From NCBI GenBank assembly GCA_029168955.1, contig JAPDOI010000374.1, positions 310,001 to 374,000 on the forward strand: a stretch of 64,000 bases of DNA, read 5' to 3'. Numbering within the stretch: position 1 is the stretch's first letter; every line of letters starts with the position of its first letter. The notes beneath the pieces are model-generated. The model saw nothing but the letters and a program-made list of their open reading frames with translations. It was not told the origin of the DNA and did no database searches. Shown here one piece after another: positions 1 through 64,000 of this stretch. The stretch comes from Aplectana chamaeleonis (lineage: Eukaryota; Nematoda; Chromadorea; Rhabditida; Cosmocercidae). Made by a program: the position numbers and the translations under genes.

Positions 1-3000
1 GACGTCATCGGGACGTTGTGAAAGTGCTTCGGGCTTCTGATGACGTCATCGGGACGTCGTGAGAGTGCTTCTGGCTTCTGATGACGTCATCGGGACGTCG
101 TGAAAAGTGCTTCGGGCTTCTGATGACGTCATCTGGACGTCGTGAAAGTGCTTCGGGCTTCTGATGACGTCATCGGGACGCCGTGAAAAGTGCTTCGGGC
201 TTCTGATGACGTCATTGGGACGTCGTGAGAGTGCTTCGGGCTTCTGATGACGTCATCGGGACGTCGTTAAAAGTGCTTCGGGCTTCTGATGACGTCATCG
301 GGACGTCGTGAGAGTGCTTCGGGCTTCTGATGGCGTCATCGGGACGTCGTGAAAAGTGCTTCGGGCTTCTGATGACGTCATCGGGACGTCGTGAAAGTGC
401 TTCGGGCTTCTGATGACGTCATCGGGACGTCGTGAAAGTGCTTCGGGCTTCTGATGACGTCATCGGGACGTCGTGAGAGTGCTTCGGGCTTCTGATGACG
501 TCATCGGGACGTCGTGAAAAGTGCTTCGGGCTTCTGATGACGTCATCGGGACGTCGTGAAAAGTGCTTCGGGCTTCTGATGACGTCATGGGGACGTCGTG
601 AAAAGTGCTTCGGGCTTCTGATGACGTCATCGGGACGTCGTGAGAGTGCTTCGGGCTTCTGATGACGTCATCGGGACGTCGTGAAAAGTGCTTCGGGCTT
701 CTGATGACGTCATCGGGACGTCGTGAAAGTGCTTCGGGCTTCTAATGACGTCATCGGGACGCCGTGAAAAGTGCTTCGGGCTTCTGATGACGTCATCGGG
801 ACGTCGTGAAAGTGCTTCGGGCTTCTGATGACGTCATCGGGACGTAGTGAAAAGTGCTTCGGGCTTCTGATGACGTCATCGGGACGTCGTGAAAAGTGCT
901 TCGTGCTTCTGACGACGTCATCGGGACGTCGTGAAAGTGCTTCGGGTTTCTGATGACGTCATCGGGACGTCGTAAAAAGTGCTTCGGGCTTCTTATGACG
1001 TCATCGGGACGTCTTGAAAGTGCTTCGGGCTTCTGATGACGTCATCGGGACGTCGTGAAAAGTGCTTCGGGCTTCTGATGACGTCATCGGGACGTCGTGA
1101 GAGTGCTTCAGGCTTCTGATGACGTCATCGGGACGTCGTGAGAGTGCTTCTGGCTTCTGATGACGTCATCGGGACGTCGTGAAAAGTGCTTCGGGCTTCT
1201 GATGACGTCATCTGGACGTCGTGAAAGTGCTTCGGGCTTCTGATGACGTCATCGGGACGCCGTGAAAAGTGCTTCAGGCTTCTGATGACGTCATCGGGAC
1301 GTCGTGAAAGTGCTTCGGGCTTCTGATGACGTCATCGGGACGTCGTGAAAGTGCTTCGGGCTTCTGATGACGTCATCCGGGACGCCGTGAAAAGTGCTTC
1401 GGGCTTCTGATGACGTCATCGGGACGTCGTGAAAGTGCTTCGGGCTTCTGATGACGTCATCGGGACGTAGTGAAAAGTGCTTCGGGCTTCTGATGACGTC
1501 ATCGGGACGTCGTGAAAGTGCTTCGGGCTTCTGATGACGTCATCGGGACGTCGTGAAAAGTGCTTCGGGCTTCTGATGACGTCATCGGGACGTCGTGAAA
1601 GTGCTTCGGGCTTCTGATGACGTCATCGGGACGTCGTGAAAAGTGCTTCGGGCTTCTGATGACGTCATCGGGACGTCGTGAGAGTGCTTCGGGCTTCTGA
1701 TGACGTCATCGGGACGTCGTGAAAAGTGCTTCGGGCTTCTGATGACGTCATCGGGACGTCGTGAAAGTGCTTCGGGCTTCTGATGACGTCATCGGGACGC
1801 CGTGAAAAGTGCTTCGGGCTTCTGATGACGTCATCGGGACGTCGTGAAAGTGCTTCGGGCTTCTGATGACGTCATCGGGACGTCGTGAAAAGTGCTTCGG
1901 GCTTCTGATGACGTCATCGGGACGGCGTGAAGAAGTGCTTCGTGCTTCTGACGACGTCATCGGGACGTCGTGAAAGTGCTTCGGGCTTCTGATGACGTCA
2001 TCGGGACGTCGTGAAAGAAAGTGCTTCGGGCTTCTGATGACGTCATCGGGACGTCGTGAAGTGCTTCGGGCTTCTGATGACGTCATCGGGACGTCGTGAA
2101 AGTGCTTCGGGCTTCTGATGACGTCATCGGGACGTCGTGAAAGTGCTTCGGGCTTCTGATGACGTCATCGGGACGTCGTGAAAGTGCTTCGGGCTTCTGA
2201 TGACGTCATCGGGACGTCGTGAAAAGTGCTTCGGGCTTCTGATGACGTCATCGGGACGTCGTGAGAGTGCTTCGGGCTTCTGATGACGTCATCGGGACGT
2301 CGTGAAAAGTGCTTCGGGCTTCTGATGACGTCATCGGGACGTCGTGAAAGTGCTTCGGGCTTCTGATGACGTCATCGGGACGTCGTGAAAGTGCTTCGGG
2401 CTTCTGATGACGTCATCGGGACGTCGTGAAAGTGCTTCGGGCTTCTGATGACGTCATCGGGACGTCGTGAAAAGTGCTTCGGGCTTCTGATGACGTCATC
2501 GGGACGTCGTGAAAGTGCTTCGGGCTTCTGATGACGTCATCGGGACGTCGTGAAAAGTGCTTCGGGCTTCTGATGACGTCATCGGGCCGTCGTGAGAGTG
2601 CTTCGGGCTTCTGACGACGTCATCGGGACGTCGTGAAAGTGCTTCGGGCTTCTGATGACGTCATCGGGACGTCGTGAAAAGTGCTTCGGGCTTCTGATGA
2701 CGTCATCGGGACGTCGTGAAAGTGCTTCGGGCTTCTGATGACGTCATCGGGACGTCGTGAAAGTGCTTCGGGCTTCTGATGACGTCATCGGGACGTCGTG
2801 AAAGTGCTTCGGGCTTCTGATGACGTCATCGGGACGTAGTGAAAAGTGCTTCGGGCTCTTGATGACGTCATCGGGACGTCGTGAAAAGTGCTTCGTGCTT
2901 CTGACGACGTCATCGGGACGTCGTGAAAGTGCTTCGGGCTTTTGATGACGTCATCGGGACGTCGTGAAAGTGCTTCGGGCTTCTGATGACGTCATCGGGA

Positions 3001-6000
3001 CGTCGTGAAAGTGCTTCGGGCTTCTGATGACGTCATCGGGACGTCGTGAAAGTGCTTCGGGCTTCTGATGACGTCATCGGGACGTCGTGAAAGTGCTTCG
3101 GGCTTCTGATGACGTCATCGGGACGTCGTGAAAAGTGCTTCGGGCTTCTGATGACGTCATCGGGACGTCGTGAAAGTGCTTCGGGCTTCTGATGACGTCA
3201 TCGGGACGTCGTGAAAGTGCTTCGGGCTTCTGATGACGTCATCGGGACGTCGTGAAAAGTGCTTCGGGCTTCTGATGACGTCATCGGGACGTCGTGAAAG
3301 TGCTTCGGGCTTCTGATGACGTCATCGGGACGTCGTGAAAAGTGCTTCGGGCTTCTGATGACGTCATCGGGACGTCGTGAAAGTGCTTCGGGCTTCTGAT
3401 GACGTCATCGGGACGTCGTGAAAAGTGCTTCGGGCTTCTGATGACGTCATCGGGACGTCGTGAAAAGTGCTTCGGGCTTCTGATGACGTCATCGGGACGT
3501 CGTGAAAGTGCTTCGGGCTTCTGATGACGTCATCGGGACGTCGTGAAAGTGCTTCGGGCTTCTGATGACGTCATCGGGACGTCGTGAAAAGTGCTTCGGG
3601 CTTCTGATGACGTCATCGGGACGTCGTGAAAAGTGCTTCGGGCTTCTGATGACGTCATCGGGACGTCGTGAAAGTGCTTCGTGCTTCTAATGACGTCATC
3701 GGGACGCCGTGAGAGTGCTTCGGGCTTCTGATGGCGTCATCGGGACGTCGTGAAAGTGCTTCGGGCTTCTGATGACGTCATCGGGACGTAGTGAAAAGTG
3801 CTTCGGGCTTCTGATGACGTCATCGGGACGTCGTGAAAAGTGCTTCATGCTTCTGACGACGTCATCGGGACGTCGTGAAAGTGCTTCGGGTTTCTGATGA
3901 CGTCATCGGGACGTCGTAAAAGTGCTTCGGGCTTCTTATGACGTCATCGGGACGTCGTGAAAGTGCTTCGGGCTTCTGATGACGTCATCGGGACGTCGTG
4001 AAAAGTGCTTCGGGCTTCTGATGACGTCATCGGGACGTCGTGAGAGTGCTTCGGGCTTCTGATGAGGTCATGGGGACGTCGTGAGAGTGCTTCGGGCTTC
4101 TGATGACGTCATCGGGACGTCGTGAAAAGTGCTTCGGGCTTCTGATGACGTCATCGGGACGTCGTGAAAGTGCTTCGGGCTTCTGATGACGTCATCGGGA
4201 CGCCGTGAAAAGTGCTTCGGGCTTCTGATGACGTCATCGGGACGTCGTGAAAAGTGCTTCGGGCTTCTGATGACGTCATCGGGACGTCGTGAAAGTGCTT
4301 CGGGCTTCTGATGACGTCATCGGGACGTCGTGAAAAGTGCTTCGGGCTTCTGATGACGTCATCGGGACGTCGTGAAAGTGCTTCGGGCTTCTAATGACGT
4401 CATCGGGACGTCGTGAAAAGTGCTTCGGGCTTCTGATGACGTCATCGGGACGTCGTGAAAGTGCTTCGGGCTTCTGATGACGTCATCGGGACGTAGTGAA
4501 AAGTGCTTCGGGCTCCTGATGACGTCATCGGGACGTCGTGAAAAGTGCTTCGTGCTTCTGACGACGTCATCGGGACGTCGTGAAAGTGCTTCGGGCTTCT
4601 GATGACGTCATCGGGACGTCGTGAAAGTGCTTCGGGCTTCTGATGACGTCATCGGGACGTCGTGAAAAGTGCTTCGGGCTTCTGATGACGTCATCGGGAC
4701 GTCGTGAAAAGTGCTTCGGGCTTCTGATGACGTCATCGGGACGTCGTGAAAGTGCTTCGGGCTTCTAATGACGTCATCGGGACGGCGTGAAAAGTGGTTG
4801 GGGCTTCTGATGACGTCATCCGGGACGTCGTGAAAGTGCTCCGGGCTCCTGATGACGTCATCGGGACGTCGTGAAAGTGCTTCGGGCTTCTGATGACGTC
4901 ATCGGGACGTCGTGAAAGTGCTTCGGGCTTCTGATGACGTCATCGGGACGTCGTGAAAGTGCTTCGGGCTTCTAATGACGTCATCGGGACGCCGTGAAAA
5001 GTGCTTCGGGCTTCTGATGACGTCATCGGGACGTCGTGAAAGTGCTTCGGGCTTCTGATGACGTCATCGGGACGTAGTGAAAAGTGCTTCGGGCTCCTGA
5101 TGACGTCATCGGGACGTCGTGAAAAGTGCTTCGTGCTTCTGACGACGTCATCGGGACGTCGTGAAAGTGCTTCGGGTTTCTGATGACGTCATCGGGACGT
5201 CGTAAAAAGTGCTTCGGGCTTCTGATGACGTCATCGGGACGTCGTGAAAGTGCTTCGGGCTTCTGATGACGTCATCGGGACGTCGTGAAAAGTGCTTCGG
5301 GCTTCTGATGACGTCATCGGGACGTCGTGAAAAGTGCTTCGGGCTTCTGATGAGGTCATGGGGACGTCGTGAGAGTGCTTCGGGCTTCTGATGACGTCAT
5401 CGGGACGTCGTGAAAAGTGCTTCGGGCTTCTGATGACGTCATCGGGACGTCGTGAAAGTGCTTCGGGCTTCTGATGACGTCATCGGGACGCCGTGAAAAG
5501 TGCTTCAGGCTTCTGATGACGTCATCGGGACGTAGTGAAAAGTGCTTCGGGCTTCTGATGACGTCATCGGGACGTCGTGAGAGTGCTTCGGGCTTCTGAT
5601 GACGTCATCGGGACGTCGTGAAAAGTGCTTCGGGCTTCTGATGACGTCATCGGGACGTCGTGAAAGTGCTTCGGGCTTCTGATGACGTCATCGGGACGCC
5701 GTGAAAAGTGCTTCGGGCTTCTGATGACGTCATCGGGACGTCGTGAAAGTGCTTCGGGCTTCTGATGACGTCATCGGGACGTCGTGAAAAGTGCTTCGGG
5801 CTTCTGATGACGTCATCGGGACGTCGTGAAAGTGCTTCGGGCTTCTGATGACGTCATCGGGACGTCGTGAAAAGTGCTTCGGGCTTCTGATGACGTCATC
5901 GGGACGTCGTGAAAGTGCTTCGGGCTTCTGATGACGTCATCGGGACGTCGTGAAAAGTGCTTCGGGCTTCTGATGACGTCATCGGGACGTCGTGAAAAGT

Positions 6001-9000
6001 GCTTCGGGCTTCTGATGACGTCATCGGGACGTCGTGAAAGTGCTTCGGGCTTCTGATGACGTCATCGGGACGTCGTGAAAAGTGCTTCGGGCTTCTGATG
6101 ACGTCATCGGGACGTCGTGAAAGTGCTTCGGGCTTCTGATGACGTCATCGGGACGTAGTGAAAAGTGCTTCGGGCTTCTGACGACGTCATCGGGACGTCG
6201 TGAAAAAGTGCTTCGGGCTTCTGATGACGTCATCGGGACGTCGTGAAAGTGCTTCGGGCTTCTGATGACGTCATCGGGACGACGTGAAAAGTGCTTCGGG
6301 CTTCTGATGACGTCATCGGGACGTCGTGAAAGTGCTTCGGGCTTCTGATGACGTCATCGGGACGTCGTGAAAAGTGCTTCGGGCTTCTGATGACGTCATC
6401 GGGACGTCGTGAAAAGTGCTTCGGGCTTCTGATGACGTCATCGGGACGTCGTGAAAGTGCTTCGGGCTTCTGATGACGTCATCGGGACGTCGTGAAAGTG
6501 CTTCGGGCTTCTGATGACGTCATCGGGACGTCGTGAAAGTGCTTCGGGCTTCTGATGACGTCATCGGGACGTCGTGAAAAGTGCTTCGGGCTTCTGATGA
6601 CGTCATCGGGACGTCGTGAAAGAAGTGCTTCGGGCTTCTGATGACGTCATCGGGACGTCGTGAAAGTGCTTCGGGCTTCTGATGACGTCATCGGGACGTC
6701 GTGAAAAGTGCTTCCAGGCTTCTGATGACGTCATCGGGACGTCGTGAAAGTGCTTCGGGCTTCTGATGACGTCATCGGGACGTCGTGAAAGTGCTTCGGG
6801 CTTCTGACGACGTCATCGGGACGTCGTGAAAGTGCTTCGGGCTTCTGATGACGTCATCGGGACGTCGTGAAAAGTGCTTCGGGCTTCTGATGACGTCATC
6901 GGGACGTCGTGAAAAGTGCTTCGGGCTTCTGATGACGTCATCGGGACGTCGTGAAAGTGCTTCAGGCTTCTGATGACGTCATCGGGACGTCGTGAAAAGT
7001 GCTTCGGGCTTCTGATGACGTCATCGGGACGTCGTGAAAGTGCTTCGGGCTTCTGATGACGTCATCGGGACGTCGTGAAAAGTGCTTCGGGCTTCTGATG
7101 ACGTCATCGGGACGTCGTGAAAGTGCTTCGGGCTTCTAATGACGTCATCGGGACGCCGTGAAAAGTGCTTCGGGCTTCTGATGACGTCATCGGGACGTCG
7201 TGAAAGTGCTTCGGGCTTCTGATGACGTCATCGGGACGTAGTGAAAAGTGCTTCGGGCTCCTGATGACGTCATCGGGACGTCGTGAAAAGTGCTTCGTGC
7301 TTCTGACGACGTCATCGGGACGTCGTGAAAGTGCTTCGGGCTCCTGATGACGTCATCGGGACGTCGTGAAAAGTGCTTCGTGCTTCTGACGACGTCATCG
7401 GGACGTCGTGAAAAGTGCTTCTGGCTTCTGACGACGTCATCGGGACGTCGAAAGTGCTTCGGGCTTCTGATGACGTCATCGGGACGTCGTGAAAGTGCTT
7501 CGGGCTTCTGATGACGTCATGGGGACGTCGTGAGAGTGCTTCGGGCTTCTGATGACGTCATCGGGACGTCGTGAAAAGTGCTTCGGGCTTCTGATGACGT
7601 CATCGGGACGTCGTGAAAGTGCTTCGGGCTTCTGATGACGTCATCGGGACGCCGTGAAAAGTGCTTCAGGCTTCTGATGACGTCATCGGGACGTCGTGAA
7701 AAGTGCTTCGGGCTTCTGATGACGTCATCGGGACGTCGTGAAAGTGCTTCGGGCTTCTAATGACGTCATCGGGACGCCGTGAAAAGTGCTTCGGGCTTCT
7801 GATGACGTCATCGGGACGTCGTGAAAGTGCTTCGGGCTTCTGATGACGTCATCGGGACGTAGTGAAAAGTGCTTCGGGCTTCTGATGACGTCATCGGGAC
7901 GTCGTGAGAGTGCTTCGGGCTTCTGATGACGTCATCGGGACGTCGTGAAAAGTGCTTCGGGCTTCTGATGACGTCATCGGGACGTCGTGAAAGTGCTTCG
8001 GGCTTCTGATGACGTCATCGAGACGTCGTGAAAAGTGCTTCGGGCTTCTGATGACGTCATCGGGACGTCGTGAAAGTGCTTCGGGCTTCTGATGACGTCA
8101 TCGGGACGTCGTGAAAAGTGCTTCGGGCTTCTGACGACGTCATCGGGACGTGGTGAAAAGTGCTTTGGCTCCTGATGACGTCATGGGGACGTCGTGAAAG
8201 GTGCTTCGGGCTTCTGATGACGTCACCGGGACGTCGTGAAAGTGCTTCGGGCTTCTAATGACGTCATCGGGACGCCGTGAAAAGTGCTTCGGGCTTCTGA
8301 TGACGTCATCGGGACGTCGTGAAAAGTGCTTCGGGCTTCTGATGACGTCGTTGGGACGTCGTGAAAGTGCTTCGGGCTTCTGATGACGTCGTCGGGACGT
8401 CGTGAAAAGTGCTTCGGGCTTCTAACGACGTCATCGGGACGTCGTGAAAGTGCTTCGGGCTTCTGATGACGTCATCGGGACGTCGTGAAAAGTTCTTCGG
8501 TCTTCTGATGACGTCATCGGGACGTCGTGAAAAGTGCTTCGGGCTTCTGATGACGTCATCGGGACGTCGTGAAAAGTGCTTCGGGCTTCTGATGACGTCA
8601 TCGGGACGTCGTGAAAAGTGCTTCGGGCTTCTGATGACGTCATCGGGACGTCGTGAAAAGTGCTTCGGCTTCTGATGACGTCATCGGACGTCGTGAAAGT
8701 GCTTCGGGGGCTTCTGATGACGTCATCGGGACGTCGTGAAAGTGCTTCGGGCTTCTGATGACGTCATCGGGACGTCGTGAAAGTGCTTCGGGCTTCTGAT
8801 GACGTCATCGGGACGTCGTGAAAAGTGCTTCGGTTTCTGATGACGTCATCGGGACGTCGTGAAAAGTGCTTCGGGCTTCTTGATGACGTCATCGGGACGT
8901 CGTGAAAGTGCTTCCGGGCTTCTGATGACGTCATCGGGACGTCGTGAAAAGTGCTTCAGGCTTCTGATGACGTCATCGGGACGTCGTGAAAGTGCTTCGG

Positions 9001-10470
9001 GCTTCTGATGACGTCATCGGGACGTCGTGAGTGCTTCGGGCTTCTGATGACGTCATCGGGACGTCGTGAAAAGTGCTTCAGGGCTTCTGATGACGTCATC
9101 GGGACGTCGTGAGAGTGCTTCGGGCTTCTGATGACGTCATCGGGACGCCGTGAAAGTGCTTCGGGCTTCTGATGACGTCATCGGGACGTCGTGAAAAGGG
9201 CTTCGGGCTTCTGATGACGTCATCGGGACGTCGTGAAAGTGCTTCGGCTTCTGATGACGTCATCGGGACGCCGTGAAAAGTGCTTCGGGCTTCTGATGAC
9301 GTCATCGGGACGTCGTGAAAGTGCTTCGGGCTTCTGATGACGTCATCGGGACGTAGTGAAAAGTGCTTCCGGGCTTCTGATGACGTCATCGGGACGTCGA
9401 AAGTGCTTCAGGCTTCTGATGACGCCATCGGGACGTCGTGAAAAGTGCTTCGGGCTTCTCGTGACGTCATCGGGACGTCGTGGAAGTGCTTCGGGCTTCT
9501 GATGACGTCATCGAGACGTCGTGAAAGTGCTTCGGGCTTCTGATGACGTCATCGGGACGTCGTGGGAAGAGCTTCGGGTTTCTAATGACGCCATCGGGAT
9601 GTCGTGAAAGTGCTTCGGGCTTCTTATGACGTCATCGGGACGTCGTGAAAGTGCTTCGGGCTTCTGATGACGTCATCGGGGCGTCGTGAAAAGTGCTTCG
9701 TGCTTCTGACGACGTCATCGGGACGTCGGGAAAGTGCTTCGGGTTTCTGATGACGTCATCGGGACGTCGTAAAGTGCTTCGGGCTTCTGATGACGTCATC
9801 GGGACGTCGTGAAAGTGCTTCGGGCTTCTGATGACGTCATCGGACGTCGTGAAAAGTGCTTCGGGCTTCTGATGACGTCATCGGGACGTCGTGAAAAGTG
9901 CTTCGGGCTTCTGATGACGTCATCGGGACGTCGGGAGAGTGCTTCGGTCTTCTGATGAGGTCATCGGGACGTCGTGAAAGTGCTTCGGGCTTCTGATGAC
10001 GTCATCGGGACGTCGAAAAGTGCTTCGGCTTCTGATGACGTCATCGGACGTCGCGAAAGTGCTTAGCTTCTGATGACGTCATCGGGACGCCGTGAAAAGT
10101 GCTTCAGGCTTCTGATGACGTCATCGGGACGTCGTGAAGAAAGTGCTTCGGGCTTCTTATGACGTCATCGGGACGTCGTGAAAGTGCTTCGGGCTTCTGA
10201 TGACGTCATCGGGACGTCGTGAGAAGTGCTTCGGGCTTCTGACGACGTCATCGGGACGTCGTGAAAGTGCTTCGGGTTTCTGATGACGTCATCGGGACGT
10301 CGTGAAAAGTGCTTCGGGCTTCTTATGACGTCATCGGGACGTCGTGAAAGTGCTTCGGGCTTCTGATGACGTCATCGGCACGTCGTGAAAAGTGCTTCGG
10401 GCTTCTGATGACGTCATCGGGACGTCGTAAAAAGTGCCTCGAGTTTCTGATGACGTCATTGGGACGTCGT
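1..10470. repeat. 41/42-bp satellite array with CRE-like palindrome
   Basis: About 250 head-to-tail monomers, roughly 41 or 42 bp long. The two lengths differ mainly by one A in GTGAAAGTG versus GTGAAAAGTG. Each monomer carries GATGACGTCATCGGGACGTC, which includes the 8-bp palindrome TGACGTCA, followed by AGTGCTTCGGGCTTCT. Monomers 1-8 kb differ by few substitutions; from about 8.15 kb indels and variants rise, as expected near an array edge. The left edge lies outside the window. Because 42 is divisible by three, repetitive reading frames of 60-110 codons appear on both strands; they are by-products of the repeat and not genes. No spacers are present, so it is not a CRISPR array. Confidence 0.97.
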
Positions 10471-11590
10471 GCCCCCCCCCGTCTAGGATAGTCCCAAGAG
10501 TGCTTCGGGCTTCTAATGACGTCATCGGGACATCGTGAGAAGTGCGGGACTATCCTAGAGGGGGGGCACTCAAGATTCAAGTCAGAAATGGAATGAACCA
10601 CCGATCTATAACGCTATCAATCAAAGTATCTCTACACAACTTCATCAACAACAATGAGTGATAGCAGCATCAAGCACCTTTTATCAAGGTTTCCATTCAT
10701 TTTCACGAGAAAGTCGTGGGTGCCCCCGTCTAGGATAGTCCCAAGAGTGCTTCCGGGCTTCTGATGACGTCATCGGGACATCGTGAGAAGTGCGGGACTA
10801 TCCTAGACGGGGCACTCAAGATTCAAGTCAGAAATGGAATGAACCACCGATCTATAACGCTATCAATCAAAGTATCTCTACACAACTTCATCAACAACAA
10901 TGACTGATAGCAGCATCAAGCACCTTTTATCAAGGTTTCCATTCATTTTCATGAGAAAGTCGTGGGTGCCCCCCCCCCCCGTCTAGGATAGTCCCAAGAG
11001 TGCTTCGGGCTTCTGATGACGTCATCGGGACATCGTGAGAAGTGCGGGACTATCCTAGACGGGGGGGCACTCAAGATTCAAGTCAGAAATGGAATGAACC
11101 ACCGATCTATAACGCTATCAATCGAAGTATTTCTACAGAGCTTCATCAACAACAATGAGTGATAGCAGCATCAAACATCTTTTATCAAGGTTTCCATTCA
11201 TTTTCATGAGAAAGTCGTGGGTGCCCCGTCTAGGATAGTCCCAAGTGTGCTTCGGGCTTCTGATGGCGTCATCGGGACACCGGGAGAAGTGCGGGCCTAC
11301 CCCAGACGGGGGGGGGGCACTCAAGATTCAAGTCAGAAATGGAATGAACCACCGATCTATAACGCTATCAATCGAAGTATTTCTACAGAACTTCATCAAC
11401 AACAATGATTGATAGCAGCATCAAACATCTTTTATCAGGTTTTCCATTCATTTTCATGGGAAAATCGTGGGTGACCCCGTCTAGGATAGTCCCAAAGTGC
11501 TCCGGGCTTCTGATGACGTCATCGGGACGTCGTGAAAAGTGCTTCGAGCTTCTGATGAAGTCATCGGGACGTCGTGGAAACCCGGATAGT
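10469..11590. repeat. Composite ~248-bp tandem units containing one satellite monomer
   Basis: Four full units and a broken fifth, with GTCTAGGATAGTCCC starting at 10,481, 10,728, 10,981, 11,228 and 11,479 (spacings 247, 253, 247, 251). Each unit has a left arm GTGCCCC..GTCTAGGATAGTCCC, a loop of about 50 bases that is one satellite monomer, and a right arm GGGACTATCCTAGACGGGGGGCAC. About 155 bp of unrelated sequence follows (from AAGATTCAAGTCAGAAATGG to AGAAAGTCGTGG). The C/G runs in the arms vary in length. The fifth unit lacks its right arm and carries two degraded monomers instead. Confidence 0.92.
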
Positions 11591-12107
11591 GGGCAGGTGT
11601 TCGGGACCCGTTGCTGCTCATCCGAAAAGTTGTGAAGACCACCCCGTAGAGTGAGCAGGAGTCCAGACTCGATGCTAGCCATCCGAGAAATTATGCCCCG
11701 GAATTTGCGCAGGAGAGAACACCTTGCAAAACTTTTGTAAAAGTGTAAGGATGACAAGCATAGCAAGCAGAAAGTTTGAGATGTTATGTGAGTCATGTCA
11801 GGTCATGTTGCCAGGCTGCTTTTCAGTTTCGTAAGGTCATTCACACAACCCCATTTTGAGTGCTCCCTCTTCCTTCTTCACCAGCCTACTGATTTTTTCT
11901 GCAATAAATGGTACTTGCTTATTAGCATCCAAATTCAAAAACAAATTGTTAGAACTATCTCCATTCGCAGCTCAGCAGAGCTTTTTCATATCAGATTCAT
12001 GGAATCGAAGCGGCTGTTCTGCGAAGGAATGGGGCAACGGAAACGAAATAATGAGTATGTAAAACTGCTTTGTTCCACTGATGTGAAAGTGTCCAGATGG
12101 AATGGAA
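11591..12107. other. No gene recognised
   Basis: Unique-looking sequence next to the composite repeat. Short open frames exist on both strands, but none has a recognisable domain or splice context. Confidence 0.5.
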
Positions 12108-12611
12108 GGTAGTTTCTGACTGTCCCGGTTTTAAGTTAGTTTCATTTGAAAGCGAAGAACTGCAGGCAGATTCTGCATCCGGCTGTAGGCCAGCAGGCTT
12201 TCATGATTATCGACCGGGCTGGCTACGTCTGGGCGACCAACTATAACCGGGGCCTAAGGTCCCTGTCAGAGTTGGTTGAGAAAATCACCGTGGCCGACCC
12301 GTTCGATACGTATGAAAAACATGGAAGGTGCAAATAACACCCGGTGTAGCCAGATGTGGCTGACGCGATCAATATGAATGAATTATGTGGAACGATATCA
12401 TGGATATCATTCATTTCTTAGCTAATATCATGTGAACATCGGTCTTGTCAGCCACATCGAGTGATTTTTCTGAGATAGTTTTACAACAGTTTGGGTCATT
12501 GATTCTTGTGACCACTGAAAGAGGACTGATCTAGTGGGGAGATGAAGAGGTCTTTGTTCGAAATTCTTGCATGGGATATTACAGCGTAATATCAAGAAAA
12601 AGTGAACAATT
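12108..12611. repeat. Dispersed repeat flanking foldback copy 1
   Basis: Parts of this stretch recur at 14,378-14,771: the words GAGCGAAGAACTGC / AAGCGAAGAACTGC, CTTTCATGATTATCGAC, and AGAGGACTGATCTAGTGGGG occur in the same order before a related foldback element. The middle parts differ. An imperfect hairpin (ATGTGGCTGA / TCAGCCACAT) lies at about 12,354-12,458. Confidence 0.6.
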
Positions 12612-13112
12612 CTGTAAAAAGGGTCTCCCAAGCAGAAGTGGTTTGGTTAGCGTTACAAATGCTTCAACAAAAAGGGGAACAATAGGAAAGCGGAATGAGG
12701 AGAGTCTACAAAAATGAACAATATCCTCCAAGAACTCTTTTCTTTTTCGAAACTTCCAAACAGAGGAAAAAAACCGTTGTGGTATTTTACGAGGAAGAAT
12801 TGACTGGTTCCCTAAAACAATTTAACATCATCTCCCCTTTTAATGATAGCTATTAGGTTCACATGCATATATACATATTTTATCGGCACTCACATAATCA
12901 AAGTCCTTTATGGAGCCAAAAGCGCTTCCTCATAGAGAACCACAACGGTTTGTTTCCGCTGTTTGGAAGTTTCGAAAAAGAAAAGAGTTCTTGGAGGATA
13001 TTGTTCATTTTTTGTAGACTCTCCTCATTCCGCTTTCCTATTGTTCCCTTTTTGTTGAAGCATTTGTAACGCTAACCAAACCACTTCTGCTTGGGAGACC
13101 CCTTTTTTACAG
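12612..13112. mobile_element. Foldback/MITE-like element, copy 1
   Basis: Long inverted repeats of roughly 180 bp. The left arm begins CTGTAAAAAGGGTCTCCCAA and runs through the AGAGTCTACAAAAATGAACA region. The right arm from about 12,930 is its reverse complement, ending TTGGGAGACCCCTTTTTTAC. The central ~140 bp is AT-rich. No protein is encoded. A diverged second copy lies at 14,772-15,252. Confidence 0.85.
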
Positions 13113-14377
13113 ATAATACCTTGTTATGTTGATATTGCGAGATTTTCCGTTGATTTTGCGAAATTTCATGCTGGTATTGTTTAATTTCATGGTGATAATT
13201 TGAAATAATATGAGGTTATCCCAGGACATCATTCAAATGTCTTAAATTATTACGTATAATGAATGAAGATGGTACAGATCTTTAGCTATTCCCAACACGA
13301 GTCATTTCTTAAGAAGTGCGACTTGGTCGCAAAGCTGGCCCATTTAGGGTGAACCCGGATTGCTTTGTGTTATATCGATTGGTGGGAAGAGGAGATAGTG
13401 AAATTCAATTCAAAAATACAAATTGAAGTTGGTGTGTTGTAGAGATTTTGGACCAAGAATGTGAATTCCAAAAATCGATGCGAATAATCTTCTCATTATT
13501 TCTGAAATCAAATGTATGTATTATTTAGGATGTGGTATACTTAAATCAGGGTAGTTTAAAAAATATTGTGTGAAATTAGTGTCATTGAGGGTGTTCATAG
13601 CTTCTCGAAAACTAAACACAACGGCTCGCTACACTTTATACTAATTTTCACCTCTTTAAGAAGTTTTTTCATCAAGGAGTACTTTTGAAAAGTCGGCTAA
13701 AAATAAAAGATTTTCGACAGAGGTTTTCTAGCGCAGACCAGTGTAACACGGGTGACGCGCTGCACTAGTACATACTATTTAATCTGAAATAACTTGCAGA
13801 TTAGACTTTGAAGCCGCGGAAAAGCTGCACGTGATCCTGGAAAGTCCATGCAATTTATGACCGAAAAGGCAGGGGTCATGTTGAGATCTTAAAATACCTT
13901 GAGTACTCTGAGATAGCTTCTCAGCAAGTTTTCGGCTCATTCAGATTGGCACATAGGAAAACCATTACCAAATTGCAATTTAAGTAGTCGGTTTTTAACC
14001 ATTTTAGATGTTTTCCTTAGCCTACTTGTATATTTTACTCTCAACATAATCATCATCATCATAATTTGGACACTTGTCATTGAAAAAAAGTTAAAACGGC
14101 AAAATGAAGTCTGCTGTTGATCAGGTTAAATTATATTTGCAGTACCCGTCATCACAAGTCGGTTCAGCTCCTTCAAAAAATGTTCAAAAAACTTCTGCAC
14201 CACTGATACCTAAGAACGGATAATAGTTTTAACGCATCTCCAGAGCAATCCATCCGTGTCGGCAATCGTCGCAATTCTCTTGAGATAGCGCGCTCTAATG
14301 CGAATTTGCAAGACCGCGACGCGACCGCGTTCGGAGCTGGCTGTTACAGCCGTTGGCCATTAAGTTCTTATGGAATG
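13113..14377. other. Non-coding, nothing recognised
   Basis: AT-rich sequence between the two foldback copies. I found no open frame with coding character, RNA gene or clear repeat. Confidence 0.5.
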
Positions 14378-14771
14378 GAGAATAGTTTCTGAGTGTGCAG
14401 GTTTCCAGTTTCTTTCAAGAGCGAAGAACTGCGGGCGTAGTCTGCAGTCGGTTGCAGGCCGGCAGTCTTTCATGATTATCGACAGGGCTGACTACATCTG
14501 ACCGATCAACTATTACCAGGGCCTAATATGTAGTAATCACTATTTTCGGCACAGAAACAATTATTGACAACCCAAGGCACAAAAGAGTGATCGAATCTAA
14601 TTCCTTTTTTACACATGTATAGAGGCGGAAATAGTTTTATAACAGGTAAGGTCATTGATTTCTGTGGCCAAAGAAAGAGGACTGATCTAGTGGGGAGACG
14701 AAGAGGTCTGCATATGTTCGAAATTCTCACATAGGACATTACTGGGTGTTATCAGGAAAAAGTAAACAGTC
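14378..14771. repeat. Dispersed repeat flanking foldback copy 2
   Basis: Partial match in the same order to 12,108-12,611, including CTTTCATGATTATCGACAGG and GAGGACTGATCTAGTGGGGA. This implies that a unit larger than the foldback was duplicated, or that both foldbacks belong to one longer repeat family. Confidence 0.55.
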
Positions 14772-15252
14772 CTGTATATAAGGGGTCTTCGAAGCAAAAG
14801 TGGTTTGGTTCGCGTTATGTACATTTCAACAAAAAGGGAACAATAGGAATGAGAAATGAAGAGAGTCTACAAAAAAAAAGAACAATATAATCCAATAGCT
14901 ATTTTCTTTGTCTACACTTCTAAACAGCGGAAACGAACAGTAGTGGTACATATTTTACGAGGAAGAGCTCAGTGTTTTCCGAAAATCAATTGACATCATC
15001 TTTTCTTTTAAAGATAACTATTAAGTACACTTGCATACATAGTTATCGGTACTCGCATAGTCAAACTCTTTTATGGAACCATTAGTGCTTCCTCGTAAAA
15101 ATACTAAAACGCTTTGTTTCCGCTGTTTAGAAGCGTCGACAAAGAGAACAGCTTTTAGAGGATATTCCTACTGTTCTCATTCCTACTCTCTTTTGTTGAA
15201 ATGTACGTAACGCGACCCAAACCATTTTTGCTTGGAAGACCCCTTTTATATA
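14772..15252. mobile_element. Foldback/MITE-like element, copy 2
   Basis: Inverted-repeat ends CTGTATATAAGGGGTCTTCG and GGAAGACCCCTTTTATATAG. The arms match the arms of copy 1 with many substitutions (for example AAAAGTGGTTTGGTTCGCGT / GACCCAAACCATTTTTGC). Older or more diverged than the first copy. No coding content. Confidence 0.8.
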
Positions 15253-15430
15253 GAATTCTAGATGATTTTCCAGATTTGAAATCGTCTTACTATGCTCCTG
15301 AATATCTGAACTCGACAGAGAATCTGCTTTTGAACAAAAAAATGGGTTTGGAGAGTTTCAAACCTAACTAATTTCGTATGAATTTTAGGACCATTGCTCG
15401 GAACGATTTCAGATCATCTGCAGAACTCAA

Positions 15431-16227
15431 TTAAAGGCAGTGTTTACGGAGTTTTTGGTTTTCGAGTTTCCCAAAGAAATAGGGCTTCCGAGCGGTGTAT
15501 GTACCACTGTTGAAGAAAAAAACGACAAAAATTTTATATACTACTATAACAGTGGTCCCTTCCGGCCTTAGGGATTTTTGGCATGGATGAGATGCGCGAT
15601 GGAGAGGGATTTTGGACTAGTTGTCGCGGAACCAATATCGCAGGATAATTGGATTGGAGCGCGCAATCCTGCTCACAACTTTCTTTCTTCTCTCCGCTTC
15701 CTTCTTTTTTTCCGAAAGCTTGCTTTATTCGGTGCCTCGATTGATTTATACTTCCTGGATATTTCTTTATTTAGTAAACTCAACCATTCGGATGCTTGTT
15801 TTATCGTCAGTGTCCATCAAAATGGGAAGCTGCCCTCAGGAATCGAGCGCGAAATCATCCGATCGTTTGCCACCCTCTCTTCGTATTTCCTAATTTTTTT
15901 TTGTCTCCCCAAGCAGCGTCGCGGCTTCCCCCCATCCAGTGATTAACGATACATGTGACTGGCATGAATGAACCTATGTTGTATCGATCGAAATGGGTGT
16001 TGCGGGGTAGGTTGGCAAATCGCCATCGAAGTCGTCCGCGGCGCCACAAGCTCGTCTGAATGGGGGGGGGGGTGGAGCGGAATAAACAGGCGTACTGGGA
16101 TAACTTTCAACGCCGTTTTCATCGATTTCTGGCCCGTTTTCTTCGACCCTATCCCCTCCAGCGCCTGCCAGCTTAGTGTTTCACACTAAACCTCGGGAAC
16201 GAGATTTATCGTGGACAGTGCCTTTAA
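15431..16227. mobile_element. TTAA-flanked inverted-repeat element
   Basis: Starts TTAAAGGCAGTGTTTACGG and ends CGTGGACAGTGCCTTTAA, an imperfect inverted pair with TTAA at both edges. It shares the end motif TTAAAGGCA with several other elements here. Interior open frames (for example 15,578-15,946 +) show no recognisable domain and were not called. Confidence 0.55.
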
Positions 16228-16286
16228 CCCATTCACGACCACGAGTCCCACGGGTGGGACACGCGTTGACTACCACTTCAGACCAC

Positions 16287-16306
16287 GTGTCCCACCGGTG
16301 GGACAC
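16287..16306. repeat. Perfect 20-bp palindrome
   Basis: GTGTCCCACCGGTGGGACAC is a perfect palindrome. A related half, GAGTCCCACGGGTGGGACAC, lies about 40 bp upstream. Function unknown; it could be a hairpin or a dimeric protein site. Confidence 0.8.
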
Positions 16307-16569
16307 TTTTCCAGAAATCGATTTCTCCGTCACGAGAAAGTACTTTTGAACCTACATAAGATCAATGTATTGACCTACCCTAGACTTGAAGAAAAACCTC
16401 GTGGTGTATCAGTAGGTCAAGTGCAGCAACATACTTAGGCTTCTCGAAAACCACAGTGGGCTGAAGAAGAAGAAGAGACGACTGTAAAGTAACTTTAGAA
16501 GCTCCTCATAATTTCTCTCCTTCTACTTCCAGCTTTCAGGTTGCTTCGTAGAAACTATACTTCGGACCG

Positions 16570-16760
16570 AATCATATCATTCAAAAAATATTCGAATGAT
16601 TTTTCAAATTTCGAATCATTAAAAATTCAAAATTCAAAAATTTTGGTTTCCGAATAATATACAAAATTCGGATATTTCGTAAACAGACTTTCGAGTAATA
16701 TTCGAAATTCGAATATTTTTAAGAGCATATCCGAGATTTTGAAATTCGAATAATCGAAAT
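16570..16760. repeat. AT-rich TTCGAA-word degenerate repeat
   Basis: Dense TTCGAAT/ATTCGAA words with irregular spacing (one clear 42-bp step, 16,648 to 16,690). Probably an eroded member of the AT-rich minisatellites seen elsewhere in the window. Confidence 0.6.
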
Positions 16761-18660
16761 CCACAACCATAACTTCAATAGAAGTTCTTCTTTTTCTGAT
16801 CAACATTTGAAAGCACATTCTATCAAAGCACTATCTTGGCCTATTTACCCCACGTCCGATTTGGGGTCCTCACACGCTTGGATCGTGTGAAATATTGCGT
16901 CACCGTACAAGGCGCTCTATCGGTGGGATAGGCTGGCTTGAACGGTCAGCCAATGCAATCCGTTTTTCTCTCGTTTTCGCATTTATTATGTAGCTGTCAG
17001 GCAGATATGAGCAGTACCAGGGCTTTAGCTTCCAAAACCCTCCCGTTCTAGAGAAACAGTTACTTGAAATACGGACGGGAGCGATTGAGCTCACTAATCT
17101 GCAATTACTCTAGAAACATTCGCTTGGAGTGGTCTGTCTTCGCGGCTGGAAAGGTTCGGTATTGCTCAGGTCTTGTGAATTACGATTTGCGAATTACGAG
17201 GAATTTGAAAACTTTAAAATTTATGATTAACGAAGTTACCAAATTCAGTTACGCGCAGCTCTGCGCGGCGCGGCACGATCGATATTAGGGGTCGTATGCT
17301 TCCGCCTCCGAGCGGCGCGGCGAAGCGCATTTCTGTAATATTGATCACACGTCGTGGCACGATCGATATCGTGGGATTGCACTTCGTCGCGCCGTTCGGC
17401 GGCGGAAGTATAAACGACCCCTTAGAGGATCGCACTACGCCGCGCCTCTCGGCGGTGGGAGTATAAACGTCGCCTAAGGTTAATGGTATACATTGTCGCT
17501 GTCAGTCATGGCATTCAGCACAAATGCGAGACCAGCATCGGAGCAATGGCACTGGTCGTCGTAGAAACAGCTGTCGCGTGTCCGTCACAGCGACGTGTCG
17601 TGGAGGGCTGACATAGTGCAAATGTGCCTATGCCTGCCCTTGCCACTGTCGCTGTCACTGTGCAGTCCACTGCGACAGCGACAGACTTAAAGGGCCGGAG
17701 GCGGTCGCTGTCGCAGTGCAGAGCGACACGACCTCGTGTCGCAAAACTATACCATTGGACTAACGCCCTTTTCATACCTTTGCTGACGTGCCAAATGCCG
17801 CTCCTTAAAAAAAATGATAAAACGCGGGAAATGCGACGGTGGCGGAGGAAACGCTCTCGATCGTTATTGCCGCTATAGCGGCATTTGCCGCGCTTTTCTG
17901 TCTCGTTACCAGTTCCGATCGCGAATCGATTTCGCCAGGATTCTCATGTGGAAAGAAGCTAGTTGCCAACTTCTAGTCAGCTAATTTTCTAGTCATCCAA
18001 AACACTGGATTCATTGTAGCTCAAAAGCGGCATTTCCGCGGCGGCAAAAGAGCGTAAGGGTTTTAAGCTCGAGTGTTCAGCCCTGCCCCTTACCTGAAGT
18101 CAAGCAAGTTTGGCGGATGCAAATTTGCCTGGGCCGCGCCGTGGCGTAGTAGTAGGTCTTGAGAGCGGCGATAGGGTCTCGGCGCTTGGGTGCGATAAGG
18201 TGCTTACCCGGAAACGGAAGTCTTGCCTGAAGCCAAGCGTCTTGTGATTGACGCGCGTGACGCGTTTGCGGAGACCATGAATACTCCAGCGGCGACGCTA
18301 TTTCGAACGGATAAATAAGGCCCTAAGTTTGCCGAGCAGGCACAATCTGTACATGCGATCACTATCATAGTAGCAGAAGATAGCACTAAAATCATTATTA
18401 TTGAACAAAATGAAATTGAAGACGGATTAATAATGAAAATGACGAGAAATTTGTAACGGCCGCCACCATGGCGGAGCGGTCGTCACGCGCGGGCGAGGCG
18501 TCAGGCTATTAATACATCAACGCCAGGTCCGTGCGTCACGCGCGTGTCGTATGAATAGCGCCTAACATTGTGGTAGGCCGATGAATATCTCTACAAAGAG
18601 ATAAATAAATATAACACAGTAAGATACACAGTAAATGACAGCTCAAAACTGATTTTTAAA
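16761..18660. other. Non-coding, with local GC-rich duplications
   Basis: At 17,270-17,470 CGGCACGATCGATAT-type words and GGCGG(A/T)(A/G)G(A/T)(A/G)TATAAACG recur. At 17,500-17,740 CTGTCGC/GCGACAG words give several short inverted pairs. No gene or RNA gene was recognised. Confidence 0.45.
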
Positions 18661-18669
18661 ATCGGACTA

Positions 18670-18880
18670 TCATTTGTAAATTCGAAAAAATTTATTCGAA
18701 AAATAGAAAAAAAAATATTCGAAAATTCGAAAAAATTATTCGAAAATTTAGATTTTCGAATATACTCGAAAATTTGAAATTCGAAATATCAGTTTTTCGA
18801 ATATATTCGAAAATTTGAAATTTAAAAAAAATTATTTTCGAATATAATCGAAAATTCCAAATTCGAAAATTTTTACAGTT
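18670..18880. repeat. AT-rich minisatellite, 41-bp period
   Basis: TTTTCGAATATA-type words start at 18,753, 18,794 and 18,835, exactly 41 bp apart. The unit also holds GAAAATTTGAAATT. The flanking sequence is a more degenerate version of the same words. Confidence 0.7.
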
Positions 18881-19102
18881 TTGCCCAAGTGTAGCAGAAC
18901 CCTATCGTTTCACACTCATTTCGTTTTTTTGAAAACGTTGCAGCTCAGTTGACCCTGTTTTAGGTTTGAGTTATTCTTTCTCGATAAAAAAAGCGTTTCG
19001 GAAGCTCAATCTCTGATACTGTTCAATCATCGTTGCTAGCTACAATATTTACACAAAAAAGAAAAAAACAATTACCACCCAAAATTAGGCGTGGTCGTGA
19101 AC

Positions 19103-19603
19103 GGGCAAAGGCAGTGTTCACGATGGTCTCTAATTCCAAGATTATCTGTTAGATCGGTTCCTTGGCCTCCGAATAAAGTTGAAATGACGAAAAAATTGGG
19201 AAAAACGCGCCAGAAGTACATGCAAGTCGGTACCCTCACCCCCGCTACTTCACTCTCACTGTCAGTGAAACTGCTTATGTGAGGAGGAAATCTTTTGTAG
19301 ACCCGTCCCTTGAAATTCTCTACTATCTGTTGATCCGTTCTTTTCCTCCGGACCCTGACTAACACGATTTTGCGTAAAACATTCTTCCATTTTCGATTGA
19401 CACCATTTTTCGCCGTTGACAACCTCCGAGAACATGCTCCTTCGACCGGACAACTAGTCCAGACCTGGAAATAATCAATCTGAAACAAGGCGTTTTAGTG
19501 CGTTTTTTGCCGCTTATTCGTCTTCATAGTAATATTCGGTGGCTAACGCATTGTTTCATGTTGGAAGCTCGCGAACAAAATTCTTCGTGAACACTGCCTT
19601 TAA
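19103..19603. mobile_element. TTAA element, family A, copy 1
   Basis: Begins AAAGGCAGTGTTCACGATGG (the left TTAA is degraded to GGGC) and ends TCGTGAACACTGCCTTTAA. Interior blocks match the element at 46,707-47,198 in the same order: TTGGCCTCCG, GAAATGACGAA, CGGACCCT(G/A)ACTAA, TTGTTTCATG/TTGTTTTGAG. No coding potential. Confidence 0.8.
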
Positions 19604-19800
19604 ATGCAGCGTTCACGATGATCACCCTCGGTGACTTTCCACAGTAAAATGATAGTCGAGAAGGATTCTAGGCTCCCAGTGTCGAAAGATCGGTAGAAAT
19701 TGAGCCAGGAGTGGCAAAATAGCGCCTGCAAACAAGCGTTTTGGTGTTCCAGAACCGCCCCGTGCTCCATCCAGTACCACCCCCTCGATGTGAACAAATG
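19600..19800. mobile_element. TTAA element, family C, partial
   Basis: Starts at the TTAA that ends the preceding family A element: TTAAATGCAGCGTTCACGAT. It matches, in reverse complement, the element at 27,590-27,919 (AGGAGTGGCAAAATAGC, AAACAAGCGTTTTGGTGTTC). The right end was not identified. Confidence 0.65.
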
Positions 19801-19972
19801 AACACTCAGATTACAGGAATGATCAAGTCAAGGAAGTGCTGATAAGTGAGCTGATCGCTTGATTGCACTGATAGGTTTCGTCCTTCATAGCTGTCAATTC
19901 CTCCGCGCTCAAAAATCAACCTAAACAAGGGAGGGCCTATTTTGGCTCAAAAAACACGGCTTTCGCGTCCTT

Positions 19973-20480
19973 TTCAAAAGCAGCAGACACGCTCAAAAAT
20001 GATATCGATTTCATGATATGAATCGAAGGTTTGAAAAATGTAGTATGTTGAACTAACAGAAAAACCAACGGAAACTGTATGCAAATAGAGAAATAAGGAA
20101 TCTTTCTGTTATCGGGTAAAAAAGGACGAGTTTTACCGCGCGCGGTTGAATCAGCGAATATTAACGACAAAACGGTTGAGGTAGCTAAGCGAATAGACTC
20201 CTACAGCTTGTACTGTTCTAGCGCTTACCTTGTTGGAAGCATCAAAATCCAGTCAAAGCGATCGCATTCGAACGACCGATCTGGACGAGTTCGTATTTTA
20301 GGAAGGGTTGACTAAGCTCATGGGCGGGGTGGACGAGATTTTTCGACATGTATTGCTCAAATTTTGTAGTTTGAACTCATTTTTGAAGCTTCTAACGGCG
20401 CAAGCCTTCTACCAGTGGCCGTGCCACCCCAGTGACGTGGTAATCTCAACAACTTTTTCGAGTGTGTCTGCTGCCTTTAG
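19973..20480. mobile_element. TTAA element, family D, copy 1
   Basis: Ends AAAAGCAGCAGACACGCTC and GAGTGTGTCTGCTGCCTTTA form an inverted pair. Parts of the interior (for example TTCTAACGGCGCAAGC) resemble the larger copy at 21,832-22,880. Non-coding. Confidence 0.6.
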
Positions 20481-21040
20481 GCATGCCTTGCTATATAGGG
20501 CACCAGACCTTCCGTAAACCGTGGAGATATCGGAAGTGAAATTTATCGTGAACACTGCCTTTAAGATAATGATCTCGAAATAGGTGATTTTTATGAAGCA
20601 ATTAAAGATAATGGGTACTCTCTGTGAAAAAAAACAGGGCTGGTATTAATGAACGGCAAACCATGGACTACAATTTGGTTCGGTGGGAAAATAGCATGCC
20701 ATCTTTGGAGACAAACTGAAATGTGGCCCATGGCTTGCGTTCATGAATCGCAGCTCAGGTTGATAGGAAATGGGTTAGACTCATTTATTCATTTAGGGCG
20801 AACTCCTGTTTTCGATTATCACAGTGCAGAGCGTTGGCTTTTTCATCGCAACCTCCTTATCACTAGTTACATTTCACCGGAGTTCACCGCTCCGCTGCTG
20901 GTGATAATCGAAATCCACAGGTCACTAGGGGTTTTCCAGAGTCTATGCATGTCCAGGAAAAACCAAAAATCTCCTTTCATCGAGAAGCAGCATTCAGGTA
21001 TAAGGAGCTAAATCATTCAATCAATAGCCACTATCCTTCC
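20481..21040. other. Non-coding; one orphan element end
   Basis: Contains ATCGTGAACACTGCCTTTAA at about 20,548-20,568, an orphan right end of the family A type. No gene recognised. Confidence 0.5.
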
Positions 21041-21739
21041 CTCAGATAAAAACAGCCCACTTCCCGCCGGCCAAGTCGGGCTAGTCGACTTCGCGCGGCG
21101 CTAATTTCGTGGGCGTGCCACAGCGCCCCACTTCCCGCGGAGAGAGAGGTTTTCCACTCTTCCCGCGGAGTGTCGGCGGGCAGTCGGCTATTCCTGGGGG
21201 TCATCGAACACTTACTCATCGATTCCCACTTTGGTATCATCATTGCACCACCCACTAGAGTGGAGCCCATGAGCAATTGCTGAGCAGAGAACGCTGTGTT
21301 GAGACTCTTTCCAGAACCCGCGCAGTGTGCGACGCTGGCTTTGGGCAGGTGAACCTCTGTCCGTTAATGGCATCTGCGAATGGGAAGACTGCAAGGATCA
21401 GTGGGTGTGGGAAGCTTCCCCGTATAAGCTCACCCCTTACTTGTCAAGAGCAGTTCAAGATGAAATCCCAGAAGCGGATTTTCGAATTTTTTTAGCAGAC
21501 CTTTACGTAAAGGGTGATTTTTAAATGTGCCGCAAACTGTTTTAGGACTGTCTTCTTTCAGTCATCAGATTAGCCGTGTAAGGCGGTGGCAGAAGGGCCG
21601 GAGAGTGCTTGTTCTCTGTTTACGGGCAGTCAACGAAACGGCGCTGCCGAGTGCCCGCGTTTGATCTATTGGCCTTTCGCGGAAGGGTTACGGGACGTCG
21701 GCTAGTGGTACCGCGGGAAGTGTGATGTCTCTATCTGAG
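21041..21739. mobile_element. Inverted-repeat element with CTCAGATA ends, copy 1
   Basis: Ends CTCAGATAAAAACAGCCCAC and GTGTGATGTCTCTATCTGAG. Nearly collinear with 62,591-63,277. The TA target flank seen there is not preserved here (flanks TTCC / CCGT). Open frames inside differ between the copies, so it is non-autonomous. Confidence 0.85.
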
Positions 21740-21831
21740 CCGTCAAACAGCGACAACTGCATAATTGAATGGCACGGACCATGTACACGGTGGCTGAAAG
21801 GTTCCCGCACGTTTTCATGTAGCGTTATAGG

Positions 21832-22880
21832 TTAAAGGCAGCATACACGCTCGCAAAAGTTGTTGAGATAACTACATTAAAAGGGATCGTACGTTCCATA
21901 GAAGAGCCCTCACGAAGTTGAAAGAGTTGAAAACGAGTTAAAGACAGTGGTCGAGATCAAATATGCTTGTCGTCTTTTTCTCTCTAAACCCTTTTCTGGG
22001 TCTCCAGTTGTAGGACCTGTAAGAAAAAATCGCGAAAAACCACTGTTTTGGGCCAAATTTGAAGCCTGAACTTTCTTGTTTTTTCATGGTGGACGCGCCC
22101 ACTTCACATCATCGGCATCAATGACCTCTCATTCCAAGAACATCAGCTGGCTTGAAATTGAATTTCAACCAATGACCCTTCGAATTTATGTACACATCTA
22201 GTCAGAAACATTGACTGGAGTGCTTTCTTTCATTGCTCAACTGTTTTTATTAGGTAAATTTGCATTTATTTCTTCCTCCGACCTTCGATGATTTTTGACT
22301 GCCCGGCATGAGACTGCGATCTTTTTGGCAGGCGCTCTGCAAGTGTGCACGAACTGGCTTCTTCGAGCCTTAGAAACTCCGATTCTAGCCCCTTTTTCAC
22401 CGCTCTACCTTCCTAGTTTTCCAGCTGTTTTCGATCTAAGCTGATTTTTTGTAATTTTTTTTTCGATGGCGTTTTTCATGGTGACCACTGCCCTTGAAAT
22501 GACCGTATTTGCGCCGCATTGAGTCACAAAATCATCCTTTCTCCGCCCATCGATACGGGCACCGCCTCTCAATACAAATGTTCAATGCCCAATTACGGTC
22601 ATTTTGGCTCATTTTTTACACTTCTAACGACGTAAGCGTTCCAAAAAGGACCGTACCAGTACATTAGCGTCGTTACCCCAACAAATTTGTCGCTAGCTCC
22701 GCTATTTCAGCCAATGCGGTGCAACTCGTCCGCTTCTGGGCCAATATAGAACGAACCGTTATATCTTCATTTCAGTCGAGTTTTTCCGGTTTTTACGTTA
22801 TCTCTGAATATTAACAACTTCGGACCTTCGATTCATTTCGTAAAATTGATATCATTTTTGAGGGTGTATGCTGCCTTCAA
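21832..22880. mobile_element. TTAA element, family D, copy 2
   Basis: Starts TTAAAGGCAGCATACACGCT and ends GAGGGTGTATGCTGCCTTCAA. About 560 bp of its length is explained by the nested element at 21,938-22,497. Non-coding. Confidence 0.65.
21938..22497. mobile_element. TTAA-type element nested in family D copy
   Basis: Starts TTAAAGACAGTGGTC and ends GGTGACCACTGCCCTTGAA, a diverged inverted pair lying inside the family D element. No coding content seen. Confidence 0.5.
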
Positions 22881-23100
22881 GTAAACCACTTGTAAGTCGA
22901 AAAATCTATTCATTTCAATAACCAAAATTTTCATCAGAACGATGAGAAGAAACTCAACCACAGAGAGGTACGAGAAATGTTCGAAAACGCTTTCAAATAT
23001 TGTTGGAAAAATGTCGTGGCATGGTGCATCTGGTCGGCGCTGATCGCATGCGCCAGCATTAGGCAATCCTATTCGTAGCTCAAAAGATTATTACCACATA

Positions 23101-23373
23101 TCAGCTCCATATTCGTCGGTTTTGCAGCCAGCTGCTAAAAAGAATCACAGCAGAAGGATTCTCATTGTAGGAGGACTGGGCACCGAGACAAACTTCCAAT
23201 GCGGCAGCTGCTGTTTCGTGATTTTTTTTGGAGACTTTGAGGCAGAGATGTTTGATCACAGAATTCATCTGACTTGAACTCGGTGAATTTTTGGTTTCAC
23301 GCATCCTGCTTCTAAAAATGTCAAGAAAACGATACGCTGCTCTTGATGCGCTGAGGATAGCTCTGGTGCACAC
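23101..23373 (-). CDS. Hypothetical open frame, possible exon
   Basis: A 90-codon frame on the minus strand whose middle and C-terminal parts have fairly ordinary protein composition (MNSVIKHLCLKVSKKNHETA, then an Ala-rich helix-like stretch, ending WLQNRRIWS and stop). An acceptor-like ATTTTTAG lies within it at about 23,315, so only the part from the Ser-Arg-Met-Arg residues onward might be a terminal exon. No family recognised. It may be chance. Confidence 0.2.
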   Translation of the reverse strand: MCTRAILSASRAAYRFLDIFRSRMRETKNSPSSSQMNSVIKHLCLKVSKKNHETAAAALEVCLGAQSSYNENPSAVILFSSWLQNRRIWS

Positions 23374-23767
23374 TTTTGTCTAAATTACGGAGCAAGAGTG
23401 TGCGACCTAAGTTGGTAAGTTTGAACAGTGTGCTGCGTAAATGTCATGAAGCCGAAGAACATGATTTTGAACACTCCTCATAAAGTTTTGAGCTTAAGCT
23501 CATTGTCCCTGACCATGTGCAGTTTTTGGTTTCTGACATGTGTTGGTTCAATGATTCACAAGTGATGGGCATTATTTTTCGCGTCACCTGAAAAGTGGGA
23601 AACTTTTAGCCACCCTGTATAGAATTTGGTTTGCTTCCATATATCTTCAGGTTCTTTCGGAAACAAATCAAAAGCGGGGTGCATGGTGTTGGCGGTGTTT
23701 TCTCAGACATATACTCGCACATTTTGGATATTCTGCCTAAACAATAAAGAAGGCTTTCAGGGCTTTC

Positions 23768-24060
23768 AGCTTAACTGGATTTAATGCCGATTTGTGCTTA
23801 CCAGATCATACCCGTTAACGGGTGATTGCTGTTGTGCCTACACAGTTCATGTGTGAATAGCTGAGGAATGCAGAGCGGGGTGTCGGTAGTGTAATGGTAA
23901 CACTCTCGCCCGGTAAGCGATGCAATGCGGGTTCGATTCCTGCCTGACACCTAAGTTTTGTATTCAACTCAGCTACCTTGTGACATTTCGTGATTATATA
24001 TCATGCCATAATAAAGGCAATAAAATATTCTAAAACAATAAAGAAGGCATTGAAGGTTCA
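23768..24060 (+). mobile_element. tRNA-derived repeat (SINE-like), copy 1
   Basis: About 290 bp conserved with the copies near 33 kb. It has a ~110-bp 5' flank (AGATCATACCCGTTAACGGG, GTGATTGCTGTTGTGCCTAC), a tRNA-like core, then a 3' part (TTCAACTCAGCTACCTTGTG, ATCATGCCATAATAAAGGCA). Because conservation extends well beyond the tRNA on both sides, this is a dispersed repeat and not a lone tRNA gene. Confidence 0.75.
23879..23951 (+). tRNA. tRNA-like core of SINE, probable pseudo-tRNA
   Basis: Acceptor stem GGTGTCG/TGACACC (7 pairs, one G-T), D arm GTGT-AATGGTA-ACAC, T arm GCGGG-TTCGATT-CCTGC. The anticodon stem CTCGC/GCGAT has one mismatch. The seven-base loop CCGGTAA has C at position 33 where U is nearly universal, and GGT at the anticodon position. 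A and B boxes are well kept. Overall closest by eye to a Gly-type body, but the identity is unresolved. Confidence 0.6.
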
Positions 24061-25157
24061 CAGTAGGCATAAAGGGGTACTGTAGCGAAGTTCCGTCTCA
24101 GCATTTCCTTAATGGGTTAGCGGCTTCCCTAGGTTCCGCAAGTAATTATTACACGTCTTCGAAAAGACCACAGAACAAAATTTTCTCTTCAGCAGATTCC
24201 CTATTCTCTTCGAATCAGCGCTATTGTGCAGTGTACATGATTGAGCAATGGAGCACGTTAAGAGACGGAAACTTTCAACGAAGGTACGATATTGTAAACA
24301 GAACGTTTTGTGAAAAGCAGTTTAGTAGACAACAATGAGATGTGGAACACAGTAAGGGTTACCAGAGTTAGTGAAAAAAAGAAACGAATATCCTGAAAGA
24401 GTCTGCGTTTGGTTCTCGATGGATCTTAGGCTAAACGTAGGCACTTGTTTTTGAGTTCGCTGAGCAATGACCAAGTCTCCTCGAAGTGGAGTTTTTAACA
24501 TTCTTGGTCATTGCTCAACAACCCGAAAAAAGAGCAAGATCCTTAACAGTTTTGCACGCAATACGTGATGAGGTGATAGCAGCTGTCTGGAGAACATCGA
24601 CAAGAGCATTTCTGAACGCTCGTGCTATTTATAATAGTGGCTGAACAGAACCGCCCTTTTCCCAAGGGACAAACACTTTGTAGGGTAGCGTCAAAAATGG
24701 ATAGTTGGTGTGAATTCTTGGATGAAAATGCTCTTTTGTCTAAACCGCCAAGCTCAGAGAAGTTTCAGTGGAACAGCAATCGGAATGCGCTTCCTTGGGA
24801 ATGATTTAATAGCGCAATAATTAAGCTGTTGGGAAAACGCTCGAGGCTATTGTTTGTTGCCAAGGCACTGCATGCATTGCAAAGTGGACTCAACATCGAA
24901 TGAAATAGTTGAATATATTAAGGGACTACCCATTTCAGAAGTCCTCTTTTTAGATCGAGGAGTGAAACGGTTCCAGATAAAGACGTGATTCGATGTGGTA
25001 GAGCTTGGTGCTTACTGCAATTGCAAGACGCGGATCCAGGTTAATCACGTTCGTTAAACTCTCATCATCGAAGACATTATAAATTCGCAGAACACTGAGA
25101 GATTGGAACAACAACTGTCCAAAAACAACTCTCGATGAATGGTGGCATGCTCAGACA
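24061..25157. other. Non-coding, nothing recognised
   Basis: Mixed sequence with an inverted pair near 24,455-24,520 (GAGCAATGACCAAG / CTTGGTCATTGCTC). No gene found. Confidence 0.45.
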
Positions 25158-25852
25158 GTCGGGGGTAGTACGTCGGCACAATAAGGGTTGCACTCCGGTA
25201 CAAACGGATTAGCAGCACTCCTGCAGTAGCTACTGCTAGAAGGAGCTGCTGCCAAATAGCAGCAGCTCCTGCTGCATGTGATGGGATACAACCCCTTTGT
25301 TTATCCTGGCAGGCCTGAGATCCGCAGGGGTTGAACTTGGCATGCGTAGTCATCCCCTTATCTTAGTATCAGCTGACATACTCCTCCATTGATTTGTCTG
25401 ATATGAATGAACCTTGCATCATCTTCTCGTACGACGGCGGCGGGTATATGAGGCGGCGGGACTCAGTTGGCCGCTTGAGGCCGGCCCGAGACGGTGACCT
25501 TGCGTCACTTTGTGGACCGCGATTTTAGACGCTGAGGGAATCGTCCTCATAGCCCATAGCGAGAAATGCTTCCTCGTTGTGGACCGTGTCGAAGATGTTG
25601 TCTTTGTTGCTAAATGTGGCGAGGGTGGCTTCCTTGCTAAGGGCAATGACAAACCGAACACCACTTGCGAGGGTGGTAGTCTATATTCATACTCCGTCAG
25701 CGAACAGGCTGTTGAATGTGTGGGCTGTCTTGAACCCCAGCATACGTTGGCTGCATATGCGGCCGTTAGCAGCAGCTCCTGCTCACAACGAGAGGTTGAT
25801 CAGGCGTTCGCCCTGGAATCCACCCCTGTTGTGCCGACATACTACCCCCGAC
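25158..25852. mobile_element. Inverted-repeat element, GTCGGGGGTAGTA ends
   Basis: Left end GTCGGGGGTAGTACGTCGGC pairs with the right end GCCGACATACTACCCCCGAC, followed on the inside by AATAAGGGT / ACCCCTGTT. Interior blocks of GCAGCAGCTCCTGC occur near both ends. About 695 bp. Open frames inside lack domains. No clear target duplication. Confidence 0.7.
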
Positions 25853-26960
25853 CGAGTATATGAGTGATAGATAGATACCTGACCTTCGATTTCTTTCAGC
25901 AACAACCAAGATTCTTACAAACTTCTTTATTCAGCTGACATTTCGGCAAGTTCTGCCTTTTGCAGAGCTTAGAAAAATCGGAATCATGTTTGAAAAACTA
26001 CTCCAACAAATCCCGTTCCAGCCTACAGGTTCAAAGCAGTGTTCATGATGAAATCAGTCCTCGGGTTTTGAACTGAAATCAAGAGGTCCGGATCCAATTT
26101 CGCCAACAATGTTGAGAGAACGGCCAAAAACGAGCACAAAAAAGCCCTATACGACCCTGAATTCGAGTGTTCCGCTCAAGTAACGCCCACTTCTCTCAAC
26201 CGCTACCGATCTGTGAACAACCAAAAAACGACATTAGGCAAACCACATACCTTCAGGTTATGATCTACTCCGCTCATCAAAACTTACCCCATTTAATAAT
26301 CGATTGCCTTCTCAAAGTAGGGTTCTCAGTTGTACAACCTTATCATAGCCGTTGATGAAGCGGGCGTGGCGTGAGGGGAACACTGAAGTTTGGGGCGATA
26401 AAGGGCTCTTTCGTGCTCGTTCTTAGCCGTCTTTCCAGCATTATTGTTAGCTCTAGGCCTTTCGTCAAACGTTTAAAATCCGAAGACTGTTCTGCTCGTG
26501 GACACTGTCTCTAACATTCACATGGAAAAGAGAAAATGACATGATGGCATGGTAAACAACTACCTTTTAGATAGACCGATTGACCGTACAGGCTGATTCG
26601 TGGTCAGCAACGGTCAAGAATGCATGGTTAGTTCGTGTTAAAGAACATGGTTAGTACCACCTCCTGATGTTTCAGAAAATTATGTTCCGGATGCTATATA
26701 GATGCAGGGCAGTGAATCAATAATGCGTGCTCAAGAATTCATAAATGCATTGGGGATTTCCAAAAGCCAAAATTTTACCTGAGCTAGCAACTCAAAATAC
26801 TGCGGAAGAACCCTTACTCACTGGTCAACTCAAACCTTCCACCCAAAAACAGTCAGAATCCTATTAGTGTCCTGCTATGCAGTTTTTGAGTTTCAGGCTT
26901 GGGTCTTTTAGTTTACTTGCGCGTAAGGCATGGAATCTCTTAAACTCCCATAAATATCTG
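25853..26960. other. Non-coding; possible eroded TTAA element
   Basis: CAAAGCAGTGTTCATGATGA at about 26,033 and GTGGACACTGTCTCTAACA near 26,500 could be worn ends of one TTAA element. No gene recognised. Confidence 0.4.
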
Positions 26961-27414
26961 CTGAAGGCAGGGTATTCGATAAAAACGACTTCTGAGCTCT
27001 ATTCATTAGAATGTAGATTTGGTCATCACAAAAGCAAAAACAAGTGAGAAAACCCGGGAATTCGCGGGAAAAACGCTCAAAAACAAGGTGTAACGGCTAA
27101 TTACCGGTGTCGGCCGGCCCCCTAATTAACGAGATTTTCATCAATGCTTGTTTATCCGCCTTTTATTTTGCTGTTAAAATAGTCAGTAGTCTCCAGAAGT
27201 GCCCAGAATAAACTTTGGAAACAGAATGAAAGTTAACAAAACAGGCTTTCATAGAAATCTCCCTAATTTGAGGACACCAGGCAGTAACTTGTTCCTGAGA
27301 GTTTTTTATCCAATTTTTTACTTATATTCACTTTTGTGATGCCCACATCTACCTTTTCATGAAGGTAGCACAACAACCGCTTTTATCGCGAACCCTGCCT
27401 TTAACCTATCCTCA
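26961..27414. mobile_element. TTAA element, family B, uninterrupted copy
   Basis: Ends AAGGCAGGGTATTCGATAAA and TTTTATCGCGAACCCTGCC then TTAA. It contains AACGGCTAATTACCGGTG and TTTATTTTGCTGTTAAAA. It is the reverse complement of the interrupted copy at 46,515-47,454, so it serves as an empty-site reference. Non-coding. Confidence 0.8.
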
Positions 27415-27589
27415 CAGTTACTCTTCCTATCCAACAAGCTGAAAGCTGATGTGCGTCTCACCTTTAGATGATTGCTATGATGATACTCCGCTTAATGACT
27501 GGTTTTTCATGTTTTTCTTTGCCCATTGGCCAATTAATATTACATGTATATTAATTCAGGCCTTTTATATTACATGTAACGTGTTTTCA

Positions 27590-27919
27590 TTTTTGTGAGT
27601 AGGGAAGCATTGTGGACGAGTTGTCCGAGGCTTGTAACTTTTGCAGCCGATGTACAAGCTGACCTGAGTAAAGAGAAGTTGAGAATGAAGGAAAACGGGG
27701 CTTTTGATCGGAAACCATCGCTCATCTGAGTGTTCATTCGTTCGCGGACCTGGAGCACGGGCGGTTCTGGAACACCAAAACGCTTGTTTGCAGTAGCTAT
27801 TTTGCCACTCCTGGCTCGTTTTCTACGGCTATTTCGACACCGGGAGCCTAGGAACCTTCTCGCCAAGCATTTCACTGTGGAAGGTCACTGAGGATGATCA
27901 TCGTGAACGCTGCCTTTAA
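27590..27919. mobile_element. TTAA element, family C, partial
   Basis: Ends GATCATCGTGAACGCTGCC then TTTAA. It matches 19,600-19,800 in reverse complement, and its left part (GTGGACGAGTTGTCCGAGGC, CTTTTGATCGGAAACCATCG) matches the interior of 49,082-49,570. The left end is not defined. Confidence 0.65.
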
Positions 27920-28106
27920 ATAGAAGAGTTGCTGACCGATTTCGACTCCGGTTTTGCTAACTACGGTAACTCACTATCCGCGGTAAGATTGATGAATCCA
28001 GCCTCAGAAGGGCAGGGAGCTGAACGAGGAATCGCGGTGAAGCACCACATGATTAGGGGCCATGTGATTTGTGTTCAACAAATCGTGGATGTCTCTCTAA
28101 CACACT

Positions 28107-28280
28107 AATCATACTTTTGCGATAGCGGCGAATACCGCGGAATATCAGCAGAAAAATGAGAAATTAGATGTCTTATACCGTCATCAGGCATTTGATTTCT
28201 CATTTTAGAACGGTATTAGACATCTAATTTCTTATTTTCCTACTGATAATCGCGGCATTTGCCGCTCTCGCAAAAGTATT
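28107..28280. repeat. Hairpin at the Penelope 3' boundary
   Basis: TACTTTTGCGATAGCGGCGA..CTTATACCG pairs with CGGTATTAGACATC..GCTCTCGCAAAAGTA, giving arms of about 68 bp with a small loop. Only the right arm is present in the tandem Penelope copies at 35-37.5 kb. The left arm is therefore either a chance neighbour (an inverted end of another copy) or the target of the insertion. Confidence 0.7.
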
Positions 28281-28615
28281 ATGAAGATGTAAGCCAAATT
28301 CATAGTGAGAGCAACCAAGGACTGCAGGTAGATACGCACCTGGGCGACCTGTAGAGATCCTCATAAAAACAGAAATAAGATAAAATTGTTTCGCCTCCAA
28401 ACCCTAGACAATCATGAGAGGTATTCAAGGAGTCATGATAGGAATAGACTAAAGCTGACACTCCCCAAGGCTCGTCAGCAGGGTAAGGAGTGTAGTATAA
28501 GAATGCCTTGAGAAGAAGCTATTTATGTGACTCTGAGGTCAAAATGAGGTATTTAGGACGCGTTCTAGTCTTTTCTATGGTGAAAGTCAGAGAAAATGAT
28601 GTCATTGCTCATTTA

Positions 28616-28890
28616 TACTCTGTTCATCTTGAATTGCACAAAACACGGTCCGCCAATAGTCCTCTAATTGGCCCGCTAGTACCGTAGTGTACGTCCACGA
28701 CGCGTTCTCGGCAGACCCGGGTGGCAGGGTGGGTGCCCGAGTGACGGCATTGACGAATCGATTGCTCTGCACACCGGGTGCACACCCGGGTCTGCCGAGA
28801 ACGCGTAGTGGACTTACACTACGGTACTAGCGGGCCAATTAGAGGACTATTGGCGGACCGTAGTTTGTGCGATTCAAGATAAACAGAGTA
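28616..28890. mobile_element. Palindromic TA-flanked MITE in Penelope stop codon
   Basis: 275-bp near-palindrome with arms of about 110 bp (TACTCTGTTCATCTTGAATT / ..TCAAGATAAACAGAGTA) and a GC-rich centre, TA on each side (28,614-28,615 and 28,891-28,892). The four other Penelope 3' copies read CATTTAGCTAGCATTG with no insert, so the exact empty site with a single TA is visible in this window. TA duplication is the hallmark of Tc1/mariner-type transposition. Confidence 0.92.
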
Positions 28891-31672
28891 TAGCTAGCAT
28901 TGATTATGGCAAAAAGGGTGGTTTTTATAAGTTTAAAGTCGTTACATAATCCAATTTGGTGTCCGAGGTTATTTTCAATAATACACTTCAAAAAAGCTTT
29001 GAGGATAAACTGTCTGGAATACTGCAGGTCAACTAGGTTGTTGCTAAGTATTTTGATCCTATCTTCGAAATCCTTTTTTAAGGAACAAGCCCTCGAATTT
29101 CTAAGAGTTTCTGTGTAACTTATAGCTTCTTTCAGTTCAGAGGAAATATTTGATTCAAAATGAGGAAATCTGTGAACTTTTAAATCGAAAAGTTTCGTTT
29201 TTATTATACAATTTTGTAAGTATTCTATCATTATGAATTTTTATTTTTAGATCTAAATATACGCAGTTTTTCTCATCAATATGTTTAGTTTCAAAACTCA
29301 TTATGTTTTGATATGTGTTAGTAAGGAAATTAGTGATGAATTCTCCATCTAAGTTATGTATGACCAGAAGATCATCCATATATCTGTAAGGTTCAAAAAT
29401 TTTATTAGCTCGAATAGGTAGAGCTTTGGAAGAGATGTATTCCAAGTAACTCACAGTAAGATCTGCTATGACCGGACTAGCATGTCCGCCTTGTGAACAC
29501 CCATGATTTGCTTAAAATTCTTATCACCAACTCTACAGTAACTATTGTTCAAAATGTACTCAAGAAAGTAGATTAAATCCTGCAGTTGATAAAATCTGTA
29601 CTTAGAGTTTTCATTCTTATCGGTATAAAAGGTGTTGAAATTATTGGTAGCCACATATTTTTTATTTGAATTTTTAAAGCAAATTTTCAGAAGTTCAGTA
29701 ATGTTATGAACAATTTTTTCATGCGAAATATTAGTAAACATATTGGTAAAGTCGGCAGAGTACAATTTTAGATTTTCTCCAACTATTTTCCCAACTGTGA
29801 AGAGATGTTTATGTTGTCTATTGCCCAAAAATTTTTGAAGCATCTTATGTTATTCATAACTGCGTTACAGTAATTTCTAAAGTGATTTTTGATGAAGGTA
29901 AACACATTTTTGATTTCTATCGCTAATTTCTTAATGCTGCTGTTATAAGCACCACACATGAAGCGGAGTTCGATTGGGTTTCTATGTAATTTAGGTATAC
30001 AAAAGATGATTGGCATATCAGAATCTAAATTGAACTTATAATATTATTAGAAATCATGAGTTTTCTATGTTTTTCTATAATTTCTTGGCTATTTTCAATT
30101 GCTGTTGGTTGATAAATATCATGAGTAACGATTTCTCGAGATAGTATACCCATTTCGTTTAATAAGATTATTAAATAAAGTTTTTTGCACACAAAACCGT
30201 AGTTATTACTGGTTTTGTCCAAGGGGCAAACAATGAATTTGTCATGTATAAATTTTATTCTATTATTCAAATTATTCAAGGAAATACTCTTAACCTTGCT
30301 CAAGTTATTAATTAATGGTCTTATTTTACGAAAAAAATGGAGAAAATAAAACATCAAAATGTCTAATTTTATCTGCGTTCAGCTTATATCTGCTCCTAAT
30401 TTTTGTTCTAACCTGTTCTAAAAATTGATTCCGGATGTTTTTAATTTCTACAATTTTTCTATTAATTATGGGCCTAAACTTTACACCCTTTTGTAGAATA
30501 TATTTGATGGCAGGATCATTAACTATGTCAATATTTCCTGTTACTATATGTTTGTAGTGAGGGTCTCGAAATCGTGCAAAGAAGTTGGAATCGCAATCAC
30601 AAGAAGAATGATTAATTTCTTGAATATGATATTTTTGAGAAATTTATTACAGTTGAAAACCGATTTCGAAATGGGATTTTTATAGCTATAAACTACTCTA
30701 AAAGGAACAAAATTTACTTTAGAGTTTTGTGAAATAAAATTATTAATGATCTTATTGTTGACAAATTTGTTGATATTACTGTGATTTAATATATCATTGT
30801 AAAAAGGGAGACTTATGTTAACGAAATTGGATTTTGGTTTTTCTGAAGAGTATCTATTGTTGCGGAAATAATGTAAACACAGAGAAAGGAATAAAATAAG
30901 TTTTTTATGTTCACTTATTACAAAAGGCAGAGAATCGTTGATAACAAGCTGGACTAAAGTATCAAGAAAGTTTTTATTTTTATTTTTGAAACATCTAAAG
31001 ATATCGTATTTGCTGTTATGTTGTGTCTGAATATTCAAAGTAAATTCAGAAACTTCTTCAGGACTATATTTCCTCTTTTTCTTTTTCTTTTTGTTATTAC
31101 CTCTATTACTACGTTGTTTAACTACCTTCAGATTGAAAAATGGATGATTAGGTTTACTATGTAGGAGAGGATTTTTTATACAAGAGAGATCACCATAACC
31201 TTTGATATTATCATTAAAACCAAAAGGAATTGCTGTCATAAGTAACTTTATCCAGAATAACTTTTTTCCAGTAACACATTTTTATCTTTGTTTTCTTCTA
31301 GGTTATCGAGAATGGAGAAACTAATATTGTTAGGATCACGTCCATCTTGCAAAAAATGCTCTTGAAAAACTTTGCTTTCTTTGTTTTTTATGTTTCTGAG
31401 GTGTTCCAACATCCTGGCCTTGAGTTTTCTAGTAGTGATTCCTACGTACTGTCTATTGCAGTCTGTGCAGGTAATACAATAGACTACATTAGTAGAGTTA
31501 CAATCGCTGAGTGATTCTTTGAACGTATGAATTTTGAATTTGGTAACACAGCATTCTATAATGTGGTGATGATTCATCTTTGGACAAATAACACATTTCT
31601 TGTTAGCACAATTAGAGCTTTTGTTTTCGTTACCAAAAGAAGCGAGATAGTAAACACCTTCTTTTTTATTTT
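28891..31672 (-). pseudogene. Penelope-like GIY-YIG/reverse transcriptase ORF (degraded)
   Basis: Reading down the minus strand: a Cys/His-rich start (about 31,640-31,560, including CVICPK then HHH); GIY-YIG with CITCTDCNRQYVGITTRKLK near 31,430-31,485 and EH at the expected place; its C-terminal part WIKLLMTAIPFGFND continues across a one-base frameshift near 31,253. A KKKKKKRK linker follows. The Penelope RT N-terminal motif HIVTGNIDIV..KGVKFRPIINR lies at about 30,555-30,460 in another frame. Next come CIPKLHRNP (about 29,980-30,003), motif A YSADFTNMF (about 29,735-29,763), motif B GVH..GGHASP split by a one-base loss near 29,490, and YMDD at 29,371-29,382. At least four frame changes occur. 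Intact length would be about 900 residues. In related copies the frame ends Asn-Ala-Ser-stop at the site of the TA insertion. Confidence 0.85.
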
Positions 31673-32601
31673 ATGAAAAAGTTTGTTGCAATAATATTTT
31701 TCAGGGGAGCTTTGTGGCAGAAACAACGGACGGACCAACTTGGCCCCGCTCCGGCGCGTCCGCCGGCCGCCCTTCTCCCAAAACGTTGTGTGATTTATGA
31801 TTTAGCCCGAAAGTTTTGGACCGCGAGCTGGCTAATATAGGCTCATAAGAATTAGCCAGTGGGAGGGGGTTGCACAAAAGTGCTTTGGTTGGGCTGCAAC
31901 CAGGACCCAGCAAGGCCCTAAGAAAGGTGCAGTCTCTAGCCTCCCGAAGTCACCCACCCCCACCATGCTGGGCGACTTCTTATAAGGGGATCACAGAGAC
32001 TGTATAGGGCGTCACTATCTCAGAAAATTATTTGTTAAAAGAGTAGTTTCAAAGTACGAAAAAACAGTTTGTGTGTATGTTGGAAAGACTAAAAGGTATC
32101 AAAATTATAGATGATTAAGACTAGGAAGTGAATGAGTAATAAAGAAAGGTTATGTAAAATTATTATAAGAATACAAAAAAGTCGAATGGCAATAAAAGGA
32201 AGGAAATGTGCTCTAAAGAAACGACATAGCTACTGTAAAATGTTAGAATCACTGGGTGGCCTAGAAAGATTGGGCTGACTTCTTATTATCTTAACTTCTT
32301 GATAATCCATTTTTTCTATTATATCTTGTTAGAACTATCTGCACTAACTTATCTTTCTCTATTAGTATACTCGAGTGAAATGAGTTTTTGCGATGCAAAA
32401 CTTCTGATGGGTGTATGAACAAATTAACTGTATGATCAAAATTCAATCGAACATATGAAATTGCAGTTAAGTATGTGATTTCTATGTAAAAAGGTAAGGG
32501 TCAAGTACTATTTAAGTGAATGAGAGAAATGAAATCTTTCAATAGTTGAAAAGCAAGAAAATTAGGACAAATGTTAATTAAAAGTTACTATGTTGTTTCA
32601 G
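31673..32601. other. Between Penelope ORF and first called exon
   Basis: Begins with a GC-rich block (31,700-31,990, CCGGCGCGTCCGCCGGCC) and turns AT-rich. Upstream exons of the following gene may lie here (an acceptor-like GAAATTGCAG at about 32,460-32,470), but none could be supported. Confidence 0.35.
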
Positions 32602-34084
32602 AAAAGGAAATTGGGAATGAAAGTGGATGATGCGTTACGTAAGCGAAGGTTCGAGGATAATCTACAATCGAAAGTATGGTATTAATGGAATGGGTAACAA
32701 TACTAGAGACACCTATATGTAGGTTTCAAAAAGGACTACGTATTATTGCTAAGAGGAATACCAACTTGGATAAGGTGAGTCTAATCTAGTGAATTCAAAT
32801 TTAAAGAATAATAAAACGGCCGTGAATTTCAGCTATCCATTCGATGATGACAAGGAACCCTTTACGTGGCCATTACCCGCTGGCAAGAAACGTGAGATCA
32901 CAAGGTAGCTGAATTGAACGCAAAACTCAGATGTCAGGCAGGACTCGAACCTGCATAGCACGCTTTCCGGGCGAGAGCGTTACCATTACACCACCGACAC
33001 CCCGTTCTGCATCCCACAGCGATTCACACATGCACTGTGTGGGAAAAACAGCAATCACCCGATGACGGGTATGATCTGGTAAGCACAAATCGGCATTAAA
33101 CCCAGTTAAGCTTAGGCCTTTCGAAGACAGAATTTCAAGTGATTCGGGTGATTGCTGTTGTGCCTACACAGTTCATGTTTGAATAGCTGAGGGATGCAGA
33201 ACGGGATGTCGGTGGTGTAATGGTAACACTCTCGCCCGGAAAGCGTGCAATGCAGGTTCGAGTCCTGCCTGACATCTGAGTTTTGCGTTCAATTCAGCTA
33301 CCTTGTGATAACTTGTGATCATATACCATGCCATAATAAGGCATCAAATATTCAAAAACATCAGTAACGTGAGACTTTACACATAAGCGTAAGTTGAAGA
33401 TTCTAGAGTGGTAGAAAAAGGGGATTTGGATAAAATAATAAATTTTAGGTAAAGATGACTTGGAAGTTTTGAAATTATTTCATAACTATAGGTAAAGAAA
33501 AGCTTAAAGAGTTCAATGTCAAAAACAAGTGCAACATCTCATTCAATCAGGAAAGGAGTCTGAGAACCGCGGAAAGGACGAAACTATGGTGAGAACTTAA
33601 GAAATTAGAGAAATACAACAGAAAAAGGGAGAAAACCCGAATATAATTATAATTTCAGCTTGTTCGTACGACACCAGATAAGAACGATGTATCAGAAAAT
33701 TGGTAGCAAACCCATCAACATGAAATTCCAAAGGGATCAATTGAAATTGGGAGAGATGGGGGTAAGTTGGAAAGAGAAAAATAATGAATAGAAACATCCC
33801 GTTCTCAAAATTAAGAATACAATCAGTGAAATTAAGGTATTCAATCCGCTCGAGCTGGTTGAGAGGATGGAGCTAGACATGACTGAGTGGTATGGAATGG
33901 ATATGGATTTTTTGTCTGATGAGCGAACCCTCAAATCCAAACAGGTAAAGTAAAAAGCGAAAAGTTATAGAATCAGCAACCAAAGTAAAAATTTTAAATT
34001 CAGGAAGCCACAAAGTGCAACCTCTATTGCTGCCAGGATTGGAACGGAAAAGGAAGGCAACCGGCAATGAACCTAATGGTGTAG
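32602..34084 (+). CDS. Unrecognised spliced gene or gene remnant
   Basis: Exon-like segments with canonical borders: 32,602-32,673 (KRKLGMKVDDALRKRRFEDN..), 32,707-32,774 (..FKKDYVLLLRGIPTWIR), 32,833-32,897 continuing at 33,375-33,388 after a SINE pair (YPFDDDKEPFTWPLPAG..), 33,449-33,491 (KDDLEVLKLFHNYR), 33,551-33,588 (KESENRGKDETM), 33,659-33,702 (LVRTTPDKNDVSEN), 33,827-33,944 (EIKVFNPLELVERMELDM.. to LKSKQ), 34,004 on. Phases agree for exons 1-2-3 and 5-6-7-8, but exon 4 does not join in phase. The first intron would be only ~33 bp. Acceptors include TTTCAG and ATCAG. The last exon stops at 34,084 in phase, though a Lys/Glu-rich frame runs on to 34,161. No family recognised; it may be a broken gene. 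Confidence 0.4.
32930..33001 (-). tRNA. tRNA-like core of SINE (minus copy)
   Basis: On the minus strand: acceptor GGTGTCG/TGACATC, D arm, mismatched anticodon stem CTCGC/GCGTG around the loop CCGGAAA, and T arm GCAGG-TTCGAGT-CCTGC. GGA stands at the anticodon position and C at position 33. There is no long variable arm, so it is not a normal serine tRNA. Probable pseudo-tRNA. Confidence 0.6.
33205..33276 (+). tRNA. tRNA-like core of SINE (plus copy)
   Basis: Acceptor GATGTCG/TGACATC, same D and T arms as the other copies, loop CCGGAAA. Flanking sequence is shared with the copy at 23.8 kb on both sides. Confidence 0.6.
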
Positions 34085-34161
34085 TCAAAAGGAACAAAAA
34101 GGACGAAGAAGCTCTGGAGAACAAAGAAGCCATCTTTAATGCGGATAATATGGATATATAG

Positions 34162-34663
34162 AAGAAATTTTTTTTGAAATGTGCATGAAAATGAAGATTG
34201 GTAACGTTTGTGTACTACCATAAAAGACAATGAAACAGAACCAACAAACCAAAGCAAAATGAGAAGTAGGAAACTTATCACTAATCGTAGGTAAATAGAA
34301 AAAGGATAAGAAGACGAAAGCTGATACAAGGAAAATGTAATGAAAAAGTGGAAGAGGACAAGAATAGACTGATAAAGCTTTTTGAAGTGAAGTAAATTAT
34401 GGTGAAGGAAAAAGGAAGAGCAAGAACATAACGAGATTTCCAGATAATCGATATAGGGAATTGAGAAATCAATGAAGTGGCCGTACGGCCGGCCGTATGG
34501 CCTCAAGCAGAAGCAGCCGCATGGCTAAAAAAGGAAGGTGAAACCGAAGTAAAGGAAGAAACTATACATGGAGAATAGGAGAATGAAGATGAATACCTCG
34601 GACTGGTATCAGTTAACCTCCTGGGCTTCCCTCAAGGAAGTCAACTTAGCCAGCAAAATGCAA
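34162..34663. other. Non-coding, purine-rich plus strand
   Basis: AG-rich on the plus strand. The opposite-strand open frames are Phe/Ser/Leu-rich translations of this bias and were not called. A palindromic block GCCGTACGGCCGGCCGTATGGC lies at about 34,480-34,501. Confidence 0.45.
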
Positions 34664-37640
34664 TAAAAACAGAAATAAGACAAGATTGTTTCGCCTCTAA
34701 ACCCTATACAATCATGAGAGGTATTCAAGGAGTCATGATAGGAATAGACTAAAGCTGACACTCCCCGAGGCTCGTCAGTAGGGTAAGGAGTGTAGTATAA
34801 GAATACCTTGAGAAGGACCTATTTATGTGACTCTGAGGTCAAAATGAGGTATATAGGACGCGTTCTAGTCTTTTCTGTGGTGAAAGTCAGAGAAAATGAT
34901 GATCATTGCTCATTTAGCTAGCATTGATTATGGCGAAAAGGGTGTTTTTATAAGTTTGAAGTCGTTACCTAATCCAATTTTGTGTCCGAGGTTATTTTTA
35001 ATAATACACTTCAAAAAAGCTTTGAGGATAAATTGTCTGGAATACTGCGGGTTAACTAGGTTGTTGCTAAGTATTTTGATCCTATCTTCGAAATCCTTTT
35101 TTTAAGGAACAAGTTCTCGAAATTCTAAGAGTTTCTGTGTAAATTATAGCTTCTTTCAGTTTAGAGGAAATATTTGATTCAAAATGAGGAAATCAGTGAA
35201 CTTTAAAATTGAAAAGTCCCGTTTTATTACACAATTTTGTAAGTATTCGTATCATTATGAGTTTTTATTTTATTATTATTTCTTATTTTTCTACTGATAA
35301 TCGCGGCATTTTCCGCTCTCGCAAAAGTATGATGAAGATGTAAGCCAAATTCACAGTGAGAGCAACCAAGGACTGCAGGTCGGTACGTACCCGGGCGACC
35401 TGTAGAGATCTTCATAGAAACAGAAATAAGATAAGATTGCTTCGCCTCCGAACCCTAGACAATCATGAGAGGTATTCAAGAGAGTCATGATAGGAATAGA
35501 CTATAAAGCAGACTTGCCTCCACACGAGGCTCGTCAGTAGGGTAAGGAAGTGTAGTAAAAATAAGAATGCCTTGAGAAGGACCTATTTATGTGACTGAGG
35601 TCAAAATGAGGTATATAGGACGCGTTCTAGTCTTTTCTGTGGTGAAAGTCAGAGAAAATGATGATCATTGCTCATTTAGCTAGCATTGATTATGGCGCAA
35701 AGGGTGGATTTTATAAGTTAAAAGACGTTACCTAATCCAATTTTGTGTCCGAGGTTATTTTCAATAATACACGTCAAAAAAGCTTTGAGAATAAATTGTC
35801 TGGAATACTGCAGGTTAGCTAGGTTGTTGCTAAGTATAAATTATAGCTTCTTTCAGTTTAGAGGAAATATTTGATTCAAAATGAGGAAATCAGTGAACTT
35901 TAAAATTGAAAAGTCCCGTTTTATTACACAATTTTGTAAGTATTCGTACCATTATGAATTTTTATTTTATTATTATTCCTTATTTTCCTACTGATAATCG
36001 CGGCATTTTCCGCTCTCGCAAAAGTATGATGAAGATGTAAGCCAAATTTACAGTGAGAGCAACCAAGGACTGCAGGTAGGTACGTACCCGGGCGACCTGT
36101 AGAGATCTTCATAGAAACAGAAATAAGATAAGATTGCTTCGCCTCCGAACCCTAGACAATCATGAGAGGTATTCGAGGAGTCATGATAGGAATAGACTAA
36201 AGCTGACACTCCCCGAGGCTCGTCAGTAGGGTAAGGAGTGTAGAATAAGAATGCCTTGAGAAGGACCTATTTATGTGACTGAGGTCAAAATGAGGTATAT
36301 AGGACGCGTTCTAGTCTTTTCTGTGGTGAAAGTCAGAGAAAATGATGATCATTGCTCATTTAGCTAGCATTGATTATGGCGGAAAGGGTGGTTTTTATAA
36401 GTTAAAAGTCGTTACCTAATCCAATTTTGTGTCCGAGGTTATTTTCAATAATACACGTCAAAAAAGCTTTGAGGATAAATTGTCTGGAATACTGCAGGTT
36501 AACTAGGTTGTTGCTAAGTATTTTGATCCTATCTTCGAAATCCTTTTTTAAGGAACAAGTTCTCGAATTTCCAAGACTTTCTGTGTAAATTATAGCTTCT
36601 TTCAGTTTAGAGGAAATATTTGATTCAAAATGAGGAAATCAGTGAACTTTAAAATTGAAAAGTCCCGTTTTATTACACAATTTTGTAAGTATTCGTATCA
36701 TTATGAATTTTTTATATTTTATTATTATTCTGTTATTTTCCTACACCTTTGATAATCAAGCGGCATTTTTCCGCTCTCGCAAAGTATGATGAAGATGTAA
36801 GCTTGCAAATTTACAGTGAGAGCAACCAAGGACTGCAGGTAGGTACGTACCCAAGCGACCTGTAGAGATCTTCATAGAAACAGAAATAAGATTGTTTCTG
36901 CCTCCAGAACCCTAAGAACAATCATGAGAGGTATTCAAGGAGTCATGATAGGAATAGACTAAAGCTGACACTCCCCGAGGCTCGTCAGTAGGGGTAAGGA
37001 GTGTAGTATAGAGAATGCTCTTTGAGAAGGGGACCTATTTATGTGCCTGAGGTCAAAATGAGGTATATAGGACGCGTTCTGAGTCTTTTCTATGGTGAAA
37101 GTCAGAGAAAATGATGATCATTGCTCATTTAGCTAGCATTGAGTTATGGCGGAAAGGGTGAGTTTTTATAAGTTAAAAGTCGTTACACCTAATCCAATTT
37201 TGTGTAACCGAGGTTATTTTCAATAATACACGTCAAAAAGCTTTGAGGATAAAATTGTCTGGAATACTGCAGGTTAAACTAGGTTGTTGCTAAGTATTTT
37301 GATCCTATCTTCCGAGGAAATCACTTTTTTAAGGAACAAGTTCACTCAATTTCCAAGACTTTCTGTGTAAATTATAGCTTCTTTCAGTTTAGAGAGGAAA
37401 TATTTGATTCAAAATGAGTAGAAATCAGTGAACTTTAAAATTCAGAAAAGTCCCGTTTTATTACAACAATTTTTGTGGAAGTATTCGTATCATTATGAAT
37501 TTTTATTTTATTATTCTTCACTTATTTTCCTACTGATAATCGCGGCATTTTCTTCGCTCTCGCGAAAGTATGATGAAGATGTAAGCCAAATTTACAGTGA
37601 GAGCAACCAAGGACTGCAGGTAGGTATGGCTTCCTGCTTT
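34664..37640 (-). repeat. Tandem 5'-truncated Penelope 3' ends (four copies)
   Basis: Head-to-tail units joined where TTTTATTTTATTATT (inside the RT C-terminal region) meets CTTATTTTCCTACTGATAATCG (the element's 3' end). Junctions fall near 35,275, 35,975, 36,725 and 37,515. Units are about 700-790 bp. Each holds the RT C-terminal tail up to Asn-Ala-Ser-stop, the 3' region and the right half of the 3' hairpin. Head-to-tail 5'-truncated copies are a known outcome of Penelope retrotransposition. The last unit has many small extra bases. Confidence 0.85.
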
Positions 37641-37792
37641 TCATTCTAGTCTGACGCATGGGCAAGGCGGCTGGCCGTGCTGGCTGTGATTGGCGGCACT
37701 CACTGGAGAATGGAGGTTTCGATTCGCTTGCGGGGTGATCTACCGTCGCAGCCCTGTCCATTCATCGGACTAAAACTGATTGCGCGAAACTC
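37626..37792. other. 167-bp insertion in the last Penelope copy
   Basis: Sequence TGGCTTCCTG..GCGAAACTC interrupts GGTAGGTACGTACCC, which is continuous in the other copies. A TA may be duplicated at the ends, but no inverted repeats are visible. Origin unknown. Confidence 0.5.
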
Positions 37793-38440
37793 TACGTACC
37801 CAGAGCGACCTGTAGAGATCTTCATGTTGTGAGAGGGGGCGGAAAGAAGAGCAGCAGGTGAAAAATAATTTTGTAGGATTGGAGCTGCGTTTTCTCGAAT
37901 TACATATGTATGCTACGCGTTTCTCTCTTTTAACAATACATCACCCCTCGCTCGCGAAAAGAAAGAAAGTTTCCCCGAAAATATGGAATGCAGCTAGAAA
38001 TACTCCCAATTAAAGCAGATTCATATAGCAGTGCAGCCCATGTGCGTGAACACTTCGCGTTATTTTTGGAGAGAGTACTGAAAATACACAAGCCATCCAA
38101 GTCGACGTTTAAAAAAAAACTAAATGAGGAGGAATTCGCGCACTGTGGTTTTCTAACTGGAGCGAATCAGTCTCGTCGCCGTGCTCCATCATGTTTTAGA
38201 AGTTTGTAATTTGTCATCGGCACAAAATTCTCATGGAAGTGTAGGGTTTTTCTTCCGAGAGTTTTCCATGTTTAGAGCTCTTTATCCCCGATGAGACTGT
38301 TTCCGTACTCCTCAGCTTCAGCACCTCATCTGTGGAGAAAGGCGGGGTGTGAATGAAAACGCACCGCTCTCCATTTCTGTTATACCCTACCCTTTATCAA
38401 TTGGGTATCATCAATTTTACTTACCGGGAAAATTTCCTGG
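37793..38440. other. Non-coding, nothing recognised
   Basis: Short open frames only. No repeat partner was identified in the window. Confidence 0.4.
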
Positions 38441-39670
38441 GGTCGTATTCGCCAACAACCCGTCGAGATGGTAGTCGAAGGGAAGCGGAAGGGATGATAC
38501 CGCGCGCGGCAGAGGAACACATCTGACCCATCTTACACGCTGTAAGATGGAAATAGAACGTAATTGATCGATTACCCTTCGAATTCCCGTGGACTTCCCT
38601 TCGAGAATATTGTGTAATTTTCTTTGTATTTTTACGATTTCGATTCTTTTGCATTTGCCGAGACTTGTTTTTAGCATAAGAATATTGAAAACTAATTTCT
38701 TTTGTTGCAGAACAATAAGTATAACATGTTTTACTGGGTTTTATTCAAATTCAATATTCACATTTAAAAAAAATGAAACCTGGCAGAATAAAGATCGTTA
38801 TTTTGGGCACACTGTCTATAATACTTGGACATAAAGATGAGAGCCACACCTGCTCTGGATGATTAAGATGTGGCATAAATCGCTTTTTCTATTTTTTGGT
38901 GAAAATTCAATGAAACAAAAAGTGCGAGAAAAAGCAGCAAAAAAAATGAATATTCACAGTAAAAAAATGTATACTTATAACGAAAAAGGGATCTGAGTCA
39001 CCAACGAATAGAAAACGAAGGCATAGAATCACACGGAAATCAAGAAAATGAGTGGTTTAAGCAATCCAAAATGAAGGATTCCGAGGTCCGTTCCGTGCAA
39101 TTTGCAACTCAAATTTCGCCGCGATGCGGCCAATTTTCCTGAGAAGCGATGCAAAACGTCTTCCGGCGGTCGCAGAGGGAAGCCAAGGGAGGCGAGAGGT
39201 GGCCGTGGAGCGCGCGTTTTGCACTGGAAATTTCACCTCATTTACCCTTCAGAGCCTACCCGGCGGGTACCGGCGGTGCCGGCGACTATGGTTATTGGCA
39301 ACATACGACCCTCTGATCGTATTCGCCAACAACCCGCCGAGGAGTAGTCGAAGGAAGCGTTGAAGGGATGATACCGCGCGCGGTAGTAGAACAGATCAAC
39401 CCATCTTACACCATGTAAGATGGAAATGCAAACTTTGTTACGTAATCGATCAACTCCCGCGGCGAAAAGATAAAGATTCCATCGCGAAGCGGCTCATTCT
39501 CCAGTCTGTGCTATTCGAAAAGCATTCCGGCTGGTATCGCGAGGGGAAATATTGCCAAGGGAGTGCGAGAGGTGGCCCAGTGGAGCGCGCACTTTGAACT
39601 GAATTCTGCATTTCTATACCTCATCTACCCTCCTTCGAAAGCTCCCGGCGGGTTGAGTAGGCGAATACGA
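38441..39670. repeat. Direct repeat pair around 38.5 and 39.4 kb
   Basis: GTATTCGCCAACAACCCG and GGGATGATACCGCGCGCGG followed by CCCATCTTACAC..TGTAAGATGG recur at 38,446-38,600 and 39,318-39,470. A second pair, GCGAGAGGTGG..GTGGAGCGCGC and ACCTCAT(T/C)TACCCT, recurs at about 39,190-39,260 and 39,565-39,635. The spacer is AT-rich. No gene. Confidence 0.65.
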
Positions 39671-40254
39671 CTCCCTGGTGATGGCCTTTATGTAATTGTG
39701 GTGACCAGCAAGCTCACCAGATTCTAGGACTTTGATTCGCCATCGCTGCAAACCCTGATCATCAGTCATCAGGGTCCAGGTAAAACATAGGAAGATCGTT
39801 CTTTTTGGCATTTTAATATAGGGTGATGTTTAGAAAGGTGAATCACTGTTCAAAAATGGTCAGAATGGTTACCTGAGATTCGAGAAAAAGTGTCAAAACC
39901 ACGTCATTTTGGTCGAAAAAATGTTCATCTCCTTTTTTTCAGTTGGCGTTCACGATCTTGTTTTGGAACTACTTATTGTTGAGCTAAAGGGTTCATTTTT
40001 GGCCAGGGAGCTGGGTTTTGTTTGCACCTAGCTCCTGTCAATCAGAATTTTGAAATTGAGTAGCTCAGTTTGACTTGCGGAACGCACCTCTAAAATTGAG
40101 GGTCAAAGAAAGACAAAAACACGTAAACATGTTATTATAAACCATCCGACGTTTACTTATTCGCAAAAAATGAACCAGTGAAATAAACACCGTTACTGAT
40201 AGGCTTTTGCTCAAGGATTTGACGGGAACTAACGCTGTCAATCAATACGGCGGG
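39671..40254. other. Non-coding, nothing recognised
   Basis: No coding frame, RNA gene or repeat found beyond short words. Confidence 0.4.
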
Positions 40255-40651
40255 ATCTCGGAAGTACTTTTTGGAACGCCAGCACGGTGGTGACTCAGAA
40301 GTGCGCCACAGGAACGCCGTAGATGTCTATTGTCGCGGGACCCCAGCAGGAGTGCGAAAGACGCCGTGGAGACGTGTCGTGGGACCCTAAGTAAGGTGCG
40401 CCGGACATGGCCGTAGAAAGTGTGCGGGACCCAAATGGGTGTGCAAGCAGAACGCCGTAGAAAGTGTGTGGGGACGCCCAACACATGAGAGTGCGCGGAC
40501 GCGCAGTAGAAAGTGTGCGGAACCCAAGTGGGTGTGCGCAGAACGCCGTAGAAAATAGAACGATGTCGGGACCAAAGTGGAAGTGCGCCGGACGCCGTAG
40601 AAAGTGTCGCGAACCCAAATGGGTGTGCGCAAGAACGCCGTACAATACCGC
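40255..40651. repeat. 42-bp satellite B, left block
   Basis: Units of the form AACGCCGTAGAAAGTGTGCG followed by GGACCCAAATGGGTGTGCGCAG, 42 bp in consensus. Two versions alternate (CGCAGAACGCCG and CGCCGGACGCCG), giving an ~84-bp higher-order unit. Long open frames on both strands are repeat artefacts. Confidence 0.85.
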
Positions 40652-43325
40652 TCGTAGGATTTGGTCAGAAGGCGCGCGAGGTCGGGTTTTAGCGTCTTTT
40701 TCGTCTTTTGCCTATAACTCGCTTCTCTGCAAGTCAACTTTGAGCGAAACTAGAAGCGATATGATCGTGATCCTGGCGTTGAGGACTATCTCAATGAGTA
40801 CTCAGCTATTGTTGGGGTTTCATTTTGAACTAGCGAAATTTGGATACTGTATACTACAGTTCCATGGCTGACCCAGGGGGCTCGGCGTCCACTGTCTGCA
40901 CGTTCCTCCATGCCACTGCGCTTTCTGCACTCTGCTGCGTCAAACGCACTCTTTCTTCAGCCATGCAGTTTCCAGAGACAGCATGCCTCAGATCTCTTCG
41001 CTGGTTTCCTCCACCCCCATCTCATTCGATTCCCCCAGCCATTCATGAGTCCCATCCAAAGCCAGCTGTCAAAGCAACATGGAAAGGACGCCTGTGTACA
41101 TGCGCAATGGGTTCTCCAGTGAACATTTCTCCAAACACAAAGACATTTTCGGAATCAGCATCGATCACTCTTTCTTTTTGATCTATACATGAAGCTTACT
41201 CCTCGCAAGAAAGGCATATAGGGTTGTCACAATCAATCGAGTGGGTGAGCAGTGGGAAAATGTGAAACGCTGTAATGTGTGACTGTGTCTACTCTAGTTT
41301 ATTCAACTTATCTTTATTTGAGTTTTTTTCATTTTACAGAATTCATTTCTTTTAAGCTTCTTCGTTTTTTTTGAAGTTTAATTTTATTTCGCCTGTGATT
41401 ATCATTTTTTAGCCATTCATTTAGTTACAATTCATTTCAAATTTTGAAAATGTTAAATCTCATTTCATTCTACGAGAAGTCTGGTACTCAATTCAAATTT
41501 CAACTTAATTTGATTAAAATTTTCTACTCTTATTGGAAATTCAAACCTGATTCGAATTTTTGAGTAATTTAGGGAAAAACTTTGCCGAGAAGCCTCAGTA
41601 TTCATTCTTGAAATCTAAGTCTTTGACGCACACACATAAAACGAATTTGAACAAAGTATTAGAAAATCTTTAATTTAATTCAGTTTTAATTCTGTTTTCG
41701 AAGATCCGACTTTTTTAATTAATTATGCAAAATCCTGATTCATTTCGAGAGTTTTCTAATTTATTTCAATTTATTAGGATTTCTATTCTATTTCAGTCTA
41801 ATGTTCTGTAATTTTTCAAATTATTTGTTTATTTCATGTAACGAGAAATTTTAATTTAAAGGCAGTGTCCACAATATAAATTTCTTGTCTTCAGCTTCCC
41901 CCCGCCTGAAATGGAAAGGTAGGGGTCTCTATTGGAGCACTGGGGTCGAAAGAACGAACGAAAACGAGCCAGAAAAGAGCTTCATACGGCTAGGAAAGTC
42001 AGCTCGCTCTAGCCCTTTCGCTCGTGGTCGAGCTTCTTTTCTGAGGAAAACAGTTTGGTCCGTTTCTGCATTAGCATTGAGCGCGAGCGCGCCTGAGTTT
42101 TAGCTTTGGGCGCATTTGCGCAAGCTGTCTATTTACAGGCCCATGCCCGCGCAACTCATCCATCGTTGGAAATGTGGCTTTGAACAAGAGCCGATTTTGG
42201 ATGTTTCAACAGCGTTTTGCATGATTCTTTCTTCACTGATAAGAGACAGTCAGACTCTGAACCTTTCATTTTCTGGTTAAAATTCGGAAAGATTTTTATC
42301 AAGTGGACACTGCCTTTAATTCAAATTTCGAAAAGACTTGAATTTTATTAAAAATTTTGAAATTACATTAAAATTTTTTCGGAGTTCGGAGTTTTCCCAA
42401 TTCTTGACAAAATTCGAACTTCTCCAGTAACACTATATAAATTATGATTTTCCCAATGATTTGAATTTGAATCATGATTTGAAAATCAGAAATTGATCGA
42501 AAATTGAGAATGGAGAATGAAATGAATTCAACATTTTCAAAAATTTGAAATGAATTGTAACTTCAAATGAATGCGTTAATAAATAATACCCACAGACGAA
42601 AATGAAATCAAACTTCAAAAAACGAAGAAGCTTTAAAGAAATGAATTTTGTAAATGAAAAAAAAACTCAAATAAAGATAAGTTGAATAAACTAGAGTAGA
42701 CACAGTCAAGACATTATACAGCCGATTTCACATTTTCCCACTGCTCACCCACTCGATTGATTGCGTCAACCTATATGCCTCTTTTTTTGGGGAGTAAGCC
42801 ATGTATAGATCAGAAAGAAAGGAGTGATCGATGCTGATTCCGAAAATGTCTTTGTGTTTGAAAAATGTTCACCTGAGAACCCATTGCGCATGTACAGGCG
42901 ACCTTTCCATGCTGATGACAGCTGGCTGGATGGAGGACGATGGCTGGGGGAATGGAAAGAGACGGGGTGAGGAACCAGCGAAGATCTGAGGGCTGCTGTC
43001 TCTGGAAACTGCATGAAGAAAGAGTGCGTTTGACGCGGAGAGTGCAGAAAGCAGTGGCATGGAGGAACGCAGACAGTGGACGCCGAGCCCCCTGTCCATG
43101 GGACTGCAGTATACAGTATCCCAAGTTTCGCTAGTTCAAAATGAAACCCCAACAATAGCTATGACTGCATTGGATGATCCTCAACGCCAGGATCACGAAT
43201 GTCGCTCTAGTTTCTCGCTCAAAGTTGACTTTGAAGCGAGTTATAGGAAAAAAGACGAAAAAGACGCTTAAAACCCGACCTCGCGCGCCTAGCGCCTTCT
43301 GACCAAAATCCTACAGGCGGTATTG
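40652..43325. repeat. 2.7-kb palindromic element inside satellite B
   Basis: Left arm (from GGTCAGAAGGCGCGCGAGGTCG) and right arm (CCTCGCGCGCC..CCTTCTGACC) are reverse complements with many indels, meeting around 41,856-42,319. Examples: GTGTCTACTCTAGTTTATTC / GAATAAACTAGAGTAGACAC, and the shared TTCGGAATCAGCATCGATCA. The flanking satellite runs in the same direction on both sides, so the palindrome was probably inserted into the array. Frames in the two arms carry different frame breaks and are not conserved as protein. Confidence 0.85.
41856..42319. mobile_element. TTAA element near the centre of the palindrome
   Basis: Starts TTAAAGGCAGTGTCCACAAT and ends AAGTGGACACTGCCTTTAA, with TTAA on both sides, 464 bp. 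It shares the end motif of the TTAA group. Non-coding. Confidence 0.85.
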
Positions 43326-44066
43326 TGTAGTAAGTGTGTGGGACCCAAATGAGTGCGCCGGACGCCGTGAAAGTGTGCTGCCCAAATGGGTGTGCGCAGA
43401 ACGCCGTAGTAAGTGTGTGGAACCCAAATGAGAGTGCGCCGCACGCCGTAGAAAGTGTGCAGGACCCACGTGTGGGAGTGCGCCGGACGCCGTAGAAAAT
43501 GTGCGGGACTTAAAGTGCGTGTGTGCGCAGAACGCCGTGAAGACAGGTGTGGGACCAAACGTGGGAGTGCGCCGTGACGCCGTAGAAAGTGTGGAACCCA
43601 AATGGGTGTGCGCAGAACGCCCGTAGTAAGTGTGTGGAACCCAAATGAGACCCACGTGGGAGGCGCGCCGGACGCCGTAGAAATGTGCGACCCAAATGGG
43701 TGTGCGCAGTAGAAGTGTGCGTAGGACCCACGTGGGAGTGCGCCGGACGCCGTGAGAAAATGTGCGGGACTGACGCCAAATGGGTGTGCGCAGAACCGTA
43801 GAACAGGTGTGGCAGGACCCAAATGAGTGCGTCGGACATGGGAACCCAAAGTGATGCGGTGGACAGAGTGAAAGTGCGCAAGACGCCGCGGAAGTGTACG
43901 TGGGAGTGCGCCGGACGCCGTAGAAATGTGACCCAAATGGGTGTGCGCAGAACGCCGAACGGGTGTGGGACCTTAAACAGAGGCGCTGACGCCGTAAGAA
44001 AGTGTGCGGTGACAGAGTGAAAGTGCGCAAGACGCCGTAGAAAGTGTGTACGGGACCCAAATAGAA
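43326..44066. repeat. 42-bp satellite B, right block
   Basis: Same units and same direction as 40,255-40,651 (GTGTGCGCAGAACGCCGTAG, GAGTGCGCCGGACGCCGTAG), with many one- to three-base indels and deletions. It resumes after the 293-bp insertion at 44,067-44,359. Confidence 0.85.
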
Positions 44067-44359
44067 GCACGCCCACATGCCGATCATTTTTTCCGCAGGG
44101 CTACCGTAATCCATTCTTGAGCAAAACATGATAACGAACGATAACACACGCTGCGCATGCGGGGCCTGCAAAAGGGCAGAAGAGCGATATGCATTCATTA
44201 TTCACACACCGTTCTCTTCGAGAAGCCGCCGGGAAGTGTCTGAGGAGGTCGACATTTGTTGTTGGCTATTACCATGTGCTCATATCCAAGCTGACACTCA
44301 GAAAATTTTTGAAGGAGGGTTGCGGTAGCCCTGCGGAAAAATGATCGGCATGAGCGTGC
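44067..44359. mobile_element. 293-bp inverted-repeat element in satellite B
   Basis: Ends GCACGCCCACATGCCGATCA and TGATCGGCATGAGCGTGC continue as ~40-bp inverted repeats (TTCCGCAGGGCTACCGTAA / TTGCGGTAGCCCTGCGGAA). Satellite words GACCCAAAT flank both sides. Non-coding MITE-like element. Confidence 0.85.
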
Positions 44360-44760
44360 TTGTGACCCAAATGGGTGTACGCAGAGCGCCGTAGAAAGTG
44401 TGCAGGACATCAGTGGGAGTGTGCATGATGTAACAGAATGTGCGCAGGACATTAGTGGGAGTGTGCAGGATGTCATAGAAAGTGTGCAGGACATCCAGTG
44501 GGAGTGTGTGCATGATGTAAACAGAATGTGCGCAGGACATTAGTGGAGGTGCAAGACATTAGTGGGAGTGTGCAAGACATTGGTGGGAGTGTGCAGGATG
44601 TCACAGAAAGTGTGCAGGGACATCAGTGGGAGTGTGCAAGACATTATTGGGAGTGTGCAGTGACATCATAGAAAGTATACCCAGGACATCAGAGGAGGTG
44701 TGCAGGCCATCAGTTGGAGTGCACAGGACGCCATAGAGGGAGGCAGGACATCAGTGGGCT
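44360..44760. repeat. Diverged 42-bp satellite B variant
   Basis: Units such as GATGTCATAGAAAGTGTGCA then GGACATCAGTGGGAGTGTGCAG, 42 bp. Position by position it aligns with satellite B (G-A-[TC]-G-[TC]-C-[AG]-TAGAAAGTGTGC-[AG]-GGAC). It is a second homogenised variant of the same satellite. Confidence 0.8.
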
Positions 44761-44832
44761 TCACTTTCATCTAACACCACCACACATAAATCATGTTAGA
44801 AAGGAAAACCTTCAGGAAAAATAAATGAAATT

Positions 44833-45466
44833 CCTGAAAGTTTAGGTTCTGGCAAAAGTAAAGATTTAGCATGGCCATAGAAATATACTCAGTCAAAAGG
44901 GAAGATAAAGAAAAACGAAAAAGGTGTTTGAAATATTCACAGAGAACGATTTGGTGTAGAATAATTTGTTTTCGGTAAATGAAGTAAAATAGTTGAAAGT
45001 ATGATTTGGCAGTCGAGTTTGAACCAATCTATTGATTAGAGTTGTGCAAAACGAGAGATCGCCTTGTCTGTGCTTATCCGTAGAACCCCATCAAAGCGAA
45101 ATCACGCGTGAAATGGGAAACATCAAAACTTTTCGGGAGCTGTAATGCGGCGGTCTTCACGTATTAGGTGAAGTAAAATCAACACGTGTGATTTTGCTTC
45201 GATATGCTCTACGGATAAGCACAGACAAGGCATGATCTCTCGTTTTGGTACAACTCTTATCAATAGTTGGTTCAAACTCGACTGCCAAATCATACTTTCA
45301 ACTATTTCACTTCATTTACCGAAAAACAAATTATTCTACGCCAAATCGTTCTCAGGAATATTTCAAAACCTTTTTTCGTTCTTTTCTTTATCTTCCTTTT
45401 TGACTGAGCATATTTTTCGTTATGGCCATGCTAAATCTTTGCTTTGCCAGAACCTAAACTTTCAGG
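44833..45466. repeat. 634-bp palindrome
   Basis: Left arm CCTGAAAGTTTAGGTTCTGG.. and right arm ..CCAGAACCTAAACTTTCAGG, each about 285 bp, around a ~65-bp spacer. The word TCTTCACGTATTAGGT in the spacer is echoed just outside the right arm (TCTTCATGTATTAGGT). Non-coding. Confidence 0.85.
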
Positions 45467-45479
45467 ATCGTCTTCATGT

Positions 45480-46514
45480 ATTAGGTCCCCCGTCATAGTC
45501 GGTGGATCTACCGAGTCTCACCGGGTCGATACGCACCGAATTCGTGGGAAATGGGTGGAAAAATCAACCCACTGAGTCCGACTGCGACCGTCTGATGCCC
45601 ACCGCACCCCCGGTCAATACTGATATTTCTATGCGTGCCGGCAGCGGGGCCAATGCACACTGACTGAGTCCGCTGAGTCCCGCTGGAGTCCCTACCCGGT
45701 CGATATTACAGGTGTTTTCTTACGATTTGGGTGCATTTTTTTCGGCCGATCATGACCTGCCGAGTCCCGCCACATCTCGATTGCGGTCGTCGTCCAGCTC
45801 TGCCCCACCTGCTGCCCACTGATACGCAAGGAAATCAGATAGACATGTTGAAAACAAGAAAATCAGTTATCAAACACGTTCCGATTCACAGCTGAGGTGA
45901 TAATCGTCACTATCAAGGTTGCGTGTTTGGCAGAGGAGCTGGTTGGTGCTGGGGGCGACCGGTCCCAACTCCAGTGGCGAATCTCCAGTCATAGGTTTTT
46001 TCAATTCAACGATCTCTCATCCTGACCTGTCAGTCGACTCAGCAGGTTTCCGTTCTGGACGAAGTCTGACTGGCCTACTAGGGAATGATCCTAGCGTAAA
46101 GTGGAGTTTCAAAAATGGTCTGTCGAATCTGTGGGGAGATGAATAGAAACAATTTTGAAGTTCAATAAATTTCCTTAATGCACCTGGATAGATGAAGAAG
46201 GGCAAAAAATATTTTTTCAAGTTATAGCAGTTCGGATACTCAGCCCAAACTTTGTCCAGGGGAGTATTTTGGGGCGTTGCACACGAACATAAGGTCCATT
46301 TTCAGTTTTTTAGAATATTACGGTAGGTTACTGTAGAGAAATGATACTTTGCCTTACGTAACTTACAGTAATCTTCTGAGAAACTCAAAGTGGGATTTGG
46401 ATTCGTGTTCTGAGCCCCAAATAACCCCACTTCACAGAGTTCGGGCTAAAATGTTCAAATTTCTGAAGTACGAAAAATAGCATTTTTTTTCATTTTTTGA
46501 TCTTAGCATGTGCA
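45480..46514. other. Non-coding; short GC-rich and CTACCGTA-type repeats
   Basis: 45,490-45,780 repeats CGAGTC/GAGTCC words (CTGAGTCCGCTGAGTCCCGC). 46,250-46,440 resembles the 58.0 and 59.4 kb repeats (ACGGTAGGTTACTGTAG, CAAATAACCCCAC). No gene recognised. Confidence 0.5.
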
Positions 46515-47454
46515 TTAAAGGCAGGGTTCTCGATTAAATCGGTTGTTGTGCTGTACCCATGGAATGGTAGATCTGCTCATCACAAAAGGGAAATTAAGTA
46601 AAAAATTGGAGAAGAAGTGCTCAGGAGCGAGTATGGCCTGGTGTCCTCCCGCCCCCAATTATCGAGATTTAGGTAAAAGCCTGTTTTGTCAACTTTTATT
46701 TTGCTTTTAAAGGCAGTGTTCACGATAATCTCCGATTTTGAGATTAATCGCTAAATCGATTGCTTGGCCTCCGGGTAGAAATGAAATGACGAAGAAATTA
46801 TGGAAAACGCCCTGGAAATGCACCAAATCCTTTAGTCTCACCCCTCCTTTTTACTCTCACTGGAACTTTTCGTTGTGACAATGAGATCTTTTGTGAAACT
46901 GTCCCTTGCGATTCTACACTCTCTACTGCTCCGTCTTTTGCTTCGGACCCTAACTAATACTGTTTTGCCCTAAATATTCTTCCATTTTTGATTGCACCCA
47001 TTTTTTACCGGTGACAACTACCGTGAACATGTTCTTACAGTCGGACAACTACTCCATACCAGAGAATAATGTCACTGAAATAAGACCTTTCAGGGGGTTC
47101 CGAGCAGTTTCCTCGTAATTTTGGTAACACTTGGTGGCAAACGCATTGTTTTGAGTGAGAAATTCGGGACTGGAAATCATCGTGAACACTGCCTTTAAGG
47201 TAATTTCTGAACATTTCTGGAGACTACCGATTACTTTAACAGCAAAATAAATGTCGGAGAAGCAAGCATTAATGAAAATCGCGTTAATTAAGAGGCGGGC
47301 CGTCACCGGTAATTAGCCGTTATGCTTTGTTTTTGGGCGTTTTTTTCCCGCGAATTACCGGGTTTTTTCACTTATTTTTACTTTTGTTATGGCCAAATCT
47401 ATATTGTTATGGAGAGAGCTCAAAAGTTGTTTCTATCGCGAACCATGCCTTTAA
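46515..47454. mobile_element. TTAA element, family B, interrupted copy
   Basis: Ends TTAAAGGCAGGGTTCTCGAT and ATCGCGAACCATGCCTTTAA. Its two halves match 26,961-27,414 in reverse complement once the inner element is removed (about 448 bp remain, against 454). Confidence 0.85.
46707..47198. mobile_element. TTAA element, family A, nested in family B
   Basis: 492 bp, TTAA on both sides, ends AGGCAGTGTTCACGAT / ATCGTGAACACTGCCT. It matches 19,103-19,603 along its length. Non-coding. Confidence 0.9.
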
Positions 47455-47604
47455 GAAAGCTTACCAGACTTCCAATTGTTCCTTTTGACGTTCACTTTCC
47501 ACATACGACAGCGCAGAAATCCGCGACTGATTCGGTCGCGCTTTTTCGCGGGTTGTCCCACTCGCGCAATAGACCATTTTTCTGAGCTTTAGTTTGTTTT
47601 TCGA

Positions 47605-47825
47605 ACAATCGGGTTTTCGACTAAATAGGTTTTTTTGATTTTCAATTAATAGAGTTTTCCATAAACTTTGGTTTTCAACATTTCGAATAATTGAATTTTC
47701 GACTAACTCGGTTTTTTGAAAATTGGATTAATCGAGTTTTCGAGTAACTCTGTTTTCCAAAATTTCGAATAATCGCGTTTTCGACGTACTCGACTTTCCA
47801 AAATGTCGTATGATCGAGTAGTCGA
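47605..47825. repeat. AT-rich minisatellite, 41-bp period
   Basis: (G/A)TTTTC(G/C) anchors at 47,613, 47,654, 47,695, 47,736 and 47,777, all 41 bp apart, with TTTCGAATAATCG words between. It is the reverse complement of the array at 51.95-52.09 kb. Confidence 0.85.
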
Positions 47826-48714
47826 ATGACTCCATGTTGACTGTTTTAGTCGATGCCAAGACTTGACATATGAAAACAAGTATTTTCGATTTTGATGTGT
47901 AGAGAATCTTTAAGTTTTTTCTTGAGCTCCTTCAGCTGGTGAGCTGCAAGGAAAGTCCGGTTGGCTTAACGAATAATGAGCTCAAAGGTCGGGGAAACAT
48001 TTCATCGTCCCCAGAATGAGTTCCAGGGATCGGTGTGAGGCTGCAGCATTTCATGTACTTCTGGCGTACTTTTTGCATTTATGTTATCTTGTATCCAATC
48101 GGGACCGAGTGTCCGTTTTCGCAAGTAATCTGATTTGGAAACAGTCGTCGATACTGTTCGCTAGTGATTTCAACAGCGAATTCCTTAGATTCTGAATTTC
48201 GCATACTCGTTCTTTTGAGTCGTCCTGATTGTTCTGATGAATTTAGGAGCAAATGCTGGTTTCTCAAGATGTCAAAGGAACGCCTGGCTGACCCGCGATG
48301 CGTGGAGCCCAAAAGTTTGCAAGTCTTTCAAACAAAGAGGTTTACCGCACTGGATGTCTGCTGCTCGTTCCGAAGAAGGATAGAGCCAATGTGATCTTGA
48401 AAAGATGAAAGTGGATCATCGAAGGTAAAGCTTCCGTTTCCGTTGAAATTCGGAGATGACTCTTGAAGCTACGAAATACTCAAAACGTTTTGCTCAAGTT
48501 GAAAACTAACAAAAACGTTTTGGGCAAGTTTGTACCAATTTATCTGGGCACGCACGACTGAGGATTCGCCTATTTAAACGACAGTGTTCATCGTCCACGG
48601 ATTCTGATTTTCTGGAGTCTCTGCAGCCCACATTGATAGCAGGATTACTGCTGCAAGATGAAGGCATGTCTTATTCCAAGACTGCAAAAACTTTTCAGAT
48701 TAGTAGGTACGGGC
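47826..48714. other. Non-coding, nothing recognised
   Basis: Open frames of 60-80 codons without domains. One orphan element-end word (GACAGTGTTCATCGTCC) at about 48,581. Confidence 0.4.
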
Positions 48715-49035
48715 GGACCGCTGGCTTTTGGCGGGCGGATCGACATCCCCCCGCGATCCGCCCGCCACTAGCCAGCTATCCGCCCGCCACTAGCCAGCTA
48801 TCCGCCCGCCATTAGCCAGCCGTATCCGCCCGCCGGTAGCCAGCGACCCGCCCGGCAGTAGCCAGCGATACACCTGCCAGCAGCCGTAGCGATCCGCCCG
48901 TCAGCAGCCAGCGATCCGCCCGCCAGTAACCAGCGATCCGCCCGCCAGTAACCAGCGATCCGCCCGGCAGTTATCATCAGATCCACTCCGCCAGTTATCA
49001 GCGATCTACCCGCCGGTTATCAGCGATGTACCCGT
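48715..49035. repeat. GC-rich ~22-bp minisatellite
   Basis: Units such as CAGCGATCCGCCCGCCAGTA repeated with a period near 22 bp; the word GATCCGCCCG dominates. The same word, inverted and direct, forms the array at 52,546-52,850. Confidence 0.85.
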
Positions 49036-49081
49036 AATTTGAACCCCTTCTCCTTTGATCCCTCGGGTCGGGGACCAACTC

Positions 49082-49570
49082 TTAAAGGCACAGTCCAACC
49101 TCAAAATCGATTTTCTGTTTCCTTCTTATCTTGAAAATGGTCTCACGCTGATTCCAGTAATGATGTCTCCTCTAGTCGTACAAGGCCCCTGGGAGCTAGT
49201 TGTGACCTCAAAATTGAGCTGCGGAAGCATGGTGGACGAGTTGTTGTCTGAGGCTTGTAATCTCCGTCATTTGCAACCTATAGATGCGAGCCGACCTGAA
49301 TAACAGGGAGGCCGCTGAGAATGTAGGGAAGAACGGTGCTATTGATCGGAAATCGTCACTCATCTCGCCACTGTTCAGCCCGAAAGATCGTAAAGGGGCG
49401 TGCCAAAAGTGGTTTCCCGGTGTGGGCGCCCCAGATTGGCTTCCTCCTATATCTCGCTTATTCTGTGGGATCGAGAGCTCTCTACTTGGCAGGTGTTATA
49501 CGGGGTGGGTCTACTTCATAATTATGTGGAAAGTTTAGATTTGGCCCCTGAGCTTTGATCGTGCCTTTAA
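49082..49570. mobile_element. TTAA element, family C-like, complete
   Basis: Starts TTAAAGGCACAGTCCAACC and ends GATCGTGCCTTTAA, TTAA on both sides, 489 bp. The interior shares GGTGGACGAGTTGT and TTGATCGGAAATCGTC with 27,590-27,919. Non-coding. Confidence 0.75.
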
Positions 49571-51420
49571 GCGTCTATGACAAAGTGTTAATCAACCCTA
49601 AAGAGGTGACTACCTAAACATGTTGAGGAAAACCTGGTCTAAAAATCCGGTCAAAAACTTTTACTGCCCAAGAAACTGAAGGCCCTGAAGTTTGTGCTGC
49701 ACCCTAGACCCCAACCGGCGTATAGACGGATAACAGATCGCTTTGATATTTTGTTTTCCCTTATTGTTTCTTGGAGCAAAGCCGATGTGCCTATGTTATA
49801 CATAACTTGCGTGCACCGAGCTTGCGCCAAGTCACAATAAGGAAAGCAAGGTATGTGGGCAACTGGTGCCGGTCAGCCGTACTTCTGCACACCCCAGTAC
49901 TGCTCATCTACTGCCTTATACCCACATAATAATGAATCAATTCGTTTACCTCCGTCCTGTGTCTCATATTCTACCCTTTAATGTTTGAAAACTTCACAAT
50001 TTTTCTAGACGTTGATTCACGCCTCCTTCGAACACCAAACACGGCAGTGGGTCAAGCTCTTCAAAAATTGAATGCAATGCCCCAGTCTCGTAAAAGAATT
50101 ACGTCCAGCCTGCCCCGCAAGGTTCGAAACGGGAGTGAAATAGAGCTCCGCATTTGCAGATAAGGTCTGCTGCAGCACGCAGCTTACAAACAATCTTGCT
50201 GAGAACTAATTGATAGTGCCGTGACCTCGTAGACCCAGCTTTCATATCCGAGCTGCTCGCTGCAACCACGCTGGTTTGCAGCCGCAGACCCAAAGTTAAC
50301 TCCGATTAGGGCAGTAGAGATTTGAAGCTCATCAGCTGCGCTAGTTGTGTACTGTGCGGTTCGATTGTGTTCCCAATATGGGGCGCAGGTTGGATATTGT
50401 GGAATCATTCACGCAAACTATCCCCCCTTTTCAGGGCGCCAGTTCACAATCACTCCTGAAAAGTTCTTGTATTATATCCTTGAAACTACGGAGCCTCCCG
50501 GAAGGGTTACTATAAGCAGCCAGTGTATGCGTTGGACGAACTTTGGACCTTCCCTGAAGGCTCCCTTTGTTTGGCGAATACGGTTAACTAACTAAATCGC
50601 GCCAAAACGTTTTGCTAGCTGCCAACAAGTCGCATTTTCATCTTTTTGGCAAATGGAGTAAAATCACATTGTGCTAGAGCGGACAATTTGGCTCACTCGG
50701 CACTTTCACAAAGTTAGTAGCGGCTCCCTACATTGCCTAAGTTCCAGAAAAATCTGCAATGTGGGTCTCGGAATAATGAAATTCTATTCGCTCATGCGTT
50801 CCTGGGATTGAAGGTTGGCACAAACTTGGTGCACCTATGTATTAGCATATGGCACCGAGCTTGCGCCAACGTTTACTAGGGAACAGAACGTCTCACTAGG
50901 ATCCATGCCGATACGACATTTCAAATATCGTAATTCCAATTTCCTTTGATACTCGGACTTTCGGGTATATTCAGGTTTTCAAATTCTTACCTTTCGTATC
51001 CTCCTCCCTATAGAAAATCTTCAAAATGCGGGCAGTCACGGTCCACATATCCAAATGGGGAACCTCATCACTCGAATTCAACACTGCGCCAACATAGATA
51101 GCCTCCACGCTAAACCGGGACACCGCCTGCACGCCGACACACGCGACGCGGCCGGCACAGCGACACACGATGCGGCCGGCACCCCGACACGCGGCGCGAC
51201 GACTCCTCCCAACCTCTATTGGGGCCTTCACCGGGTGAGAGGGACCTCCAGATAGGGTTCAAGCACCGCAAACTTTGGTAACTGAACCGAGGACGAAGCT
51301 GCCATGTGACTCCTGCGCCTGAAAAATGCGTCATATATCTACTTCCCTCGAAGGAGGCTCGCTTCCTCTAAAAACAAGGTTGACACCAGTTTATTTAAGT
51401 TGTGCCTTCGGAAGAAAAGA
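49571..51420. other. Non-coding, small local repeats
   Basis: CATATGGCACCGAGCTTGCGCCAA-type words occur at about 49,815 and 50,850. At 51,125-51,200 CCGACACACG / GCGGCCGGCAC recurs at about 24-bp spacing. No gene recognised. Confidence 0.4.
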
Positions 51421-51879
51421 TCGAATATCGAATGGATTCGGAATGACTCCCTTTTTTAACGTCCGATTTTTGAATATATTCGAATGGCCTCTTTTTATCG
51501 AGGTCGGAATTTTGAATAGTTTCGAATGAAATCGACTAAAGAGATTCGAATAATTCTTCGGAGTAATTTCAAAGCGAAAATCAAAAACAGGCCAAGTGAG
51601 CCGTCAGTGGATGATCGTAAATTACTCCAAGCGCAGGAGAGGCGGAGAAAACTCGGTGACTCTTCCATTCACGCGCTTCGCTTCTCCCCGTTCCGTCCAC
51701 TCATGCGCTCCGATCATCCATCTCTGCCCGTCCCTTTCGTAATCGGAATACACATGACCTTCACCCTAGTTGCCCAAGAAATACTGACAACACAAGTCGT
51801 TTCGCTGATGCGACCTGGAGCTTTCTCTTGTAAAACGTGGATGGGTACATAGTATACTTATGTCGAGTCGAGTCATCGA

Positions 51880-52100
51880 GTCCTGGTATCGACTGATACA
51901 GTCGACATCGAGTCATTCGACTACTCGATTATTCGAAAGTTTGAAAAAATTCGAAAGTTTGAAAAACCGAATTAGCCGAAAACTCGATTATTCGAAATTC
52001 CTGAAAATCGAGTTAGTCGAAAACTCGATTATCTTGAAATTTTCAAAAATCGACTTAAGTCGAAAACTCGATTATTCGAAAAATTCTACGAGTCGCTTGA
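51880..52100. repeat. AT-rich minisatellite, 41/42-bp period
   Basis: CGAAAACTCGATTA at 51,978, 52,019 and 52,061 (steps 41 and 42). Reverse complement of the 47.6-47.8 kb array. A looser TTCGAAT-rich zone at 51,430-51,560 precedes it. Confidence 0.8.
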
Positions 52101-52545
52101 AGTATAGTACATAGCACCATCTGTGCCAAGGAATTTAACGATATTGTATGGTTTCTATCATATCTCTAAATAGCCGCGGCGTAGATGTTATTCCGCCATC
52201 TTTTGAGCGAAGCGTTTTTTCTCTCCATTTCTAGAATACAATTATATGTTTTTTTTTTATCAAAGATAACTGCTTCCCTGAATTAGGATACTAGCGATAA
52301 ACTGGGAGAATTAAAGAACACGTACTCTAATGAGCTAAATACAAGCAAAGCATTACAAGATCTTTCAACAATTAAGCAACATCAAGAAAAAACGACATAT
52401 AGAAGTGAAACAACAATGACACTCTGAAGTAGAGATGGCGGAAGGGGATTAACGGCGTGACAGTGGATCAATAAATGAACTCCAATCCACTCATCATTGA
52501 TTGACCAGTTTCACCGTGTAATATTTGATGGTGGATCGCCGGTAA
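52101..52545. other. Non-coding, nothing recognised
   Basis: AT-rich, no coding frame or repeat noticed. Confidence 0.4.
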
Positions 52546-52850
52546 AGTTGCGGGCGGATCGCTGTATCTCATAGTTCAGCGGGCGGATCGCTGGCTATCA
52601 AAGCCCTTTGCGGGCGGATCGCTTACAGGTTGCGGGCGGATCGCCACTTTAAAGCTTGCCGGCGATCCGCCTGGGCTAGGGTGTTCTGTTTCCCAGGCGC
52701 CGCTATCCGCCCGCCGAAACGCAGCGATCCGCCCGCAAAGGCTTTGATAGCCAGCGATCCATCTGCCGAGGCCACGATGAGCAGCGATCCGCCCGTAACC
52801 TAAGCCGGCGTACTGCCCGGAGAGGCCTTGATTGCCAGCGGTCAGTACGC
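52546..52850. repeat. GC-rich minisatellite with inverted halves
   Basis: The left half repeats GCGGGCGGATCGC, the right half its reverse complement GCGATCCGCCCG with an about 30-bp period; the direction flips near 52,680. CTATCAAAGCCCTTTGCGGG in the left half pairs with CCCGCAAAGGCTTTGATAG in the right half. Confidence 0.75.
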
Positions 52851-53820
52851 ACCTGTTGTCTGAGATGTTTATGGCATGGCCAGTCAGCGGGTCGAACAAT
52901 CGCTGCAGCCCGTCCCCTTTAGACTAAAATATCCGGGGCAACCATACCTATACAGGTGTTATTTCTCCGACTACGGGACAGAGAACTTTTGAGATTAGAA
53001 GCTACAAAAAATTGTGCTGGCGATAGAGATTCACATTAGTAATTGTTGCGAATATTCCGACAAAACTGTCACAGTACAGCATATAAATTGTTGTTAGAGG
53101 AGTGAAAAACTTCTAAAAAAAAAAACTTGTTGTTTTCAGGGAATCATACTTTGGTCCTGTAGATATATCCGACGAGAAGGAATCCGCGCAATACGGTGAA
53201 AAAGATGTTCGCTCGAAGTACCCATTCTATACCGATTGAATGCTCCAAATGCTCTGTTGTCAAACAACAACTCGATGATTCCTTTCGAAACACTATCGAT
53301 TCGTCAACTCATGCCAGTCTTCTATTGATCATGTTTTACTGTTATTGCTTAAATGTGCCTATAAATAAGAGAATTTACATGTGTTTCTTTTGCATTTTGG
53401 AGAATTTTGAACTATTGTTGACAGGGTAAAGCTGATGCCGGTGGTATTCAGTAGGGAGCAGGGCGGTGCGTAATTGCGAATTACGTTTACGAGTTACGGG
53501 CGTTTTTGGCAATTTTTTTACGATTTACGAATTACGAATTTTTGGCCGAAAATCGTAACAAATCGCGAAAATGCGATTGAGGGAGCAAATCAGGCGATTC
53601 TCATCCCCGAGCGGTGTGACAGTTCGACTCGCTCTCCCATTCTGCAAATCGGCTTCTGTTGCTGTTAGGGCCATTGCCGTTGCACTGCTTTTGTTGTTCG
53701 AGCTAATCCAGCTCGCCCGAACAGCAGCAGCAGTGGCGAAGTTTGAGAGAATAAGCCAAATTGTCAGATGGCTCCGATTCCTGTTCGGTGAGGTGCTCGG
53801 GGTGGTCATTATACTTGTTA
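52851..53820. other. Non-coding, nothing recognised
   Basis: No supported gene. Words ACGAATTACGA/ACGAGTTACG cluster at 53,470-53,540. Confidence 0.4.
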
Positions 53821-53823
53821 TCC

Positions 53824-54640
<817 letters not shown>

Positions 54641-57000
54641 CCGCCTGAGAACGTAAATTTACTGGCTAGAGCAAAGTTAAATTTAATACTTTTCTTGCAT
54701 TACTGGTATTTGATTATTCTTCCAATTTCAATTTTCGGTGAAACCTTTCCTGAAATTCCCAGCCGGGCGTAGTCACCAGCAGAGGGGTCGGTCATGCATG
54801 AAATGTAATTGTTGATAACGAGATTCCGATACGACAGTCCGCTCCGCTTCTCATACCAACCGGCTTAAACTTGTTATTGGGTTCCACCTTTCTTTTGCTC
54901 CATAAGCATTGGCCCAGGAGTGTGGAGCAGAGCTCCACCCTTCCTCATCTCCATGGAATGCTTTCGCTTCCATGATGAAAACGAATACGCAGGTATTTGG
55001 TATAGCTACTGTCTATATCGGAATGAAATTTAGGTCCGCAGTTGCAGACAACCGCGGTTGCAACACGTAGTCCAAACAAAAAGCATGTTGGGACCACGAG
55101 GTATTGGCACGATTAATCTTCGTCCCAGCACCATTATCTCTGCGGGGGTGGTCGTAATAATTCCCAGCATTAAGAAGAGTCGAGGAAGGAACCAAGGGGG
55201 GTGATTGGATGAAACACGGTTAGCGTCTAAATGCGCGCCGCCTAGCTCCTTCCCTTTCCCGCCTCTTCTGCGACTGCGATGAAGAATTATTACCATCACA
55301 AAGCTGTGGTGTGCAAAGAGGCTGTCCGCAGCTGCGGACAGGAATCCCACCTCGATATGGACATTAAATACGGAGCTGGGCTGTATAGATCTGGCTGACT
55401 AATGGAGCAAATAGATTTGAACCCAATATACACTCCGTTGCAGAAATTCAAGGAGATCTCGAAAACAACCTTCGCCACACATCCATCTTGAGCGGTTAAG
55501 AGTTACGAACAAAAAAACGGGCATTTGGTGACTTGAGATCTACTGAGCATAGGGGAGAATATCCTTCCAGCCTAGAAACACTATTCGACGCAGAGTTTAG
55601 CGGGGTTCCCAAAATATGTAACGTTTGATAGATGTCTATCTTTGGAGACAATTAAGCGTTGAGAGGAGAAGTGGTATTTCTGAAATTCAGTTTGAAACAA
55701 GGTATGGCTGCAAAGCACTAGCCTTTTCAAAACATATTTTTTTTTTTCAAAATTGGGAATTGAAGCAAATTTTTTTATGCATTAGAAAATAATATCAGAA
55801 AATTGTTAATTTTCGAAATCAGAGATTTGGAGAGAGCCTTCACCTTTTTGCATTCCAAAATCCTGAACAACCTTCACCTCTCGGACGGCTCTCTCCACCC
55901 CAACAACCCTATGTTTGTAGGGACTCTGAAGTTTTCGATAATGTTACTAGCAGGTTAAAATGCTAAAATCATGTTTTGATGGGCCTTACGAGCGTGGAGA
56001 AACTTGCAGTTCAGTTATTGTTAGTTACAAATAGCGCTATTCGGCAGGCAACCTGGGAGACGTCGGAAGCGTGACAAATTTGCAGGAACAACTCACTGAA
56101 AGGCTATTGCAACCTCTTCCTTTATTGATCAGTTTCATCGTTTTCCACATTTCACTTTGCTCGTGCGTTACACATACTTTCTCAAATCTTTTTTTTCCAC
56201 TGCTGAGCAAATTTCTGTTAGAAACCTGTAATGGTTTGCGCTAATTTCGAGACGAGGAAGCAAGCACGAGTAAAAAATGTATAACAGCATGTTCAGAAGT
56301 CAGGTTTGACGGCTTTGTGGCATTTGATTAACTAGAAAAATTAAAGTTTGAACAATTTTGGAGACAATCCCTAGATTGGGGATAGCTGAGATCACCAATG
56401 CCGCTTGAGACTCTAAAAATGCGCTTCCAGAGTGTTATGGCCACCAAAAAAAAAATGGATTCGGGTTGATAATCTAGCCCATCTGGATCGATAATCCGTG
56501 CGACTGTCTAACAACTTTCAAAAGAATAACAGCAAGAGCTCTTATTGGGAAATTATGTCTTGGTTTTTTAACTGATGATATTATACTATACATATAATAT
56601 AGTTATTAGCTAATGATATTGTTTTGTATTAGATAGAGAATCTGAATATCCTTATCAAACAAGATTTGGCATGAAGATTAGAGTTACTACCACATTTCTT
56701 GTACCTTAGGGCTATTTTGGTTTTACAAAGAAGTTTTCGGGCGATATTTCAAGCTTCTGGTAAAAAGGTTCCGAGTAGTTTTCTACGGCCTTCTCTTCGT
56801 GGCGAACTTTACGATGCTTTCAAGTGATGGTACAGCAACGGAATTAGTATAAGATCGAAGTTGTTCATTCACTGCCACGAAATACTGCGTATTACCGTAG
56901 AAATCACACTTTTAAGCAAACTTGTGCTCTCCTGTGACTGTGTGAATTCAAATGGGCACAAATGGTTAGCATCTGAATGAAGAATGTATGTGCTATACTT
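54641..57000. other. Non-coding, nothing recognised
   Basis: No supported exon, RNA gene or element. GTCCGCAG(T/C)TGC(A/G)GACA words at about 55,035 and 55,325 form short repeats. Confidence 0.4.
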
Positions 57001-57004
57001 TGGT

Positions 57005-57560
57005 ATTCGAGTATTTTTCTCGAATGAATGAATAATTCGGATATTGAATTTTCGGAATTTTCGAATGAATGAATAATTCGAATATGGTGTTTTTCAAAAT
57101 TTCCGAATGTATGAATTTTTCAAATATGTGTTTTTCGAAATTTCCGAATGAATGAATTTTTCGAATATGGGTTTTCAAGTTTCGAATGAATGAATTTTTC
57201 AAATATGTGTTTTTCGAAATTTCCGAATGAATGAATTTTTCGAATATGGATTTTTCAGGATTTCCAAATGAATGAATTTTTCGAATACGGATTTTTCAGG
57301 ATTTTCGAATGAATGAATTTTTCGAATATGGATTTCTCAGGATTTCCGAATGAATGAGTTTTTCAAATTTTGCGTTTTTCAAGATTTCCGAATGAATGAA
57401 ATTTCGAATATTGTGTTTTCCGAAATTCGCGAATGAATGAACTTTTCGAATATCACCTTAACAAAAGCATCGAATGAATGAATAATTTGAAAAGTGTTTT
57501 CTTCACTCGGATCGAATGAATATTCAAATATTCATTCGGAAAATTGAATATTCTTCAAAT
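57005..57560. repeat. AT-rich minisatellite, 41-bp period
   Basis: GAATGAATG anchors at 57,022, 57,063, 57,105, 57,146, 57,184, 57,225, 57,266, 57,307, 57,348, 57,390, 57,431 and 57,472: steps 41, 42, 41, 38, 41, 41, 41, 41, 42, 41, 41. The unit also holds TTTTTCGAATATGGATTTTT. Confidence 0.93.
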
Positions 57561-58019
57561 ATTCGAATAATCTTCACTTATTTGGATCTGAGCTACCAAA
57601 AATTAAGTAACAGACTTGAATCTGTCTATATGTAGCTTCACAAGTTCTATAAATTGTTACATTTATTACCGACGATTATTCCAATGACAAATTCCACAAC
57701 AGAATATTCCTTCAACGACAATATAGTTTTTTGGGCGAAATGAACCACCGAAAATCGTTAAGCGGATCTCAAAGTCTGTCTAACACTCCTAAATAACTAA
57801 GAAGGGAAGTGTTTAGAGTGGTGAACGCATCTGCGAAAATGGCGAGTATTGTTGGTACCTCTTCTGGCTCAATAGTAAAATGCCCAGTATCCCGCCCCGA
57901 GCTGCAGGCTCGAAGAAGTTATGAGCATTTTTCAAGCTTCGCGAAAAGGCAAGGGAAGCAGGGGAAGAGAAGAGGCAATTTTTTTCTGGTGTTTCAAAAT
58001 TGTTTTTGGGGTTCAGCCT

Positions 58020-58350
58020 AAAACTTGCATGTAGGGGTAATCTTGGGTGGTGAACACGAATCTGGAGTCCATTTGTCGAAATTTCGAGGTTTACTGTAGG
58101 TTACGGTAGCGAACATGTTATTTAGGGGCCAAAACCCATCTTAGTATTTTGGAAGTCGATAAATGGGCGTAAAATTCGTATTCTCCACCCCGAACAACCC
58201 CCGTATACTAATTTTGAGTAAAATCTGAGACTTTGTCCAAACTACCGTATACCCACCGTAATCTACCGTAATTTGCAAAAAAAATCCATGAACGGACTCC
58301 AGATTCGTGTTCAGCACTCCAAATAACCCACAAAGGAACAATTTGAGCAA
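58020..58350. repeat. Dispersed CTACCGTA-type repeat, copy 1
   Basis: Shares with 59,430-59,715 the order GAATCTGG(A/G)GTCC, GAGGTTTACTG(T/C)AGGTT, AAAATTCGTATTC, ATCTGAGACTT, AACTACCGTA(T/C)ACCCACC. AAATAACCC(A/C)AC(A) ends recur near both copies. Non-coding. Confidence 0.75.
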
Positions 58351-59429
58351 TATCTACCGTAGCACTCCGGAAATCTCGAAAAAGGCGTTTTTCCCTCGAA
58401 ATTTTCCCTGCTTGGGGAGCTTTGAACGAAATTAGCCGAAAACTTCGGAAAATCGACGAAGAAACCACAGACTCGTGATCAGCTCCCCAAAAAACCACCC
58501 TGGGAGAATTTCAAGTCAAATCTGGAACATTACTCTAAAACGCTTCCAGAGCCCTGTAATCGGTATAAATAAACGCCCAACCGAAAATCCGTGCAAGTCC
58601 AAAATGCTGTCAGTCTCGAAAAAGTATGGAAAATGCTTCTTCACCCAAATTTTACTCAGGGTGGTATTTTGGGCACTGAACACAGTTTTGGGCGCTAGAG
58701 ATACCAACAATAATAGTCGTTTTCGCAGACTCGTTTGGCACTCTAAATACTTCCCTTGTAAGTAGTTTCCGCGTTCCTCAAACTCCGCTCAGACGGTTCT
58801 TCGAGTCGCTGATCATGAATCCAAAATTCAGTTACTTTTCTGCCAAGGATCACACTAGGATGCGAAGGACGTGAAGGACGACAGTACCTCAGACAATTGG
58901 GGTGTCCGATTCGGCCACAAAAAGCTTTCGATTCGAACACAAAGCACTGCGGGTGACGTAACGGCCCGTACTTTTCGAGCGCCACGTGGCCTAATCGTCG
59001 TCGAAGTGAGAAGGACGTGCCGCTACACATAGGCCTAGTGCATATTTTCCACGACGAGCGACGCGACATAAAGTTTTTCATCTATATCGACCGAAAATCG
59101 ATTTTGCTGATATGCACTGTCACTGCGGCGCGTCGCGAGAAGTATGCAGTAGGCCATAGGCGCTCCACTGGGCCGAGAGCCGCTTTCGATTCGACTACGA
59201 TGCAATTTGGACGACAAATGAGCCACTATGCCTTTGCCTGGACACGTTGATCGATCGCTCCACAATTGATCAGGCGCCCATCAACCGCACAGCACGTATA
59301 TAAGGGGACCCATCTCATAGGCCTAGTGCATACTTGCGTCGCGGCGGCGGTAGGGTAACGGTACCCATTAGGCAATTTCTGAGGTGTTTGGAAAAAAGTT
59401 TCGGATTTGGCCGAAAACTTGTCCGTAGC
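58351..59429. other. Non-coding spacer between repeat copies
   Basis: CATAGGCCTAGTGCATA occurs at about 59,026 and 59,317. Frames here have no recognisable domain. Confidence 0.4.
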
Positions 59430-59715
59430 GGTTATTTAGGGAGTTGAAAACGAATCTGGGGTCCGTTTGTCGAAACCCCGAGGTTTACTGCAGGTTGCGG
59501 TAGGTACATTGCCATTTAGGAGCAGAACCTACCATACTATTTCGAAAAGAGGTAAAATTCGTATTCAGCACCCTGAATAATTCCCACGTAGAAATTTTGA
59601 GTCGGATCTGAGACTTCGCCGAACTACCGTACACCCACCGTTATCTACCGCGATCTGCCGAAACTCAATGAACGGACCTCATATTTGTGTTGAGCACTTC
59701 AAATAACCCCAAGAG
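59430..59715. repeat. Dispersed CTACCGTA-type repeat, copy 2
   Basis: Direct-orientation partner of 58,020-58,350; a third, weaker relative lies at 46,250-46,440. Confidence 0.7.
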
Positions 59716-60029
59716 AAAAATTTATAGCCTCGCGGGCAGCTTGATGAGGATGGGACATTGAGCGCAACAATCGACCGACTGTGCAAAGAAAGGTCGAGGT
59801 TCGAAAAGTCGATTTGTTCTGTTTCCCTTCGCGAGGTCGACTCTTCTTATTTGAACCTTACTTAGTAAGATTCGAGCAAATCTCGTTAATGATGTCACCT
59901 CCAGCTCTTTACAACTCACCTTGGGATTTCACAGAAATTGAATGAGGATGGAGTGCTCTCAACGGTTCGTAGGGTATGCAACCGGCAGCCATGATTCGTG
60001 GCGAAATGGCAGTATACGCTCTTGCTAAT

Positions 60030-60480
60030 ATTCGAATATTACCACCGAAGTTCGGCCGAATATTTGAAAAAACGAATATTCTGATTTTCCGAATAATTCG
60101 ATTATTCGAAAAAACGAATATTTTGCTTTTCCGAATTAACCGAATATTCGAAAAGCTAATATTCTGTTTTCCGAATTATTCGATTATTCGAAAAAACGAA
60201 TATTTTGCTTTTCCGAATGAATCGAATATTCGAAAAACGAATATTTTGATTCTCCGAATAAACCGAATATTCGAAAAACGAATACTTCGCTTTTCCGAAT
60301 GAAACGATATTCGAAAAAACGAATATTTGATTCTCCGAATAAACCGAATATTCGAAAAACGAATATTTTGCTTTTCCGAATGAACCAAATATTCGAAAAC
60401 GAATAATTTGATTTTCCGAATAAATCGAATATTCGAACATTAGAATATTCGAAAATTCAAATATTTATTCGAATATTATT
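60030..60480. repeat. AT-rich minisatellite, 41-bp period
   Basis: CCGAAT anchors at 60,089, 60,131, 60,171, 60,213, 60,254 and 60,295 (steps 42, 40, 42, 41, 41). The unit contains ATTCGAAAAACGAATATTTT, itself nearly palindromic around TTCGAA. Confidence 0.9.
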
Positions 60481-60507
60481 CGATTCGGACCAGAGTATAG
60501 AAGCTAC

Positions 60508-61790
60508 ATTAAAACATTACTTTATAAGAGTACCAGATAAGTTTTAAGTTTTGTCGTTCGATGAGAGAGGGCGTTGCTACTAGCCCGAATTTTTTTTTAT
60601 TTTGTTGGTACACTCTCCATATGAACGTATGTGAAGTTTCATTTCAATCTGTCAATTCATTCTCTTTTTACAAGCCATTTAGTGTCGCCGTGTCACAGCA
60701 ATGGAAAAATTGAATATCGTGCAGTGATAAAATTCTAATTTTTGGAAGGTGTAGCATCAAAAGAAATTCACGAACGAATGTTAAAAGTGTATAATGATTG
60801 TTCGCCTGCAATTGGAACAGTAGAAAGATGGGTTGCTGATTTTAAACGTGGTCGTACAAGCCTTGAAGACGATCCACGTGAAGAACGTCCAAAAAGCGCA
60901 TCAACACCAGAAATCATAGCCAAAATAAAGGATATGGTTTTGGGAGACCGTCGATTGACTGAGAGACATTTAGTGGAGGCTCTACACATCTCATTAGGCA
61001 GTGTGAGCCGTATTTAGAGTGAAGCTTTGGGTTTTAGAAACCTGTGTGCACAATGGGTGCCGCATTCGCTAACAATGGAACAACGACAAATTTAAATGCG
61101 ACTTTCTCAGCAACATTTTGAGCGTTTTAAAAAGGATAAAGTGGATTTAATGCGTCGATTTATCACTATGGATGAGACTTGGGTCTATCACCATGATCCT
61201 GGATCAAAACAAGAGGCTAAAGAGTGGTGTGAACCTGGTTGTTAGGCTTCGAAACGAGTTCGTGTCAGGAAATCGGCCAAGAAGGTTATGGCATCAGATT
61301 TTTTGGTATGCGAAAGGAATGTTGTTCGTGAATTACTTGCAAACTGGTAAATCATTTATTTCTGAATATTATTGCAACCTTTTGGACCAGTTGAAGCAAA
61401 AAATTTGTGAAAAAAGACCCGGTTTGCAGAAGAAAAAAATCCCTTTCCATCAGTACAATGCACCGTGTCACAAGAGCATTTTGACAATGGCTAAAATCCA
61501 TGAATTAAAGTTCGAATTGTTGGAGCATCCACCTTATTCACCAGATTTGGCCCCCAGCGACTTCCATTTGTTTCCAGAACTCAAAAAATTTATGCGTGGC
61601 AAGCGTTTTCTATCAAATGAAAAGGTCATAACAGCTGTTCAAGCGTATTTTGCAGATCTTTCGGATTCTCACTTCAGGGATGGGATCCACAGATTTGAGG
61701 ATCGTTGGAGCAAGTGTATTAGTGTTTTTTTAATAATAATACGTTTATCGGTTACTGGGCTATAAAAACGATTCAGTTATCAGAATGCAA
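60508..61790 (+). mobile_element. mariner-like element (dead)
   Basis: Surrounds the transposase pseudogene. Possible inverted ends are a diverged pair near 60,510-60,555 and 61,740-61,775 (TTATCTGGTACTC read from the left end, reversed, against TTATCGGTTACTG), but the exact termini and the TA duplication could not be fixed. Confidence 0.6.
60701..61765 (+). pseudogene. mariner transposase pseudogene
   Basis: Start ATG at 60,701, one-base frameshift within five codons, then a paired helix-turn-helix region: KEIHERMLKVYNDCSPAIGT, ERWVADFKRG, DRRLTERHLVEALHISLGSV. In-frame stops at 60,736, 61,015, 61,093 and 61,243; a second frameshift in a T run near 61,300. The catalytic D,D34D core is partly kept: MDETW (61,168) and YSPDLAPSDFHLFPE have their Asp, but the middle motif reads FHQYNAPCHKS, where mariners have FHQDNAPCHKS. 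So a catalytic Asp is now Tyr. Intact mariner transposases are about 345 residues, matching this span. Not functional. Confidence 0.95.
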
Positions 61791-62409
61791 AGGTACACCG
61801 ATATTGGAGAGTTAGAGAGTTCACACTAATTCTCACACTAATTCATGCAGATGCGAAGCCTATTTAATATTATACACGACATCAAGGCGACAGATTAGGA
61901 CTAGTGAAACGGGTTGGGTGGAGTGGGAGCGCATGTTGGCAAAGGGCAGTGGGAGGCCAACACTGCGAGCCGAGTAAGGTAGTAAACGGCTCCGGGTACC
62001 AACTTCGTAGGCACGCCAATACCACCAAGACCCACGTGTCTGCAGCTTTCGGTGGGGAATATCAGTGATATAGTTAAAATCTTATCATTATTAGCTGTCC
62101 GTGAAACTACCGACTAATTGAGTAGCGAGTAGATAGAAGCGAGATGAATTCGTGGAGGCAAAAAAAAACAGTTTTGTGACATAGCTTGAATAACAATGTT
62201 GTATGAGTACATAACAAGAATAGATTAGAGATATCGTCAAATATGCAAAAAGATGAGATTTAGGAATATAGACAAATATGTAACAAGATGAGGTTTAGGA
62301 ATTACATACATAGCATTAATCGGAATCGAAATGAGAATTACACGAGATGAAGCGGGAGGGTCCGAAAAGTAGCAGTGTTGAAAGCGAAGATGGAATGAAA
62401 AACTTGACG
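61766..62409. other. Probable LINE 3' untranslated region
   Basis: Downstream (minus-strand sense) of the CR1-like reading frame and upstream of the mariner. No coding frame. The LINE 3' terminus could not be located. Confidence 0.4.
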
Positions 62410-64000
62410 TTAGAAGAAATCCATCCTTTTGAGATACGCTTCTAACCCTTGGTTGAAGCTTTCGGGAGACGATGACATTACAAGTTTCACTGGCAGCTCG
62501 TTCCAGCCTTTAGCCGACCGCACCAAAAAGGATTCAAGAAATTGCTGAGTATGAACGATTCCAGTGAAAATTCTGAATTGATGACCTCTACTCAGATAAA
62601 AACAGCCCACTTCCCGCCGGCCAAGTCGGGCTAGTCGACTTCGCGTAGCTCTAATTTTGTGGGCGTGGCACAGCGCCCCACTTCCCGCGGAGAGAGAGGT
62701 TTTCCCCTCTTTCCGCGGAGCGTCGGCGGGCAGTCGGCTATTCTTGGGGGTCATCGAACACTTACTCATCGATTCCCACTTTGATATCATCATTGCACCA
62801 CATACTAGAGTCGAGCCAATGAACATTTGCTGAGCAGAGAACGCTGTGTTGCCTGCGCTGTGTGCGACGCTGGCCTTGGGCAGGTGAGCCACTGTCTGTC
62901 AATGGCATCTGAGAATGGGAAGGCTGCAAGAAGCAGTGAGTGTAGGAAGCTTACCCGTAGAAGCTCACTCCTTACTTGTCAAGAGCAGTTAAAGATGAAA
63001 TCCCCGGGAGCGGATTTTTCAAATTTTGTCTTAACAGACCTTTACTTGAGGGGTGATTTTTAAATGTGCCGCAAACTGCTCCAGGATTGTCTTCTGTCAG
63101 TCATCAGATTAGCCGTAAGGCGGTGGCAGAAGGGCCGCAGAGTGATTATTCACCGTGTTCGGGCAGTCAACGAAACGGCGCTGCCGACTGCCCGCGACCG
63201 TTCTATTGGCCTTCCGCGGGAGCGGTTACGGGACGTCGGCTAGTGGTACCGCGGGAAGTGTGATGTCTCTATCTGAGTAGTTCTATCGTTGAAGTTGGAA
63301 AAAGTTATGATCTCATTCTTATCGATACCATGATCGCCCATAATGAGCTTAAAGATAAAATTTTGATCGTAGATGACCCGCCTCAGCTGCAGCGAACTGC
63401 ATCCAAAGCGAGCCAATCGCTCTCGATAGTTTAGGCGAAATAAACCATTCCTTGCAAATATTTGTCTCGTGAATATGTTCTGAACATTCTCAACTTTGTC
63501 GATGGACTGTTTTTGTGAAGGTGACCATAAAGGAGTACAGTATTCAAGAATCGGTCTAACGTAGGTTTCAAAAAGCTTGAAAAGAAGTTTAGTGTTTTTT
63601 TTTGTCCTGAAAGCACGAAAAATGAGATTGGATTTGGCTTGTGCAGCTCTTGTAACCTTCTCGATGTAATCCTCAAAGGAAAGGTCTCGCACAGAGTTGC
63701 TGACACTCAATTGATAATCACCTAAAACAAATATACAGTTTTGCGGATGTTTGCGACCAATACACATCACAGAAGTTTTTTCTCGTAATATTTCCAGCTG
63801 CCATTCGGTGTACCAAGTTAGAACCACGACTAATGCTTGCTGGAGGGCAGTAACATCATTTATCGAAAACAGTTTAGTGTCATCTGCGTATATGGAGCAA
63901 TGAACATGCGGGGGAAAGCAGCTGGGCATGTCGTTGATATAGAGTAAAACCATTAGCGGTTCGATACACGTACCCTGAGGGACACCAATAGGCGTGAGAT
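62410..64000 (-). pseudogene. CR1/Jockey-type LINE reverse transcriptase, 3' part
   Basis: Minus strand, entering from the right edge. RT motif GVPQG..LYIND lies at 63,920-63,980, then YADDTKLF (63,865-63,890), then thumb/C-terminal motifs YVRPILEYCTPLWSPSQKQS and LQLRRV. The frame breaks at an inserted element (62,591-63,277) and resumes with FRIFTGIVHTQQFLESF and RSAKGWNELPVKLV, ending at a stop at 62,410. The insert plus one TA is 689 bases; subtracting it puts both pieces in one frame, so the LINE was intact here when the insert arrived. Similar to CR1/Sam-type nematode LINEs; the clade assignment is from motif memory only. The N-terminal endonuclease would lie outside the window. Confidence 0.85.
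62591..63277. mobile_element. CTCAGATA-ended element inserted in the LINE, TA target
   Basis: 687 bp, ends CTCAGATAAAAACAGCCCAC / GTGTGATGTCTCTATCTGAG, with TA on both sides (62,589-62,590 and 63,278-63,279). Collinear with 21,041-21,739. TA target use points to the Tc1/mariner superfamily (inference). It carries no transposase. Confidence 0.9.

Follow-up and report, generated by a model that had tools for sequence, protein, structure and literature searches.

On the minus strand of a 64-kb stretch of the Aplectana chamaeleonis genome (the window, C1462:310001-374000 of an assembly of 1.04 Gb in 2087 contigs), a GIY-YIG endonuclease (EN) precedes the motifs of a telomerase-like reverse transcriptase (RT). 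This arrangement raises the question of whether both domains belong to one Penelope-like element (PLE) with an N-terminal EN, as the preliminary description of this DNA had proposed, or whether fragments of different elements have come to lie side by side. The region 28364-34662 (-) is read here, with a probability of about 0.96, as the degenerate remnant of a Penelope-like retrotransposon with an N-terminal endonuclease, the Naiad type; this name derives from shared features, the trees having no named Naiad or Chlamys reference sequence among their rows. The element is thus a divergent addition to a kind of N-terminal-endonuclease Penelope that is already known.

The coding region of the window copy (28893-31670, -) is broken into eight frame pieces by seven frame changes, so this copy is dead and unable to make the protein. 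Its overlapping minus-strand pieces cover 31670-28839, and their read-through comprises 929 aa. Along the minus strand, they hold a Cys/His segment (CANKKCVICPKMNHHH, 31563-31610), the GIY-YIG domain (31201-31511), a Lys-rich linker (31065-31110), a CxC motif (CDC, 30593-30601), a KGVKFR motif (30473-30490), and a telomerase-like RT core (29180-30033), with the Asp of motif A at 29751-29753 and YMDD at 29371-29382. The CDC motif and KGVKFRP share one frame (30326-30643, -). Pfam, the frames and tblastn all corroborate the order that had been proposed, with the nuclease upstream of KGxKFR and the RT motifs, and the Cys/His segment and the Lys-rich linker were both found in the frame pieces at their expected places. 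PF01541 (GIY-YIG) matches the frame 31248-31670 (-) with E=1.3e-6, above the Pfam cut-off, while RVT_1 matches the YMDD-bearing frame 29155-29511 (-) with E=2.3e-4, below it. The continuity of the protein, also proposed earlier, is upheld by an unbroken frame of 245 codons (30544-31281, -), which runs from the end of the nuclease through the linker to just before the CxC motif. Five EN queries, two of them from C-terminal-EN elements, detected no further GIY-YIG in the window at E<=1.

The nuclease domain, delimited by Pfam and by alignment column counts, carries C68, C71, H90, and H105. Each of these four residues, as well as Y64, Y75, G77, and R86, has a counterpart in 84-91 of 94 relatives, the remainder being nearly all gaps, and in 9/9 C-terminal-EN sequences. 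A frame change lies near the conserved Glu of the domain; this residue (E107 of the relative P0001) has no partner in the read-through, where it falls at a frame joint chosen by us. E135 was considered as the catalytic Glu and rejected, since its alignment column is not conserved. A C-x(1-5)-C-x2-C pattern within the first 110 aa, upstream of the nuclease, is held by 68 of 95 N-terminal-EN sequences, the window among them. At the other end, the recognisable protein stops at 28893, where a palindromic insert (28614-28892, arms of 110 nt, 95% complementary) interrupts the 3' end of the ORF; this insert is missing from all four truncated units described below. One of the ORF pieces ends at a TGA; internal stops are excluded by the way the pieces were defined. 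Nothing was found in support of a selenoprotein reading, and no SECIS was detected at the Rfam threshold.

Homology to single proteins with the same domain order was demonstrated with six relatives used as tblastn queries against the window, four with an N-terminal and two with a C-terminal EN. P0001 (2.3e-117), P0002 (7.7e-60), and, more weakly, P0003 and P0014 gave matches ordered from EN to RT, whereas the C-terminal-EN relatives P0004 and P0010 match only the EN of the window. Shuffled controls (two-base blocks of 28201-31700) gave a match at E<=0.01 in 0/50 cases. The read-through aligns with P0001 over 94% coverage at 40% identity, with P0002 over 95% at 27%, and with P0003 over 94% at 25%. 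Pfam finds no GIY-YIG in these three proteins, whose EN is recognised by alignment and by an HMM partly built from them, and in P0001 also by its fold. The predicted model of P0001, the nearest relative, matches I-TevI, and its RT half (residues 303-908) is predicted to share the fold of telomerase reverse transcriptase; a sequence search of solved structures gave weak matches only.

The wider protein set contains 132 relatives and the window; the P0003 profile search gave 168 matches, of which the best 120 were used, and a profile search with A1 supplied one additional protein. Regular expressions left 84/133 sequences unsorted, and two HMMs built from eight sequences, the window included, were used instead. 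They placed the EN before the RT in 95 sequences and after it in 9, with no EN match in 29. The 95:9 ratio mirrors the search, as the last query was itself an N-terminal-EN protein and all nine C-terminal-EN proteins came from the first search. A C-x-C followed by H-x-x-[TSV]-[GA]-[DNE] occurs in 92/95 N-terminal-EN sequences (all except P0048, P0113, and P0131), vs. 0/9 C-terminal-EN sequences. Independently of these HMMs, in ten relatives picked for a listed GIY-YIG, Pfam places this domain upstream of RVT_1 in eight and finds GIY-YIG alone in two; it lies downstream in P0004, P0006, P0007, P0010, and P0012. For the RT motifs A and B, the window has a spacing of 88, equal to the median of the N-terminal-EN sequences (62-99), compared to 63-72 in the C-terminal-EN ones, which, judged by spacing only, fits a fingers-domain insertion between both motifs. 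A search for relatives among genome contigs and viral contigs gave 165 and 56 pattern matches, none of them confirmed.

Two unrooted trees place the element in the N-terminal-EN clade. The first, built from the RT only, holds 45 of the 133 rows (the window, P0001-P0003, every third of the 91 others, the nine C-terminal-EN proteins, and P0013). Its 35 N-terminal-EN rows are separated at 100/100, the window groups with P0001 (100/99) and then with P0002 (99/94), and long branches lead to P0132 and P0013. The second contains 60 rows, 27 of which are copies from the host genome with at least 230 RT residues. The window, P0001, and these 27 copies form one group (100/99), followed by P0002 (91/98), and all N-terminal-EN rows are again split from the C-terminal-EN rows at 100/100; the program flags long branches, including P0132 (with the C-terminal-EN side), P0002, and P0118. 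The placement with N-terminal-EN PLEs suggested earlier is therefore confirmed by the RT trees, and a GIY-YIG downstream of the RT occurs only in the nine database relatives, all of them across a 100/100 branch.

The host genome is rich in relatives of this element. A search of the assembly with P0001 gave at least 52 matches (50 of 7039 candidates scored), many of them in open frames of 900-990 codons. Among 30 loci fetched with P0001, where the order was read from the longest stop-to-stop frame, the EN lies before the RT in 21 and after it in 0, with no EN match in 9; the 21 EN-bearing loci hold one EN each, and the CxC motif occurs in 20 loci. The nearest host copy to the window is 50% identical over the RT. 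In the RT tree, the terminal branches of some host copies are shorter than 0.01 changes per column, suggesting that these were copied recently. These open frames and near-identical copies suggest recent movement, and make biochemical tests possible.

With this evidence, the alternatives to the Naiad-type reading can be weighed. A chance juxtaposition, in which a GIY-YIG fragment of one element would lie upstream of the RT of another, could account for the different frames of both sets of motifs, and other repeats have indeed been inserted nearby. However, the 245-codon frame covers the end of the nuclease and the linker, and the same order is found in two further copies of the family and in the 21/30 host loci; because genome copies keep the EN before the RT, this explanation is contradicted, and its probability is practically nil. 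An element of the Chlamys type would also hold its EN before the RT, and the trees contain no named references; nevertheless, the window has the CCHH residues in its nuclease, which Chlamys elements are not known to have, and the mariner-like fragment of the window and the 1.04-Gb genome would suit an animal host, so that a Chlamys-type element is very improbable. More consideration is due to the possibility that the element represents a deep N-terminal-EN branch of its own, next to the published Naiads, although this is still unlikely. The grouping of the window, P0001, and the 27 host copies, with P0002 next to them, speaks for it, as does the shortest path of 3.76 (tree 1) from the window to any N-terminal-EN row beyond P0001 and P0002. 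On the other hand, the N-terminal-EN side starts from an open fork, several long branches are flagged, and both CxC and CCHH are as in most other N-terminal-EN sequences.

Returning to the Naiad-type element, its limits were defined by comparison with other genomic copies. The preliminary description had delimited it to 28210..31672; an element does lie there, but its true span is larger, a long copy running from a 5' end at 34662 to a 3' end at 28364 (-) with at least two inserts. The stretch from 34662 to 31671 is 86-96% identical to L052 (C8), 92% to L051 (C75), and 90-91% to L050 (C389). It lies upstream of the ORF in C8, as does its part from position 2159 onwards in C75, and in C389 it comes after the 3' end of a truncated copy. 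This stretch (31671-34662, -; about 2.5 kb without its insert) is thus the 5' region of the element. Comparison of the genome copies overturned an alternative reading of 31671-34663 as unrelated to it. In C75 and C8, the two long copies of the family examined, the nuclease part of P0001 matches upstream of its RT part (2/2), and both also look broken, with two stops in C75. The longest frame of the 5' region gave no Pfam match; frames of this region in the window (34024-34524, -), L052, and L050 have 166, 153, and 153 codons, respectively, and are partly alike. The insert (32898-33362) is absent from L050 and L052, and contains an inverted repeat (32897-33309) with 166-nt arms, 94% complementary, and a tRNA-Ser-like sequence in each arm. 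A stretch related to this repeat (23768-24037) holds a tRNA-Thr-like sequence.

With 40 of 87 candidates scored, the 3' non-coding region (28364-28613, -) gave at least 42 matches across the host genome, five of them within the window. At 17 loci outside the window, the end of the element falls immediately after TTATTTCTGTTTTTA or no more than a few bases away, three loci differing by one letter. Past this common 3' end, the flanks are unlike each other, two pairs excepted, while the 5' ends vary. The copies thus share a fixed 3' end and are truncated at the 5' side. Flanks are shared by L034 and L036, and by L046 and L047, probably because each pair stems from a larger duplication or represents two haplotypes present in the assembly. 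No microsatellite was seen by eye in the first 40 bases past the 3' ends of the 17 copies, including the two pairs with a common flank.

Upstream of the long copy, four truncated units are arranged in tandem on the minus strand, each made up of a segment S, the last part of the ORF (from about 29247), and the 3' region, with identities to the long copy of 84.6-95.2% by piece. Unit 1 (36875-37824) comprises S at 37521-37824 with an insert, ORF end at 37132-37509, and 3' region at 36875-37129; unit 2 (36112-36874) has them at 36733-36874, 36363-36712, and 36112-36360; unit 3 (35415-36111) at 35979-36111, 35679-35968 (interrupted), and 35415-35676; and unit 4 (34664-35414) at 35282-35414, 34917-35271, and 34664-34914. 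Unit 4 is joined directly to the 5' end of the long copy, and the joint (34663/34664), which forms a pseudo-LTR, also occurs in L050, on another contig. According to PMC8969392, such tandem joints of truncated and long copies are usual for PLEs.

Segment S itself (28231-28363, -; 133 bp) adjoins the 3' end of the long copy and recurs before the four truncated units. At the outer left edge of the array, it is split by an insert, and its matches comprise 20 bp (95%) and 106 columns (92.5%). This direct repeat around the insertion could be taken for a part of the element, either its 5' end or a 3' tail, considering how S recurs before the units and after the long copy. This interpretation is, however, improbable: 17/17 other copies lack S within 1.5 kb of their 3' region, none of the 49 loci fetched outside the window's own contains it, the 3' end of the element precedes S, and at either edge S borders on dissimilar sequence. 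Because it is absent from those 17 copies, S probably represents target DNA that was duplicated both around the insertion and within it. Its last part lies in a palindrome that continues beyond the edge of S as far as 28097, which would be expected if S is target DNA. This palindrome (28097-28293) has an Rfam MIR7504 match (28147-28244) below the gathering score on both strands, which was rejected as such and read as a palindrome; it is perhaps a MITE that received the insertion of the element. The simplest history would be an arrangement S-truncated-long-S, with S as a 133-bp target duplication, followed by multiplication of S plus the truncated copy.

A second case is L038 (C99:1225605-1228852), a truncated copy of the same family with a 191-bp direct repeat (98.4%) abutting both ends. 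Ten other copies with a 5' break were checked, the breaks being the ends of matches and two copies sharing flanks: L038 shows this repeat, L044 an exact 8-bp repeat, and in eight none was found. In 81 flank pairings from nine loci, an abutting repeat of at least 30 bp occurs only in L038's own pair. These data, two loci vs. eight without any repeat, allow for a further reading, less likely than not, in which target duplications of great length (133 bp in the window, 191 bp in L038) may accompany insertion in this lineage, as if both strand cuts lay more than 100 bases apart; in the window, the duplicated target and a truncated copy would then have been multiplied into a short array. Such duplications are the sole surprising detail of the element; among the best 15 of 42 literature titles, none reports them for PLEs, which is no proof of absence. 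For C-terminal-EN PLEs, target duplications of 8-10 bp or none are given in Adineta (PMC3846280).

The mechanism of insertion may be proposed by analogy with canonical PLEs, from which nicking and target-primed copying are deduced. Intact relatives encode one protein, whose N-terminal GIY-YIG domain would cut chromosomal DNA and whose telomerase-like RT would copy the element RNA from the cut end. The resulting copies would be tandem or truncated at the 5' side, while their 3' end stays fixed. A purified PLE from Anolis cleaves both strands of AT-rich DNA and extends this DNA by internal initiation (PMC11167929). By analogy with this protein, cDNA would be primed from the break made by GIY-YIG, and a wide offset between both strand cuts would account for S and the L038 repeat. 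If general, long target duplications would offer a measure of the distance between these cuts.

Naiads are a widespread group with the EN-before-RT order, and N-terminal-EN+ PLEs (Naiad/Chlamys) show an insertion bias for microsatellites. Naiad / N-terminal-EN+ PLEs were reportedly described by Craig, Yushenova, Rodriguez, and Arkhipova in 2021 (MBE 38:5005), with GIY-YIG before RT, CxC, CCHH, a longer A-B spacing, tandem truncated units, and no hammerhead. The window's element shares these features, with its upstream GIY-YIG, CxC linker motif, CCHH nuclease, additional residues separating the RT motifs A and B, and tandem truncated copies; no hammerhead ribozyme was found in 10000-64000 at the gathering score, the only threshold applied to the units at 34.6-37.8 kb, nor in 27000-33500 at E<=5. 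Unlike Naiads, the window copy is degenerate and divergent, with no internal TGA in pieces that exclude stops by construction, and long direct repeats (133 bp in the window, 191 bp in L038) accompany two insertions; no microsatellite target was seen by eye in the 40 bases next to the 17 3' ends. With Penelope/Poseidon, Neptune, and similar C-terminal-EN PLEs, it shares a GIY-YIG with CCHH, a telomerase-like RT, and tandem and truncated copies; their EN, however, follows the RT, their RT lies across the 100/100 branch, and the CxC pattern occurs in 0/9. Telomerase reverse transcriptase shares the predicted RT fold (P0001, 303-908), but differs in that it is encoded by a host gene and lacks this nuclease. 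The telomerase kinship of these RTs is also shown by the fold predicted for the nearest relative. The locus adds a divergent N-terminal-endonuclease Penelope family, in a host genome with many open-frame, nearly identical relatives.

Other features were observed in the window. A 41-bp satellite, repeated about 250 times (94% matches), fills its first 10.5 kb (1-10471), a (CA)108 microsatellite (96% matches) lies at 54025-54240, and a mariner-like transposase fragment (PF01359, E=1.1e-11) at 61151-61765.
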